From the IMG/VR virus record IMGVR_UViG_3300046796_000847, positions 1-37,390 of that record: a stretch of 37,390 bases of DNA. One strand, given 5' to 3'. The position numbers were made by a program, and so were the translations under genes. This stretch comes from a virus. Shown one piece after another: positions 1 to 37,390 of the stretch; within the stretch, counting starts at the first letter, position 1, and each line of letters opens with the position of its first letter. Below the pieces are notes generated by a model. The model did not search any database, was not told the origin of the DNA, and was given only the letters and a program-made list of their open reading frames with translations.

Positions 1-213
1 TCACTGGACCGCACCTCCTGCCAACTCGGGGATCTCGCCCAGTTGCGTGCGGAAGAGGGTCAGCGCGTTCCTTCGGTTGACGAGGCGGCGGGGGACGTCC
101 GCGGGCAGTTCCTCGTAGACGGCGAGGTCGTGTAGGGACTCGAGGCGCTGGTCGACCTTGTCGAGCAGCTGGTCGACTTCGTGGAGGTCGTTGGCGAACT
201 CGGTGCTGAGCAT
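1..213 (-). CDS. Small hypothetical protein, last gene of the early operon in the window
   Basis: This encodes 70 residues, predicted largely helical, with heptad-like leucines in the first half (LHEVDQLLDKVDQRLESL), so a short coiled coil is likely. The ATG overlaps the stop of the upstream J-domain gene by one base (TGATG), which implies translational coupling. The stop codon is the first three bases of the window. I do not recognise a family. It could be a small phage accessory protein or a partner of the J-domain-like protein. Function unknown. Confidence 0.6.
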   Translation of the reverse strand: MLSTEFANDLHEVDQLLDKVDQRLESLHDLAVYEELPADVPRRLVNRRNALTLFRTQLGEIPELAGGAVQ

Positions 214-767
214 CAGGATCTTGCTTCCCTCGCGGCCTGAACAGCCCGGAAGTCGTCGGCGTCGCCGCCCGAGTCGGGATGCGTGGCCTTCAGCGCTGCC
301 GTCTCCCCGCCGTGATCGGCGATGAGTTCCCGGCCGCGCTGCGCCAAGTCAAGATCTGACTCCCCTGCACTCAACTGCCGCCAGCCGGTGTACTGCTCAC
401 CGCGCTTCGTAATCCCATAGCGGTCAACGCGGCGAAGGCTCTCGAGGCCGAGCGCGATCGCGCGGAGGTTGTCCTCGTAGCTCCAAAACCGGTCAGTCGC
501 GTACTTGAGTGGGCCGTGGCGAGAGTCGAAGGCGAGGATCACGCCGGGGTGGTCGGGACTCGCGCCCGAGCGCGGCCACCCGTCGAGACGGATCTGGTCC
601 TCGCGCAGGGCGATCTGGACGATGATCTGCTCGGCGGCCAGATGCTCCAGCTCGCGGTCGAGGAGAACGAGGGTGTTCGACCAGGGCGAAGAGAACGGCG
701 AGCGCTGCGGGTTCTCGCTTCGCTGGCCCGGCCAGGTGTCGATGGGCCGAAACGTGACCTCGATCAC
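213..767 (-). CDS. J-domain-like protein (HPD motif near the C-terminus)
   Basis: This encodes 184 residues. The C-terminal 40 residues resemble helix II, loop and helix III of a DnaJ J-domain: a basic/amphipathic helix, then H163-P164-D165 followed by GGD and a short helix with FRAVQAARE. The canonical N-terminal helix I and the Gly/Phe and zinc regions are absent. The N-terminal 120 residues contain a conserved-looking block (LALREDQIRLDGWPR, then HPGVILAF). I recall this block from hypothetical proteins on actinobacterial mobile elements; that is memory, not a search. The GTG start at 767 is chosen because GGAGG lies 5 bases upstream. It could recruit host DnaK during replication or assembly, which is inference from the HPD motif. 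It lies downstream of the integrase in the same direction. Confidence 0.75.
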   Translation of the reverse strand: MIEVTFRPIDTWPGQRSENPQRSPFSSPWSNTLVLLDRELEHLAAEQIIVQIALREDQIRLDGWPRSGASPDHPGVILAFDSRHGPLKYATDRFWSYEDNLRAIALGLESLRRVDRYGITKRGEQYTGWRQLSAGESDLDLAQRGRELIADHGGETAALKATHPDSGGDADDFRAVQAAREARS

Positions 768-1018
768 GCGCCCCTCCGAGGTGGTAGCAAGCCCCGATCC
801 GACCCCCGCCCTGCTACCACTTTGCTACCAGTTCCCCGGCCCCCTGCCCGGAAACCGGTCCTGCCGCCGAGAACGGCCAGTGCCTGTAGAGCGAACTCGA
901 TCCGCCTCCCCAAGCCGGATCCGCGATTTCTGTCCCGACCTGTCGCGACCTGTCGCGGAGGCTTTATGAGTCGGGGCGAATCGTTAAGAGACCGCGCCGT
1001 TCGTGCCTGAGCGGGCAT
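764..1018 (-). CDS. Doubtful 84-residue ORF between integrase and J-domain gene
   Basis: An ATG ORF begins directly after the integrase stop, and its stop forms a GTGA overlap with the next gene's GTG, as in true neighbours. The product is rich in Arg and Gly, has no recognisable fold, and its best Shine-Dalgarno (GGGAGG) is about 11 bases from the ATG. The DNA under it carries several short repeats typical of an integration site. It is either a real small basic protein or the non-coding attP region that happens to be open. I favour the second slightly. Confidence 0.3.
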   Translation of the reverse strand: MPAQARTARSLNDSPRLIKPPRQVATGRDRNRGSGLGRRIEFALQALAVLGGRTGFRAGGRGTGSKVVAGRGSDRGLLPPRRGA

Positions 1019-1053
1019 CTAGCCGACAGCCTCCCTGGTAGCTGAGCTACCAG
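782..1053. other. Candidate attP / integrase-binding region with repeated TGCTACCA elements
   Basis: The octamer TGCTACCA occurs at 812-819 and 823-830 and inverted (TGGTAGCA) at 782-789. The 9-mers TGGTAGCAA (782-790) and TTGCTACCA (822-830) form an inverted pair. Three imperfect tandem 10-mers of the type TGTCGCGACC lie at 931-960. A perfect 19-base palindrome (arms CTGGTAGCT / AGCTACCAG) sits at 1035-1053 inside the last integrase codons and contains the same GCTACCA core. Short repeats flanking a tyrosine integrase gene are typical of arm and core sites. No attL/attR pair can be compared here, so the attP call is inference. Confidence 0.4.
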
Positions 1054-2104
1054 TTTCGGCCGCGATCTCGACGTCTCGGGCTAGTAGCCGGGCCCGGGCG
1101 GCGTCCTTGTCGGGGTGCCCGTAGCGGGCCATGACGAGCGCGCCGCCGTCCTCGTGGCCGAGCTGGACCGAGACGTCGAAGTGCGAGTTGCCGCGCTCGA
1201 GCAGCTGCGTCGCGCAGAAGTGGCGCAGGTCGTGGAAGCGGATCGGGCGGATCCCGGCGGCGATGCGATCGGCAGATGTGCCGCTGTTGTCGCGGACGGT
1301 CTTCCAGGCGTAGTAGAGGTTGCCCTTGTTCAGGGCCTCGCCTCTGATCGAGTGGAAGACGAAGGGCGAGCCCTCGCGGAGCGGGACTTGGTCGAGGACC
1401 TGGGCGGCCTCGAGGAAGGCGACCTCGCGCTCGAGGCCGTTCTTCGGGAGACCGAGGTTGCCGTCGTCTTTGCGGGCCCGGCGGACCCAGAGGGTATCGG
1501 TGCCGATGTCCTCCAACTGCAAGGCCTGGATCTCGGCGGCACGGAGGCCGGTCCAGGCGGTGAACTGGATCAGGGCCCGGAACTCGGTCGCATAGCCGCC
1601 GAGGTTGAGGCAGGCGGCGAGCAGCTGGTGGAACTCGTCGAGCGTCGGTGGGGAGACCTCGGCGGTCTTCTCGGTCGCCGGCAGGCGGAGGTTGGCGAAG
1701 GGGTTGGCGGTGACCAGGTCGACGTTGCGGGCGTCTTCGTACATCGTCGCGATCGTCTTCGAGACGTTGCGGGGGACGCCGAGGGCCCAGGCCCGGGCAG
1801 AGAGGCGCTCGACCTCACCGAGCAGGGTGGGACCGAACTCCTTGCCGAAGCGGCGGGCGGCGATCGCATAGTGGCGCCGGGTCGACGCCGCCGGCCGGGG
1901 CCACTCCTCGAGCCAGCGCTCGGCAAAGCTGCCGCAGGTCTCGGTGGTGCGGCGGGCCTCGAGGCGGTCGCGGTGCCGGCGCTCGGCGTTGTCGGCCTGG
2001 GTCTTCGTCGACCACGGGCCGTCGGGCACCCAGACCTGCTTGCCGTTGCGTTGGAACTTGGCGACCCACTGGCCGCTGCCCTTGGGGCGTTCGAAGGCGC
2101 TCAC
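1019..2104 (-). CDS. int: Tyrosine-type site-specific integrase
   Basis: This is a phage integrase of the lambda family, 361 residues from the GTG at 2104. The N-terminal segment (about 1-40) looks like a small AP2-like or arm-binding domain with basic and aromatic residues. A SAM-like core-binding domain follows (about 55-145), then the catalytic domain (about 150-345). Catalytic residues are visible: R188 in TGLRAAE, H291 and R294 in HDLRH, H317 in LGHED, and the nucleophile Y328 in MARYGHP; K221 is a candidate for the beta-hairpin lysine. The frame stays open 41 codons upstream, but GTG 2104 is preferred because it overlaps the preceding gene's TGA by four bases (GTGA). It sits at the distal end of the early operon, right after an excisionase-like gene, so int and xis are probably co-transcribed with replication genes. 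Confidence 0.95.
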   Translation of the reverse strand: MSAFERPKGSGQWVAKFQRNGKQVWVPDGPWSTKTQADNAERRHRDRLEARRTTETCGSFAERWLEEWPRPAASTRRHYAIAARRFGKEFGPTLLGEVERLSARAWALGVPRNVSKTIATMYEDARNVDLVTANPFANLRLPATEKTAEVSPPTLDEFHQLLAACLNLGGYATEFRALIQFTAWTGLRAAEIQALQLEDIGTDTLWVRRARKDDGNLGLPKNGLEREVAFLEAAQVLDQVPLREGSPFVFHSIRGEALNKGNLYYAWKTVRDNSGTSADRIAAGIRPIRFHDLRHFCATQLLERGNSHFDVSVQLGHEDGGALVMARYGHPDKDAARARLLARDVEIAAETGSSATREAVG

Positions 2105-2319
2105 TTGCCGAACTCCTTGACTTTGCTCTGTAGCTTCTTGACCAGCTCGGGAGACATTCCCACCGAATCGGAGATCGCAAGCATGCTGCGCTCGAAATCT
2201 GCCGAGATCCGGCTCGGGGTCCGGCACGCCTTCCTCAGGAGTTCAAGCTCTCGATTTATTTCTTCGCCGAACCGCCTACCGGCATTGCCACAGGCCTCCA
2301 CCATCTTCTTGCCGTCCAT
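2101..2319 (-). CDS. Small helical protein between excisionase-like gene and integrase
   Basis: This encodes 72 residues and starts at the ATG at 2319, which shares an A with the TGA of the upstream gene (TGATG). Its own TGA overlaps the integrase GTG (GTGA). The sequence is charged and helical (EEINRELELLRKACR, later MSPELVKKLQSKVKEFG) with no transmembrane segment. I do not recognise it. Its place between an excisionase-like gene and the integrase suggests a role linked to recombination control, but only by position. Confidence 0.65.
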   Translation of the reverse strand: MDGKKMVEACGNAGRRFGEEINRELELLRKACRTPSRISADFERSMLAISDSVGMSPELVKKLQSKVKEFGK

Positions 2320-2549
2320 CACGCCGCCGCTCCCTTCGTTCGCTCTACCGGGAATCGAACGACGTCGCCGCCCTGGGGTGGGACCTTGCGCAGCTGGGCC
2401 ACGACATCGCTCATGTAGTAGCGATTCTGACCGCCGACGCGGAGGGTGGGCTTGACGCGGCGGGTGATGGTGCGGGTGGAGACGTCGAGCTCCTTGGCGA
2501 CCTGTGCCTTCGACATCCACGGCTCCCGGGATTTGGTCGCGGTGCTCAA
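2319..2549 (-). CDS. Excisionase-like HTH protein (MerR/AlpA-type winged helix)
   Basis: This encodes 76 residues with a compact helix-turn-helix: MSKAQVAKELDVSTRTITRRV followed by a GGQNRYYMSDVVAQL wing and second helix. That layout is typical of small phage excisionases and AlpA-like regulators. Two starts are possible. A TTG at 2549 overlaps the upstream TGA (TTGA). An ATG twelve codons in, at the M of MSKAQ, has GGGAG six bases upstream. Next to the integrase it is the natural candidate recombination directionality factor. It could instead be only a transcription regulator. Confidence 0.75.
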   Translation of the reverse strand: MSTATKSREPWMSKAQVAKELDVSTRTITRRVKPTLRVGGQNRYYMSDVVAQLRKVPPQGGDVVRFPVERTKGAAA

Positions 2550-2797
2550 CTGACCGGAGCCTCCCCCTGAACCTCGGGTGAAGGCCAGAAGTTCCGGCCC
2601 GGGGGCATGTAGTCATCGCGGACCACCAAGCCGCCGAGCCACATCATGGGATTCACATGGGCTCGGACGAGATCCTCGTAGATCCGGTCGGCGTCGTCGC
2701 GAGAGTAGGTCGTCGCGGCGCGGTAGCGACCGTCCTGGAGCCAGCGGACCTGGTAGGGCATCGGTCCGGCGAAGAGGCGGGAGATGCCGTCGGTCAA
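2546..2797 (-). CDS. Hypothetical 83-residue protein
   Basis: The coding part runs from a TTG at 2797, which overlaps the stop of the gene before it as TTGA. The frame is open further upstream, but that part is the shadow of the neighbour. Visible features are MPYQVRWLQDGRYRAATTYSRDDADRIYEDL followed by an aromatic/Pro-rich tail (MMWLGGLVVRDDYMPP). This resembles a small single-domain alpha/beta protein. An internal ATG (MPYQ) lacks a Shine-Dalgarno. Family and function unknown. Confidence 0.55.
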   Translation of the reverse strand: MTDGISRLFAGPMPYQVRWLQDGRYRAATTYSRDDADRIYEDLVRAHVNPMMWLGGLVVRDDYMPPGRNFWPSPEVQGEAPVS

Positions 2798-3027
2798 GCC
2801 GGCCGTCCCTGGATCCCGAGGACCACTCGCTCGAGGCGGGGGTAGTGGCCGGTGATCTTGTGGCTCGGGCCCGCGCAGTATGGATTGCCCTTGATCCGGT
2901 CGGCATTGACGATCAGGTGATGGCAGTGCTCGTCGGGGCAAATCAGCGCCTCGGTCTGCCAATCGTCCGGGAGGCGAGTCGCCTTCCGCCTGCGGCTGGT
3001 TCCGTTTGACGTCGCCGTGGCGTTCAT
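2794..3027 (-). CDS. Small putative zinc-ribbon protein
   Basis: This encodes 77 residues with a basic N-terminus (TSRRRKATRLP) and a cysteine/histidine cluster: C-PDEH-C-HH, then C-AGPS-H about 17 residues later. This could bind one zinc ion. The ATG overlaps the upstream TGA (ATGA), and its own stop overlaps the next TTG. It belongs to a group of small Cys-rich early proteins in this phage. A nucleic-acid-binding or host-takeover role is plausible but not shown. Confidence 0.65.
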   Translation of the reverse strand: MNATATSNGTSRRRKATRLPDDWQTEALICPDEHCHHLIVNADRIKGNPYCAGPSHKITGHYPRLERVVLGIQGRPA

Positions 3028-3239
3028 GCGAGGGCCTCGCGGAAGCCGTCAAGAGCCGGCTGGTGGAGCAGCTGCTCGAGCCGTTCGATCGCGTCGCTGG
3101 CCTCAGAGCGCCAGCGGACAACCGGGACCTCGATGCCGGCCCGCCTGGCGAGGATCTCGAGGCGGTCGCGCTGGCGGTCGCTCGGGAGGCGGTTCCGTCG
3201 GCGGGTCCGCTCAGCGTGTAGGAAGGCTGGCGACCTCAT
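3024..3239 (-). CDS. Small basic hypothetical protein
   Basis: This encodes 71 residues. The N-terminus is very Arg-rich (ERTRRRNRLPSDRQRDRLE), followed by an amphipathic helix (EASDAIERLEQLLHQ). It overlaps its neighbours by ATGA on both sides, which supports it being real. No family recognised. The basic part could bind nucleic acid. Confidence 0.6.
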   Translation of the reverse strand: MRSPAFLHAERTRRRNRLPSDRQRDRLEILARRAGIEVPVVRWRSEASDAIERLEQLLHQPALDGFREALA

Positions 3240-4339
3240 GCGCTCGCCTCCGCCTTGCTCGGGTCGAGCATCTGCTCGAAGAGCTCGATTGCCGCATCGC
3301 GGTGCTCATCGACGAATGGGACCGCCTTGCTGATCGCCTTCTTGACCCCGTCGTCGTTGCGGACCGCGTCGTAGACCTGGCTCCAAGTCGGCTTGGCAGG
3401 TAGGGCAGCGGCAGCGGCAGCGGCAGCGGCAGCGTCAGCGGCAGCGTCAGCGTCAGCGTCAGCGGCAGCGGCAGCGTCAGCGGCAGCGTCAGCGTCAGCG
3501 TCAGCGGCAGCGACAGCGTCAGCGGCAGCGGCAGCGACAGCGTCAGCGGCAGCGTCAGCGGCAGCGACAGCGGCAGCGACAGCGGCAGCGTCAGCGGCAG
3601 CGACAGCGGCAGCGTCAGCGGCAGCGACAGCGGCAGCGTCAGCGGCAGCGACAGCGGCAGCGACAGCGACAGCGGCAGCGTCAGCGGCAGCGTCAGCGTC
3701 AGCGTCAGCGGCAGCGGCAGCGTCAGCGGCAGCGTCAGCGACAGCGACAGCGGCAGCGTCAGCGACAGCGACAGCGGCAGCGTCAGCGACAGCGAACGGC
3801 TTGCCTTCGGCTTCGAGCCGCTCCCTGACCTGGCGCCGGATCTCGCCGCGGAGCGTGCCGTAGGCGTTCGGGTGCTTCGCGCGGACCTCGTCGCGGACCT
3901 TGTAGAGCAGGTCGCGGAGTGCCGGGGTCCATTCGCTGATCTCCATGCCGCGCAGCTCGTCTGCTTTCGCGGTCATGCCGGCGAGCTCGAGCCAGTTGGG
4001 GAGGCCGGTGTTGATTACCCAGGCCGCCGCCAGCGCTTTGCGGGCATGGTCCTGGCCGTCGTCGCCTGTACCGCCCATTCGCCCGAGGAAGCGCTTGAGC
4101 AACTGTCGGTCCTCCGCCGAGAAGCGATCGTTCAGCCGCTGACCGTAGCGCCAGAGGACCGGGCTGACGCAGGGCGGGCAGTCGCCCCACTCCTCGCCGT
4201 AGATCCAGCCCTCCATCTCGAGGAGGCAGGCTTCGGGCGGCTTCGTCGGGTCGTCGGGCGCACCATGGTTGCCGTGCAGTAGCGGCAGATCCTTGGCGAT
4301 CGCCAGGCGCTCGGGGATTGGAGTGGCGGTGGGGGACAT
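3236..4339 (-). CDS. Conserved phage-type protein with a 130-residue Ala-X repeat array
   Basis: This encodes 367 residues from the ATG at 4339 (TGATG overlap with the gene before it). The N-terminal domain (about 1-180) has a Cys-containing conserved-looking core: ACLLEMEGWIYGEEWGDCPP, then CVSPVL and a LND motif, then WLELAGM. I recall this pattern from hypothetical proteins of actinobacterial phages and plasmids, some with Ala-rich tails. Residues 183-312 are 65 dipeptides, each Ala followed by Ala (29), Asp (22) or Val (14). A short C-terminal helical domain follows. A long alanine-rich helix or rod carrying periodic negative charge is likely. Function unknown. Confidence 0.8.
   Translation of the reverse strand: MSPTATPIPERLAIAKDLPLLHGNHGAPDDPTKPPEACLLEMEGWIYGEEWGDCPPCVSPVLWRYGQRLNDRFSAEDRQLLKRFLGRMGGTGDDGQDHARKALAAAWVINTGLPNWLELAGMTAKADELRGMEISEWTPALRDLLYKVRDEVRAKHPNAYGTLRGEIRRQVRERLEAEGKPFAVADAAAVAVADAAAVAVADAAADAAAAADADADAAADAAAVAVAAAVAAADAAAVAAADAAAVAAADAAAVAAAVAAADAAADAVAAAAADAVAAADADADAAADAAAAADADADAAADAAAAAAAAAALPAKPTWSQVYDAVRNDDGVKKAISKAVPFVDEHRDAAIELFEQMLDPSKAEASA
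3404..3793. repeat. Hexanucleotide array, 65 perfect-length units of G[G/T/A]CAGC
   Basis: The 390 bases are exactly 65 tandem hexamers. Five positions are invariant and only the second plus-strand base varies, among G, T and A, never C. On the coding strand each unit is GCT followed by GCC, GAC or GTC. Blocks of higher order are visible: a 24-base period (Val, Ala, Asp, Ala units) in units 24-36, and an Asp-Asp-Asp-Ala-Asp-Ala-type block that recurs at units 15-20, 49-54 and 56-61. Unit gain or loss keeps the reading frame. Confidence 0.97.
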
Positions 4340-4560
4340 CAACTCTCCTCGCTGGCGTCGTCGACGCCGTCGGTTACGTGTTCTTCGATGACTCGGCAGT
4401 AGCCGGCCGCGCAGAGGCTGTGCATCCAGCCCCGGCCCTCGACCTTGCGGATGTAGTGCTCGCCGGCGAGAACGGGGGCGGTGCACCCCTTGCAGGAGCC
4501 GTCGCGTTTGGCGAGGATTTCCGGCCCGAGAATGGGGACGGTGAGTTCGGCCACGGTCAT
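4339..4560 (-). CDS. Small Cys-rich putative zinc-finger protein
   Basis: This encodes 73 residues. The segment C-KG-C, followed about 20 residues later by HSLCAAGYC, could form a treble-clef-like or PARP-type-like zinc site (CKGCTAPVLAGEHY, then GWMHSLC). The ATG overlaps the replication gene's TGA (ATGA), and its stop overlaps the next ATG (TGATG). It is likely made in coupled fashion right after the replication initiator. Partner and function unknown. Confidence 0.7.
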   Translation of the reverse strand: MTVAELTVPILGPEILAKRDGSCKGCTAPVLAGEHYIRKVEGRGWMHSLCAAGYCRVIEEHVTDGVDDASEES

Positions 4561-5585
4561 GCCCTCTCCAGCTCCAGGGCGGTCTCATCGACGATCTCCA
4601 GGCCGGCCTTTATGCCGGTCTTGGCCAGGGCCGCAGCGATCAGCTCGCGGTAGTCGGAGAGGATCCCGCGGCCGCTCGAGTCGACGAGGACCAGGTCGGA
4701 CCCGCGGCGGCCGACGCCCTCGAGCGGAGCGATCCACCTGTCGAAGGCCTCGGCGTCGAGCGTCTCGCGGAGGTGGGTCTTGGTTTCCTCCCAGACCTCG
4801 ATCGCAGCCTGGTCCTCCATGACCATGACCGACTCCGCTTGGCGGCGGCCTTCGAACCTCGGACCCGGCATCGCGGCGAAGCCTTCGACGTCGTCGCGGC
4901 TTTTGAAGATCCGAGCGAGGTCGTCGAAGATCGCCCCGTCGCGGTTCGCGTGCCGGCCGCGCTTCATGTGGAAGTCGGAACCGGCGCAACCGGCGATCGC
5001 GCGGCGAAGCTCGTCCTCGCTCGAGTCGGCGATGCGAGCCTTCGTCAGTCGCCGGCGTTTCGGGGTGAACTGCGTCGAGCCGTTGCGACCGGTCAGGCTC
5101 TTCCAAAGCTCGAAGAGCTGCTCGGGAAGATCAAGGCCGTCCCCCCCTGGGGGACTATGGGGGTTGGTTCTTGACGGTTCCTTTGACGGTTCCCTATATA
5201 GACCGGTGTCGGATTTGTCCGGTAGAACCTGCTCGGATTGTCCGGTAGAAGCGTCACTGGTGTCCGGTTGAACGCCATCTGTCTTACCGGACAAATTGGC
5301 CGGTTGATTGAGATCGAGTCGAATCCGGTCGTGAGCGCGCCCGCGCCCCTGTGTCTGGGCCGTTCGTTCGCGGGCAAGCAGCCCTTCCCCCTCGAGCAGC
5401 TTCAGGTGCCGGCGTACGGTTCGCTCGTCGCAGCTGGTGTAGTCGGCGACGTGCTTCTCCCCCGGCCAGCAGACGCCGTCCTGGTCGGCGTGATCGGCGA
5501 CTTTGAGGAGTGTGAGAAGCGGGCCTTGGCCGAGCTCGCGACCGCGGCCGATCTCCCAGGCCCACTGGGATGCCCGGACGCTCAT
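4557..5585 (-). CDS. Phage replication initiator: winged helix, Phg_2220_C-like middle, DnaA domain I-like C-terminus
   Basis: This encodes 342 residues from the ATG at 5585 (ATGA overlap). Residues about 10-80 form a winged helix typical of replication initiators (LLTLLKVADHADQDG, then DERTVRRHLKLLEGEGLL). Residues 85-150 are a flexible polar linker. Residues about 155-240 (LFELWKSLTGRNG, KRRRLTKARI) resemble the conserved C-terminal domain of phage replication proteins. Residues about 260-342 resemble domain I of DnaA: IEVWEETKTHLRETLDAEAF, then DRWIAPLEG and LVLVDSSG. DnaA domain I normally binds DnaB helicase and regulators, so this end may recruit the host helicase (inference). The linker DNA carries iteron-like repeats, as in lambda O. 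Confidence 0.85.
   Translation of the reverse strand: MSVRASQWAWEIGRGRELGQGPLLTLLKVADHADQDGVCWPGEKHVADYTSCDERTVRRHLKLLEGEGLLARERTAQTQGRGRAHDRIRLDLNQPANLSGKTDGVQPDTSDASTGQSEQVLPDKSDTGLYREPSKEPSRTNPHSPPGGDGLDLPEQLFELWKSLTGRNGSTQFTPKRRRLTKARIADSSEDELRRAIAGCAGSDFHMKRGRHANRDGAIFDDLARIFKSRDDVEGFAAMPGPRFEGRRQAESVMVMEDQAAIEVWEETKTHLRETLDAEAFDRWIAPLEGVGRRGSDLVLVDSSGRGILSDYRELIAAALAKTGIKAGLEIVDETALELERA
5171..5308. other. Putative phage replication origin: iterons inside the initiator gene
   Basis: The core TTGTCCGGTAGAA is at 5215-5227 and 5238-5250. Variants are TGTCCGGTTGAA at 5261-5272, the inverted TTACCGGACAAATT at 5284-5297, and TTGGCCGGTTGAT at 5296-5308. Next to them, TTGACGGTTCC is repeated directly at 5171-5181 and 5183-5193, followed by an AT-rich CCTATATAG at 5193-5201. 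The first two cores are read in different codon frames, so the conservation is at the DNA level. An origin inside the initiator gene is the lambdoid arrangement. Function is inferred. Confidence 0.65.
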
Positions 5586-5800
5586 CGAACGCGCTCCTGC
5601 TCGATAGCGACGATGTCGCCGACGATGCCCCACTCCTCGGCGACCGCCAGGGCGTTCAGGAGATCGGTGACGGCGCGATCCCGGATGAGCCGGGTGACGT
5701 GGGGCTGGTCTTTGATCGAGTCGTGATGGGCGAGGGCGCGCATCAGGCGACCGCGCGCCGCGGCCTTCCACTCCTGTGCGAGCTGGGTGTCGGACTTCAC
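5582..5800 (-). CDS. Small hypothetical helical protein upstream of replication initiator
   Basis: This encodes 72 residues from a GTG at 5800 (GTGA overlap with the upstream stop), and its TGA overlaps the initiator's ATG. It is helical and charged throughout (TQLAQEWKAAARGRLMRALAHH, VTRLIRDRAVTDLLNALAVAEEWG). There are no membrane segments or cysteines. It may be co-translated with and act with the replication initiator, but this rests on position only. Confidence 0.65.
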   Translation of the reverse strand: MKSDTQLAQEWKAAARGRLMRALAHHDSIKDQPHVTRLIRDRAVTDLLNALAVAEEWGIVGDIVAIEQERVR

Positions 5801-6012
5801 AGCGCCACCAACTTGAAGCGCTCAGGATGGTTCAGCTCGACGTGGCGGCCGCAGTCCCCGCAGAAGATGACGAGCTTTCCGGTGTCGAGGTCCCGGTACA
5901 TGTAGGCCCCGATCTCCTCGATCAGTTCCGCCTGGCAATGAGAGGCCGCGCAGGACTTGACGCCGCCGTATGGGGGGAGAAGTCGACCGAGCTCAGCAGT
6001 CTTCTCGGTCAC
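5797..6012 (-). CDS. Small zinc-ribbon-like protein
   Basis: This encodes 71 residues from a GTG at 6012. Two cysteine knuckles are visible, C-AASH-C and C-GD-C, about 25 residues apart and followed by GRHVELNHP. They fit a four-cysteine zinc ribbon. Both gene boundaries are GTGA overlaps. It is one of several small Cys-rich early proteins here. Function unknown; RNA polymerase or nucleic-acid binding is possible. Confidence 0.7.
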   Translation of the reverse strand: MTEKTAELGRLLPPYGGVKSCAASHCQAELIEEIGAYMYRDLDTGKLVIFCGDCGRHVELNHPERFKLVAL

Positions 6013-6230
6013 GCCCCACCCCCGAGTCGCAGCTGCTCAGAGTCGCCGCGGATGAGCACGCCGCGGATCTGCCGGCGGGTGACCGAGCCGTAGCCGGCGA
6101 TCGTCTTGGACAGCGGGATGATCGGCAGTCGGCCGTTGTCTTCGGGTGGGCCGGCGATCCTGCCCGCGCCCTGGCGGCCACGGATGACGACCTCGACGGT
6201 GTCGCCCATGTGGAGGTCGGTGGGCCTCAC
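6009..6230 (-). CDS. Small beta-rich hypothetical protein
   Basis: This encodes 73 residues from a GTG at 6230. The pattern (LHMGDTVEVVIRGRQGAGRIAGP, then GRLPIIPLS and GVLIRG) looks like a small SH3-like or KOW-like barrel, a fold that often binds nucleic acid or ribosomal partners. It is joined by GTGA overlaps at both ends. This is a pattern impression only, and no family is named. Confidence 0.6.
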   Translation of the reverse strand: MRPTDLHMGDTVEVVIRGRQGAGRIAGPPEDNGRLPIIPLSKTIAGYGSVTRRQIRGVLIRGDSEQLRLGGGA

Positions 6231-6550
6231 CGCTTCCCCTCTCTGGCCGGGATCGGCTCGAGCTGGACCGTTACTCGGTGGCCCAGGGCGCCCGCAAGAT
6301 CAGCCAGGGTGCGCAAAGTCAGGTTCCGCTCCCCCGAGAGAAGCTGAGTAACGTGGCTCTTGCCGCAGCCGAGCCGCTTCGCCAGCTCACTGCGCGAAAT
6401 GGAGTCGTCGGAGTCCTCGCCCTCCATCACGCGGCAGACCTCCTCGGTGGCCGCAAGGATCAGCGTCTCTTGGGCGACGAGGCACTCGTAGTCAGTCTGG
6501 TGTGGTGATGGTCCGACGCCAGGGAAGGGTTTATGCAGGACGCGATCCAT
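6227..6550 (-). CDS. XRE-family HTH regulator with N-terminal extension
   Basis: This encodes 107 residues from the ATG at 6550 (TGATG overlap). The C-terminal half is a five-helix XRE/Cro DNA-binding domain: ISRSELAKRLGCGKSHVTQL, then LSGERNLTLRTLADLAGALG and VTVQL. The N-terminal 45 residues (TDYECLVAQETLILAATEEV) form a helical extension, as in HigA-like antitoxins and some phage regulators. No toxin-like partner is obvious beside it, so a regulator of early or late genes is more likely. Confidence 0.8.
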   Translation of the reverse strand: MDRVLHKPFPGVGPSPHQTDYECLVAQETLILAATEEVCRVMEGEDSDDSISRSELAKRLGCGKSHVTQLLSGERNLTLRTLADLAGALGHRVTVQLEPIPAREGKR

Positions 6551-6774
6551 CAGTTCTCCGCCTCGAATTCGCGGTCCTCGGCCGACTCGCGCCAGGTCAG
6601 CCAGCACCAGGCATAGGCAAGATTCATCTGCAGGTGGCCGAGGTAGCTGCAGTCGTAGTGGACCTCGTCCTCATAGAAGCGGGACGGGAGCAGGCCGTAT
6701 TTCAGGGCGTTGAAGATCGCGCGGCTTCGCATGCCCGCGTCTCGGCGTCGACGAGTGAGGCGCTGGATGGTCAA
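6550..6774 (-). CDS. Hypothetical 74-residue protein, TTG start
   Basis: The frame is open to a GTG at 6828, but a TTG at 6774 overlaps the stop of the small upstream ORF as TTGA, matching the spacing rule of this operon. The N-terminus is basic (LTRRRRDAGMRSR). The C-terminal half is rich in Trp and Tyr (YLGHLQMNLAYAWCWLTW), then acidic. An internal ATG at MRSRAIF is a third start option. No family recognised. Confidence 0.5.
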   Translation of the reverse strand: MTIQRLTRRRRDAGMRSRAIFNALKYGLLPSRFYEDEVHYDCSYLGHLQMNLAYAWCWLTWRESAEDREFEAEN

Positions 6775-6866
6775 TGGATGCCGGCCTTGTAGTGATCGGC
6801 CACATCGCTCTCGGCTCGTGAGTGCCACGCCCTCGCCATCGTGCCTTGCAGATCTGGTGCCCTCAT
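6771..6866 (-). CDS. Very small gene, 31 residues
   Basis: A short ORF starts at the ATG at 6866, which overlaps the preceding gene's TGA (ATGA). It ends with a TGA that overlaps the next gene's TTG (TTGA). GGAG lies 8 bases before the ATG. The product begins MRAPDLQGTMARAW and ends in a polar His-containing tail (DVADHYKAGIH). It fills what would otherwise be the only gap in this coupled gene chain. Too short for a family call. Confidence 0.5.
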   Translation of the reverse strand: MRAPDLQGTMARAWHSRAESDVADHYKAGIH

Positions 6867-7081
6867 CCCTGGCACTCCGATACCTGAAGCGCCGCAGCCC
6901 GCAGCTTCTCCCGGGCCTGGTCCTGTAGCGCGCGCTGGGCCCTAGTCGGGTGGATCACCTGTAGGGCCTCGGCCTCGTCGAGTGTGAGGTGGGGGTCGGG
7001 GATCAGGACCTCGGCGAGTGCGGCGCTGGCTGTAATGCTCATCTCCGGCGGCAGGGGGTCAAAGAGCGGGCTGGCGCTCAT
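6863..7081 (-). CDS. Small hypothetical protein
   Basis: This encodes 72 residues, with a Pro-rich start (MSASPLFDPLPPE) and then a helical region (RAQRALQDQAREKLRAAAL). ATGA overlaps are present at both ends. Cysteine and membrane motifs are absent apart from one Cys near the end. Function unknown. Confidence 0.6.
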   Translation of the reverse strand: MSASPLFDPLPPEMSITASAALAEVLIPDPHLTLDEAEALQVIHPTRAQRALQDQAREKLRAAALQVSECQG

Positions 7082-7314
7082 GGCAGCCTCGGCTTCCCGG
7101 CCGGGTGGTCGATGTCAGGGCCCGGGCCGCGGCGAGCGCCGGCGATCACGTGCAGCGGGTGTTCGCGGTCGTGGATCGAGAGGCGGGGGCGGGTGATCGG
7201 GATCCGCATGGACTGTCGGCGCCGGCGGTAGTGGTCGGTGACGACCCCGAAGAGGACGGTCGCGGCGCAGCTGATGCCGGAGACGATCAGGAGGATGGCG
7301 AGCCAGGTGGGCAT
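7078..7314 (-). CDS. Small single-pass membrane protein
   Basis: This encodes 78 residues. Residues about 4-25 (WLAILLIVSGISCAATVLFG) form one transmembrane helix, followed at once by YRRRRQ, so an N-out, C-in topology is expected with a basic cytoplasmic tail of about 50 residues. The ATG sits in a TGATG overlap with the HTH gene before it. Its early position, far from the lysis genes, suggests a membrane role during early infection or superinfection exclusion rather than a holin. That is inference. Confidence 0.65.
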   Translation of the reverse strand: MPTWLAILLIVSGISCAATVLFGVVTDHYRRRRQSMRIPITRPRLSIHDREHPLHVIAGARRGPGPDIDHPAGKPRLP

Positions 7315-7520
7315 CAGGTCGTGGCCGCCGCGGTGTCGATTGGCCAGATCTCAGTGACCTCGCGCTCGAGGAAGTTCGCGATCTTTAGGGCGTTGGCAGG
7401 GTGAACCGACTTGCCCTCTTCGGCCCGTGCCAGAGTGCCGCGGCTCACTTTTATGGCCTTCGCCATCCCGGTCTGACTGAGGCCGCGCTTGATCCTCTCT
7501 TCGGCCCAGTTCACGGTCAC
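7314..7520 (-). CDS. XRE-family HTH protein, tandem with the Cro-like gene
   Basis: This encodes 68 residues from a GTG at 7520 (GTGA overlap). It is almost entirely an XRE fold: EERIKRGLSQTGMAKAIKV, then SRGTLARAEEGKSVHPANAL and KIANFLE. It ends in EIWPID, matching DIWPIE at the same point of the upstream protein, so the two are probably paralogues. It likely binds the operators of the switch region. It may form heterodimers or have a separate site preference. Confidence 0.8.
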   Translation of the reverse strand: MTVNWAEERIKRGLSQTGMAKAIKVSRGTLARAEEGKSVHPANALKIANFLEREVTEIWPIDTAAATT

Positions 7521-7705
7521 CGGCGACTTCTCTCGATCGGCCAGATATCGGTTGGCTTTTTGCCGAGCGCCTGGGCGATCGCGAACTGAGTGCGCGGCAG
7601 GGGAATGACCCTGCCCTCCTCCGCATCGCGGATCGTTTTCCCGCTGACCTTGGCCTCCGCGCCGAGTTCATTGGGCGACATTCCCGAGTTGATCCGGGAT
7701 GTCAT
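7517..7705 (-). CDS. Cro-like XRE HTH protein, first gene of the early operon
   Basis: This encodes 62 residues from the ATG at 7705. The frame is open to 7813, but that extension would run through the divergent operator region, so the shorter start is preferred despite a weak Shine-Dalgarno (GAG). The HTH is SPNELGAEAKVSGKTIRDAE, then EGRVIPLPRTQFAIAQALG and PTDIWPIE. Being first in the leftward early operon and divergent from a repressor, it takes the place of Cro. The role is inferred. Confidence 0.75.
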   Translation of the reverse strand: MTSRINSGMSPNELGAEAKVSGKTIRDAEEGRVIPLPRTQFAIAQALGKKPTDIWPIERSRR

Positions 7706-7854
7706 CAGCTCGCGATTTCGCGGTCGCTGCCTTCCATTGGCCCGGTGCGAGGTTCTGACGGTCGGTGCAGACACTTGCTGAACCGTATAGCAAATTGCCG
7801 AATCGTGCAACATCTATCCGATGCTGGCGGAAGTTGGCAGATACGGTCGCACCC
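7706..7854. promoter_or_regulatory. Divergent switch region with palindromic operator candidates
   Basis: This is the 149-base region between the Cro-like gene (leftward) and the XRE repressor (rightward). An imperfect 19-base palindrome at 7775-7793 has halves TTGCTGAAC and GTATAGCAA around a central C. A second, TTGC...GCAA, lies at 7795-7810. On the minus strand TTGCAC (7810-7805), then TATACG 15 bases later (7789-7784), could be the leftward promoter, which would lie inside both palindromes. No clear rightward promoter could be picked, nor a Shine-Dalgarno for the repressor, which may have a very short leader. Confidence 0.5.
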
Positions 7855-8193
7855 ATGCCGACCGAGAAAGCGAGCAGGGTGAAGGCCGCCCGCGGCTACG
7901 GAGGGTTAAGCCAGCCGCAGCTGGCGAAGGTGCTCGAGATGAGCGACGGCACCGTGAAGGCCATCGAGGGAGGCCGGCGAGTGGCGAAGCGATCCGAGCT
8001 GCTCGCGATCGCCGAGGCCACCGGCGTCCCCATGTGGTTCCTCGAGGGAGGCTGGGAGGGCTGGCGAGCTACTCGACCAGGCGCAGGCGATGACGTCGAC
8101 CGGGAGGGCCGAGCGGCGCTGGAGGACCTTGACCAGCGAGCTGATGACGAAGACGAGCCTCGGCCTGGCGAAGATAAGGCGGAGGATGCTTGA
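7855..8193 (+). CDS. XRE-family lysogeny repressor candidate, 3' part apparently frameshifted
   Basis: This is a plus-strand gene divergent from the early operon. Residues about 8-70 form a clear XRE domain: GYGGLSQPQLAKVLEMSDG, then TVKAIEGGRR and ELLAIAEATGVPMWFLEGGW. Up to about 8060 the third codon positions are about 90 percent G/C. After that this frame drops to about 55 percent (23 of 42), while the next plus frame rises to about 90 percent and reads LLDQAQAMTSTGRAERRW onward. So the annotated C-terminus (acidic, ending EDKAEDA) may not be the original one. A frameshift, an assembly error or a real overlap are the options. It is the best candidate for the prophage repressor. Confidence 0.75.
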   Translation: MPTEKASRVKAARGYGGLSQPQLAKVLEMSDGTVKAIEGGRRVAKRSELLAIAEATGVPMWFLEGGWEGWRATRPGAGDDVDREGRAALEDLDQRADDEDEPRPGEDKAEDA

Positions 8194-8365
8194 GCGCCCG
8201 CAGAGCGAAGTAGGCGGCCCAGAGTTGCGCTCGGTCCTCTTCGATTTCAGGTACGTCGGACGACGCGCCTCCCAACGGGTCGGTGTGGCAACCCCCTGCC
8301 GAACTGGGGCGGTGGTCGTCGATCAGGGCCATCGGGATCATCGCTATCGCTGCCGGCGCTTGCAA
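8069..8365 (-). CDS. Doubtful minus-strand ORF opposite the repressor 3' end
   Basis: A 98-residue ORF lies antisense to the repressor's end. Its first 60 codons have moderate G/C third positions (about 75 percent) and a plausible helical piece (EEDRAQLWAAYFALRALKHP). Its last third has poor codon bias and is Pro/Arg-rich, so it is probably a shadow there. No Shine-Dalgarno is present. Of 8194-8445 I can otherwise say only that it lies between convergent genes and contains no clear terminator. Confidence 0.2.
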   Translation of the reverse strand: MQAPAAIAMIPMALIDDHRPSSAGGCHTDPLGGASSDVPEIEEDRAQLWAAYFALRALKHPPPYLRQAEARLRHQLAGQGPPAPLGPPGRRHRLRLVE

Positions 8366-8368
8366 TGA
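8090..8368 (+). CDS. Alternative-frame continuation of the repressor (or overlapping gene)
   Basis: The open frame begins at the ATG at 8090, but the same frame is open further left through the repressor's 3' end. From about 8065 to 8215 its third positions are 46 of 51 G/C, a strong coding signature. The peptide there is helical and basic (ERRWRTLTSELMTKTSLGLA, KIRRRMLERPQSE). After 8215 the bias weakens (about 34 of 49), and the opposite strand is equally plausible. No Shine-Dalgarno precedes the ATG, so a frameshifted continuation of the repressor is more likely than an independent gene. Confidence 0.35.
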   Translation: MTSTGRAERRWRTLTSELMTKTSLGLAKIRRRMLERPQSEVGGPELRSVLFDFRYVGRRASQRVGVATPCRTGAVVVDQGHRDHRYRCRRLQ

Positions 8369-8445
8369 GCTTCGGACATCGGGCTACTAGTTCAGGCTAA
8401 TTTTTGGGTTCGAAGAGTTGAACACAAAAGGCCCCACCGACGCGC

Positions 8446-8631
8446 TTAGTTCCCTTGCGCGATCTGATCGACTCGGGCCTTCGAGAGCCCAGCGGCGATC
8501 GCCACTTTGCGCTGGGAGTGACCCTCCTCGATTGCCTTGAGGATCAGCTTGTCGCGCTGGGCAAGCAGAGCATCGGCACGCTCCAGGGCGTCCCTGATCT
8601 CCCGTAGTTCGGACAGCGTTGTCTTCGGCAT
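8446..8631 (-). CDS. Small HTH protein (sigma-70 region 4-like)
   Basis: This encodes 61 residues from the ATG at 8631. A helical N-terminus (LSELREIRDALERADALLAQ) leads into a two-helix DNA-binding motif (GHSQRKVAIAAGLSKARVDQ) like those in sigma region 4 and resolvase C-termini. The frame stays open upstream, but that part is low-bias and unlikely. It is transcribed toward the repressor (convergent), so it could modulate the switch or be an antisense-acting locus. Role unknown. Confidence 0.6.
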   Translation of the reverse strand: MPKTTLSELREIRDALERADALLAQRDKLILKAIEEGHSQRKVAIAAGLSKARVDQIAQGN

Positions 8632-8713
8632 GGGTTCCCGTAGGGGCAAGGCGCCCCCCATGCACCCCCTGGAACCCCAGCCTGCCACGGAAGTTGTGAC
8701 CCGCTCGCACTTT

Positions 8714-8732
8714 CCGCCCAGTCGCTGGGCGG
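8714..8732. promoter_or_regulatory. Perfect inverted repeat upstream of a small membrane-protein ORF
   Basis: CCGCCCA and TGGGCGG are separated by GTCGC. This 7-base perfect inverted repeat lies between the leftward HTH gene (start 8631) and the rightward small ORF (start 8747). It could be an operator for the adjacent HTH protein or a short RNA hairpin. Confidence 0.35.
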
Positions 8733-8746
8733 TTATTCTCCTGGGC

Positions 8747-8854
8747 ATGGGCACCTGGCTCATCTATGGCTGCTTCCTCGCCGCAGGCTTCGTCGGCGGG
8801 GTCCTATTCACGCTCTACGTCAACGCCAGAGGGCGCGTCACCCCCTGGCGTTGA
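8747..8854 (+). CDS. 35-residue single-pass membrane peptide
   Basis: A plus-strand short ORF from the ATG at 8747 encodes one hydrophobic helix (LIYGCFLAAGFVGGVLFTLY) and a short basic tail (VNARGRVTPWR). The frame is open further upstream with a poor-looking sequence. No good Shine-Dalgarno is seen. It lies between the divergent HTH gene and the late-operon terminator, so it would be expressed independently, possibly from the prophage. Could be spurious. Confidence 0.35.
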   Translation: MGTWLIYGCFLAAGFVGGVLFTLYVNARGRVTPWR

Positions 8855-8866
8855 GGGCCGGAACGC

Positions 8867-8896
8867 AAAAAGCCCCCCGGCCGAAGCCGAGGGGCT
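8867..8896 (-). terminator. Rho-independent terminator of the leftward late operon
   Basis: On the minus strand a GC-rich hairpin (outer stem AGCCCC at 8871-8876 with GGGGCT at 8891-8896; inner GGC/GCC around CGAA) is followed at once by TTTTT (8871-8867). It lies about 75 bases beyond the last late gene, so it should stop late transcription before the switch region. A second hairpin (CGCTGCC 8937-8943 with GGCAGCG 8955-8961) lies just before it and has no T-run. Confidence 0.8.
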
Positions 8897-8970
8897 GAGA
8901 GCTACCTGTGCATGATCCGGCCCTTCTTTACTACCTCGCTGCCATGACTACCCCGGCAGCGGTTGACAAG

Positions 8971-9651
8971 CTAGGTGCAGCCGGCGGGCACCAGCTTCGC
9001 CTTGCCGATCGCATCGGTGGGGAAGGCGCCGCTGAGTCCCAGCGCCGCCACCCCGCCTTCGGTCACGTCGATCGCGCGCTGGGTGAAGCCAGCGGGGCCG
9101 AGGTCGCCGAGAAACAGGACCGCGGTGTGGCCCGCGATCGTCACGCGGAACCGCTGGAGGCTCGCCAGCCATGATCGGGTGAGCGAGTTGTTCCAGCCGG
9201 ATTCAGTGCCCGGCGCGATGTTGAGGGCTATGGCTGGCTCGGAGGTGTAGTGCCCCGATGCCATCAGGCCCCCGCCGAAGTAGCTGACGCGGCCTTCGAT
9301 GACCGTGCCGCTGCGGCAATGGAGCTCGTGCCGGCGTCGCTTGTAGAACGCCGAGCGGTCGGCTGCCCATGAATGCTTGATCGCGGCGCGGTGGCCGGGT
9401 CCAGCTGCGCAGCGGATCTGATGCTTGTGGGCCCTGATGGTCGTGGTTGACGGTGATCGCCTGCGCCAACGCTTCGGCGCCCAGACCTGGGCCGAGAACA
9501 CTGCTCCCTGCTTCGCCTTCACCGGCTGCGCGCAGCCGACCGCAGGGGTATGGGGATGCGCTGGCGCCGGAGCGACGATGGCGGCAGCGACTATGGGCGC
9601 GATGATCGCGCGGATGTACGGACCTCCTACTCGGGGACAGGACGCCCGCAC
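8971..9651 (-). CDS. Secreted RlpA-like double-psi beta-barrel protein, last gene of the late operon
   Basis: The C-terminal half matches the RlpA/expansin barrel layout: EGRVSYFGGGLMASGHYTSE (RlpA usually has S-W/Y-Y-G...TASGE), then FRVTIAGHTAVLFLGDLGPA, where DLGP takes the place of the DRGP acid motif, then AIDVTEGGVAALGL. RlpA proteins cleave naked glycan strands, so a role in late cell-wall damage is plausible. The N-terminus is a signal peptide (IRAIIAPIVAAAIVAPAPAH). The longest canonical start is the GTG at 9651, but it has no Shine-Dalgarno. A perfect AGGAGG lies 7 bases before an in-frame ATC at 9615, exactly at the signal peptide, so a rare ATC start is possible. It is an unusual member of a phage lysis set. 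Confidence 0.75.
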   Translation of the reverse strand: MRASCPRVGGPYIRAIIAPIVAAAIVAPAPAHPHTPAVGCAQPVKAKQGAVFSAQVWAPKRWRRRSPSTTTIRAHKHQIRCAAGPGHRAAIKHSWAADRSAFYKRRRHELHCRSGTVIEGRVSYFGGGLMASGHYTSEPAIALNIAPGTESGWNNSLTRSWLASLQRFRVTIAGHTAVLFLGDLGPAGFTQRAIDVTEGGVAALGLSGAFPTDAIGKAKLVPAGCT

Positions 9652-9654
9652 GTA

Positions 9655-9676
9655 GGACCGGCAGACCTGCCGGTCC
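9655..9676. repeat. Perfect 22-base palindrome in the gap before the RlpA-like gene
   Basis: GGACCGGCAG (9655-9664) and CTGCCGGTCC (9667-9676) are exact inverses separated by AC. As RNA the stem would be eight pairs with a six-base loop. No T-run follows on the minus strand, so it is not a classical terminator. It may be an mRNA processing or stability element, or a protein-binding site between the two genes. Confidence 0.6.
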
Positions 9677-9697
9677 CGGGGGCCTGCAGGTGAAGGG

Positions 9698-10063
9698 TCA
9701 GCGGAGGTTGTGCTCGGGGACTGTGCGGAGCTTCTCGCGGTCGATGCCGTGGGCCTGCTCGACCTTGGCCTTGGCGCGCTCCGGTCGGTCGGCGGTGACG
9801 ACGTCGACCCGGCGGAGCGAATCCTCGCCCACCTTGCAGTAGACGAGATAGCGGGTTGGCTGCCGCCTTGAATTCGCCCGTCTGCGCCCGCTCTTGCCGT
9901 TGTACGACGGAACCGTGCCCCTCCGCGCCCGTCGGCCCGGGTTCAACCTCTCCCAGCGCTTCTGACGGCAGATAGATCCGCAGGTCTCGGCCGACTTCTT
10001 CAGGTGGCCGATGTCAGCTCCGCACCGCTGGCAGTGGCGCTTGGGGAGTAGGACCTCGAGCAT
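9698..10063 (-). CDS. Basic Cys-containing hypothetical protein
   Basis: This encodes 121 residues. The N-terminus has C-QR-C-GADIGH, then C-GSI-C, consistent with a four-cysteine zinc finger (HCQRCGADIGHLKKSAETCG). A strongly basic middle follows (NPGRRARRGT, KSGRRRANSRRQ), then a small alpha/beta region with YLVYCKVGEDSLRRVDVV. The ATG abuts the holin candidate's TAG with no gap. In the lysis region this may be a late regulator or DNA-binding protein; HNH-type motifs were looked for and not seen. Confidence 0.65.
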   Translation of the reverse strand: MLEVLLPKRHCQRCGADIGHLKKSAETCGSICRQKRWERLNPGRRARRGTVPSYNGKSGRRRANSRRQPTRYLVYCKVGEDSLRRVDVVTADRPERAKAKVEQAHGIDREKLRTVPEHNLR

Positions 10064-10303
10064 CTACTTGGTGGGCGAGACTGCCCGGTGTGTTGCCTCG
10101 CCGCCGATCAGGATCGGGATGACGAGAGCGACATCGGTGAGGACGCTCTGTTGGTTGAGGACGACACCGAACACGCCGGCGGCGAAGACGACGGCGCTGG
10201 CGATGTAGGTGTTGGCGCGGGCGGGGTAGCGGCGGTAGAGCTCGACCGCCTTGGCACCCAGACTCTTTGCCGCCTTGCCAGCGGCCGTGAGCAGCTTCTT
10301 CAT
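10064..10303 (-). CDS. Putative holin (two transmembrane segments)
   Basis: This encodes 79 residues with a basic amphipathic N-terminus (MKKLLTAAGKAAKSLGAKAV), then two hydrophobic segments (TYIASAVVFAAGVFGVVL and VLTDVALVIPILIGGEAT) separated by a short polar turn. AAAGGGA precedes the ATG at suitable distance. The size, the two membrane helices and a position between the endolysin/GH26 genes and the RlpA-like gene fit a holin or pinholin that permeabilises the inner membrane. No enzymatic motif is present. Confidence 0.7.
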   Translation of the reverse strand: MKKLLTAAGKAAKSLGAKAVELYRRYPARANTYIASAVVFAAGVFGVVLNQQSVLTDVALVIPILIGGEATHRAVSPTK

Positions 10304-10313
10304 GGTTCCCTTT

Positions 10314-11330
10314 CTAGTGGTAGTACGGCGAAGCGATTCCGGCCTTGAAGGCCGCCAGGGCGCTCGGCGAGGTCGAGACGATCCAGTCCATGCCGGCCGC
10401 GTCAGCGACGTCGTTGAACCAGGAGAAGGCGACGATCTGCGGACGCGAGGGTAGGTAGGTGCCCAGGAACTCGGTGATCCAGGCCGCCTTGTCGCCGCCG
10501 TGCTCGGTGCAGCCCGTCTCGTTGATGATCACCGGCTTGCCGGGTGCGATCTGGGCGAGGCGGGTGAGCGTCGGGTCGAAGACTTCGGCGGGCGTCTGCC
10601 AGCGGTAGGGCTTGGCCGAGCCGACGCCCCAGTTGTAGGCGTCGATTCCGACGTAGTCGACGAACTCGGTGCCGGGGTAGTAGGGCGCAGGATCGGCGGC
10701 GGGCTCGTAGATCCCGTTGACGGCCCAGACGAACTTGATGTTCGTGGCGCCTTTCGCGCGCAGCCGGTCGGCCAGGTGACGCCAGGCCGCGATGTAGTCG
10801 GCCTTGCGGCTCCAGGCATACCAGGTGCCGTTCATCTCCCAGCCCGGGACGAGCAGGACCTCGCCCTTGAACGCGACGGCCTGGGCGGCGATGTTGTCGA
10901 TCGCGGCGTCCTTCAGCCCGGCGACGATTTCCCCGGTCGGGAAGGTCGTCTCGACCAGCGAAGTCGCTCCCCGCGCCGCGACCAGGCGCAGGGCGTTCAG
11001 GTCAAGAGCGCCGAAGGGCTGGCCGAAGGCGCAGAGGGAGACTTTCTTACCGGCGTCGGACTCGAAGCGATCCCAGACCGGCGCTTCCCAGGGCGCATCG
11101 TGTTCGGAGCCGTAGGCGCTGCCGTCCATGCGGGCGCCCCAGCGGATGCTCGCCGTGGGTGGAGGCGGCGCAGGCGCTGGCGGCGACGTTTCCAGGATCG
11201 TCCGCGCTTCACGCACCTTCGACTTGCCAGCCGCGAGCGCCTTCGCCGAGCTTGTGCTGCCCTTCTTGACTTCGACCTTCGCGAGTTCGGCGAGAGCGCC
11301 GCTGAGGAGATCCGTGGGGTTGGCGGCCAT
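10314..11330 (-). CDS. GH26-like glycoside hydrolase in the lysis cluster
   Basis: This encodes 338 residues from the ATG at 11330 (TGATG overlap with the endolysin stop). Residues 1-50 are helical, 50-60 a Pro-rich linker, and 62-338 a TIM-barrel-type hydrolase. The acid/base motif WEMNGTWYAWS (E165) and the nucleophile IINETG (E271) match family GH26 or close clan GH-A relatives, usually endo-mannanases or related glycanases. There is no signal peptide. It may be a virion enzyme or a co-lysin attacking host surface polysaccharide after holin action. A second GH26-like domain sits in the baseplate fusion. The substrate cannot be told from sequence. Confidence 0.8.
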   Translation of the reverse strand: MAANPTDLLSGALAELAKVEVKKGSTSSAKALAAGKSKVREARTILETSPPAPAPPPPTASIRWGARMDGSAYGSEHDAPWEAPVWDRFESDAGKKVSLCAFGQPFGALDLNALRLVAARGATSLVETTFPTGEIVAGLKDAAIDNIAAQAVAFKGEVLLVPGWEMNGTWYAWSRKADYIAAWRHLADRLRAKGATNIKFVWAVNGIYEPAADPAPYYPGTEFVDYVGIDAYNWGVGSAKPYRWQTPAEVFDPTLTRLAQIAPGKPVIINETGCTEHGGDKAAWITEFLGTYLPSRPQIVAFSWFNDVADAAGMDWIVSTSPSALAAFKAGIASPYYH

Positions 11331-12160
11331 CAGACGTAGCTGAAGAAGCGGTAGTCGCCGTCGCCGAAGAGGTCGATGACGCCGGCGTCGACGGGTGCCG
11401 AGCCGTGGCCGATGGTCTTGTCGCCGGGGCCGACGAACATCTCGACGTGGTGACCGGCGCCGGAGCCGTAGATCACGGCATCGCCGGGCTTCAACTCCGA
11501 GCGGCTGATCTCCCGGCCGTTGGCGACGAGCGTGCCGGTATACCCGGCCGTGAAGCGTTCGCCGTTCGGGTCCGAGGCACCCGCCGAGTGATAGGCCGAG
11601 GCGAACCAGCTCGAGCAGTCGTCGCGGTGACCGTAGGCGGGACCCGTGATGCAGTGATTGGCGTCGAAGGCGCCAGTCTGCGAGTAGAAGTTGGGCCGGT
11701 GACCCGAGGCGCAATTCGCAGCGGAGGCGAGAGCGGCAGCCTTCAGTCGCTCATGGATGCTCCCTCCACTTACCTTGTCGCCCTCGATCGAAACGTGCTC
11801 GAGCTTCTTCAGATCGGCGAGGTAGCCCGCCTGTCTGGCTTCAAGGCCGTTGATCCGCTGCGTCAGTGCCTTTACCCGGCCGAGCCAGAACTGAGCCCGC
11901 GAATGGTTCTTGAAGGCGATGTGGCCATAGCGGAGAGCGCGTTTGTCTTCCCGCAGCGCCTTTCGTTCGCGGGCCGTTCCGTAATACCGGTAGGTCTGAC
12001 GGGCCCCGTCGGCTGCCTTCTGCGCCTTCACCTGCTGGTTGTGGGCTTTGAAGGCTCGCTTGCGGTTCGCCTTGTAGCGGCGCTGGGCGCGAGCCAGGAG
12101 CGGCTTGTTGAGGCCGAGCTTTTCTGCGACCTGCGCGAGCAGGCCCTTGATGTGGGACAT
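11330..12160 (-). CDS. NlpC/P60-type endolysin with N-terminal coiled coil
   Basis: This encodes 276 residues. The first 120 are very basic and helical (RAQRRYKANRKRAFKAHNQQ, later RVKALTQRINGLEARQ), probably a coiled coil or wall-binding stalk. The C-terminal half is an NlpC/P60 papain-like fold: nucleophile C182 in HRDDCSSWFASAYHS, H237/H238 in GSGAGHHVEMFVG, and a third polar site in TIGHGS. KPGDAVIYG matches the usual K-x-G-D-x-V strand. Such enzymes cut peptidoglycan peptides. The start is supported by AGGAGG just upstream of the ATG. It heads the lysis cluster. Confidence 0.85.
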   Translation of the reverse strand: MSHIKGLLAQVAEKLGLNKPLLARAQRRYKANRKRAFKAHNQQVKAQKAADGARQTYRYYGTARERKALREDKRALRYGHIAFKNHSRAQFWLGRVKALTQRINGLEARQAGYLADLKKLEHVSIEGDKVSGGSIHERLKAAALASAANCASGHRPNFYSQTGAFDANHCITGPAYGHRDDCSSWFASAYHSAGASDPNGERFTAGYTGTLVANGREISRSELKPGDAVIYGSGAGHHVEMFVGPGDKTIGHGSAPVDAGVIDLFGDGDYRFFSYV

Positions 12161-12179
12161 GGAGCCTCCTGGAGAGGGG

Positions 12180-12749
12180 TTAGGGATGAAGCGGAAGTGC
12201 TTCGGCCTTGATGCAGGCGCTCACGGCGACTTCGACGCATGCCTTGACGCCGTGTTCAGCGCCGGGGGTGTTGCCGGAATTGCCGGGTGAAGTGGGCGTT
12301 TGGGTGTCCGTTTCACCGGGCGGGGATTTGGCGTGAGAAGGGGGCGCGCTCGATTTCGGCGGCTGCTTTGTCCCTCTCGGTGTCCCCTTGTGCCCGCCCG
12401 AAGGCGGGCTGGGTTGCGAGTGTGGGGAGTTCCCCGTCGACGGCACCACCTCCCTCGAGGAGGACCGCCTGTGTTGTCTGGCGGCGATCTCCCGGCAATC
12501 CATCGGCACTACATGGATCACCGCGAAGAGGGCGCAGACCTGATCGGAGGTGATCGTTTCGATTGCGCGTGAGAAGGAGCGGTGGCAGAGCTTGGACTGC
12601 GGATAGTTGAGACAGGGCGAGGCGGCTTCGATTCGCGTCACCTTCTTTTCCGTGGTCCTGTTTTCCCGATGGTTCGCCAGGTAGACCCCGAGGCCGACGA
12701 TCGCGACGAACAACAGGAGAAGGACGCGGCGGATATTGGCCTGGCTCAT
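12180..12749 (-). CDS. Membrane-anchored, Pro-rich, Cys-containing protein (possible spanin-like role)
   Basis: This encodes 189 residues from the ATG at 12749, whose TGA overlap with the upstream tiny gene (ATGA) fixes the start. There is one membrane helix near the N-terminus (VLLLLFVAIVGLGVYLA), then an extracytoplasmic-looking domain with several cysteines (C-LNYPQSKL-C, then VCALF and DC). A long Pro/Ser/Thr linker follows (SPPSGGHKGTPRG and so on), and a short C-terminal Cys-containing helix (VKACVEVAVSACIKAEAL). It lies upstream of the endolysin among membrane genes. It may help disrupt the envelope, but no true spanin family is recognised. Confidence 0.65.
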   Translation of the reverse strand: MSQANIRRVLLLLFVAIVGLGVYLANHRENRTTEKKVTRIEAASPCLNYPQSKLCHRSFSRAIETITSDQVCALFAVIHVVPMDCREIAARQHRRSSSREVVPSTGNSPHSQPSPPSGGHKGTPRGTKQPPKSSAPPSHAKSPPGETDTQTPTSPGNSGNTPGAEHGVKACVEVAVSACIKAEALPLHP

Positions 12750-12835
12750 CGCAGCACCAAGGACAGGGAGACGGCATAGAACACGACCCCGACCCAGGCG
12801 ACCGTCCACGGGTGTGAGGTAAGCCAGGGCGTCAT
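12746..12835 (-). CDS. 29-residue transmembrane peptide
   Basis: A tiny ORF from the ATG at 12835 has ATGA overlaps at both ends. It encodes one hydrophobic helix with Trp residues (WTVAWVGVVFYAVSLSLVL) between short polar ends. The tight coupling on both sides is the main support. It may be an antiholin-like or small holin partner of the neighbouring two-helix protein. Too short for a family call. Confidence 0.55.
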   Translation of the reverse strand: MTPWLTSHPWTVAWVGVVFYAVSLSLVLR

Positions 12836-12996
12836 TTCTCGTCCCGGTTCAAGAAGGCGGGCGAGCCGATCAGACCGATTGCGGCGATGACGATCGTCGA
12901 GTCGGGTTTCGGCGCCACGATGAACTCGAAACCCAGGATGAAGATCCCCACCACGAGGAGAACGATGTCTCTGGCTCGCTGGTACGACAGTCTCAT
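12832..12996 (-). CDS. Small two-helix membrane protein, holin-like
   Basis: This encodes 54 residues from the ATG at 12996. The frame opens further to a GTG at 13053, but that region belongs to the start of the plus-strand protease gene. Two hydrophobic segments (DIVLLVVGIFILGFEFIV and STIVIAAIGLIGSPAFL) flank APKPD, and the tail is charged (NRDEK). AAGGTG lies 9 bases upstream. Small proteins with this layout are common in actinobacteriophage lysis clusters, so this is a second holin or antiholin candidate. Confidence 0.6.
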   Translation of the reverse strand: MRLSYQRARDIVLLVVGIFILGFEFIVAPKPDSTIVIAAIGLIGSPAFLNRDEK

Positions 12997-13040
12997 GCAT
13001 TCCGTCACCTTCGGGTCGGAGGAGAGTAGATTCAGGAGAG

Positions 13041-13550
13041 ATGAGCCGGGCACTACTACTAGCCGGGGTGATGCTGGCGGCGGCCGCTGGATCAGCTCAG
13101 GCGGACACTACGATCACCTGCGAACCCTGCTCTCGCCCCTATCAGCGGTGGGTCGATGAAGCGCGGGTGCCGACGCCGGATATGATGCTCGCCGTAATCG
13201 AAGCGCCCTGCCCCTATCTGACCGAGGTCGGAGCTTGCACCGCGGCTGGGACTGACACGATCTGGTTCTCGACCTCGCGCCGTCAGGTCTTCTACCACGA
13301 GCTAGGCCACAACTTCGATTGGTACGTGCTGCCCGAATGGGCGCGGGTGCGCTACCTCGCGATCCTCGACCTTGCGGGGCCGTGGGAACAACCCGAAGCG
13401 GGGCATCAGTCGCCCAATGAGCTCTTCGCCGAGTCCTACGCCTTCTGCGCGATGCAGCCGGTCACGCATGGCGGCGGCGTGGCAGGGCAGGTGCCTGTCG
13501 GCGGTTGGCGCGTACACAATCGCGTCTGCCGCCTGATCGGGCGCCTCTAG
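13041..13550 (+). CDS. Secreted zinc metalloprotease-like protein, plus-strand moron
   Basis: This encodes 169 residues. The signal peptide is residues 1-21 (LLLAGVMLAAAAGSAQA). The zincin motif H86-E-L-G-H90 lies in FYHELGHNFDW, and a downstream Glu-rich helix, NELFAESYAFC (E127 or E131), could supply the third zinc ligand, as in gluzincins. Six or more cysteines (27, 30, 57, 66, 136 and near the end) suggest disulfides in an exported protein. AGGAGAG lies directly before the ATG. It is the only plus-strand gene inside the leftward late region, and its stop codon overlaps the tail-fibre gene's stop at CTAG. It could be expressed from the prophage and act outside the cell. Substrate unknown. 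Confidence 0.8.
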   Translation: MSRALLLAGVMLAAAAGSAQADTTITCEPCSRPYQRWVDEARVPTPDMMLAVIEAPCPYLTEVGACTAAGTDTIWFSTSRRQVFYHELGHNFDWYVLPEWARVRYLAILDLAGPWEQPEAGHQSPNELFAESYAFCAMQPVTHGGGVAGQVPVGGWRVHNRVCRLIGRL

Positions 13551-14152
13551 GAAAGGCCGTAGGCGTACAGGCGGCGGTTCTTGGCGGTGACGCTCCCGCT
13601 CGTGGCCTTGTACCGAGCCGTGATGGTGTATTCCGCAGCCGGCGCCCCGTGGACCATGAGCCCCCCCGCTGTCCCGGTCGCCATGAGGAGCAGTCCGGTG
13701 GTGGCGACTCCGACGACGCCTTCTTTGACGTTCAGCTTGTCTTGGGCGGTCGTCACGAAACAGAATCCAGTGCCGACAGTTGTCCCCGCGACGTTGACGC
13801 TCGCCCCCCCTTCGAAGCGAGCGACCTGGGTGCCGTTGATGAAGAGAGCGACCTGTCCCGCAGCGGCCACGGACGACTTGACCTCCGCCATGAAACCGAC
13901 CACAAGCAGTCCCGCTTCAGCGAGCGTAAGTTTGACTTCATCCGCCGTAGCGAGGGTCCCGAATTCGGTGTTCGTCCGGCTCTCTTCGGTGTTGATGAGT
14001 TTGGAGGTGCAGGACGCGAGGCCCAGTGCATTCAGCCGAGCGTGAACCTGATCTGCCATCGCTTTGGTCACCGCCGCCATGTCGGGCGGTTTGTCGGTCC
14101 CGAGGTAATAGGGGATTTCCTGCGGCGCAGCGGTTTTGCCAGAGACGGCCAT
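13547..14152 (-). CDS. Putative tail fibre / receptor-binding protein
   Basis: This encodes 201 residues at the distal end of the baseplate gene block, where fibre genes normally lie. The first 45 residues (PYYLGTDKPPDMAAVTKAMA) look like a fibre attachment segment. The rest is beta-rich with repeated Gly/Ala/Thr strands (GQVALFINGTQVARFEGG, LLLMATGTAGGLMVHG), consistent with a trimeric jelly-roll head. No enzymatic motif is visible. The call rests on position and composition. Confidence 0.65.
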   Translation of the reverse strand: MAVSGKTAAPQEIPYYLGTDKPPDMAAVTKAMADQVHARLNALGLASCTSKLINTEESRTNTEFGTLATADEVKLTLAEAGLLVVGFMAEVKSSVAAAGQVALFINGTQVARFEGGASVNVAGTTVGTGFCFVTTAQDKLNVKEGVVGVATTGLLLMATGTAGGLMVHGAPAAEYTITARYKATSGSVTAKNRRLYAYGLS

Positions 14153-14161
14153 CGACTACTC

Positions 14162-14767
14162 CTAGATTTCGGACGGCAGGATTTCCGCCAGGGCTTGGAC
14201 GGTTGAAAAAGCTGCGGCGAGGTCGGAGACCGTTTCCCAGTTGGTCGAGGCGGCGACATCGGCGACGGTCACGCCGTTGATCGCTTCAACGTCGAGGATC
14301 TCCCAGGCCGGGACCGCCGCCCTCACGATCGCCGCAGTGCGGGCCGGGTTCGGCGTCTGACTCAGAAGTGTGCGGACGTAGGTATGGCCGACTTCCGGGG
14401 TGCGCGGGTGGATGATGACGAGCGATTCGTCGTCTTCCAGCGTGCGCTGCACCGCGATTCGGATCGAAGGCTCCTGGCCGCGTTTCCATCCGGTCGGCTC
14501 GCGGATTTCGTTGCGCTGCTGAAGCTCGTTCATCTCCGGGGTCAGAACCACTCCGACGTACTGCGCGAGGTAGGGCAGGCTCTCGGCTGGGCAGTTGTCG
14601 ACGTCGAAGAGGACCGCCCAGGGTGCCGCGTCGTCATGTTCCCGGACGATCTCGTAGACGCCCTCCAATGGGCCTGCCCACGCATCGCAGAACGCTTTGA
14701 GGTCGCCGCTTACATCGTCCTCGATGTGGAAGCCGAGGGCATTGAACAGGAGTTCCCCAACGGTCAT
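14162..14767 (-). CDS. Baseplate protein, P2 gpI-like
   Basis: This encodes 201 residues. The pattern of an N-terminal helical part, then ESLPYLAQYVGV, an R-E-I-R-E-P-T-G-W-K-R-G turn and SIRIAVQRTL matches P2 gpI-type tail proteins, which join the baseplate wedge to fibres. It follows directly after a gpJ-like gene and precedes a fibre gene, the usual J-I-H order. ATG at 14767, adjacent to the gpJ-like stop. Confidence 0.8.
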   Translation of the reverse strand: MTVGELLFNALGFHIEDDVSGDLKAFCDAWAGPLEGVYEIVREHDDAAPWAVLFDVDNCPAESLPYLAQYVGVVLTPEMNELQQRNEIREPTGWKRGQEPSIRIAVQRTLEDDESLVIIHPRTPEVGHTYVRTLLSQTPNPARTAAIVRAAVPAWEILDVEAINGVTVADVAASTNWETVSDLAAAFSTVQALAEILPSEI

Positions 14768-15934
14768 CTATTCGACCGTGACGGTGAGCGTTTTCGGCGT
14801 CGTGAGCGGTGCCAGTCCGGTGAGGGCCAGGTCTTTGGCTTCTTTGGAGCCGCCGGCTTTCGCCAGTTTCAGCGAGACGACCCGGCCGACGCCCTGCACC
14901 CGGTCAACCTCGGAGATCAGCTCGTTGAGGTAGACCGTCGCGGTGTTCACCCAACCCGTCGAGGACGGATCTCCGACGGTCGGCAGGCCCCAGTTCGCGG
15001 GATCGAGGTACGCGGAGAGTCGGGCTTCGATGGCCGCTTTGACCGCTTCGGGGTCGAACCCCGGGAGGACGGTCGCTTTGGCTTCGATGTCGACTTCGGT
15101 GATAGTCGGATCGCCGACGAAGTTGAGGACACCGCTCGGGACCTTGGCCTCCTGACGTTCCTGCAGGACTTCCTTCGTCGGCGTCGAGAGTTTCGCCCCG
15201 GCTGCGCCCACCGCAATGACGGTGACGGCGAGGGCTTCTTCTTTCGCTTTTTCTCCATTCCACGCGGGGATGCAGAGGGCCCGGGCGACTCCTGCCACGG
15301 CCCGAGCGTCGATCTCGAAATCACGCGGGACGATCAGCGAGAGCGAGAGAAGCTGAAGCTCCTGAATCAGCCGGTCAAGGTAGGCGTCTTCGTCCTCTTC
15401 GTCCACGCCGCCCGACGTTTCGCCGAGCAGGGCGACCGATTCCACGAAGGCGACGGCGGAGATCGGTTCGGGGGTGGCGGAGAGGCCGTTGCCTTCCACG
15501 CCCGGTTCGATCGCTTCGAGGACGACCTCGCCCGCTTTGGTCGTGGTGGCGCCGGGCGCGACCGTCACATCGGAGACGACGCGGAAGCCGAAGGATTCAT
15601 CACCCGTCCCAGCGATGCTGACTTCGGTCCCGGCGGGAATCGTGTAACCGGCGTTGTCGACCATCGTCCAAGTGGTCAGTGCGGTGGCCGGCGCCGCCAG
15701 GATCGGCGGCACGTTGGCGATCGTCTCGCCGAACTTCTTGAACATCGCTGCGGAGGTGACCGCGGCCTGGTCGCGGACGGTGGAGGCGATGCGGGCGAAG
15801 GCTTTGGTCAGCCAGGTCTCGAGATCGCCCTCGGCAGGTTCCCAGTCTTCGAACTGGGCCTCGATCGCTTCGATGACCTCCTGCTCGAGGGCGGCCGGGT
15901 CGTTGTCAATGAGCGCCTCGGTGAAGGTGGTCAC
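14768..15934 (-). CDS. Baseplate J-like wedge protein
   Basis: This encodes 388 residues from a GTG at 15934 (GTGA overlap). It has the features of the P2 gpJ / Mu gp47 family: a helical start, then TIPAGTEVSIAGTGDESFGF, the VVLEAIEPGVEGNGL segment (family G-x-x-G-N), DEDAYLDRLIQEL, RDFEIDARAVAGVARALCIP, and a C-terminal SEVDRVQGVGRVVSL. This protein forms the arms of the contractile-tail baseplate. With the sheath gene it shows that the phage has a contractile tail. Confidence 0.9.
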   Translation of the reverse strand: MTTFTEALIDNDPAALEQEVIEAIEAQFEDWEPAEGDLETWLTKAFARIASTVRDQAAVTSAAMFKKFGETIANVPPILAAPATALTTWTMVDNAGYTIPAGTEVSIAGTGDESFGFRVVSDVTVAPGATTTKAGEVVLEAIEPGVEGNGLSATPEPISAVAFVESVALLGETSGGVDEEDEDAYLDRLIQELQLLSLSLIVPRDFEIDARAVAGVARALCIPAWNGEKAKEEALAVTVIAVGAAGAKLSTPTKEVLQERQEAKVPSGVLNFVGDPTITEVDIEAKATVLPGFDPEAVKAAIEARLSAYLDPANWGLPTVGDPSSTGWVNTATVYLNELISEVDRVQGVGRVVSLKLAKAGGSKEAKDLALTGLAPLTTPKTLTVTVE

Positions 15935-16263
15935 GCTGCCTCCGGTCTCAGGGTCACGTCCAACTCGCCGAGCTCGCCCAGCCGCGCCTCACCGATCAGA
16001 TGCGCTCTCGGCTCCCACTTCGCGACTGCAGTGAGATAGGCCTCAGCGCTCGGGTTCGGCGGCAATTGCTCGAAGGTCGGATCTACCAATCCGTATTCGG
16101 GCTCCTCGATCCGCGAGCCGACTGGGGTGCGCAGGACCGCCTCGACGCATTGCTCGATCTCCTCGGCGGAGTCCTGCTCGACCTGGGCGACGATGCCGTC
16201 GACGACGCGGAACGGATGCTTGAGATGGGGCGCCTTCAGTTTGGAGACCCATCGAGCTGACAT
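15931..16263 (-). CDS. Possible internal translation product: free gp25-like wedge protein
   Basis: This in-frame 110-residue product would start at the ATG at 16263 (MSARW), preceded by AGGAAGG at good spacing inside the fusion gene. The length is close to that of stand-alone gp25/gpW proteins (about 110-140 residues). A wedge assembly needing gp25 copies without the bulky N-terminal enzyme would explain such a site. Sequence-supported but not proven. Confidence 0.4.
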   Translation of the reverse strand: MSARWVSKLKAPHLKHPFRVVDGIVAQVEQDSAEEIEQCVEAVLRTPVGSRIEEPEYGLVDPTFEQLPPNPSAEAYLTAVAKWEPRAHLIGEARLGELGELDVTLRPEAA

Positions 16264-17874
16264 GGATGAGCCTTCCTGCGGCTCACCGGGCAACGGCACT
16301 TTCAGTGCGTCGGCGAAGCTCGCGACAGGGGGATCGAGGTAATAGGGGTCTTCGAGTGCTTCCTTGACCGCTGCGGTGGCGGATTCGCTTGACTCGATCG
16401 CCCAGTCCGCTCGCCCTTTCGTGTGTTCGATGTACCAGTTGAACAAGACCAGCGCCCGGACGTTGGGCATTTCGAAGGGCAGCGTCCACTGGAGAAACTG
16501 CCGGAGCCATTCGGCCTTGTGCGGCGGTTCGGGTCCCGCTTTCGTGAACCACTCAGAGCAAGCAACCTCGCAGATGATCTGCGGCTTGGTCGGGCATTTT
16601 TCGACCAGCCGTTCATAGGTTTCGAGGAAGACGGCCTGGCTCGTGCGCCAGCCCAGCGGGACGGCAGGATTCTGGCCGTTGTAGCCGTCGAACCCGACCC
16701 AATCCACGTATTCGTCGCCCGGATACATATTGCCCGCTTCCCCGGTGAAGGGGTCCGTTTCGGGCGTCGGAGCGAAGAGGATGTTCGGACACCAGACGAA
16801 GGTGACGTTGTGGGCGATCGAGGAGACGATCCCGTGCACTCGCCGCCACGCTTCGACGTATTCGGCCCCGGTCACGTAGGTCATCCCCCACGGGAACCCT
16901 TCCCGCAGGTTCATCTCCCACCAGAGCCGCAGGTAGAACGGGTGCCCCCAGTCGCGGGCCTCTTTGGCCCATGCGGTGATCCCGTCGTCGTAGACCTCGG
17001 CATTGACGTCCTGAATGACGTTGGCCGGACCGCCGAGGGACTTCATCGGGATCGCGCCGCGGGCGTGGATGCGGTCGCTGGCGCCCGCGAAGAAGCCATC
17101 CCAGACCGGGCCTGTGCCTGCTTCCCAGGGGTCGCCCATGTGGACGATCCCCACTTTGCGCCCGGCGTCCGCCTCGAACTGGTCCCAGAGCGGTTCGTTG
17201 ATGGGGGCCGGTTCGCAGGGGCCCGAGGCTTCCGTTTCGGCTATGTCTGCGCCCCAGTAACGGGGGAGCTGCGTCGGCGGCGGGTCCGGTTCGACGCCGA
17301 CCCAGGAGTTGTCAGTCGAGCCCTGGTCGTCGTTAATCGCCAGACCGTCGATGAGAATGGGAGTGCCGGATTTGACCCCGCCCGGGTTGCCGAAACGGGC
17401 CTTGTTGATCCCCAGGTTGCCGACCGCGAATGCCTGTTCGGCGGCCTTCTGGACGCCGTTGAAGCGCCAGGAGATCAGGCCGTTTCCTTCGGCGTTGATC
17501 TGGCACAGGACCTCGGCTACGAACCATTCACCAGCCGTGATTTTCGGCGGGGTTTCCGTCGGATGCGCGACCCCGTTCCACATCCGCAGTTCGCCGGCTT
17601 CGTTGATCGAGAGTTCGAGCTTCGTCGCTTCGCCGTTGAGAAGCCGCAGGATCGCCGTCGTGTTTTCGGGCAGTTTGGCGAGCTTGCCAGCGACCCGGTA
17701 GAGGTATTTTCGACCGAGGACGCCAGCCGGGTGAACCTCCACGACGTTGAAGGCGCCCGAGGCACAGGCCGCGCTCGCGGCGCCGGCCCACGGGTTAGTC
17801 GCTTCTTCAACGACTGAGCCGACCGTGGGCGTCGTGATCGGCCAGAAGTCGAAGTTCTCCGACGCGAGACGCAT
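15931..17874 (-). CDS. Lectin-like + GH26-like + gp25-like baseplate fusion protein
   Basis: This encodes 647 residues. Residues about 1-195 are a LamG/concanavalin-like jelly roll (RKYLYRVAGKLAKLP, ELRMWNGV, GEWFVAEVLCQINAEG). Residues about 205-505 are a GH26-like barrel, with acid/base E320 in LRLWWEMN and nucleophile E436 in IICEVACSEW. Residues about 538-647 match the GPW/gp25 baseplate wedge family (FRVVDGIVAQVEQDSAEEIE, then VLRTPVGSR and EPEYGLVDP). So a surface-glycan enzyme is fused to a core baseplate subunit. An internal Shine-Dalgarno (AGGAAGG, 7 bases before the ATG at 16263) could also yield free gp25-like protein. The enzyme may degrade envelope glycan at attachment. Confidence 0.85.
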   Translation of the reverse strand: MRLASENFDFWPITTPTVGSVVEEATNPWAGAASAACASGAFNVVEVHPAGVLGRKYLYRVAGKLAKLPENTTAILRLLNGEATKLELSINEAGELRMWNGVAHPTETPPKITAGEWFVAEVLCQINAEGNGLISWRFNGVQKAAEQAFAVGNLGINKARFGNPGGVKSGTPILIDGLAINDDQGSTDNSWVGVEPDPPPTQLPRYWGADIAETEASGPCEPAPINEPLWDQFEADAGRKVGIVHMGDPWEAGTGPVWDGFFAGASDRIHARGAIPMKSLGGPANVIQDVNAEVYDDGITAWAKEARDWGHPFYLRLWWEMNLREGFPWGMTYVTGAEYVEAWRRVHGIVSSIAHNVTFVWCPNILFAPTPETDPFTGEAGNMYPGDEYVDWVGFDGYNGQNPAVPLGWRTSQAVFLETYERLVEKCPTKPQIICEVACSEWFTKAGPEPPHKAEWLRQFLQWTLPFEMPNVRALVLFNWYIEHTKGRADWAIESSESATAAVKEALEDPYYLDPPVASFADALKVPLPGEPQEGSSMSARWVSKLKAPHLKHPFRVVDGIVAQVEQDSAEEIEQCVEAVLRTPVGSRIEEPEYGLVDPTFEQLPPNPSAEAYLTAVAKWEPRAHLIGEARLGELGELDVTLRPEAA

Positions 17875-17889
17875 GGAAGACCTTTCGGG

Positions 17890-18183
17890 CTAGAAGGAAA
17901 CGTCGGGTTCGGCGGCGTCGGGCCACCACGCGAGGATCACCGGGGGTCCTGCGTCGGGATCGCCGAGCACCGCCCGATCGCCCTTCTTCGGGTAGAAGAC
18001 CCCGGCCGCGGTGACGTAAGGCATCCAGGGCATCGGGTCCTCGGAGAGCTGCTCGGAGAAACTGGGGACGACGCAGCGGACCTCCTGGCCGGGTTCGGTC
18101 GCGTCATCGAGGACCGTTGCCTCGTGGAGGACCGGGCCGGGTACGTCGACGGCCGAGGCGGTGAGGTCGCGGGGTTCGGGCAT
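17890..18183 (-). CDS. Small OB-fold baseplate protein (gpV-like)
   Basis: This encodes 97 residues from the ATG at 18183 (TGATG overlap with the hub stop). It is beta-rich with EVRCVVPSFSEQL, then FYPKKGDRAVLGDPDAGPPV and ILAWWP, the typical OB-fold ending of P2 gpV/gp5-type central spike or hub proteins. It lacks the long C-terminal beta-helix needle, so it is the OB part only. The place between hub and gp25 genes fits a spike/hub component. Confidence 0.65.
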   Translation of the reverse strand: MPEPRDLTASAVDVPGPVLHEATVLDDATEPGQEVRCVVPSFSEQLSEDPMPWMPYVTAAGVFYPKKGDRAVLGDPDAGPPVILAWWPDAAEPDVSF

Positions 18184-20150
18184 CAGAGCCCCTTCGGGTG
18201 GCGCTTGACGTTGAACTCGGCGAGATAGGACGGACTCGGGGTGAATTCCTCCGCCCCGCCACTCGCGCTTGAATTCTGCCCCCCCCCGCTCTGGAAGAAC
18301 TTGCCCGCGATTTCGATGATCGTGTGTTCGGTGGTGGCGCTGCCGGTGCCCGTGTGGACGTAGACCGTCACCGATTCGCCGGGGCCCGCCTCGCCCCATC
18401 CGGCGAGTCCTTTGGTGTCCAAGCGCCCCTGGAGGAAGCCGCCGACATCGAGGATCTTGGAGACGAAGCCCGAGCAGTCATAGCCCGATTCGCTGAACCC
18501 GCCCCAGACATAGGGCGGGTTCTTGTTGGCGATCTTTTCGGCCGTTTCCAGCATCCGCTGCACGGTCGGATTACTGGCCGCGCTGCCGGTGGTGCTCGGA
18601 GAGGTCGTTTTCGTCGCCGGCGCCGGCTCGGGCAGCGGCGCGGTCGGCTTGCGGAGCTTCACCGTGATCCGCTTGAGGTCGCTCACATCGGAGTCGCGGA
18701 GCGGCGCTTCGATGGATTCGACCAGATAGCGGCCCCTGCCCTCATGCGTCGCCGCCACGACCGCCGAGCTGACGCCCTGCTTCTGGCCCTTCTTGTTGGC
18801 CTTCACCGGGGCGTCTCCGCTGCCGATGCTCGCTGGGCCGTAGCCCTCCAGGGTCACGACGGAGCCGGGAGGCGGCGTCCACTTCTTCGCGTCGGCTTCG
18901 ACCGTGACTTCGGTGACCTTGCGGTTCGCGTTGAAGCTAAAGCTGACCTTCTCGATGCCGTCTGTTGAGGGCTTCGCTTCGCCCTTCTCGCGCTTGATCG
19001 CGAGCCGGACCTGGGAGCGGAAGAGGTCTGTCTCGGCGATGTAGAAGAAGCGATCACCAACCCAGAAGGCGCGCCAGTTGACTTCTTTCGCCAGGCGCTT
19101 GATCCCGGTCCAGTAGTCCTCGCCCTTCTTGATTTCGAACTTGTAGGGCTCGGTGACGGTGGTCGTGGAACCGCTGCCGAGCGTGCCGCCGCCGAAGGCT
19201 TCGAGCCACTTCGCGGCCTCGCTGGAGAAGCGTTCGTAGGGCGCAGCGCCGTCGCGGTTGCGCTGCACAGTCGTCGCGATCTCGGCTGGCGAGAAGCCCG
19301 GGTTGGCCTTGAAGACGCCGATCGCGCCCGGTTCACCGGAGTTGTAGCCGGTCAGGAAACCCTTGACCGATTCCTCGACGTTCGTGTGGTCGGTGTTGGG
19401 GGCGGTGAACGATTCCTGCTCGAGGATGTTCGGCGTCAACTCGCCGATATGTGACTCGTCCATGAGCGCAACCAGGAGTGCCAACTCCACCTGCTGGGGG
19501 ACGCTGAGGGACTCCGCGACGCGAAGGGCGCGGTTGGCCTTGTCGATCTGGGCAGAGGTGGCCTTCACCCCGGCGACGGTCAGGCCCTTGACATCTCCGA
19601 TCCCCTTGCCACGTTCTGTTTTCGCGTTCGCCGCAGCCTGTTTGCCCTGCCGTTCGGTTTTGATCGGCTGGACGACGTGGAGCTGTGGACAGGTGATCTC
19701 TGCCCGGGGGTGGACTTCCTTGATGCGAGCGACGATGAACTCCGCCCGCGTCATGTGCTTCGCGTCCGCTTTGGCTTTCGGGCCCCTGCGGTAAGCCTTG
19801 ACCCGCCCGCCGATTTCCCGCAACTCCGCGACGTTGCGGTCCTCCAGAGTGAGTGTCACCTGCGGCGGGGCGAGAACGGCGCCCATATAGCGGAACCAGA
19901 GGCCGTCGAGTAGCGCGTCGAATTTTTCAGAGAGCAGGGCAGCGTCGAGGAACGCCATGCTGGAGTCCTGTAGAGCAAGGCTGATCGAGCTGGACCCCGC
20001 GATGGTGCGGATGATCGTTGGCCCCGGGAGGATCGCCCCACCTATCTCGATCGCGACCTTGCGGCCGTCGTGCAGGGTGAGATCGGTGAGCGAGGAGTCG
20101 ATGCCCTGGACGCGGCTGACCACTTGGGCCGGGGCTACGGCGGGCGTCAC
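18183..20150 (-). CDS. Baseplate hub / tail lysin with C-terminal NlpC/P60 domain
   Basis: This encodes 655 residues from a GTG at 20150 (GTGA overlap). The N-terminal and middle parts have the hub layout of gpD/XkdQ-type proteins: DLTLHDGRKVAIEIGGAI and TIAGSSSISLALQDSS, then EIKKGEDYWTGIKRLAKEVN, AFWVGDRFFYIAE, and GSVVTLEGYG. An inserted region (about 170-320; LSVPQQVELALLVALMDESH) resembles a small helical lysozyme-like or linker domain. Residues about 535-655 are NlpC/P60, with C559 in GYDCSGFVSK and H609 in TEHTIIE. It probably punctures and cuts the peptidoglycan at DNA entry. Confidence 0.85.
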   Translation of the reverse strand: MTPAVAPAQVVSRVQGIDSSLTDLTLHDGRKVAIEIGGAILPGPTIIRTIAGSSSISLALQDSSMAFLDAALLSEKFDALLDGLWFRYMGAVLAPPQVTLTLEDRNVAELREIGGRVKAYRRGPKAKADAKHMTRAEFIVARIKEVHPRAEITCPQLHVVQPIKTERQGKQAAANAKTERGKGIGDVKGLTVAGVKATSAQIDKANRALRVAESLSVPQQVELALLVALMDESHIGELTPNILEQESFTAPNTDHTNVEESVKGFLTGYNSGEPGAIGVFKANPGFSPAEIATTVQRNRDGAAPYERFSSEAAKWLEAFGGGTLGSGSTTTVTEPYKFEIKKGEDYWTGIKRLAKEVNWRAFWVGDRFFYIAETDLFRSQVRLAIKREKGEAKPSTDGIEKVSFSFNANRKVTEVTVEADAKKWTPPPGSVVTLEGYGPASIGSGDAPVKANKKGQKQGVSSAVVAATHEGRGRYLVESIEAPLRDSDVSDLKRITVKLRKPTAPLPEPAPATKTTSPSTTGSAASNPTVQRMLETAEKIANKNPPYVWGGFSESGYDCSGFVSKILDVGGFLQGRLDTKGLAGWGEAGPGESVTVYVHTGTGSATTEHTIIEIAGKFFQSGGGQNSSASGGAEEFTPSPSYLAEFNVKRHPKGL

Positions 20151-20788
20151 GGGAGGTTCAGGGTTCGGTTAGCAGGGAGGGAACGGAGCGGATCGTGCAG
20201 TCCGTTCTTCTTCCCGAGCGCCTTCCAGAGCTTCCTGTCGCCGAGGACTCTCGCGGCAATGCTCTCTAACGTGTCGCCGGCGCGGGTGGTGTAGGTGAGC
20301 GCCTGGCCCTTGCCGATGCCACGCCGGGCCTTCGTGCGCCGCCTGATCGTGTCGGGGCGGACGTACTCGAGAAGAGACAGCGTGAATTCGATCCGCAGGA
20401 GGTCGCCGTCGTTGCTCTTGATGATGCTCGCGGTGTTCGGGGTGATCCCGCCATCGGGCAACACCCAGGACTTGCCCTCGGGGGCGTCGATCGGGCCATA
20501 GACTTTGAAGACGGGCGGCCTGCGCTCATCGCCGTTCGGATCGCGGCCGAGCTTTTTGACCGTGTTCCACTCGCGCTGTACGGAGTCGCCCTTGGCGTAG
20601 CCGTCGAGGAGCAGCGGCACCGCTTCGGTGAGAGGTTCTTGCCCTTCCCAGTCGGTGACAGCGACATCATCTTGACGCGGGATCGCGATCCAGCTACCGA
20701 ACCCGCCCGTAGGGATCGCCGGGCCGTCGCCCATCGGGATTTCGATGTCTATCCCCGGGTCCTTGGCGATGATGCGGATGGGCTTCAT
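20147..20788 (-). CDS. LysM-containing tail protein
   Basis: This encodes 213 residues. The last 50 residues form a LysM domain (TYTTRAGDTLESIAARVLGD, then LWKALGKKNGL, ending NRTLNLP). The N-terminal part is beta-rich with PLLLDGYAKGDSVQREW and RIEFTLSLLEYVRP, as in XkdP/gpX-type baseplate proteins of contractile phages, which sit between the tape measure and hub. LysM may hold the tail tip to peptidoglycan or to the hub. ATGA overlap with the tape measure stop. Confidence 0.85.
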   Translation of the reverse strand: MKPIRIIAKDPGIDIEIPMGDGPAIPTGGFGSWIAIPRQDDVAVTDWEGQEPLTEAVPLLLDGYAKGDSVQREWNTVKKLGRDPNGDERRPPVFKVYGPIDAPEGKSWVLPDGGITPNTASIIKSNDGDLLRIEFTLSLLEYVRPDTIRRRTKARRGIGKGQALTYTTRAGDTLESIAARVLGDRKLWKALGKKNGLHDPLRSLPANRTLNLP

Positions 20789-22464
20789 GCGAGCGCCGCG
20801 TCGAGATCGGCGTGGTGGATGACGCTCTCGGAAATCTGCTTGCCGTCGAGGTGGTTGTGGATGTGGAAGACGAGCGGACGTCTACTCCCGCCGGGCGGCT
20901 TGTGAATTGGAGGGGCAACCTGTTTCCCCGTTTTGGGGTTGATAATGCTGCCGCCGGGGCCTTCTATGACGCCGCCTCCAGCCCGAATTTCGTCGCGGCG
21001 TTCTTCTTCGGAGTGAAAGTTCACACCGCCAACGTGACCGAGCTTGGGGCCGTGGATATGCACAGGACCTATGTCAATCGAGCGGTTGATAACGCTGTTG
21101 ATTTCGTCAATACCCTTGTTGATGATCGAAATCAGGCCGTTGACGAAGTTCTGCGCGGCGTTGATCCCCCACTGATGCGCTGCTTCTTTCGTGCCCTGAG
21201 AAAGGTGCTGGTAAATCTCGTAGCCGAGGGCTGCACCGACCAAAGCACCAGCGAAGATCAAGCCCACCGTTGTCCCCGTAGTTGCGGCCCAATCCTGCAA
21301 CCAGATACTCAGAACGGGGAAGCGATTCTGGAAGCTGAGCAGCAGGGCGCTGCCGATCTTGCCGCCAAGGCTCCCAGCAGTTGCTTTGATCAGCCCACCG
21401 CCGCCCATGAACTTGAACAGCCAGGCGGTGATGACCAGCTTCCCCGCAAGATTCGAGTTCTCGAAGCCGGTCCAGACCGCACCGGCCAGAGCAAGCCCGA
21501 GTTTGCCGCCGCTTTCCGCCACTTTGGGCAGCGCGGCGGTGATGACCTTGATGAGAGTTTCCTCGAGGTCTTCGAACTGCTTCTCGATCTTGACGATCTT
21601 TTCTTCGCCCGACATCTTGGGGTCGTTCAGGGTGGCGATGAATTCCTGAAGCTGGCCCTCACCACCCTTGATCGCCGGTAGCAGCGCCTTCGTGAGACTG
21701 ACCTGGAGGCCGAGCATCGCCACTTTCGACTCGCGCTGAGCATTGACCATGTCCATCAGTGACTTGTTGGTCTTGCCGTCGAGGGTCAGGCCGTACTTGT
21801 CGGCCCAATGGAGCTGTTCCTGCAAGCCCTTGTTGCCCTGGGCAAAGAGGGGCAAAACAGTCGAATAGCCTTTGCCGAGCAGCGACATCGCGGCGGCCTG
21901 GCGCTCGGGGCCTGAGTGTGCTTTCCCGAAGTTCTTGGAGACGAGGCCGAGCGCATAGTTGAAGTCGTGGGCGCCCTTGGCTGTCTGCGCCTGCGTGATC
22001 CCGAGCTGGTTGAGCGCCGTGCGAGCCGTTCCGCCTTTGCGGTTGGCTTCCACAAAGGATTTCGCCATCTTGGTGAAGCTCATGTTCAGCGCCGTGGTGG
22101 CGATTCCCCGGGCATGTGCGACCGCGGCCCAGCGCGAGCCTTCCTGTACCGAGAGGCCGAGGTTGCGATTGAGGCCAGTGGTCGTCTTCGAGAGTTCGGC
22201 CGTGTTTTCGACCGCGGATTTCAGCGCGAAGACGCCACCGATGCCGAGGAAGCCGATCCCGTAGCGGGCGGCTTTGCCGAGCTGCCCATAGGCCCGGGTG
22301 AGGACGCCCGTCTTGCGCGAGGCGCGCTCGGATTCACGGCCAGCGTATGCGGCGCCGTGGCCGACGCTCTTGACGCCTTTCCCCGCCCTTTCGCCTTCCT
22401 CGGCCACCTGGCGGGCGCCGATGAGGCGCATTTTGATCTCGATGAGTTCGTTCTTGCCCGCCAC
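20785..22464 (-). CDS. Tape measure protein
   Basis: This encodes 559 residues from a GTG at 22464 with AAAGGG upstream. It is long, helical and Ala/Gly-rich, with a hydrophobic central stretch (LVITAWLFKFMGGGGLIKAT; GTTVGLIFAGALVGAALGYE) and a Gly/His/Pro-rich C-terminus (HIHGPKLGHVGGVN). It lies directly after the tail assembly chaperone with its frameshift and before LysM/hub genes, the diagnostic position. At about 0.15 nm per residue it predicts a short tail of roughly 80 nm. Confidence 0.9.
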   Translation of the reverse strand: MAGKNELIEIKMRLIGARQVAEEGERAGKGVKSVGHGAAYAGRESERASRKTGVLTRAYGQLGKAARYGIGFLGIGGVFALKSAVENTAELSKTTTGLNRNLGLSVQEGSRWAAVAHARGIATTALNMSFTKMAKSFVEANRKGGTARTALNQLGITQAQTAKGAHDFNYALGLVSKNFGKAHSGPERQAAAMSLLGKGYSTVLPLFAQGNKGLQEQLHWADKYGLTLDGKTNKSLMDMVNAQRESKVAMLGLQVSLTKALLPAIKGGEGQLQEFIATLNDPKMSGEEKIVKIEKQFEDLEETLIKVITAALPKVAESGGKLGLALAGAVWTGFENSNLAGKLVITAWLFKFMGGGGLIKATAGSLGGKIGSALLLSFQNRFPVLSIWLQDWAATTGTTVGLIFAGALVGAALGYEIYQHLSQGTKEAAHQWGINAAQNFVNGLISIINKGIDEINSVINRSIDIGPVHIHGPKLGHVGGVNFHSEEERRDEIRAGGGVIEGPGGSIINPKTGKQVAPPIHKPPGGSRRPLVFHIHNHLDGKQISESVIHHADLDAALA

Positions 22465-22467
22465 GGG

Positions 22468-22668
22468 TCAGCCCTTTCCGCCGAGTGCTTCGGCCAGTTC
22501 TTCGAGATGCCGGCCGCGCAATTCCTCCGCCGTGTCGACCAACGCCGTGAGGAGGAGGGCGTCGAAGCTGCTGCGGGTGTCGAGGATGGCTAGAGGGTCG
22601 CGGCCGAAGTGCATCCCTGCGAGTGCCGCGAACCTCAGCGTTCCATCAGCGCGGCACTCCTCTAAAAA
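22468..22668 (-). CDS. Tail assembly chaperone frameshift extension (-1 frame)
   Basis: This is an open frame of 65 codons after the tube-side chaperone's stop, with no usable start codon near its beginning. It reads LEECRADGTLRFAALAGMHF, GRDPLAILDTRSSFDALLL and so on, with high G/C third positions. A -1 slip at TTT within a run of five Ts (22668-22664; zero frame GAT TTT TAG) joins it to the upstream ORF, giving a 246-residue fusion. This is the gpG/gpGT arrangement used by tailed phages between tube and tape measure genes. Confidence 0.75.
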   Translation of the reverse strand, partial: FLEECRADGTLRFAALAGMHFGRDPLAILDTRSSFDALLLTALVDTAEELRGRHLEELAEALGGKG

Positions 22669-23207
22669 TCCTCATCATCGGCGTCGTTTACGCCCGACAT
22701 CCAGTTCGAGACCCGTTGTAGATGCCCGATGATCGACAGCTCGGTCGGGAACATCCGTCGGATCAGGATGCGGACCTTTCCTTCCGAGTCCACCCCCACG
22801 GCCTCAGCCAGGCGCTCGTCGTAGCGAACCGGCTCGTCGCCGAACTTTGCATCAACCTCATTCAGTGGCCGGAGCTTGCCATCCTCGCGCAGGAAGATGC
22901 CCACACAGGCCGCAGCGATCGTGTCCATCGTGATCTTCAACTCGACCTCGATGTCAGCAGCTCGTGCCATCTTGCCGCCGCGATCCTGGAGCTTCTCCAT
23001 CTCCTCGAAACTGAGCACCCGGTAGCGGGCGACCAGTTCCCCGCCATAGCCCGGAATGTCGAGGTCGAGCGGCTCACGTTCCTCGCGAGCCCTGCGCCGC
23101 CTCTCCTTCAGGCGGTCCAACTGTGAAACCGCCTTCGCGGCGGGCGCCGGGGTCGGGGGAGTCTCGAACTCCTTCGCGCCAGCGGGGTCAATCGTGGGGT
23201 CTGGCAT
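22662..23207 (-). CDS. Tail assembly chaperone, short form
   Basis: This encodes 181 residues. The first part is disordered and basic (LKERRRRAREEREPLDLD), then IPGYGGELVARYRVLSFEEM and a helical, acidic domain ending MSGVNDADDEDF. Position between tail tube and tape measure, and the overlapping -1 frame, identify it as the gpG-like chaperone that coats the tape measure during tail assembly. Stop TAG at 22662 directly follows the slippery TTT. Confidence 0.8.
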   Translation of the reverse strand: MPDPTIDPAGAKEFETPPTPAPAAKAVSQLDRLKERRRRAREEREPLDLDIPGYGGELVARYRVLSFEEMEKLQDRGGKMARAADIEVELKITMDTIAAACVGIFLREDGKLRPLNEVDAKFGDEPVRYDERLAEAVGVDSEGKVRILIRRMFPTELSIIGHLQRVSNWMSGVNDADDEDF

Positions 23208-23259
23208 CGCGCCATCTCCTCCTATGTCGTATGTGGCCCGTTAGGGCGAGTGGGTGCGG

Positions 23260-23691
23260 CTAACCGACGGTGCCGTCGATTGAGACCTCGAGGGACACCT
23301 GAGCGGCGCCCGAGTCTTCGGAATCGCGGTCGATGCCGCTGACCATCTTCAGCTTCCCGCTCTGCACGAGAGGGGCGCCAAACGCGTTGTCGTCGGCGTC
23401 AAGCGGCTGATCCTTGACAACGACAGATGCCTTTCCGGCTCGGTTCATCCAACCTTTGATCTTCGGGAGGTCGCGATCGAGGTCGAACGTCCGAACCAGC
23501 GTAATGTTTTCCGGGAGCTGTTTTCCGCCTAGCGATTGTGGAGCCTGGCGAGCGCCCGGGTAGATTTTCGTATCGTCGGAGTCGATGGCCCCGCCGGTCT
23601 TTTTCTCCCAGACGCCGCCTGTATCGAGGCCATCGATCGTGACGGTGATCGCCGACTGGTCCTTGCGGTTACCGCGGGTAACGGTTGACAT
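23260..23691 (-). CDS. Tail tube protein
   Basis: This encodes 143 residues, beta-rich (QSAITVTIDGLDTGGVWEKK, then GGKQLPENITLVRTFDLDRD and SLEVSIDGTVG). It is right after the sheath gene and before the chaperone, the standard tube position in contractile tails. The size fits the gp19/FII-like tube fold. ATG immediately follows the sheath stop without a gap. Confidence 0.85.
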   Translation of the reverse strand: MSTVTRGNRKDQSAITVTIDGLDTGGVWEKKTGGAIDSDDTKIYPGARQAPQSLGGKQLPENITLVRTFDLDRDLPKIKGWMNRAGKASVVVKDQPLDADDNAFGAPLVQSGKLKMVSGIDRDSEDSGAAQVSLEVSIDGTVG

Positions 23692-25110
23692 CTACAGCGC
23701 CTCCTTGACCACTTCGATTTCCACCCGCTCGGCCGAGGGGCTCATCTTCACCGCGAGGATCGCCCGCAGCTTGCCTTCGCCGATCGTCGTGTCGGTGTTG
23801 ACCTGATCGCCCGTCTCGACCGTGAAGGCGTCTTCGGGGGTGTCCCCGAACAGCGCTTCCTGATCGAAGAGAGGCAGCAGCACCTCGCCGACCAGATCGC
23901 CGTTGAACTTGGCGATCTCATGCGTCGTGATCTGCGCGAACAGGTGGCGCTCGGCGATGGCTTCCGCCCGAGAGCAGATCGCCATGTTGAGCCGGGCGTT
24001 CGACAACTGCAGCCAGGTCGTGTCGACCAGGGGATTGATCAGCGTGACGTTGTCGTAGGGGCGCGGGACGCTATTCAACTCCCGGATCACGTTGACGCCC
24101 GCTTCGGAGAGCACGCCGCGGTTTTCGCCTGACCACGGCACTTGCGAGACGTCCGTGCAGTAGCGAGCGAGGTGGTTGACGCCGGCGATCGCCTCGTTGG
24201 GGTTGCCCCCTTCGCCGTCGTTCCGAGCTGCCAGCCCGGCCATCAACGCACAGGGCGGCACCGTCCGGGTCGTGCCCGGGGTGACGCCGGGAATGACGAC
24301 CCACGGGGCGAAGAGGCCGCCGTAGCGGGCGGTGGCTTCCGCCCGCAGGGTCGACGCCTGCGAGGTCAGAGTGGCGACCGTTGCCGTGTCAGTGCCGTCC
24401 AACAGCGCGACCCGGTTCTTCGCTTTCGCGTGAGCCAGGATCGCTTTCTGGGCTTCGGCCGAGGTCCGGCCGGGCGAGGAGACCTGGCCCGGCCCGAGGT
24501 GTGCCGAGAACAGCGCCAGCGCCGCTTCGTGCTGGGTCTCGGTGATGTTTTCCCGATCGTCGGTTCCCGAGGCCAGCGTTTTCGTCGCTGCGGCGGGGTT
24601 ACCTTTGCCGAGGTCGACAAGGCGGATGTAGGGAGAGTTCGCGAAGTAGGCAACGGCCTCGGCGTTGCTTGCGAACCCGGCGTGTTCGTCGACGACGACG
24701 CCGCCGAGTTTGACGACCGCCTTGAATTTCGCGCTTTCTGTCGTGGTGATGAATTCGAGGCCATTCGCCCAGGAGCCATCCGAGGTGGCGTTGATCGTCA
24801 GCGTGTTTTCGGAGCTGCCGTTTTTCGCCGTGATCGTCGCGAGTGCAGCCGCCGGCCCACCTTCGCGGACGACGTACAGACGGCTGCCGCCCTCTTCGAA
24901 GAAGGTCTGAGCGGCGTCATAGAGCGTGGTCCCACCCGAGCGCGCACCGAGGTGAGCCACATAGGACACCATGTTGAGGATCAGGACGGGTTCATTGATC
25001 GGCCCTTTTTCGCTCTGGCCGGTGACGAACCATGTGCCGGTATCGGTCGGGGGCGACGAAGATGGCGCGACTGACCCCGATGTGACGGTTATTCCAGGTG
25101 TAGTGGTCAT
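23692..25110 (-). CDS. Contractile tail sheath protein
   Basis: This encodes 472 residues. Sheath-type features are an N-terminal extended strand (TPGITVTSGSVAPSS), then GTWFVTGQSEKGPINEPVLI and LYDAAQTFFEEGGSRLYVVR, a central beta domain, APWVVIPG, and a conserved-looking C-terminal half (NVIRELNSVPRPYDNVTLIN, then FGDTPEDAFTVETG) ending in a strand that would hook the next subunit. It shows the phage is a myovirus. ATGA overlap with the small gene before it. Confidence 0.95.
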   Translation of the reverse strand: MTTTPGITVTSGSVAPSSSPPTDTGTWFVTGQSEKGPINEPVLILNMVSYVAHLGARSGGTTLYDAAQTFFEEGGSRLYVVREGGPAAALATITAKNGSSENTLTINATSDGSWANGLEFITTTESAKFKAVVKLGGVVVDEHAGFASNAEAVAYFANSPYIRLVDLGKGNPAAATKTLASGTDDRENITETQHEAALALFSAHLGPGQVSSPGRTSAEAQKAILAHAKAKNRVALLDGTDTATVATLTSQASTLRAEATARYGGLFAPWVVIPGVTPGTTRTVPPCALMAGLAARNDGEGGNPNEAIAGVNHLARYCTDVSQVPWSGENRGVLSEAGVNVIRELNSVPRPYDNVTLINPLVDTTWLQLSNARLNMAICSRAEAIAERHLFAQITTHEIAKFNGDLVGEVLLPLFDQEALFGDTPEDAFTVETGDQVNTDTTIGEGKLRAILAVKMSPSAERVEIEVVKEAL

Positions 25111-25298
25111 GAATCCTCCTTGGTGCTCTTGCGGGGCTGACGCTTCGGAGGCAACGGCAGGAGCCGTCCCTCATCGATCAACCGCTTGTCGAATGAATCG
25201 CTCGGCCTTACCCGAGAGGTCTCCTCGCCTGCCTCAACCATCTGGCCGCAGGCGATCTCCTCCGCGTGATCCGAGACGACCCGGAATCGCTGGGCCAT
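25107..25298 (-). CDS. Small protein upstream of sheath
   Basis: This encodes 63 residues: MAQRFRVVSDHAEEIACGQM, then VRPSDSFDKRLIDEGRLLPL and a basic tail. Short ORFs of this size occur before sheath genes in many contractile phages. The TGA overlaps the sheath ATG (ATGA). Function unknown; perhaps tail completion or translational coupling for sheath. Confidence 0.65.
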   Translation of the reverse strand: MAQRFRVVSDHAEEIACGQMVEAGEETSRVRPSDSFDKRLIDEGRLLPLPPKRQPRKSTKEDS

Positions 25299-25322
25299 CC
25301 GTGCCTCCGTTCGGGAACTACG

Positions 25323-25904
25323 TCAGTTGGTCTTGTCGACTTCGGCGGTGACGCTGGTTGCCTCATGCGGTTCGCTATAGGGCTCACCGTTGGGCACCTG
25401 GGGACCGCCGCCGATCTGCGCGACGTTCTCGCGCTCGATCACAAACTTCGCGCTGGCGCCCGCTATCGAGCGCCGGTCAGAGATGTCTCGCAGTGTGTAG
25501 GACTCCCCGCCCCAGTCCACGCCTCTCATGCCGGCGCCCAGGGACCTTTCGCGCAGCAGGCATTCCCGAGCGGCGACCAGGTAGAGCTGGGCGTTGCGGC
25601 GGGTGTCGTTCTGGGTGCCGGCACTGCATTCGGTGCAGATTTCAACCGGCCATTTTGCGTCGTAGTAGCCGGGGCGCTCTACAGGCGTGTCACTGGCGCC
25701 GTTGACCACGACGATCGCTGGAAGCTGCTCCTCGGGGAAGCGGGCGAACTCCGAGACGACGACTATCGACCGCGGTGCTTTGAGCGGGTCGATACCCCTA
25801 TCTTCGGAAACCGCCCGCAGGTAGGTCGCCATCCAGGTTTTCAGCCGGTCCAGTAGGGCAGCGTCGATCAGATCGCCGCCGAACAACGGCCCGAAGACGG
25901 TCAT
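25323..25904 (-). CDS. Neck / tail completion protein candidate
   Basis: This encodes 193 residues from the ATG at 25904 (ATGA overlap); the longer frame upstream is a shadow. It has a mixed alpha/beta pattern (LLDRLKTWMATYLRAV, SIVVVSEFARFPEEQLPAIV, YYDAKWPVEICTECSAG, RNAQLYLVAARECLLRE), like tail terminator proteins that cap the tube. The place between the virion morphogenesis gene and sheath fits this. No specific family recognised. Confidence 0.65.
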   Translation of the reverse strand: MTVFGPLFGGDLIDAALLDRLKTWMATYLRAVSEDRGIDPLKAPRSIVVVSEFARFPEEQLPAIVVVNGASDTPVERPGYYDAKWPVEICTECSAGTQNDTRRNAQLYLVAARECLLRERSLGAGMRGVDWGGESYTLRDISDRRSIAGASAKFVIERENVAQIGGGPQVPNGEPYSEPHEATSVTAEVDKTN

Positions 25905-26362
25905 CCGAGCCGCCCGTGGACGATCCAGTCCGCGACGAGATCGAGGATCTCCTCCTCCTCGCCCGTAGTCACGCCGGTCAGTTCGCGCCGGGGCTCTCCC
26001 CCTCGCGTACCGCGGGTGAAGACCGAGTACCAGATGTTGACTCCGGCTCGAGCAGTGGTTTTGGTCGCACCGGAGCGTTTCCCCTTGCCGCCAGTGGCAG
26101 CGGCCTCGAGGGCGCCGGTCTTGCCATGCAACGGGCGGGGGTCGATTCCTTCGCGGCTCTTGCGATCGAGGGTGGCCTGTGCTAGCGGTGCCCATGGCGC
26201 GTCGATGGAGCCGCCCTCGCTCTCGAAGGCCTTGCGGTTGAACCCCAGGAACAGCTCGCGGACTTTGCGGGTGGCGGGACGGGCGTCGAGGGCCCGGGCG
26301 CGCATCTCCGCGATGTTCGCCAAGACCTTCTCGTCTCCTTCGACCTGAGTATCGACCCTCAC
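25901..26362 (-). CDS. Phage virion morphogenesis protein (Mu gpG / P2 gpS-like)
   Basis: This encodes 153 residues from a GTG at 26362. The segment NRKAFESEGGSIDAPWAPLA, then LDRKSREG, PLHGKTGAL and WYSVFTRGT is typical of the gpS/gpG-like tail completion family, which has G-x-W-x-P-L followed by a hydrophobic K-T-G-x-L turn. It acts at the head-tail junction. GTGA overlap with the upstream stop. Confidence 0.8.
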   Translation of the reverse strand: MRVDTQVEGDEKVLANIAEMRARALDARPATRKVRELFLGFNRKAFESEGGSIDAPWAPLAQATLDRKSREGIDPRPLHGKTGALEAAATGGKGKRSGATKTTARAGVNIWYSVFTRGTRGGEPRRELTGVTTGEEEEILDLVADWIVHGRLG

Positions 26363-27081
26363 GGGAGAAGCTCAGAGGTCGTGAGCAGACCGGCGCCAGC
26401 GACATCCGAGCGCACGCGCAGCGAATACAACCCCTGCTTGGTGGCGCTGGTGTCGGGCAGTGCCTGGATCAGCGAGGCCATGCCCGACTCGAAGAGTTTT
26501 TGCAGGTTGTCATAGGCAGACTGTTCGCTATTGGTCTGCTCGGGGAAGTAGGAGAGCTCCACTCCCATCGCCGCTCGGATCGCCGCCAGCTCACGGGCGT
26601 AGGACTCGAGGTCGTCCGAGGGCAGTTCATCCGTGCCCAGCCGCGCTCCAATCTCAGTGACGGCCCGGCCGACGAGAAGCTGCACCTGGCCTTTGGTGGG
26701 CCTGGTGGTTTCCGAGAACACTCCGCTCTCGGTCCCCATGTCCTGCGTGCGGGCTCGAAGGATCGCCGCTACATCCGCAGTCGTCGGGCGCCAATCAACC
26801 CCGGAACCGTCGTCATAGGCCGGGTCGGTGGGAGGCGACTGGTTTTCGTCGGCGTCGAGGAAGGTGAGCCGAAAGAACGCCTCCGCGACTTCACTGGCGA
26901 AGGTGACATCACGCTTCTGTGGATCGTTCGGGTCGGTGTCGACCGGGCTCAGGGAGAGGGTCGGGTCGGCCGTCCAGGGGCCGTCCTCATTCACAGAGTG
27001 TTCTGGGCGGACCTGAGTCCAAGGGACCCCGTCGATCCTGCGCGGCGGCCGGGCATCGAGAAGGGTGTGAATGACGCTCAT
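26359..27081 (-). CDS. Head-tail connector / adaptor protein candidate
   Basis: This encodes 240 residues. The C-terminal two thirds are helical: TTADVAAILRARTQ, then GQVQLLVGRAVTEIGARLGT, LESYARELAAIRAAMGVELS and NLQKLFESGMASLIQALP. This matches the all-helical pattern of gp6/gp15-type head-tail adaptors. The N-terminus is extended and Pro/Asp-rich. It lies just before the tail completion gene. The assignment is by pattern and position. Confidence 0.65.
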   Translation of the reverse strand: MSVIHTLLDARPPRRIDGVPWTQVRPEHSVNEDGPWTADPTLSLSPVDTDPNDPQKRDVTFASEVAEAFFRLTFLDADENQSPPTDPAYDDGSGVDWRPTTADVAAILRARTQDMGTESGVFSETTRPTKGQVQLLVGRAVTEIGARLGTDELPSDDLESYARELAAIRAAMGVELSYFPEQTNSEQSAYDNLQKLFESGMASLIQALPDTSATKQGLYSLRVRSDVAGAGLLTTSELLP

Positions 27082-28109
27082 ACGAAGCTCATTTCTCCTG
27101 GTTTGCCGGCCGTCTCCGGGGTTGGGTCTCCGGTCGTCTCGGAGGCCGGGGTTCCCGTGTCCCCTCGCTGGAACTTGCCCCTGTGTGCCGGCCCGGTCCC
27201 GACCAGCGTCACCGCGTGGCTGACACCGATGAGGGCGAGAACACCGGCGACCGTGGCGGTGTGGATCTGCTGCTCATCCGGTTCACCGTCGAGAGCCAGC
27301 GTCCCCGCTGCGGCGTCCACGAAGCCCTCGGCGTCGACCGCGTCGCCAGTGAGGACGATCAGGCCCGAAGGGGCGAAGTGGTGACGGAATGCCTCCTGCA
27401 GCGCGCCCGTGAGGAACAGTGTCCCACCGGGGGCGACTTTGCCCAGCAGTTCCCAGAAGTCGGCAGAGAGGCCGCGAAGTTCGAGGGTGCCAGCCGGGGC
27501 GATGGTGCCGATGCGCTTGTCGGTGCTCGCGCCCGAGAGCGAGATCGTCCCGCTGGGCGCGGCAGTGTGGATGAGGATGCTCGGAGCTGAGCCGGTGAGG
27601 GCCAGTGTGCCGGTTGGTGAAGAGGTGCCGAAGAGCGCCTCGGCCGTCTGGCGGCCACCGAGCAAGGTCATGGGGCCGAGCAGCGTCCCCGGCCCGAGGA
27701 GCAGCGACGTTTCGGTCAGGACCAGCGTGCCGGAGCACACGTCGGCGTAGATGTGGCCCCACGTCTCCGTGACGGAGCCGCCGAGGGTGGCCGATCCGGC
27801 CGGAGTCTCCGATCCGATGCGGGCGTCGGCGCTCGACCCGCTGAGCGCCAGTGGTCCAGCCGGGGAAGCCGTCTGGATGCGCGCCTCGGTGCTGGTGCCG
27901 CTCAGGGTCACCGTCCCGGCACCGACGTCGGCGCCTTTCCTGGCCTCGGTGAACGAGCCGGAAAGCGTGAGCGAGCCGGTGCCGGTATCGAAGCCGACCC
28001 GCGCCTCGGCCGCGGCACCGCTGAGGGTGATCGTTCCGCTACCGGTGTCCGTGTAGGTGACCTGGCCATGCAGCACCTGCACGAAATGGCGCGTCGATGG
28101 CGCTGGCAT
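27078..28109 (-). CDS. 20-residue-repeat structural protein (candidate head decoration fibre)
   Basis: This encodes 343 residues. From residue 21 to about 305 it is built of about 13 repeats of mostly 20 residues, with core x-x-G-T-L-x-L-S/T-G then a variable polar half (for example GTITLSGAAAEARVGF, GTVTLSGTSTEARIQT, GTISLSGASTDKRIGT). The first four and several later repeats are exactly 20 residues; one (123-162) is a degenerate double. Regular short beta strands suggest a beta-solenoid or strand stack. The C-terminus is Pro/Thr-rich and ends with a polar tail. It is encoded among head-side genes, so a surface fibre is likely. Function unknown. Confidence 0.75.
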   Translation of the reverse strand: MPAPSTRHFVQVLHGQVTYTDTGSGTITLSGAAAEARVGFDTGTGSLTLSGSFTEARKGADVGAGTVTLSGTSTEARIQTASPAGPLALSGSSADARIGSETPAGSATLGGSVTETWGHIYADVCSGTLVLTETSLLLGPGTLLGPMTLLGGRQTAEALFGTSSPTGTLALTGSAPSILIHTAAPSGTISLSGASTDKRIGTIAPAGTLELRGLSADFWELLGKVAPGGTLFLTGALQEAFRHHFAPSGLIVLTGDAVDAEGFVDAAAGTLALDGEPDEQQIHTATVAGVLALIGVSHAVTLVGTGPAHRGKFQRGDTGTPASETTGDPTPETAGKPGEMSFV

Positions 28110-28657
28110 TAGAAGCCGCTAGCGGTTCGGGTTAGCCCACACAGTGGGTAGATCAAGCCTTCGTATTTGGCCGGGGTTCCAGAGGTCGGAAGTTCAAGCG
28201 AGCTGGCCTGCTGGGTCATTCCGGCGATGCGGCCCTGGATCGCGGTGATCGCCATTGAGTTTGCTTGATTTGCCGTGGTTGCGGAATGGGCCAAGCTGAA
28301 GATGTAGGAGCCGGGATTCAGCAGCATCTCCGTCACCGAGCCATACTGAATGGCGGTGTTGCCAGACCCCGCGACTTTGCCTGTCGCCCCGAGTAGCTCA
28401 TACCCCGCCGTCAAGATCCCCGCGTTCCATTCCCCGCCTGCCGCTGAGCCATTCGCCCAGAAAAGCCGTCGCACCGGCATGGGGTGCGGGAGAGAGAACG
28501 GAATGTTGATCGCGAGGTTGGCCGTCGGCCAGGCACCTGACACAGGATTGGACACGACGAAGGCAACCCAGCGACCCTCGGAGGTCGGGAAGTAGCCGCC
28601 CATGAACGAGGAGATATGCGTCGGCAGCGGCTCGCTCGCGTTGGGCCAATCGCTCAT
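28109..28657 (-). CDS. Structural protein, paralogue of the next upstream gene
   Basis: This encodes 182 residues from the ATG at 28657 (TGATG overlap). Beta-rich, with NLAINIPFSLPHPMPVRRLF, NGSAAGGEWNAGILTAG, LLNPGSYIFSLAHSATTANQ, SLELPTSGTPAKYEGLIYPL. The upstream neighbour has the same order of motifs (N-A-x-x-x-P-F, then N-G-x-x-x-x-G, L-x-P-G-x-Y, T-P-A near the end) and also starts MSDW. It is probably a virion surface or decoration protein with a jelly-roll-like fold. Confidence 0.65.
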   Translation of the reverse strand: MSDWPNASEPLPTHISSFMGGYFPTSEGRWVAFVVSNPVSGAWPTANLAINIPFSLPHPMPVRRLFWANGSAAGGEWNAGILTAGYELLGATGKVAGSGNTAIQYGSVTEMLLNPGSYIFSLAHSATTANQANSMAITAIQGRIAGMTQQASSLELPTSGTPAKYEGLIYPLCGLTRTASGF

Positions 28658-29199
28658 CAGAAGACCGCCGAGTCGGAGAGTGAAAAACCGAAGACCGGGA
28701 TATAGGCGGAAGCCGGGTTCGCGGGGGTAGCGGTCGTGGGGATTTCGACTTCCGCGCCGAGCGCCTGCTGCTGGACGCCGGCCGCCTGTAGGCGTATGGC
28801 GCTTGTGACGCCGCGAAAGTAAGTTGCTTCGGTCGAGGTTGCCGTAAAGCCGCCGTAGTAGAGGCCGGGCATCAACAGCGTGTCGGTGAGGTCGAGAAGT
28901 TGAAGGGCGCTGGTCCCCGACTGCGCGGTCAGTCCTTTGTTGACCAACCGATTCCAAGAAGCGTCGAGGATCGCTATATCGAGTTTGCCTTTTTCGACTG
29001 TGCCGTTGTAGGCGAATGCCTGCGTGACCGTCACCGGGGTGTCGATCAAGAAGGGGAAATACAGCGCCCGGTTGGCGGCCGGGTAGACGGCCGAGGCCGA
29101 CTGTTCCACCATATCCAGGGAGCCATAGAGCGCACCCGCACCGGGGAGGATCACCTGGCGCGGCACCGAGCGGAGAAGGGCTGTCGCCCAATCGCTCAT
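28657..29199 (-). CDS. Structural protein, paralogue of the next downstream gene
   Basis: This encodes 180 residues from the ATG at 29199 (ATGA overlap); the frame opens a few codons further but without support. Motifs: NRALYFPFLIDTPVTVTQAF, AYNGTVEKGKLDIAILD, LLMPGLYYGGFTATSTEATY, EVEIPTTATPANPASAYIPV. Motif order matches the downstream gene, indicating tandem duplication and divergence. It is a likely surface protein of the head. Confidence 0.65.
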   Translation of the reverse strand: MSDWATALLRSVPRQVILPGAGALYGSLDMVEQSASAVYPAANRALYFPFLIDTPVTVTQAFAYNGTVEKGKLDIAILDASWNRLVNKGLTAQSGTSALQLLDLTDTLLMPGLYYGGFTATSTEATYFRGVTSAIRLQAAGVQQQALGAEVEIPTTATPANPASAYIPVFGFSLSDSAVF

Positions 29200-29543
29200 G
29201 CGTACTTCAACACCTTCCACGGGAATTCGCGACCGGTACCGCGCACCTGCTTCAGTGAGAAGCGCAAGGAATTCGAGTCGGTCAACTCGTTGGAGATCGG
29301 GACGCTGATTTTGATTAGGTCGTCCGCCGCCTGGGCGTCGGCGAAGCGCTGGACATAGGCCACGCGAGACGTGCCGCCAGTGAGCACGATCTGATAGACG
29401 CGCAACTCGAGCACATCCCCTGACGCCATTTTGTTCGCATCGATGTGGAGCGTGTAGGTGCCCGCTTCATTGGGTGAGGAAAGGAAATGCTCGGTGCCGA
29501 CTTCGGCCGTTTTGGTGCCCGATGCGAACGCGGTGACGGACAT
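29196..29543 (-). CDS. Small beta-rich structural protein candidate
   Basis: This encodes 115 residues: HFLSSPNEAGTYTLHIDANK, then DVLELRVYQIVLTGGTSRVA and a C-terminal LRFSLKQVRGTG strand. It looks like a single beta-sandwich. It overlaps the paralogue pair by ATGA and is separated from the gene before it by one base. Probably part of the same surface module. No family recognised. Confidence 0.6.
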   Translation of the reverse strand: MSVTAFASGTKTAEVGTEHFLSSPNEAGTYTLHIDANKMASGDVLELRVYQIVLTGGTSRVAYVQRFADAQAADDLIKISVPISNELTDSNSLRFSLKQVRGTGREFPWKVLKYA

Positions 29544-29544
29544 C

Positions 29545-29937
29545 TCAGCCTTCCGCGCCGGGTGCCGGCGCCTCCTCCTCGGCCTCCTCTGACGCCACCT
29601 CTTCCTCGGGAGCTGGCTCTAGCTCGGCAATGCGCTTTTGCGCCGCCTCGAGTGCCCCTTCCAGCGCAGCGACACGAGAGTTCGCCTCGCCGAGGAGCTG
29701 GTAGATATCGGGAATCAGGGAGATCGAAGTCCGATGCCATCGGCTGAGCAACGGATGCTCGGCATGGGCGGCCATCATCTCGGGCAGGGGAATCCCGTTG
29801 ATCTCGGCGTAGCTGTGTACGCCCTCCTCCCCATCGGCGGGCGCCGGAACCTCTAGACGCGGATCGGCGCCGCCTTGCTCCACTGCTTCCCGCTCAGCTC
29901 GTCGCTTTGCCTTTTCCTGCTCGCCTGCGCTGTCCAT
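29545..29937 (-). CDS. Coiled-coil, acidic-tailed hypothetical protein
   Basis: This encodes 130 residues from the ATG at 29937; AAGGA lies 5 bases before it (a TTG one codon upstream is less good). The charged N-terminus is followed by SLIPDIYQLLGEANSRVAAL and a leucine-rich coiled coil (EGALEAAQKRIAELE), then an acidic Glu/Ala/Pro tail. It may be an assembly helper or linker for the neighbouring surface proteins. Function unknown. Confidence 0.6.
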   Translation of the reverse strand: MDSAGEQEKAKRRAEREAVEQGGADPRLEVPAPADGEEGVHSYAEINGIPLPEMMAAHAEHPLLSRWHRTSISLIPDIYQLLGEANSRVAALEGALEAAQKRIAELEPAPEEEVASEEAEEEAPAPGAEG

Positions 29938-29955
29938 CAAGTTCCTTTCGTTCCC

Positions 29956-31209
29956 CTAGGAGAAGAGTCCGAGGGCATTGAGCGCACCCCAAATGCCTTC
30001 GGCCGTTTTGGCGACCCCGGTCTGTTTGGCGACGGGTGCGGTGCCGTAGAAGCCGACGCCGCCGCCAAATTTGATGTCGGCTTTGGAATTGGCCCGTCCG
30101 AGGTGAAAGGTCCCGGCGGCGGGTGCGTTCAGGACACCGTCACCTGCTGCGCTTTCCAGCATGAACTGGCCCGCCACGCCCACCTGACCGAGCTTCCAGC
30201 TAGTAGTCGCGTTGGCGAACATCACGGAGTAGCTGGCGTTCCCCCCAGCGTTGAACTTGACCAACGGGTCGCGGACGGAGCCGCCACTATTGATCTCAAG
30301 AAGCTGCGAGGTCGTGGAGGTGAGGGCCGAGGCACCGAGGACGACAGCGCCGGCCATTTTGGCGACCTTGACCGCGAGCCCTCCTGCGGGTCGTTCGCCG
30401 CGGATATCGAGGCTGACGAGCGAGGAGGAATCGTCGCGGATCGAGGAGTCCCTGACCGATTTCGCGTTGAAGCCGACGCCGACTGCCCATTCCTCGCCAG
30501 TGACGCCACCGAATTGCAGGCCAGCCGCCGCGTCTGAACCAAGCGGCGAGTCGCAGTTGAGGTAGATCCCCATTACATCCGAGGGGCCATTGGCGACATA
30601 GGTGCCGTTGACCAACGTGTTGTTGCGAGCGCGGACCTCGAGTGCGTTGACGATGGCGGTCGTCACATCTCGGGTGCCCTCAATATAGGCGCCGATCGCG
30701 GTGGCGGTTGCGCCTTCGCCGCCGACGTGTCCCTTGAAGTAGCCGCCGCAGGCATCATGGCCGAAGGGTGCGGCTTTCGAGCGGCTGAAGACCCCGCCAT
30801 AGACGCCGACCGACTGGACCTCACTGGTCGACAAGGCGACCGCCTGGCCCGAGATCGCGGCCATCGAGTCTGGGCCGTCGGTCCCGACTAGTCCCTCAGC
30901 AGCTTCGACGGTCGCTTTGCGCGCGTCGTCGGTGCGGCTTACCTTGAGGGTGTTCCCGGCGACATTGACGGGTTCGGCTTGGCTACCGTGCCGGATATCG
31001 AGTCGCAGCGGATCAGGGGGCGAGGAGAGCCGAGAGCTTACGTTGTCGCCCGCCGACCAGTCGGCGCCCTTGTCGATGAGATCGAGCCTCGACGAGTGTG
31101 AGTCGAGTGCGCCGCCGACCGCAGTAAGCGTCGCGTTGAACCGCGAAGCGGTGAGCGGCGTCGTGGGATCAAGCTCATTCCACGGCGCGGAGGGGTCCGC
31201 GAATGCCAT
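29956..31209 (-). CDS. Large fibre-like structural protein among head genes
   Basis: This encodes 417 residues. The N-terminal segment (PWNELDPTTPLTASRFNATL) resembles fibre attachment ends; a helix and then a long beta/Gly-rich body follow (VQSVGVYGGVFSRSKAAPFG, AIGAYIEGTRDVTTAIVNAL, VVLGASALTSTTSQLLEIN). The C-terminus repeats LG-x-A-N-S/FYG-type turns as in fibre tips. It is encoded between capsid and connector rather than in the tail block, so it may decorate the head. It could also be a tail fibre encoded out of place. Confidence 0.6.
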   Translation of the reverse strand: MAFADPSAPWNELDPTTPLTASRFNATLTAVGGALDSHSSRLDLIDKGADWSAGDNVSSRLSSPPDPLRLDIRHGSQAEPVNVAGNTLKVSRTDDARKATVEAAEGLVGTDGPDSMAAISGQAVALSTSEVQSVGVYGGVFSRSKAAPFGHDACGGYFKGHVGGEGATATAIGAYIEGTRDVTTAIVNALEVRARNNTLVNGTYVANGPSDVMGIYLNCDSPLGSDAAAGLQFGGVTGEEWAVGVGFNAKSVRDSSIRDDSSSLVSLDIRGERPAGGLAVKVAKMAGAVVLGASALTSTTSQLLEINSGGSVRDPLVKFNAGGNASYSVMFANATTSWKLGQVGVAGQFMLESAAGDGVLNAPAAGTFHLGRANSKADIKFGGGVGFYGTAPVAKQTGVAKTAEGIWGALNALGLFS

Positions 31210-31213
31210 GCGG

Positions 31214-31624
31214 CTAGGTGAGGGTCAGGGAGGGTGTGACCTGCTCGGTCGTCGAGGCCTGCGAGAGGTCGCGGGCGCCGCCGCCGGCCTGAAGATTCCA
31301 GGCGCAGATCGCCTTGCCGGAGTTATCGGCAGACGTCACCAAGATGATCGACTTGACCGAGGCGGGCCAGTCGGTGTGCGCTTCGGTTTTCCATTCCATC
31401 TGGGCGAAGCTGACGACGCCGCTCACGGCGGTCGGCTCGGCCTGGCTCTGCCGGGCATAGCCGGTACCGGTGATCTCACCGACGCCGCCGGCGAGGGTGT
31501 CTTCCGCTTTGAGAGTGCCGGAGCCTGAGCAGGGCTTCGTCGAGAGCAGGAAGCGACAGGTGGCGGGCAGGCCGTTGTTGATGAGCTCGGTCTTGCCCTC
31601 GTTGAAGTCGATGAAGTCAGCCAT
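31214..31624 (-). CDS. Minor structural protein candidate
   Basis: This encodes 136 residues, beta-rich: MADFIDFNEGKTELINNGLP, ATCRFLLSTKPCSGSGTL, GVVSFAQMEWKTEAHTDW, KSIILVTSADNSGKAICAWN. I have seen similar short sequences annotated as phage minor structural proteins, but this is memory only. It lies in the surface-protein module. Confidence 0.6.
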   Translation of the reverse strand: MADFIDFNEGKTELINNGLPATCRFLLSTKPCSGSGTLKAEDTLAGGVGEITGTGYARQSQAEPTAVSGVVSFAQMEWKTEAHTDWPASVKSIILVTSADNSGKAICAWNLQAGGGARDLSQASTTEQVTPSLTLT

Positions 31625-31636
31625 TTGGATGCCCTC

Positions 31637-31900
31637 CTAGAGCAAGAGTCCGTCGGGAATTTCGGTGATGTAGATGTCCTCGGGCGGCACTTCGGCGATC
31701 ACGTTCTCTTCGGAGTCGATGTCGTCGCCGACGTAGCCCGCCTGGGCCTCGAGAGCGGCAAGCAGAGGAGGACGCCAGGCAACATCGAGTGCCACCCGGG
31801 CATCGCGGTTTCCCGCGAGTCCCACGAAGCGAGCTCGTCTTGCCTGGCGCCGGGCGGTGAGCTGCGTGCGATACAGCTCGGCCCGTTCCTCCTCGGTCAT
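31637..31900 (-). CDS. Small hypothetical protein in head module
   Basis: This encodes 87 residues: a basic helical start (EERAELYRTQLTARRQARRA) and an acidic C-terminus (IDSEENVIAEVPPEDIYITE). Size and acidic C-terminus would fit a small head completion or decoration factor. Not recognised. Confidence 0.55.
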   Translation of the reverse strand: MTEEERAELYRTQLTARRQARRARFVGLAGNRDARVALDVAWRPPLLAALEAQAGYVGDDIDSEENVIAEVPPEDIYITEIPDGLLL

Positions 31901-31904
31901 GCTC

Positions 31905-32306
31905 TTAGCTGCGGGCGATCTTGACCTGGACCTCGCCGCCCACGTCGGCCAAGCCTTCTCCGACGTGTTCGGACTTCCAGACCAAGACGTCGCCTTCCGC
32001 GACGACCAGTTTTTTCGCTTCGCCGAGAGTCAGGGCCGTCTCGACGAGCGCACCTGCGTTCGTCCCGTTGGCCAGTTTGAGTTCGGCGACGACGGTCGTG
32101 CCTTCGTCTTTGGCGCCGACGTTGATCAGCTTCAACGTCCGGCTGTTGGTATCCGCCCCGGTGATTTTCGAGACGGCCGTGTAGACGACGCCGGAGACGC
32201 TGCCGGCGATCGGCGAGGTGCCGACAGATACCGAAGCGTCGGAGCCTTTCGCGGTCGCAGCGACATCAGCGGTGAGCTTGCGCTCGAGTGGTGCTTGATC
32301 GGTCAT
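31905..32306 (-). CDS. Head decoration / cement protein candidate
   Basis: This encodes 133 residues, Ala/Thr/Val-rich and beta-structured (ADVAATAKGSDASVSVGTSP, TLKLINVGAKDEGTTVVAEL, DVLVWKSEHVGEG). It is two genes after the major capsid protein, a usual position for capsid cement proteins. Its ATG follows the stop of the 49-residue gene directly, with that gene's last codons supplying AAGGAGG. Assignment by position and composition. Confidence 0.6.
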   Translation of the reverse strand: MTDQAPLERKLTADVAATAKGSDASVSVGTSPIAGSVSGVVYTAVSKITGADTNSRTLKLINVGAKDEGTTVVAELKLANGTNAGALVETALTLGEAKKLVVAEGDVLVWKSEHVGEGLADVGGEVQVKIARS

Positions 32307-32456
32307 CTAGTCCTCCTTGAAGGGGCCAATGAACCCCTTGGCAGCGTTTTCGTCAGCCTTCGCCTGAAGCTCTGCGAGGCCATCGGGCCCCTTCGGCTTC
32401 GGATCGGGCTGCTTCTTGGTTTGCGGCTTCTCAGCCTTTTTCTTGGCAGCGGCCAT
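32307..32456 (-). CDS. 49-residue Lys/Pro-rich protein next to the capsid gene
   Basis: A short ORF starts at the ATG at 32456 with AAAGGAG four bases upstream, an excellent site. The product is Lys-rich (MAAAKKKAEKPQTKKQPDPK) with a helical middle (GLAELQAKADENAAKGF). Its stop TAG abuts the ATG of the next gene. Third-position G/C is high. It may be a small capsid-associated or linker protein. Too short for a family call. Confidence 0.7.
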   Translation of the reverse strand: MAAAKKKAEKPQTKKQPDPKPKGPDGLAELQAKADENAAKGFIGPFKED

Positions 32457-32475
32457 CCGGCTCCTTTCAGAGCGA

Positions 32476-32504
32476 AGGGGGCGGCTCGAATTGAGCCGCC
32501 CCCT
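32476..32504 (-). terminator. Strong 12-bp hairpin just after the major capsid gene
   Basis: AGGGGGCGGCTC and GAGCCGCCCCCT pair perfectly around a five-base loop. It lies 8 bases after the capsid stop. On the minus strand it is followed by TTCGCTCT, without a real T-run. It is therefore a partial terminator or 3' stabiliser that would raise capsid mRNA relative to downstream genes. Confidence 0.6.
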
Positions 32505-32511
32505 CGCAGGA

Positions 32512-33465
32512 TCAGGTCTTCAGCAGGGTCGCCGCCGGGTAGCGGGTCGCGGCGGTTTCGTTGTCGTAGTTGATCGTGTTGGCGGTTTCCCAGCCAGCAC
32601 GGAACACGACGCGCATCGCGACCATGTCCTGCTGCGCCAGGTTGTAGACGATGGCGCCAGTGTTGTCCTGGATCACCGCCTGGTCGAGCAGTTTGAAGGT
32701 GATGTCCTGGCGGACACCGACCACCTGCTCGGAGGGATCGCCGGCGATCGCCTCGACCGGATGTTCCCCCGCCGTCGGCCAGAGTCCACGCATCGGATAC
32801 TGAACCGTGATGCCGTGGATGCTCTGCTGGTTGACCTGGCCGTCCTGCGGCTCGATCAACGACTCGCCCGTGGTGGCGCGTGCCTGGCGGAGCAGCCCTT
32901 TGTAGGCCCGGGTGGCGATCACCCAGTCGACGTCATAGCCGTCGGCCTCCACCTTCCCGAAGGTGTCGGAGAAGTCACCGACGATCCCGCCCGCTTTGGC
33001 TTCGTTGGCACCGCGGGTGATCGTGTTGGACGATTCCGAGCACGCCGTGGTGATGTCTTTCGGCCACGAGGCGGGTTTGTTGGTCCCGAAGAACACGGCC
33101 GCGTCGAGGGTCCGTCCGATGGCGTTCACCATCAGCGGCTGGACCTCTGCCCAGATGTCGTAGGCGACATCGTCCAGCACCGCCTCGGGGATCGGCACGA
33201 TGCATGCGATCTCCTCGACGTTGAGGTACTTGTTGGTCCAGTTGACCTCGGTCGTGGTCTTTAGGCCCGTGTCGCCATTGACGAAACCGGCGATCGGCAG
33301 GGCCGCGAGGACCGGGAAGCGCTCCTGGTTGCGGGAAATCGGAACGCGGGTGAAGCTCTTGAGGACAGCCGACTCGCTGTCCAACTTCTTGAGGAGGGCG
33401 TTGGAAACCTCCTCCGGCACCAGTGCCTGGGCATCGGTGCGCCCGATGTCGTTGTTGTAAGCCAT
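32512..33465 (-). CDS. Major capsid protein (HK97 fold)
   Basis: This encodes 317 residues. It has the features of HK97-type major capsid proteins: an N-terminal ALVPEEVSNALLKKLDSESA segment, AALPIAGFVNGDTG (E-loop region), then VPIPEAVLDDVAYDIWAEVQ (spine helix), TLDAAVFFGTNKP, YDVDWVIATRAYKGLLRQAR and a C-terminal VRQDITFKLLDQAVIQD and MVAMRVVFRAGW. It is preceded by scaffold and portal genes. AAGGAG sits 9 bases upstream of the ATG. No N-terminal protease or delta domain is attached. Confidence 0.95.
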   Translation of the reverse strand: MAYNNDIGRTDAQALVPEEVSNALLKKLDSESAVLKSFTRVPISRNQERFPVLAALPIAGFVNGDTGLKTTTEVNWTNKYLNVEEIACIVPIPEAVLDDVAYDIWAEVQPLMVNAIGRTLDAAVFFGTNKPASWPKDITTACSESSNTITRGANEAKAGGIVGDFSDTFGKVEADGYDVDWVIATRAYKGLLRQARATTGESLIEPQDGQVNQQSIHGITVQYPMRGLWPTAGEHPVEAIAGDPSEQVVGVRQDITFKLLDQAVIQDNTGAIVYNLAQQDMVAMRVVFRAGWETANTINYDNETAATRYPAATLLKT

Positions 33466-33524
33466 ATTGGGTCACTCCTTGAATCGAGATGGGTTGAGGG
33501 ACCTCCATCGCGGAGGGGTGACCC
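33466..33524 (-). promoter_or_regulatory. Structured leader of the major capsid gene that could mask its ribosome site
   Basis: On the minus strand GGGTCAC (33524-33518) can pair with GTGACCC (33475-33469), which contains the last G of the AAGGAG Shine-Dalgarno (33479-33474) and ends three bases before the ATG. Between them CCTCC/GGAGG (33516-33512 with 33506-33502) makes an inner hairpin around GCGAT. Pairing would hinder ribosome binding and may tune capsid synthesis. Confidence 0.4.
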
Positions 33525-33570
33525 GGCGTGGCGTCGCACCACGGGGGAAAGGTGAAACGGCGCCGCGGGC

Positions 33571-34110
33571 CTAGCGGCCGGCGGCGCGGCGAATGCGGGA
33601 GTTCATGTCCTCGCCTGAGTCAGCGGAGGTACGTGCGCCCCCATCAAAGCCGGTGCTGTTCTCCGCCTTGACGAGCTTCAGGAGCTTGTCGGCGTCGGCC
33701 TTCAGCTCCTCCTCGGTCTCGCCCTGGAGGCGCGAGGCCAGCTCGGCGGGAAGTTTCTTCTTGCTCGCAACAGTGAGGCGTAGGAGCGTCTTCTCCGCCT
33801 CTGCCGCTTTCTTCTCGGCGTCGACCGCGCGCTGCTCCGCTTTCTCCTGCTCGGATTTGTCGCGATCCTCGAACTCTTTGACCTTGGCGGCCAGATCATC
33901 GGCCGTCTTTTTCGCGGCCTTGGCTGCCTCGCGCTCGGCCTTCAAGGCGTTGCGAACGGCATCGGGGTCGCGGGCGCCGGCCAGAAGCCCGGCATCTGGA
34001 TCGGCGGCGGCTTTCTCGGCGGCTGCCTTCTCCTCTGCGGCTTTCTTCTCGGCGGCCTCCTTGGCTGCCGCGTCCTCCTCACCCGTCGCGGGCGTTGTCT
34101 CCTCTGCCAT
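33571..34110 (-). CDS. Scaffolding protein
   Basis: This encodes 179 residues, almost entirely charged and helical (EEDAAAKEAAEKKAAEEKAA, then KKTADDLAAKVKEFEDRDK and EQRAVDAEKKAAEAEKTLLR). It ends in a basic helix-loop (DMNSRIRRAAGR), the sort that binds capsid subunits. It is located between portal and major capsid. The composition and place match phage scaffolds of the DUF4355-like type. It would guide procapsid assembly and then leave. Confidence 0.85.
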   Translation of the reverse strand: MAEETTPATGEEDAAAKEAAEKKAAEEKAAAEKAAADPDAGLLAGARDPDAVRNALKAEREAAKAAKKTADDLAAKVKEFEDRDKSEQEKAEQRAVDAEKKAAEAEKTLLRLTVASKKKLPAELASRLQGETEEELKADADKLLKLVKAENSTGFDGGARTSADSGEDMNSRIRRAAGR

Positions 34111-34164
34111 CGCGGCAGCTCCTTCCTGTTGCGCTCCCCCTTCGCGGGGAAACTGAGTTTTTTT

Positions 34165-35574
34165 CTACTGCTGGGTGCGCTCGGTGACCGACACTGTTGG
34201 CGGCGGCGGTTCGGCGCTCGGTGGAGCACCGCCGGGCGGTGGAGGCGCGAGATGAGGCGCCTCCGCAAGCTGTTTCTCCCAAGCGGTGACCTCTTGCGGA
34301 GAGGCACCGATGCGCTCCCAAAGAGCGGGAAGCGGGATGCCGAGGGCCCGGAGCTTGATCGCCGCGTCGACCTGCTCACCCTCGGACCGATACTCCGGGT
34401 CGCGCCAGATCGCTTCGGCGCCCATCGCTTCGGATAGCTCGCCCTCACCTTTCAGCTTCAGCGCCAGGCGCATCGCTTCCTCCCACGAATCGGAGAAGTC
34501 GATCTGCTTACGCTTGACCTTGGCAACGAGGCCGGTCTCGGCGGCCTTCAGGGCGTCGCCGGAGACGTTGACGATCTGACCGAGCAGGTAATGCGGCGGG
34601 GTACGGGTTTGGGCGGCGAGATGCTGGAGCAGCATCGCGATCGCGTTGACGTAGTTGTTGAGATCGGCCGCGGCGAACTGGGAGACTTTCGCGTTCTCGT
34701 TCTCGAAGACCCACAGGCGCCCGACTGCGGCTTTTAGCTCGGTGGAGCTGAGCGGCGCTCCACTCTCGTCGGTCGGAACCTCGACGCCGGTCATCACCCG
34801 CTGCGGGAAAGCGGCGAACTCGGAGGCGACCAGCATGTCGGCCAGCTCCTTGTCGATCGCATCCTGCAGGGGAATCGCGGGGATCAGATCCGAGCGCCCG
34901 CCGGCCAGCATTGTTGGGTTGTTTTCCAGCGGAATGACCGGGACGACCTCGAGCGGGTTCTCGCCGCCCTCATCCCCCGGGCGAGCGACCCAATTGCGCC
35001 CCACATCTCCGGAGATCGCGGACTTGACCGGCTCCTTGGTCCGCCACTTGACGATCTGGTCAGGCAGGTAGAGCGTGGCGTAGATGTATCCGGATTCGTC
35101 GCGCCACTTCTTCAGTGCCGCGAGCCGGTTGCGGCGGTTGCCTGCCTCCGTCTCGACGATCATCTGCGACGGATGCTCGACCGTCATCCGCGGGTATCCG
35201 CCGGTTTCTTCAGCTGGCCCGACGAGGATGTAGCAGCGCCCATCTTTGACAGCCTCGGTGTGCGCCATCACGGACTCTGCATCGAGCCCGTTGGCCTGCC
35301 AGATGTCCCACGCTTTCGTGTCGGCCGGTTTGTCCTTGCCGAAGCGAAAACCCTCGACGAAGAGCCGCTCGACCGGTGCGTCGACCACCAGCTCACACCA
35401 GTTATCAGCCAGCGATTTGAACAACCACCCGAACGCTTGGCGGAACTTCAGAGTCGCGAAGGCCAGCCGGTGCTTGCCGTTGTAGTAGTCCTCGTAGAGC
35501 TGGATTTCGCGCTGTTGGGCCGCGAGCTTCTGCTCGAGATAGGCCAGCCACGCTGCGGGGGTCATCGTGAGCAA
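34165..35574 (-). CDS. Portal protein (SPP1 gp6-like)
   Basis: This encodes 469 residues from a TTG at 35574; AAGGAG lies five bases before it (an ATG three codons in has poor spacing). Features of SPP1 gp6-type portals are YEDYYNGKHRLAF near the start, then LADNWCELVVDAPVERLFVE, IWQANGLDAESVMAHTEAV, DGRCYILVGP, ALKKWRDESGYIYATLYLPD, VVPVIPLENNP, LQDAIDKELADMLVASEFAA and ALKAAETGLVAKVKRKQ. The C-terminus is Pro-rich. It forms the ring at the head vertex through which DNA enters. Confidence 0.9.
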   Translation of the reverse strand: MLTMTPAAWLAYLEQKLAAQQREIQLYEDYYNGKHRLAFATLKFRQAFGWLFKSLADNWCELVVDAPVERLFVEGFRFGKDKPADTKAWDIWQANGLDAESVMAHTEAVKDGRCYILVGPAEETGGYPRMTVEHPSQMIVETEAGNRRNRLAALKKWRDESGYIYATLYLPDQIVKWRTKEPVKSAISGDVGRNWVARPGDEGGENPLEVVPVIPLENNPTMLAGGRSDLIPAIPLQDAIDKELADMLVASEFAAFPQRVMTGVEVPTDESGAPLSSTELKAAVGRLWVFENENAKVSQFAAADLNNYVNAIAMLLQHLAAQTRTPPHYLLGQIVNVSGDALKAAETGLVAKVKRKQIDFSDSWEEAMRLALKLKGEGELSEAMGAEAIWRDPEYRSEGEQVDAAIKLRALGIPLPALWERIGASPQEVTAWEKQLAEAPHLAPPPPGGAPPSAEPPPPTVSVTERTQQ

Positions 35575-35598
35575 CGCGGCTCCTTGAGGTCGGGCGGC

Positions 35599-37008
35599 CT
35601 AGATGAAGACGGCCTTCTTTGAGGTCGGTTTGGCGCCGAGCAACGTCGAGTGGGCCATCGCCAGCGCGATCACGCCATCAATCGGCGCCCGCCTGCGTTT
35701 GCCCTTGACGAACTTCCAGCGCTCGCCCTCCTGCTTCGCCGCGGCGGCGAGGACATGGGCGTTCAGGGTCGGATCATCGGGATGGGCGATGCGTCGCTCG
35801 CTGATCGCCTCCGAGAGCCGCTGCGCCGCGAGCTGCATCGGCGTCGTCTTCTGGGAATGGATGGCCGGCTCGACGCCGAGCTCGGACTCAATGGTCTGGG
35901 CGAGCTGCTCCCCACCAGCCTCGGGGTCGAGAACGAATTGCACTTCGGCGAAGTCCTTGGAGAGTTCCTCGATCGGCTCCCAGATCCGCTCGAAGGGTGT
36001 CGCGGTTCCGTCGCGCGGCGGGACGACGATCCTCGGCTCGCCTACGATCGCGAGGTCGGAGTCATCCGCTTTCCAGACCGGCACGATTGCCGTCGTGTCC
36101 CACTTCCACCCGAGGTCGATGCCGACAAACACGCCCTTGGCGTCCGCCGGGATCTCGCAATCCGGGTCAGCGCAGGCCCGCCATTCGGTCTCCGAGATAG
36201 CCGAGTCCTCGCCCGAGAGCCACACGCCGCAGGCGAAGCGGCCCCACTGCCATGGCTTCATCGACGGCGAGCGATACAGCGAAAGCAGCGCCTTCTTCGT
36301 GTGCCAGGGCGCCGGATTCGCCTGCTTGACGATCGCCATGTTGGAACGATCCTGGTCCGGATCGAGCGCCCACTCGTGGAGAGCAAACTCCTCGGTGGCG
36401 ACGTAGCGATAGGCGCCTTTGCGGGTCAGGCCGGGGAGGGCGTGGGCCTGGGCCCGGAGTTCGCCTAGCGGCGACAGCTCATCGTCGCCGGCGGTGGAGA
36501 TCGTGACCATCTTTCCGTCACGAGGCCCGAGCCCATCGCGAAACACCCCGTAGAGATCCGGCGACTTGTGGCGGTGGAGCTCGTCGACCAATGCCAGCGT
36601 CGGGATCACGCCGTCAGCGGTGTCGACGTCGGAGGCGAGTATCCGCACCCGGCCGCCGAGCTGCTTGTGGACGATCTCGCGCTGTTTGACTTGGCAGCGC
36701 TCCTGCAACCATGGCGAGCGCCGAATGAAGCCCTGCGCCTGGCGCAGCATGATCGAAGCCTGGTCCCTCGAGGCCGCGGCGATCACACACTCGGCATCGG
36801 GAGTCGTGCAGAGATGGAACAGGGCGAGACCGGCGAGCAACGTCGACTTGCCGTTCTTCTTGGAGATCAGGATCAGCGTCTCGCGCCGGCCCGCGAAGAG
36901 ATCGCCCAGCATCCGTCGCTGGAAATCGTGCAGTTTGAGCGGCGCCCCGTCCTCGCGGGTTAGTGCCTGCTCGCAGAAGGTGGCGAAGAGATCAAGCTCT
37001 TGCGACAC
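35599..37008 (-). CDS. terL: Terminase large subunit
   Basis: This encodes 469 residues. The ATPase domain has a deviant Walker A, SKKNGKST (49-56), and a Walker B, TLALVDELH (D142-E143), then STAGDD as a coupling motif. The nuclease (RNase H-like) has GIDLGWKWDTTAIV, FVLDPEAGG and APIDGVIALAMA, with the aspartates of the metal site. It packages DNA into the procapsid. The start is taken as a GTG at 37008, which overlaps the small subunit gene by 17 bases; the Shine-Dalgarno there is weak, so the true start might differ by some codons. Confidence 0.95.
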   Translation of the reverse strand: MSQELDLFATFCEQALTREDGAPLKLHDFQRRMLGDLFAGRRETLILISKKNGKSTLLAGLALFHLCTTPDAECVIAAASRDQASIMLRQAQGFIRRSPWLQERCQVKQREIVHKQLGGRVRILASDVDTADGVIPTLALVDELHRHKSPDLYGVFRDGLGPRDGKMVTISTAGDDELSPLGELRAQAHALPGLTRKGAYRYVATEEFALHEWALDPDQDRSNMAIVKQANPAPWHTKKALLSLYRSPSMKPWQWGRFACGVWLSGEDSAISETEWRACADPDCEIPADAKGVFVGIDLGWKWDTTAIVPVWKADDSDLAIVGEPRIVVPPRDGTATPFERIWEPIEELSKDFAEVQFVLDPEAGGEQLAQTIESELGVEPAIHSQKTTPMQLAAQRLSEAISERRIAHPDDPTLNAHVLAAAAKQEGERWKFVKGKRRRAPIDGVIALAMAHSTLLGAKPTSKKAVFI

Positions 37009-37390
37009 GGCGGGCGGCCAGCTCGTCCATCTCGCTCAACGGATCGGCGGGCTTCTCGTCGCCATCGCCTTCCGGCTTGTTGTGGTCGAGCCAGAGTTTC
37101 GCCGCCTGCGGATTGCCCTTGCGGATCATCTTCTCGAGCTGCCGCATGACCTCGTCGCGGTCCATGCGCTCGTCGGCCGCCGGCTCGTCGCGGTCCTGCC
37201 GGATCGCATCGGCGAGGGCCGCAAAGTTGCCGTACTTGGACTCGGGCTCCTTGCGCCCCTTGGTCAGCCAGTGTTTGACCGTGCCCTCTTTGGTCCCGCA
37301 TTCCCGGGCCGCGTCCGCAACCGACATCCCGCCTCGCAGGCAACCGATTATCTGTGGGCTGACCTCCTCGAACTTCGGTCGGTCGGCCAT
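36992..37390 (-). CDS. terS: Terminase small subunit
   Basis: This encodes 132 residues from the ATG that forms the window's right edge. The N-terminal HTH (SVADAARECGTKEGTVKHWL) is DNA-binding, then a helical oligomerisation region (GNFAALADAIRQDRDE, RDEVMRQLEKMIRKGNPQAA) and an acidic middle. It recognises the packaging site and stimulates the large subunit. The real start could lie further right outside the window. The 3' end overlaps the large subunit gene by 17 bases. Confidence 0.8.
   Translation of the reverse strand: MADRPKFEEVSPQIIGCLRGGMSVADAARECGTKEGTVKHWLTKGRKEPESKYGNFAALADAIRQDRDEPAADERMDRDEVMRQLEKMIRKGNPQAAKLWLDHNKPEGDGDEKPADPLSEMDELAARRVARA

What the first reader, a model, noticed from the sequence alone, without database searches (positions are those of the whole stretch)
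15931..17874. GH26-like glycan hydrolase fused to a core baseplate gp25-like wedge subunit
The gp25-like protein is normally a small stand-alone wedge subunit. Here it follows a lectin-like domain and a GH26-like barrel with both catalytic Glu candidates. This would put an enzyme into each wedge. A good internal Shine-Dalgarno before MSARW suggests two products from one gene.
Basis: partly seen in the sequence, partly recalled or inferred. Interest (0 to 1): 0.72.

Follow-up and report, generated by a model that had tools for sequence, protein, structure and literature searches.

The report
Sugar-cutting enzyme fused to phage baseplate
A soil-type contractile-tailed phage carries a sugar-cutting enzyme joined to gp25, the small protein that starts assembly of its contractile tail sheath, so each virion probably has several built-in slime-cutting blades; two related phages load the same small protein with other modules, one of them a known sugar-binding type.

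Summary
Confirmed: window 15931-17874, minus strand, is one 647-codon ORF encoding a lectin-like jelly roll (about 1-190), a GH26 barrel with both catalytic glutamates (about 205-513; E320, E436), a linker, and a gp25/sheath-initiator domain (538-647). The GH26 barrel matches CtLic26A (Foldseek 6.9e-21). A profile of this gp25 subfamily retrieves only gp25-family proteins from the PDB (T4 gp25, Pvc9, PA0617, TssE). The frame is authentic: coding signal runs through the junction, and residues 1-533 align end to end (41%, 9e-116) with a tail protein of another phage. That homology stops just before the codon where stand-alone gp25 genes begin, so a whole cassette was joined to gp25. The proposed internal start is that ancestral start; its Shine-Dalgarno is ordinary. 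Among 46 gp25 frames screened, three carry real coding additions: this one, a CBM5/12 plus jelly-roll insert (L012), and an unassigned 438-residue extension (L139). Both GH26 genes of the window lie in a virus-only clade whose closest cellular relatives sit in polysaccharide loci. Best reading: a virion-borne exopolysaccharide depolymerase displayed in up to six copies by the sheath initiator. Location, activity and copy number are inferred. New variant of a known kind.

The parts
15931..17874 (-). Whole fusion gene, 647 aa (lectin-like, GH26, linker, gp25)
   Evidence: continuous coding signal
17305..17874 (-). Lectin-like jelly-roll domain, residues 1-190
   Evidence: 37% identity to L015 residues 25-223; Foldseek viral ConA-like/LamG hits; model pLDDT about 60-78 for residues 51-150, low outside
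16336..17262 (-). GH26 barrel, residues 205-513
   Evidence: Pfam, PDB, model and Foldseek
16915..16917 (-). Putative acid/base Glu320 (WWEMN)
   Evidence: kept in 32 of 33 homologues; aligned with the HEAN Glu of CtLic26A
16567..16569 (-). Putative nucleophile Glu436 (ICEVA)
   Evidence: kept in 32 of 32 homologues; aligned with the AEFA Glu of CtLic26A
16264..16335 (-). Linker, residues 514-537; homologous to the linker of the L015 tail protein up to residue 533
   Evidence: 0 of 5000 shuffles reach the linker score
15931..16263 (-). gp25-like sheath-initiator / wedge domain, residues 538-647, with stop codon
   Evidence: 53% identity to stand-alone gp25 of L001
16261..16263 (-). Internal ATG (M538), at the place where stand-alone gp25 genes start
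   Evidence: alignments
16271..16277 (-). AGGAAGG, Shine-Dalgarno-like, 7 nt before the internal ATG
   Evidence: -7.4 kcal/mol, reached by 15.5% of random 16-mers
14768..15934 (-). gpJ-like wedge protein, directly downstream
   Evidence: Pfam Baseplate_J 9.8e-25
14162..14767 (-). gpI-like wedge protein
   Evidence: Pfam Tail_P2_I 9.1e-6
17890..18183 (-). Small gene between hub and fusion; spike-like by position only
   Evidence: start MPEPRD at 18183; no family match
18183..20150 (-). Hub-like protein with C-terminal NlpC/P60-like domain
20147..20788 (-). LysM baseplate protein
23692..25110 (-). Tail sheath (contractile tail)
   Evidence: phrog_23 2.4e-33
10314..11330 (-). Second, separate GH26 protein of the same phage
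   Evidence: Pfam 7.5e-11; 38% identity to the fused one; separate viral subclade

Best explanation
The gene encodes a virion structural protein. Its C-terminal gp25 domain is built into the baseplate as the sheath initiator, one copy per wedge, and it carries at its N-terminus a transplanted lectin-GH26 cassette that points outward. The lectin holds, and the GH26 cleaves, a surface polysaccharide (exopolysaccharide or capsule) of an actinobacterial host, probably a relative of Solirubrobacterales, so that the tail can reach the wall; hub and other NlpC/P60 enzymes then act on peptidoglycan. Shown: the fusion, the domain identities, intact catalytic residues, cassette boundaries, and that other gp25s of this group carry additions. 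Inferred: presence in virions, six copies, outward orientation, substrate and host.
For: One ORF with unbroken coding signal. GH26 fold with both Glu. gp25 identity by profile and synteny between hub and gpJ/gpI. Residues 1-533 align end to end with the N-terminus of a siphophage-type tail protein in L015, whose C-terminal part is 52% identical to a stand-alone tail protein beside a separate GH26 gene in L017: the cassette is a tail module that is fused or free in different phages. The fused domain is a core morphogenetic part, so the enzyme must go where gp25 goes if the protein is not cut. A second gp25 (L012) carries CBM5/12 and a jelly roll that weakly matches a GTA head-spike domain; a third (L139) carries a 438-residue extension. 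Viral GH26s form one clade (100/99) near Solirubrobacterales/Actinomycetota enzymes, and those of L039, L040, L043 and L044 lie among glycosyltransferase and polysaccharide-export genes. Literature: six gp25-like copies in AlgoCIS and a wedge protein there (Alg11) with CBMs (PMC8894135); one gp25 homologue per wedge in XM1 (PMC10457771); wedge protein BW1 disulfide-linked to the tail spike in Milano (PMC10811340).
Against: No virion proteomics or activity data. The AlphaFold model of gp25 is poor (pLDDT 51 alone), so where the N-terminus points was not modelled. A 310-residue barrel plus lectin next to the sheath could clash unless the linker places it outside. A proteolytic cut or internal start could free gp25. 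No second example of GH26 on gp25 was found. The host link rests on gene kinship only.
Confidence: 0.66

Rival explanations
1. Two products from one gene: the full 647-aa protein and a 12-kDa gp25 made from the internal ATG at 16263, giving mixed baseplates in which only some wedges carry the enzyme.
For: ATG at the place where relatives start gp25; SD energy -7.4 kcal/mol, like the main start at -7.6.
Against: 15.5% of random 16-mers are as good, and three other in-frame ATGs have stronger SD-like sequence. The position is explained by ancestry: the cassette homology ends at residue 533. In L012 the addition is an internal insert, and in L139 only a GTG without SD precedes PHL, so separate gp25 is not a shared feature.
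Confidence: 0.25
2. The GH26 is an auxiliary metabolic gene that degrades soil plant polysaccharide for the infected host, and its link to gp25 is incidental.
For: Soil-virus surveys list glycoside hydrolases among putative auxiliary genes (PMC11222151). GH26 enzymes are classically mannanases and glucanases.
Against: It is translationally joined to a baseplate protein and its cassette is joined to another tail protein elsewhere. Viral GH26 genes sit in tail modules after Dit or tape-measure genes. Cellular kin lie in polysaccharide-synthesis loci.
Confidence: 0.08
3. Assembly or sequencing artefact: two neighbouring genes joined by a lost stop codon.
For: Single metagenomic contig; no second contig with this exact fusion found.
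Against: The linker up to residue 533 is homologous to the linker of another fused protein, so the frame is already a fusion linker there. Coding signal is continuous. Only 4 codons separate the cassette's end from the gp25 start, with no space for a separate gene end and leader.
Confidence: 0.03
4. The lectin-GH26 part binds but no longer cleaves: a receptor-binding arm with a dead or very narrow enzyme.
For: The fused copy is the most divergent of its subclade (branch 1.03), has insertions, and lacks the Trp found at position 326 in 30 of 33 homologues. The phage keeps a second GH26.
Against: Both catalytic Glu, M321, N322, D396 and Y398 are kept.
Confidence: 0.15

Closest known systems
gp25 / sheath initiator (T4 gp25, P2 gpW, Pvc9, PA0617, XM1 gp15, Alg9)
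   Same: Domain family by profile, gene position between hub/spike and gpJ/gpI
   Different: Most known members are stand-alone proteins of about 100-150 aa; here a 537-residue enzyme-bearing extension precedes the domain
SPO1-like wedge fusion, Listeria phage A511 gp102 (BW1 + LysM BW4; PMC10811340)
   Same: gp25 orthologue covalently joined to another domain
   Different: Partner there is another baseplate core domain, not an enzyme or lectin
AlgoCIS Alg11 with two carbohydrate-binding modules (PMC8894135)
   Same: Wedge protein extended by glycan-binding modules
   Different: gpJ-type wedge rather than gp25; no hydrolase
Agrobacterium phage Milano BW1-tail spike disulfide (PMC10811340)
   Same: The wedge protein that touches the sheath serves as attachment point for the receptor-binding spike
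   Different: Disulfide link to a separate spike, not a gene fusion
CtLic26A (Clostridium thermocellum GH26 lichenase)
   Same: Fold (TMt 0.83-0.87) and catalytic Glu pair
   Different: 25% identity; secreted bacterial enzyme, not virion-borne; substrate of the phage enzyme unknown
Capsule depolymerases on phage tail spikes and fibres
   Same: Proposed role: local hydrolysis of a surface polysaccharide
   Different: Usually trimeric beta-helix spikes on fibre adaptors; here a TIM barrel on the sheath initiator

Membership tests
GH26 (CAZy clan A) | (beta/alpha)8 barrel related to GH26 enzymes | tested here: met
   Pfam above gathering score; Foldseek 6.9e-21 to CtLic26A
GH26 (CAZy clan A) | Two catalytic Glu on strands 4 and 7 | tested here: met
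   E320 and E436 aligned with CtLic26A and conserved
GH26 (CAZy clan A) | Hydrolysis of beta-mannan, beta-1,3-xylan or mixed-linked glucan | not testable with these tools
   needs enzyme assay
gp25-like sheath initiator (PF04965 / phrog_43) | Sequence profile of the family | tested here: met
   phrog_43 9e-8; subfamily profile finds only gp25-family chains in PDB, best 2.8e-8; Pfam PF04965 alone is below its cut-off
gp25-like sheath initiator (PF04965 / phrog_43) | Predicted structure matches gp25 | tested here: inconclusive
   model pLDDT 51; best Foldseek hits are sheath initiators but E 0.04 or worse
gp25-like sheath initiator (PF04965 / phrog_43) | Gene order hub/spike - gp25 - gpJ - gpI in a contractile tail operon | tested here: met
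gp25-like sheath initiator (PF04965 / phrog_43) | Six copies docking the first sheath ring | not testable with these tools
   needs cryo-EM
Virion-associated polysaccharide depolymerase | Enzyme part of a structural tail protein | tested here: met
   covalent fusion to gp25; cassette fused to another tail protein in L015
Virion-associated polysaccharide depolymerase | Present in virions and cleaves host surface glycan | not testable with these tools
   no isolate
Auxiliary metabolic gene | Free metabolic enzyme not part of the virion | tested here: not met
   fused to a baseplate protein

The most novel reading that the evidence does not exclude
In contractile phages of Actinomycetota the small wedge proteins (gp25, and gpI in L001) act as a general, repeatedly used platform for exchangeable glycan-binding and glycan-cleaving modules. 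Because gp25 is the part that starts sheath assembly and contraction, glycan engagement by the module could be directly coupled to the firing of the tail.
Probability: 0.2. Interest if true: 0.72.

Novelty: new variant of a known kind. Interest (0 to 1): 0.56.

Why it matters
gp25 is among the most conserved and least decorated parts of contractile tails. Finding it joined to a hydrolase, and in other phages to a carbohydrate-binding insert and to a further large extension, suggests a shortcut by which a tail can carry an enzyme without fibres or spikes. It also gives a sequence-level argument that members of a virus-only GH26 clade are parts of tails aimed at host slime, not auxiliary genes for soil carbon, which bears on how viral carbohydrate enzymes are counted in soil surveys.

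Tried and rejected
Long open frames around gp25 in high-GC genomes: 14 of 46 screened frames had more than 90 upstream codons, but 11 of these are out-of-frame artefacts by GC3 (L123, L127-L131 and others), so frame length alone was rejected as evidence of fusion. Genome-collection scan with the gp25 alignment found nothing. Eight records with the related gp25 had no GH26 elsewhere on the contig, and no GH26 record had this gp25, so GH26-gp25 is so far unique. The extension of L139 had no Pfam, NCBIfam or PDB match; it looks beta-helix-like by eye but that is not claimed. Recent duplication of GH26 inside the window was rejected: the two copies belong to separate viral subclades. A joint alignment with distant gp25 rows misaligned them and was not used for modelling. 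The literature search found no gp25-hydrolase fusion, but the library lacks most subscription papers.

Full report
What is there. The window is a 37.4-kb virus record with a contractile-tail gene order on the minus strand: terminase, portal, capsid, sheath, tube, tape measure, LysM protein, hub with NlpC/P60-like domain, a small spike-like gene, the gene in question, gpJ, gpI (terminase, portal, capsid and tube named from sequence and gene order only). ORF 15931-17874 is 647 aa, open throughout.

Domains. Residues 297-400 match Pfam GH26 above its gathering score and residues 231-507 match CtLic26A, a GH26 lichenase, in the PDB (2.8e-11). The AlphaFold model gives a confident barrel, and Foldseek places it on CtLic26A (6.9e-21, TMt 0.83-0.87). 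E320 and E436 are kept in 32 of 33 and 32 of 32 aligned relatives. The N-terminal part is a beta-sandwich whose viral structural neighbours are concanavalin-A-like lectins. The C-terminal 110 residues match phrog_43 baseplate wedge subunit (9e-8); Pfam alone is sub-threshold, but a profile of twelve relatives finds only gp25-family proteins in the PDB: T4 gp25, Pvc9, PA0617, the AlgoCIS homologue (7aeb), TssE. The model of this domain is poor, and its Foldseek list, headed by sheath initiators, is only suggestive.

Is the fusion real? Three arguments. First, third-position GC is high across the domains and the junction. Second, residues 1-533 align over their whole length with residues 25-534 of a 1077-aa tail protein in viral contig L015 (41%, 9e-116), including the linker (0 of 5000 shuffles). 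Third, the homology ends four codons before M538, where stand-alone gp25 genes of relatives start. So a cassette of lectin, GH26 and linker has been placed in frame before an intact gp25 gene. In L015 the same cassette precedes a tail protein that is a separate gene, 52% identical, next to a separate GH26 gene in L017. The cassette is therefore a mobile tail module.

The internal start. The ATG at 16263 is preceded by AGGAAGG at 7 nt. Its pairing energy (-7.4) equals that of the main start (-7.6), but 15.5% of random 16-mers in the window do as well and three in-frame ATGs inside the GH26 part score better. Its position is explained by ancestry. It may still work; there is no evidence that it does.

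How unusual? Relatives L001, L002, L008, L009, L011 and L013 and isolated phages Sonny and Cantare have stand-alone gp25. A search of 399 genomes of the same class as a Solirubrobacterales genome and 396 of its phylum, with viral contigs, gave 46 gp25 frames that were screened. A coding-signal test left three with real additions: the window; L012, where CBM5/12 (3.2e-7) and a jelly roll are inserted between the first strand and the first helix of gp25; and L139, a prophage gene with 438 extra residues without a recognised family. The jelly roll of L012 and an insert in the gpI protein of L001 are both related to a CBM_4_9 domain of an L015 tail protein.

Origin and likely target. In a tree of 47 GH26 domains both window copies and seven IMG/VR copies form a virus-only clade (100/99), near cellular enzymes of Solirubrobacterales and other Actinomycetota (the fork is unresolved); the fused copy groups with L014 and L015 (97/94) and the free copy with L017-L019 (100/96). 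The cellular relatives in L039, L040, L043 and L044 stand beside glycosyltransferases and, in L044, a polysaccharide exporter. This favours a bacterial exopolysaccharide as substrate, by the same logic as hydrolases encoded in exopolysaccharide operons; it is an inference.

How it probably works. Solved tails have one gp25-like protein per wedge, six in all, lying on the core bundle and holding the first sheath ring (PMC8894135, PMC10457771). In phage Milano the sheath-contacting wedge protein BW1 is disulfide-linked to the tail spike (PMC10811340), and in AlgoCIS a wedge protein carries carbohydrate-binding modules (PMC8894135). Here the enzyme is put on gp25 itself. Up to six enzymes would surround the baseplate, cut the slime and let the tail reach the wall. 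Whether binding also helps trigger contraction is open.

Verdict. It is a new variant of a known kind: a virion depolymerase on a scaffold for which I found no precedent. Presence in virions, copy number, orientation, host and substrate remain untested.

Noticed in passing
window 10314-11330 (-): A second GH26 protein in the same phage, with both catalytic Glu motifs (GWEMN, INETG), in a viral subclade distinct from the fused one; it overlaps by one base with an NlpC/P60-like gene whose relative lies about 4 kb from a GH26 gene in L017.
   Followed up: partly
L001 7482-8609: The gpI homologue of the nearest relative is 376 aa instead of 201 and carries an extra N-terminal part related to a CBM_4_9 domain in an L015 tail protein, so a second wedge protein also bears a glycan-type module.
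   Followed up: partly
L139 8235-9857: Thermoleophilia-class prophage gp25 with a 438-residue N-terminal coding extension that matches no family; beta-helix-like by eye only.
   Followed up: partly
L039, L040, L043, L044: Cellular GH26 genes, several in tandem, inside polysaccharide-biosynthesis neighbourhoods of Solirubrobacterales and Chloroflexi.
   Followed up: partly
window 3236-4588 (-): ORF with a long low-complexity run of Ala, Asp and Val (AVADAAADAAA...) in a predicted early-region protein.
   Followed up: no
PDB 9qgl_9A (PlPVC1 baseplate): A 239-aa gp25-like chain with its gp25 domain at residues 130-211, a solved example of a gp25 with an N-terminal extension; not examined further.
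   Followed up: no

What the first reader, a model, noticed from the sequence alone, without database searches (positions are those of the whole stretch)
27078..28109. Head-side protein made of about thirteen 20-residue beta repeats
Repeats are mostly exactly 20 residues with core G-T-L-x-L-S-G and a variable polar second half. I know no characterised phage protein with this layout. It is encoded beside a duplicated pair and a large fibre-like protein, suggesting a head surface structure with variable loops.
Basis: partly seen in the sequence, partly recalled or inferred. Interest (0 to 1): 0.65.

Follow-up and report, generated by a model that had tools for sequence, protein, structure and literature searches.

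The report
Phage fibre-cassette protein, 20-residue repeats
A virus of bacteria carries a protein made of fourteen similar beta-strand repeats, which most likely serves as a rope or stalk for fibres at the virus's neck, a building plan that recurs unannotated in many unrelated viruses of bacteria.

Summary
The 343-aa protein at 27078-28109 (-) has 14 core motifs G-x-hydrophobic-x-L-x-G, 9 of 13 spacings exactly 20 residues, far beyond shuffles. It matches no Pfam, PHROG or PDB family. The phage has a contractile tail. The gene lies in a variable cassette between a small gene (g87) and the head-tail adaptor gene. One close relative has a homologue there, another has an unrelated 18-residue repeat protein, and others have no cassette. 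Adaptors next to a cassette carry about 100 extra N-terminal residues; adaptors without one do not. Conversely, genes just upstream of Gp77 homologues show about 20-residue periodicity in 5 of 13 phages, against 1 of 92 other genes. Best reading: a neck or tail fibre component, probably a rope or stalk like the (recalled) rope protein of GP4 fibre I. Sequence homology to that system is not shown. 'Head surface structure' is only partly supported. The structure model is all-beta but of low confidence.

The parts
27078..28109 (-). Repeat protein REP, 343 aa, 14 units of about 20 residues, low-complexity polar C-terminus (about residues 305-343)
   Evidence: homologue L003:16162-17238
26359..27081 (-). 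Head-tail adaptor, 240 aa: about 102-aa N-terminal extension plus C-terminal helical bundle; its start overlaps the REP stop (ATGA)
28109..28657 (-). Duplicated pair, second copy, 182 aa; its stop overlaps the REP start (TAATG)
28657..29199 (-). Duplicated pair, first copy, 180 aa
   Evidence: no tblastn match in the phage collection
29196..29543 (-). 115-aa cassette protein, function unknown
   Evidence: weak phrog_16194 tail protein, E 0.053
29545..29940 (-). 131-aa cassette protein, function unknown
29956..31209 (-). 417-aa fibre-like protein; its first 31 residues are shared with a different cassette protein of L003
   Evidence: 64.5% identity over 31 residues, E 1e-8
31214..31624 (-). g136, possible Gp80-like small fibre protein (below the curated cut-off)
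   Evidence: Pfam PF23140 E 0.012, 16.3 bits against cut-off 27; 96% identical in L003
31637..31900 (-). g87, conserved small protein that bounds the cassette on the head side
32512..33465 (-). Major capsid protein (context)
   Evidence: phrog_10 E 3e-39
23692..25110 (-). Tail sheath (context: contractile tail)
   Evidence: phrog_23 E 2e-33

Best explanation
REP is a structural part of a virion fibre complex encoded by an exchangeable fibre cassette, most likely attached at the neck (head-tail junction) of a contractile-tailed phage. I think it works like the 'rope' of podophage GP4 fibre I: an extended polypeptide whose 20-residue units each give a short beta strand (G-T-L-x-L-S-G) that either docks a small partner protein (candidate: g136) or stacks into a beta stalk, with the complex held at the neck through the extra N-terminal part of the adjacent adaptor. 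Shown: repeats, position, cassette variability, adaptor extension that goes with the cassette, recurrent neighbourhood. Inferred: presence in the virion, attachment at the neck, rope or stalk role. Guess: one partner per repeat.
For: (1) The place between g87 and the adaptor holds about 5 kb in L003, 2.4 kb in L007, 3.4 kb in L005/L010, and nothing in L004 and L006 (46 and 49 bases from g87 to the conserved adaptor core); L018 and L020 also lack an insert there. (2) The adaptor core is preceded by 102-109 residues in window, L003, L007, L005/L010, and by about 2-18 in L004, L006, L018, L020. (3) REP and adaptor overlap by ATGA in window; the same overlap lies in the L003 and L007 coordinates. 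(4) 116 of 119 loci from a capped pattern scan translate to the motif pair. Downstream genes: 7 of 35 match Gp77, against 0 of 49 upstream genes, which include Laminin_G_3, Gly_rich_2, Peptidase_S74, Collar and tail assembly chaperone. (5) Reverse test from Gp77: 5 of 13 upstream genes periodic against 1 of 92 others, Fisher p 7.5e-5. (6) Burkholderia phage BcepIL02 gp55 (Gp80, E 2e-33), gp56 (lag-20 repeats, 0 of 300 shuffles) and gp57 (Gp77, E 6e-22) are consecutive and labelled virion-associated in the record. (7) Same kind of order, beta-helix-like gene then repeat gene then adaptor, in L041 and in podovirus ct9yY11. (8) The model is all-beta.
Against: No sequence homology between REP and BcepIL02 gp56 (hhalign probability under 1%) or between the adaptor extension and Gp77 (0.3%; no Pfam hit). 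g136 against Gp80 is marginal: 1.6% for the window pair, 24% for a wider set, Pfam below cut-off. Mass spectrometry of JC1 virions detected the Gp80 and Gp77 homologues (gp53, gp55) but not the homologue of the repeat protein, gp54 (PMC9144972, passages). The model is weak (pLDDT 50.7), and Foldseek finds nothing at E <= 0.001. Eight of 13 genes upstream of Gp77 fall below z 5. In Pan4, Mel-JY03 and vB_MoxS-R1 such repeats sit in the tail-fibre end of the genome, not the head end. The GP4 rope itself is recalled, not read.
Confidence: 0.45

Rival explanations
1. REP is itself the shaft of a fibre: its units stack into a beta-solenoid or, as a trimer, a beta-prism, with no bead proteins. It would be a stalk carrying or linking the receptor-binding cassette proteins.
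For: All-beta model with one or two strands per unit; such repeats are fused behind enzyme or fibre domains in other phages (Gly_rich_2 in Pan4; a record-labelled glycerophosphodiesterase in vB_MoxS-R1); the best, non-significant BFVD matches include a Gordonia minor tail protein and a Microbacterium phage glycerophosphodiesterase.
Against: Low confidence (pLDDT 22-68 by block); units of 18, 20 and 22 residues mix in one protein, which is awkward for a strict solenoid; no solenoid match at E <= 0.001.
Confidence: 0.3
2. Head decoration or head fibre: REP lies on the capsid surface.
For: Encoded on the head side of the adaptor gene, downstream of capsid, scaffold and portal genes.
Against: Relatives with capsid proteins 71-76% identical lack the whole cassette (L004, L006); repeat genes elsewhere sit with tail-fibre and fibre-tail-adaptor genes; the adaptor extension follows the cassette.
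Confidence: 0.13
3. REP is a host-binding adhesin whose variable half-repeats contact the cell surface; gain and loss of units tunes binding.
For: Unit number varies (4 in L111, 7 in L026, 10-11 in L003 and L041, 14 here, 23 in L127); the cassette is variable like receptor-binding regions.
Against: Conserved, simple core with small residues; other cassette genes (417-aa protein here; a beta-helix-like protein in L003) look more like receptor-binding parts; nothing tests binding.
Confidence: 0.08
4. Not a real gene: a shadow of a GC-rich overlapping frame.
For: The region has many overlapping open frames.
Against: Homologue in L003 with E 8.5e-68 in the same place; overlapping start and stop with both neighbours; extreme periodicity.
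Confidence: 0.01

Closest known systems
L003:16162-17238 (IMGVR_UViG_3300046543_000574)
   Same: Same place upstream of the adaptor, about 44-50% identity, similar C-terminus, same 20-residue motif
   Different: 358 aa, about 10 clear core motifs, more LLLGxxTLLG stretches; other cassette genes differ
Burkholderia phage BcepIL02 gp56 and BcepMigl gp57
   Same: About 20-residue repeats, between Gp80 and Gp77 genes, record-labelled virion-associated; the two differ by gaps of about whole units
   Different: Core is A-x-[LM]-x-L, not G-T-L-x-L-S-G; no detectable homology to REP
Rope protein of podophage GP4 fibre I (Zheng 2023, J Mol Biol 435:168258; contents recalled, paper not read, seen only in a reference list)
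   Same: Recalled: elongated protein linking beads of gp80, held by a fibre-tail adaptor round the neck; expected gene place matches
   Different: Its sequence was not found in the collections used; a podophage, not a contractile-tailed phage
Pseudanabaena phage Pan4 gp26
   Same: 20-residue-type GTLxLTG repeats, 31% identity over 80% of REP, E 3e-6
   Different: Repeats follow a Gly_rich_2 tail-fibre domain; encoded in the distal tail-fibre region
Podovirus ct9yY11 UOF78774 and viral-contig protein L041:3237-4250
   Same: Repeat gene directly before a tail/adaptor gene and after a beta-helix or pectate-lyase-like gene
   Different: 22-residue units in ct9yY11; unrelated phages

Membership tests
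GP4-type fibre I complex (Gp80 beads, rope, Gp77 fibre-tail adaptor) | Gp80-family protein (PF23140) in the cassette | tested here: inconclusive
   g136: Pfam E 0.012, 16.3 bits against cut-off 27; hhalign probability 1.6% (window pair) and 24% (six-member set, E 8.6e-4)
GP4-type fibre I complex (Gp80 beads, rope, Gp77 fibre-tail adaptor) | Gp77-family domain (PF23148) next to the repeat gene | tested here: not met
   Adaptor extension of the window: no Pfam or PHROG hit at E <= 1; hhalign 0.3%. Only the position agrees
GP4-type fibre I complex (Gp80 beads, rope, Gp77 fibre-tail adaptor) | Protein of about 20-residue repeats between the two genes | tested here: met
   Layout only: REP lies between g136 and the adaptor. 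Sequence homology to BcepIL02 gp56 not found
GP4-type fibre I complex (Gp80 beads, rope, Gp77 fibre-tail adaptor) | Chain of beads round the neck in the virion | not testable with these tools
   Needs cryo-EM
Capsid decoration protein | Kept together with its capsid protein in relatives | tested here: not met
   MCP 71-76% identical in L004 and L006 without REP or cassette
Known tail-fibre or tailspike families of Pfam/PHROGs | Profile match | tested here: not met
   No Pfam hit above cut-off, no PHROG hit at E <= 1
Known beta-solenoid folds | Structural match | tested here: inconclusive
   Low-confidence model; best PDB E 0.044, none <= 0.001

The most novel reading that the evidence does not exclude
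REP belongs to a widespread, unnamed class of phage rope proteins: each 20-residue unit donates a beta strand that clamps one small bead protein, so the number of units sets the number of beads, and this contractile phage has built the podophage-type neck fibre into its own neck by fusing the fibre anchor to the head-tail adaptor.
Probability: 0.25. Interest if true: 0.75.

Novelty: new variant of a known kind. Interest (0 to 1): 0.5.

Why it matters
Fibre cassettes decide which cells a phage can stick to, and their parts are mostly unannotated. If the reading holds, one simple periodic signature (about 20 residues, G-T-L-x-L-S-G or similar), together with a small Ig-like neighbour or an extended adaptor, would mark neck-fibre scaffolds in many phages across tail types, and would give a testable rule linking repeat number to fibre composition.

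Tried and rejected
Close-relative search with REP alone in viral contigs found none; the two-member alignment found only the L003 contig. Genome-contig scans with REP and with the sheath found no relative, so no host or prophage is known. PDB sequence searches with REP (0 hits), Pan4 gp26, L117 repeats and BcepMigl gp57 gave nothing relevant. The AlphaFold model of the adaptor has no usable N-terminus (pLDDT 23-36 over residues 1-90), so the fold of the extension is untested. tblastn of g136, g187, the L003 homologue, the L007 repeat protein and the L041 repeat protein in the phage collection gave no match. Text searches for a rope protein, for GP4 with rope, for fibre-tail adaptor wording and for '20-residue repeats' in phages gave no usable paper, within an open-access library that lacks most subscription papers.

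Limits of the counts. For one search I used 32 of the 36 loci with at least three motif spacings of 18-22: L043, L059, L061 (cyanophage-type, large or cut neighbours) and L088 (no downstream gene) were left out, and window, L003 and Pan4 were added. Several loci are near copies (L030/L074/L097; L056/L076; L115/L096/L027), so 7 of 35 is fewer independent cases. The 49 upstream genes are a chosen subset of those listed. For one search I took 13 of 67 records; BcepIL02, BcepMigl, CSP3 and JC1 are one genus. In BcepMigl the gene next to Gp77 is a pectin lyase and the repeat gene is one further away; its own lag-20 signal was reached by 13 of 300 shuffles. For Atu_ph08 I used an unannotated frame by analogy with PBC5, and for Nicholasp3 I skipped a 56-aa gene. 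PBC5 (z 4.5, 0 of 400 shuffles) counts as a miss. The single hit among the 92 other genes (Mae-JY22) also lies in that phage's stretch upstream of Gp77. That most downstream neighbours are Ig-like is my reading of the sequences, not a test.

Full report
What is there. The window is a 37,390-base virus record, linear in IMG/VR terms. Read on the minus strand it runs terminase, portal, scaffold, major capsid protein, small genes, a fibre-like cassette, head-tail adaptor, neck protein, tail sheath, tube, tape measure and baseplate, so it is a contractile-tailed phage. Its portal is related (under 60% identity) to those of phages of actinobacteria, but no host was found.

The repeats. REP (27078-28109, -) has 14 core motifs with spacings 20 x9, 22 x3 and 18 x1; the signal is far outside 2000 shuffles and the strongest of 31 window genes. 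G1, L5 and G7 of the unit are nearly fixed, while the second half drifts. Units share on average 46% of their bases and 31% of their residues, so this is an old array and not a recent tandem expansion. The gene overlaps its neighbours at both ends (TAATG and ATGA).

Relatives and the cassette. Only one close relative carries a homologue (L003). It sits in the same place, after a 413-aa protein that I read by eye as beta-helix-like (no Pfam match). L007 holds at this place a 647-aa protein whose C-terminus has 18-residue repeats of the type A-D-S-L-x-L-S-E; L005/L010 hold a 628-aa protein with weak periodicity (z 2.4); L004 and L006 have no gene here, and L018 and L020 have no insert between capsid and adaptor. 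The adaptor core is the same in all, but 102-109 extra N-terminal residues precede it only where a cassette is present. L018 has an earlier possible start that would give 43 residues. L005 and L010 look like the same phage, so this is about four cases against four.

The wider class. Many of the encoded proteins are long arrays: 23 motifs in L127, 10-11 in L041, 4 in L111. The most REP-like are L003, L127 and L041. In L041 the order is beta-helix-like protein, repeat protein, then a 313-aa protein with a weak head-tail connector match in its C-terminal half (E 0.068) and extra N-terminal sequence. In podovirus ct9yY11 the order is pectate lyase, two small genes, repeat protein, then a gene matching the tail family phrog_394 (E 4e-49), in a phage unrelated in tail type. 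In L102 it is a lectin-like protein, repeat protein, Gp77 homologue, tail protein. In L030 and L071 the repeat gene ends a cassette with a Gly-rich gene and, in both, a tail assembly gene (L071; L030 read).

The GP4 lead. Pfam names Gp77 and Gp80 after podophage GP4 (fibre-tail adaptor and fibre I). I recall from the abstract of Zheng 2023 that fibre I consists of gp80 dimers linked by an elongated rope protein and held on a 15-fold fibre-tail adaptor; I could not read that paper, and saw only its title in a reference list and one citing sentence. Gp77 was found in 7 of 35 genes that follow repeat genes and in 0 of 49 that precede them. Turning the test round, 5 of 13 genes immediately before a Gp77 homologue show 17-24-residue periodicity at z > 5, against 1 of 92 other genes, p 7.5e-5; three of these five belong to one genus. 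In BcepIL02 the three genes Gp80, 20-residue-repeat protein and Gp77 are consecutive and all labelled virion-associated. In JC1 virions, however, mass spectrometry reported the Gp80 and Gp77 homologues and not the protein between them (PMC9144972, passages).

How far this carries to the window. Layout agrees: a small protein with a marginal Gp80 match (g136), REP, and an adaptor with an N-terminal addition. Sequence does not prove it: hhalign finds no relation of REP to the BcepIL02 protein or of the adaptor extension to Gp77, and only a weak one for g136. I therefore claim 'works like', not 'is'. That REP is a virion fibre component I hold at about 0.75; the rope-or-docking mechanism, as stated in the best explanation, at 0.45.

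Structure. AlphaFold2 on seven aligned sequences gives an all-beta chain with pLDDT 61-68 over most of the first repeats and low values elsewhere (mean 50.7), with residues after 297 unordered. Foldseek finds nothing at E <= 0.001 in PDB or BFVD; the leading weak matches are beta-roll, beta-helix and uncharacterised phage proteins. This speaks against plain disorder for the repeats but does not choose between rope, solenoid and prism.

Verdict. The head-surface reading is weaker than a neck or tail-fibre reading. The finding is of moderate interest, mainly because the same periodic architecture recurs beside fibre-anchoring genes in many unrelated phages.

Noticed in passing
window 15931-17874 (-): 647-aa protein with a GH26 glycosidase domain (PF02156, E 2.7e-8, residues 297-400) and a C-terminal gp25-like baseplate wedge domain (phrog_43, E 9e-8): a glycosidase apparently built into the baseplate.
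   Followed up: partly
window 10314-11714 (-): A second GH26 protein (E 7.5e-11) beyond the tail genes.
   Followed up: no
window 13041-13550 (+): 169-aa frame on the opposite strand that looks secreted and holds an HELGH zinc-protease-like motif (read by eye).
   Followed up: no
window 3236-4588 (-): 450-aa frame with a long Ala/Asp/Val low-complexity stretch and 22-residue periodicity, z 8.5.
   Followed up: no
L007:6314-8257: At the same genomic place, a protein whose C-terminus has 18-residue A-D-S-L-x-L-S-E repeats, an apparent independent solution to the same slot.
   Followed up: partly
L127:8145-8693: A single repeat-like unit (YTGAGTITLSGAAG) at the start of a 182-aa protein among head-tail genes, in a contig that also has a 23-motif array.
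   Followed up: no
L141:1719-9395 and L145:1615-8007 (Synechococcus phages S-CAM3, S-CAM1): Giant unannotated proteins (about 2,100-2,550 aa) beside tail genes that match such repeats.
   Followed up: no
L152:744-1421 (Microcystis phage Mae-JY22): 225-aa protein of 22-residue repeats of another kind (THAHxVD...), three genes upstream of the Gp77 homologue.
   Followed up: no
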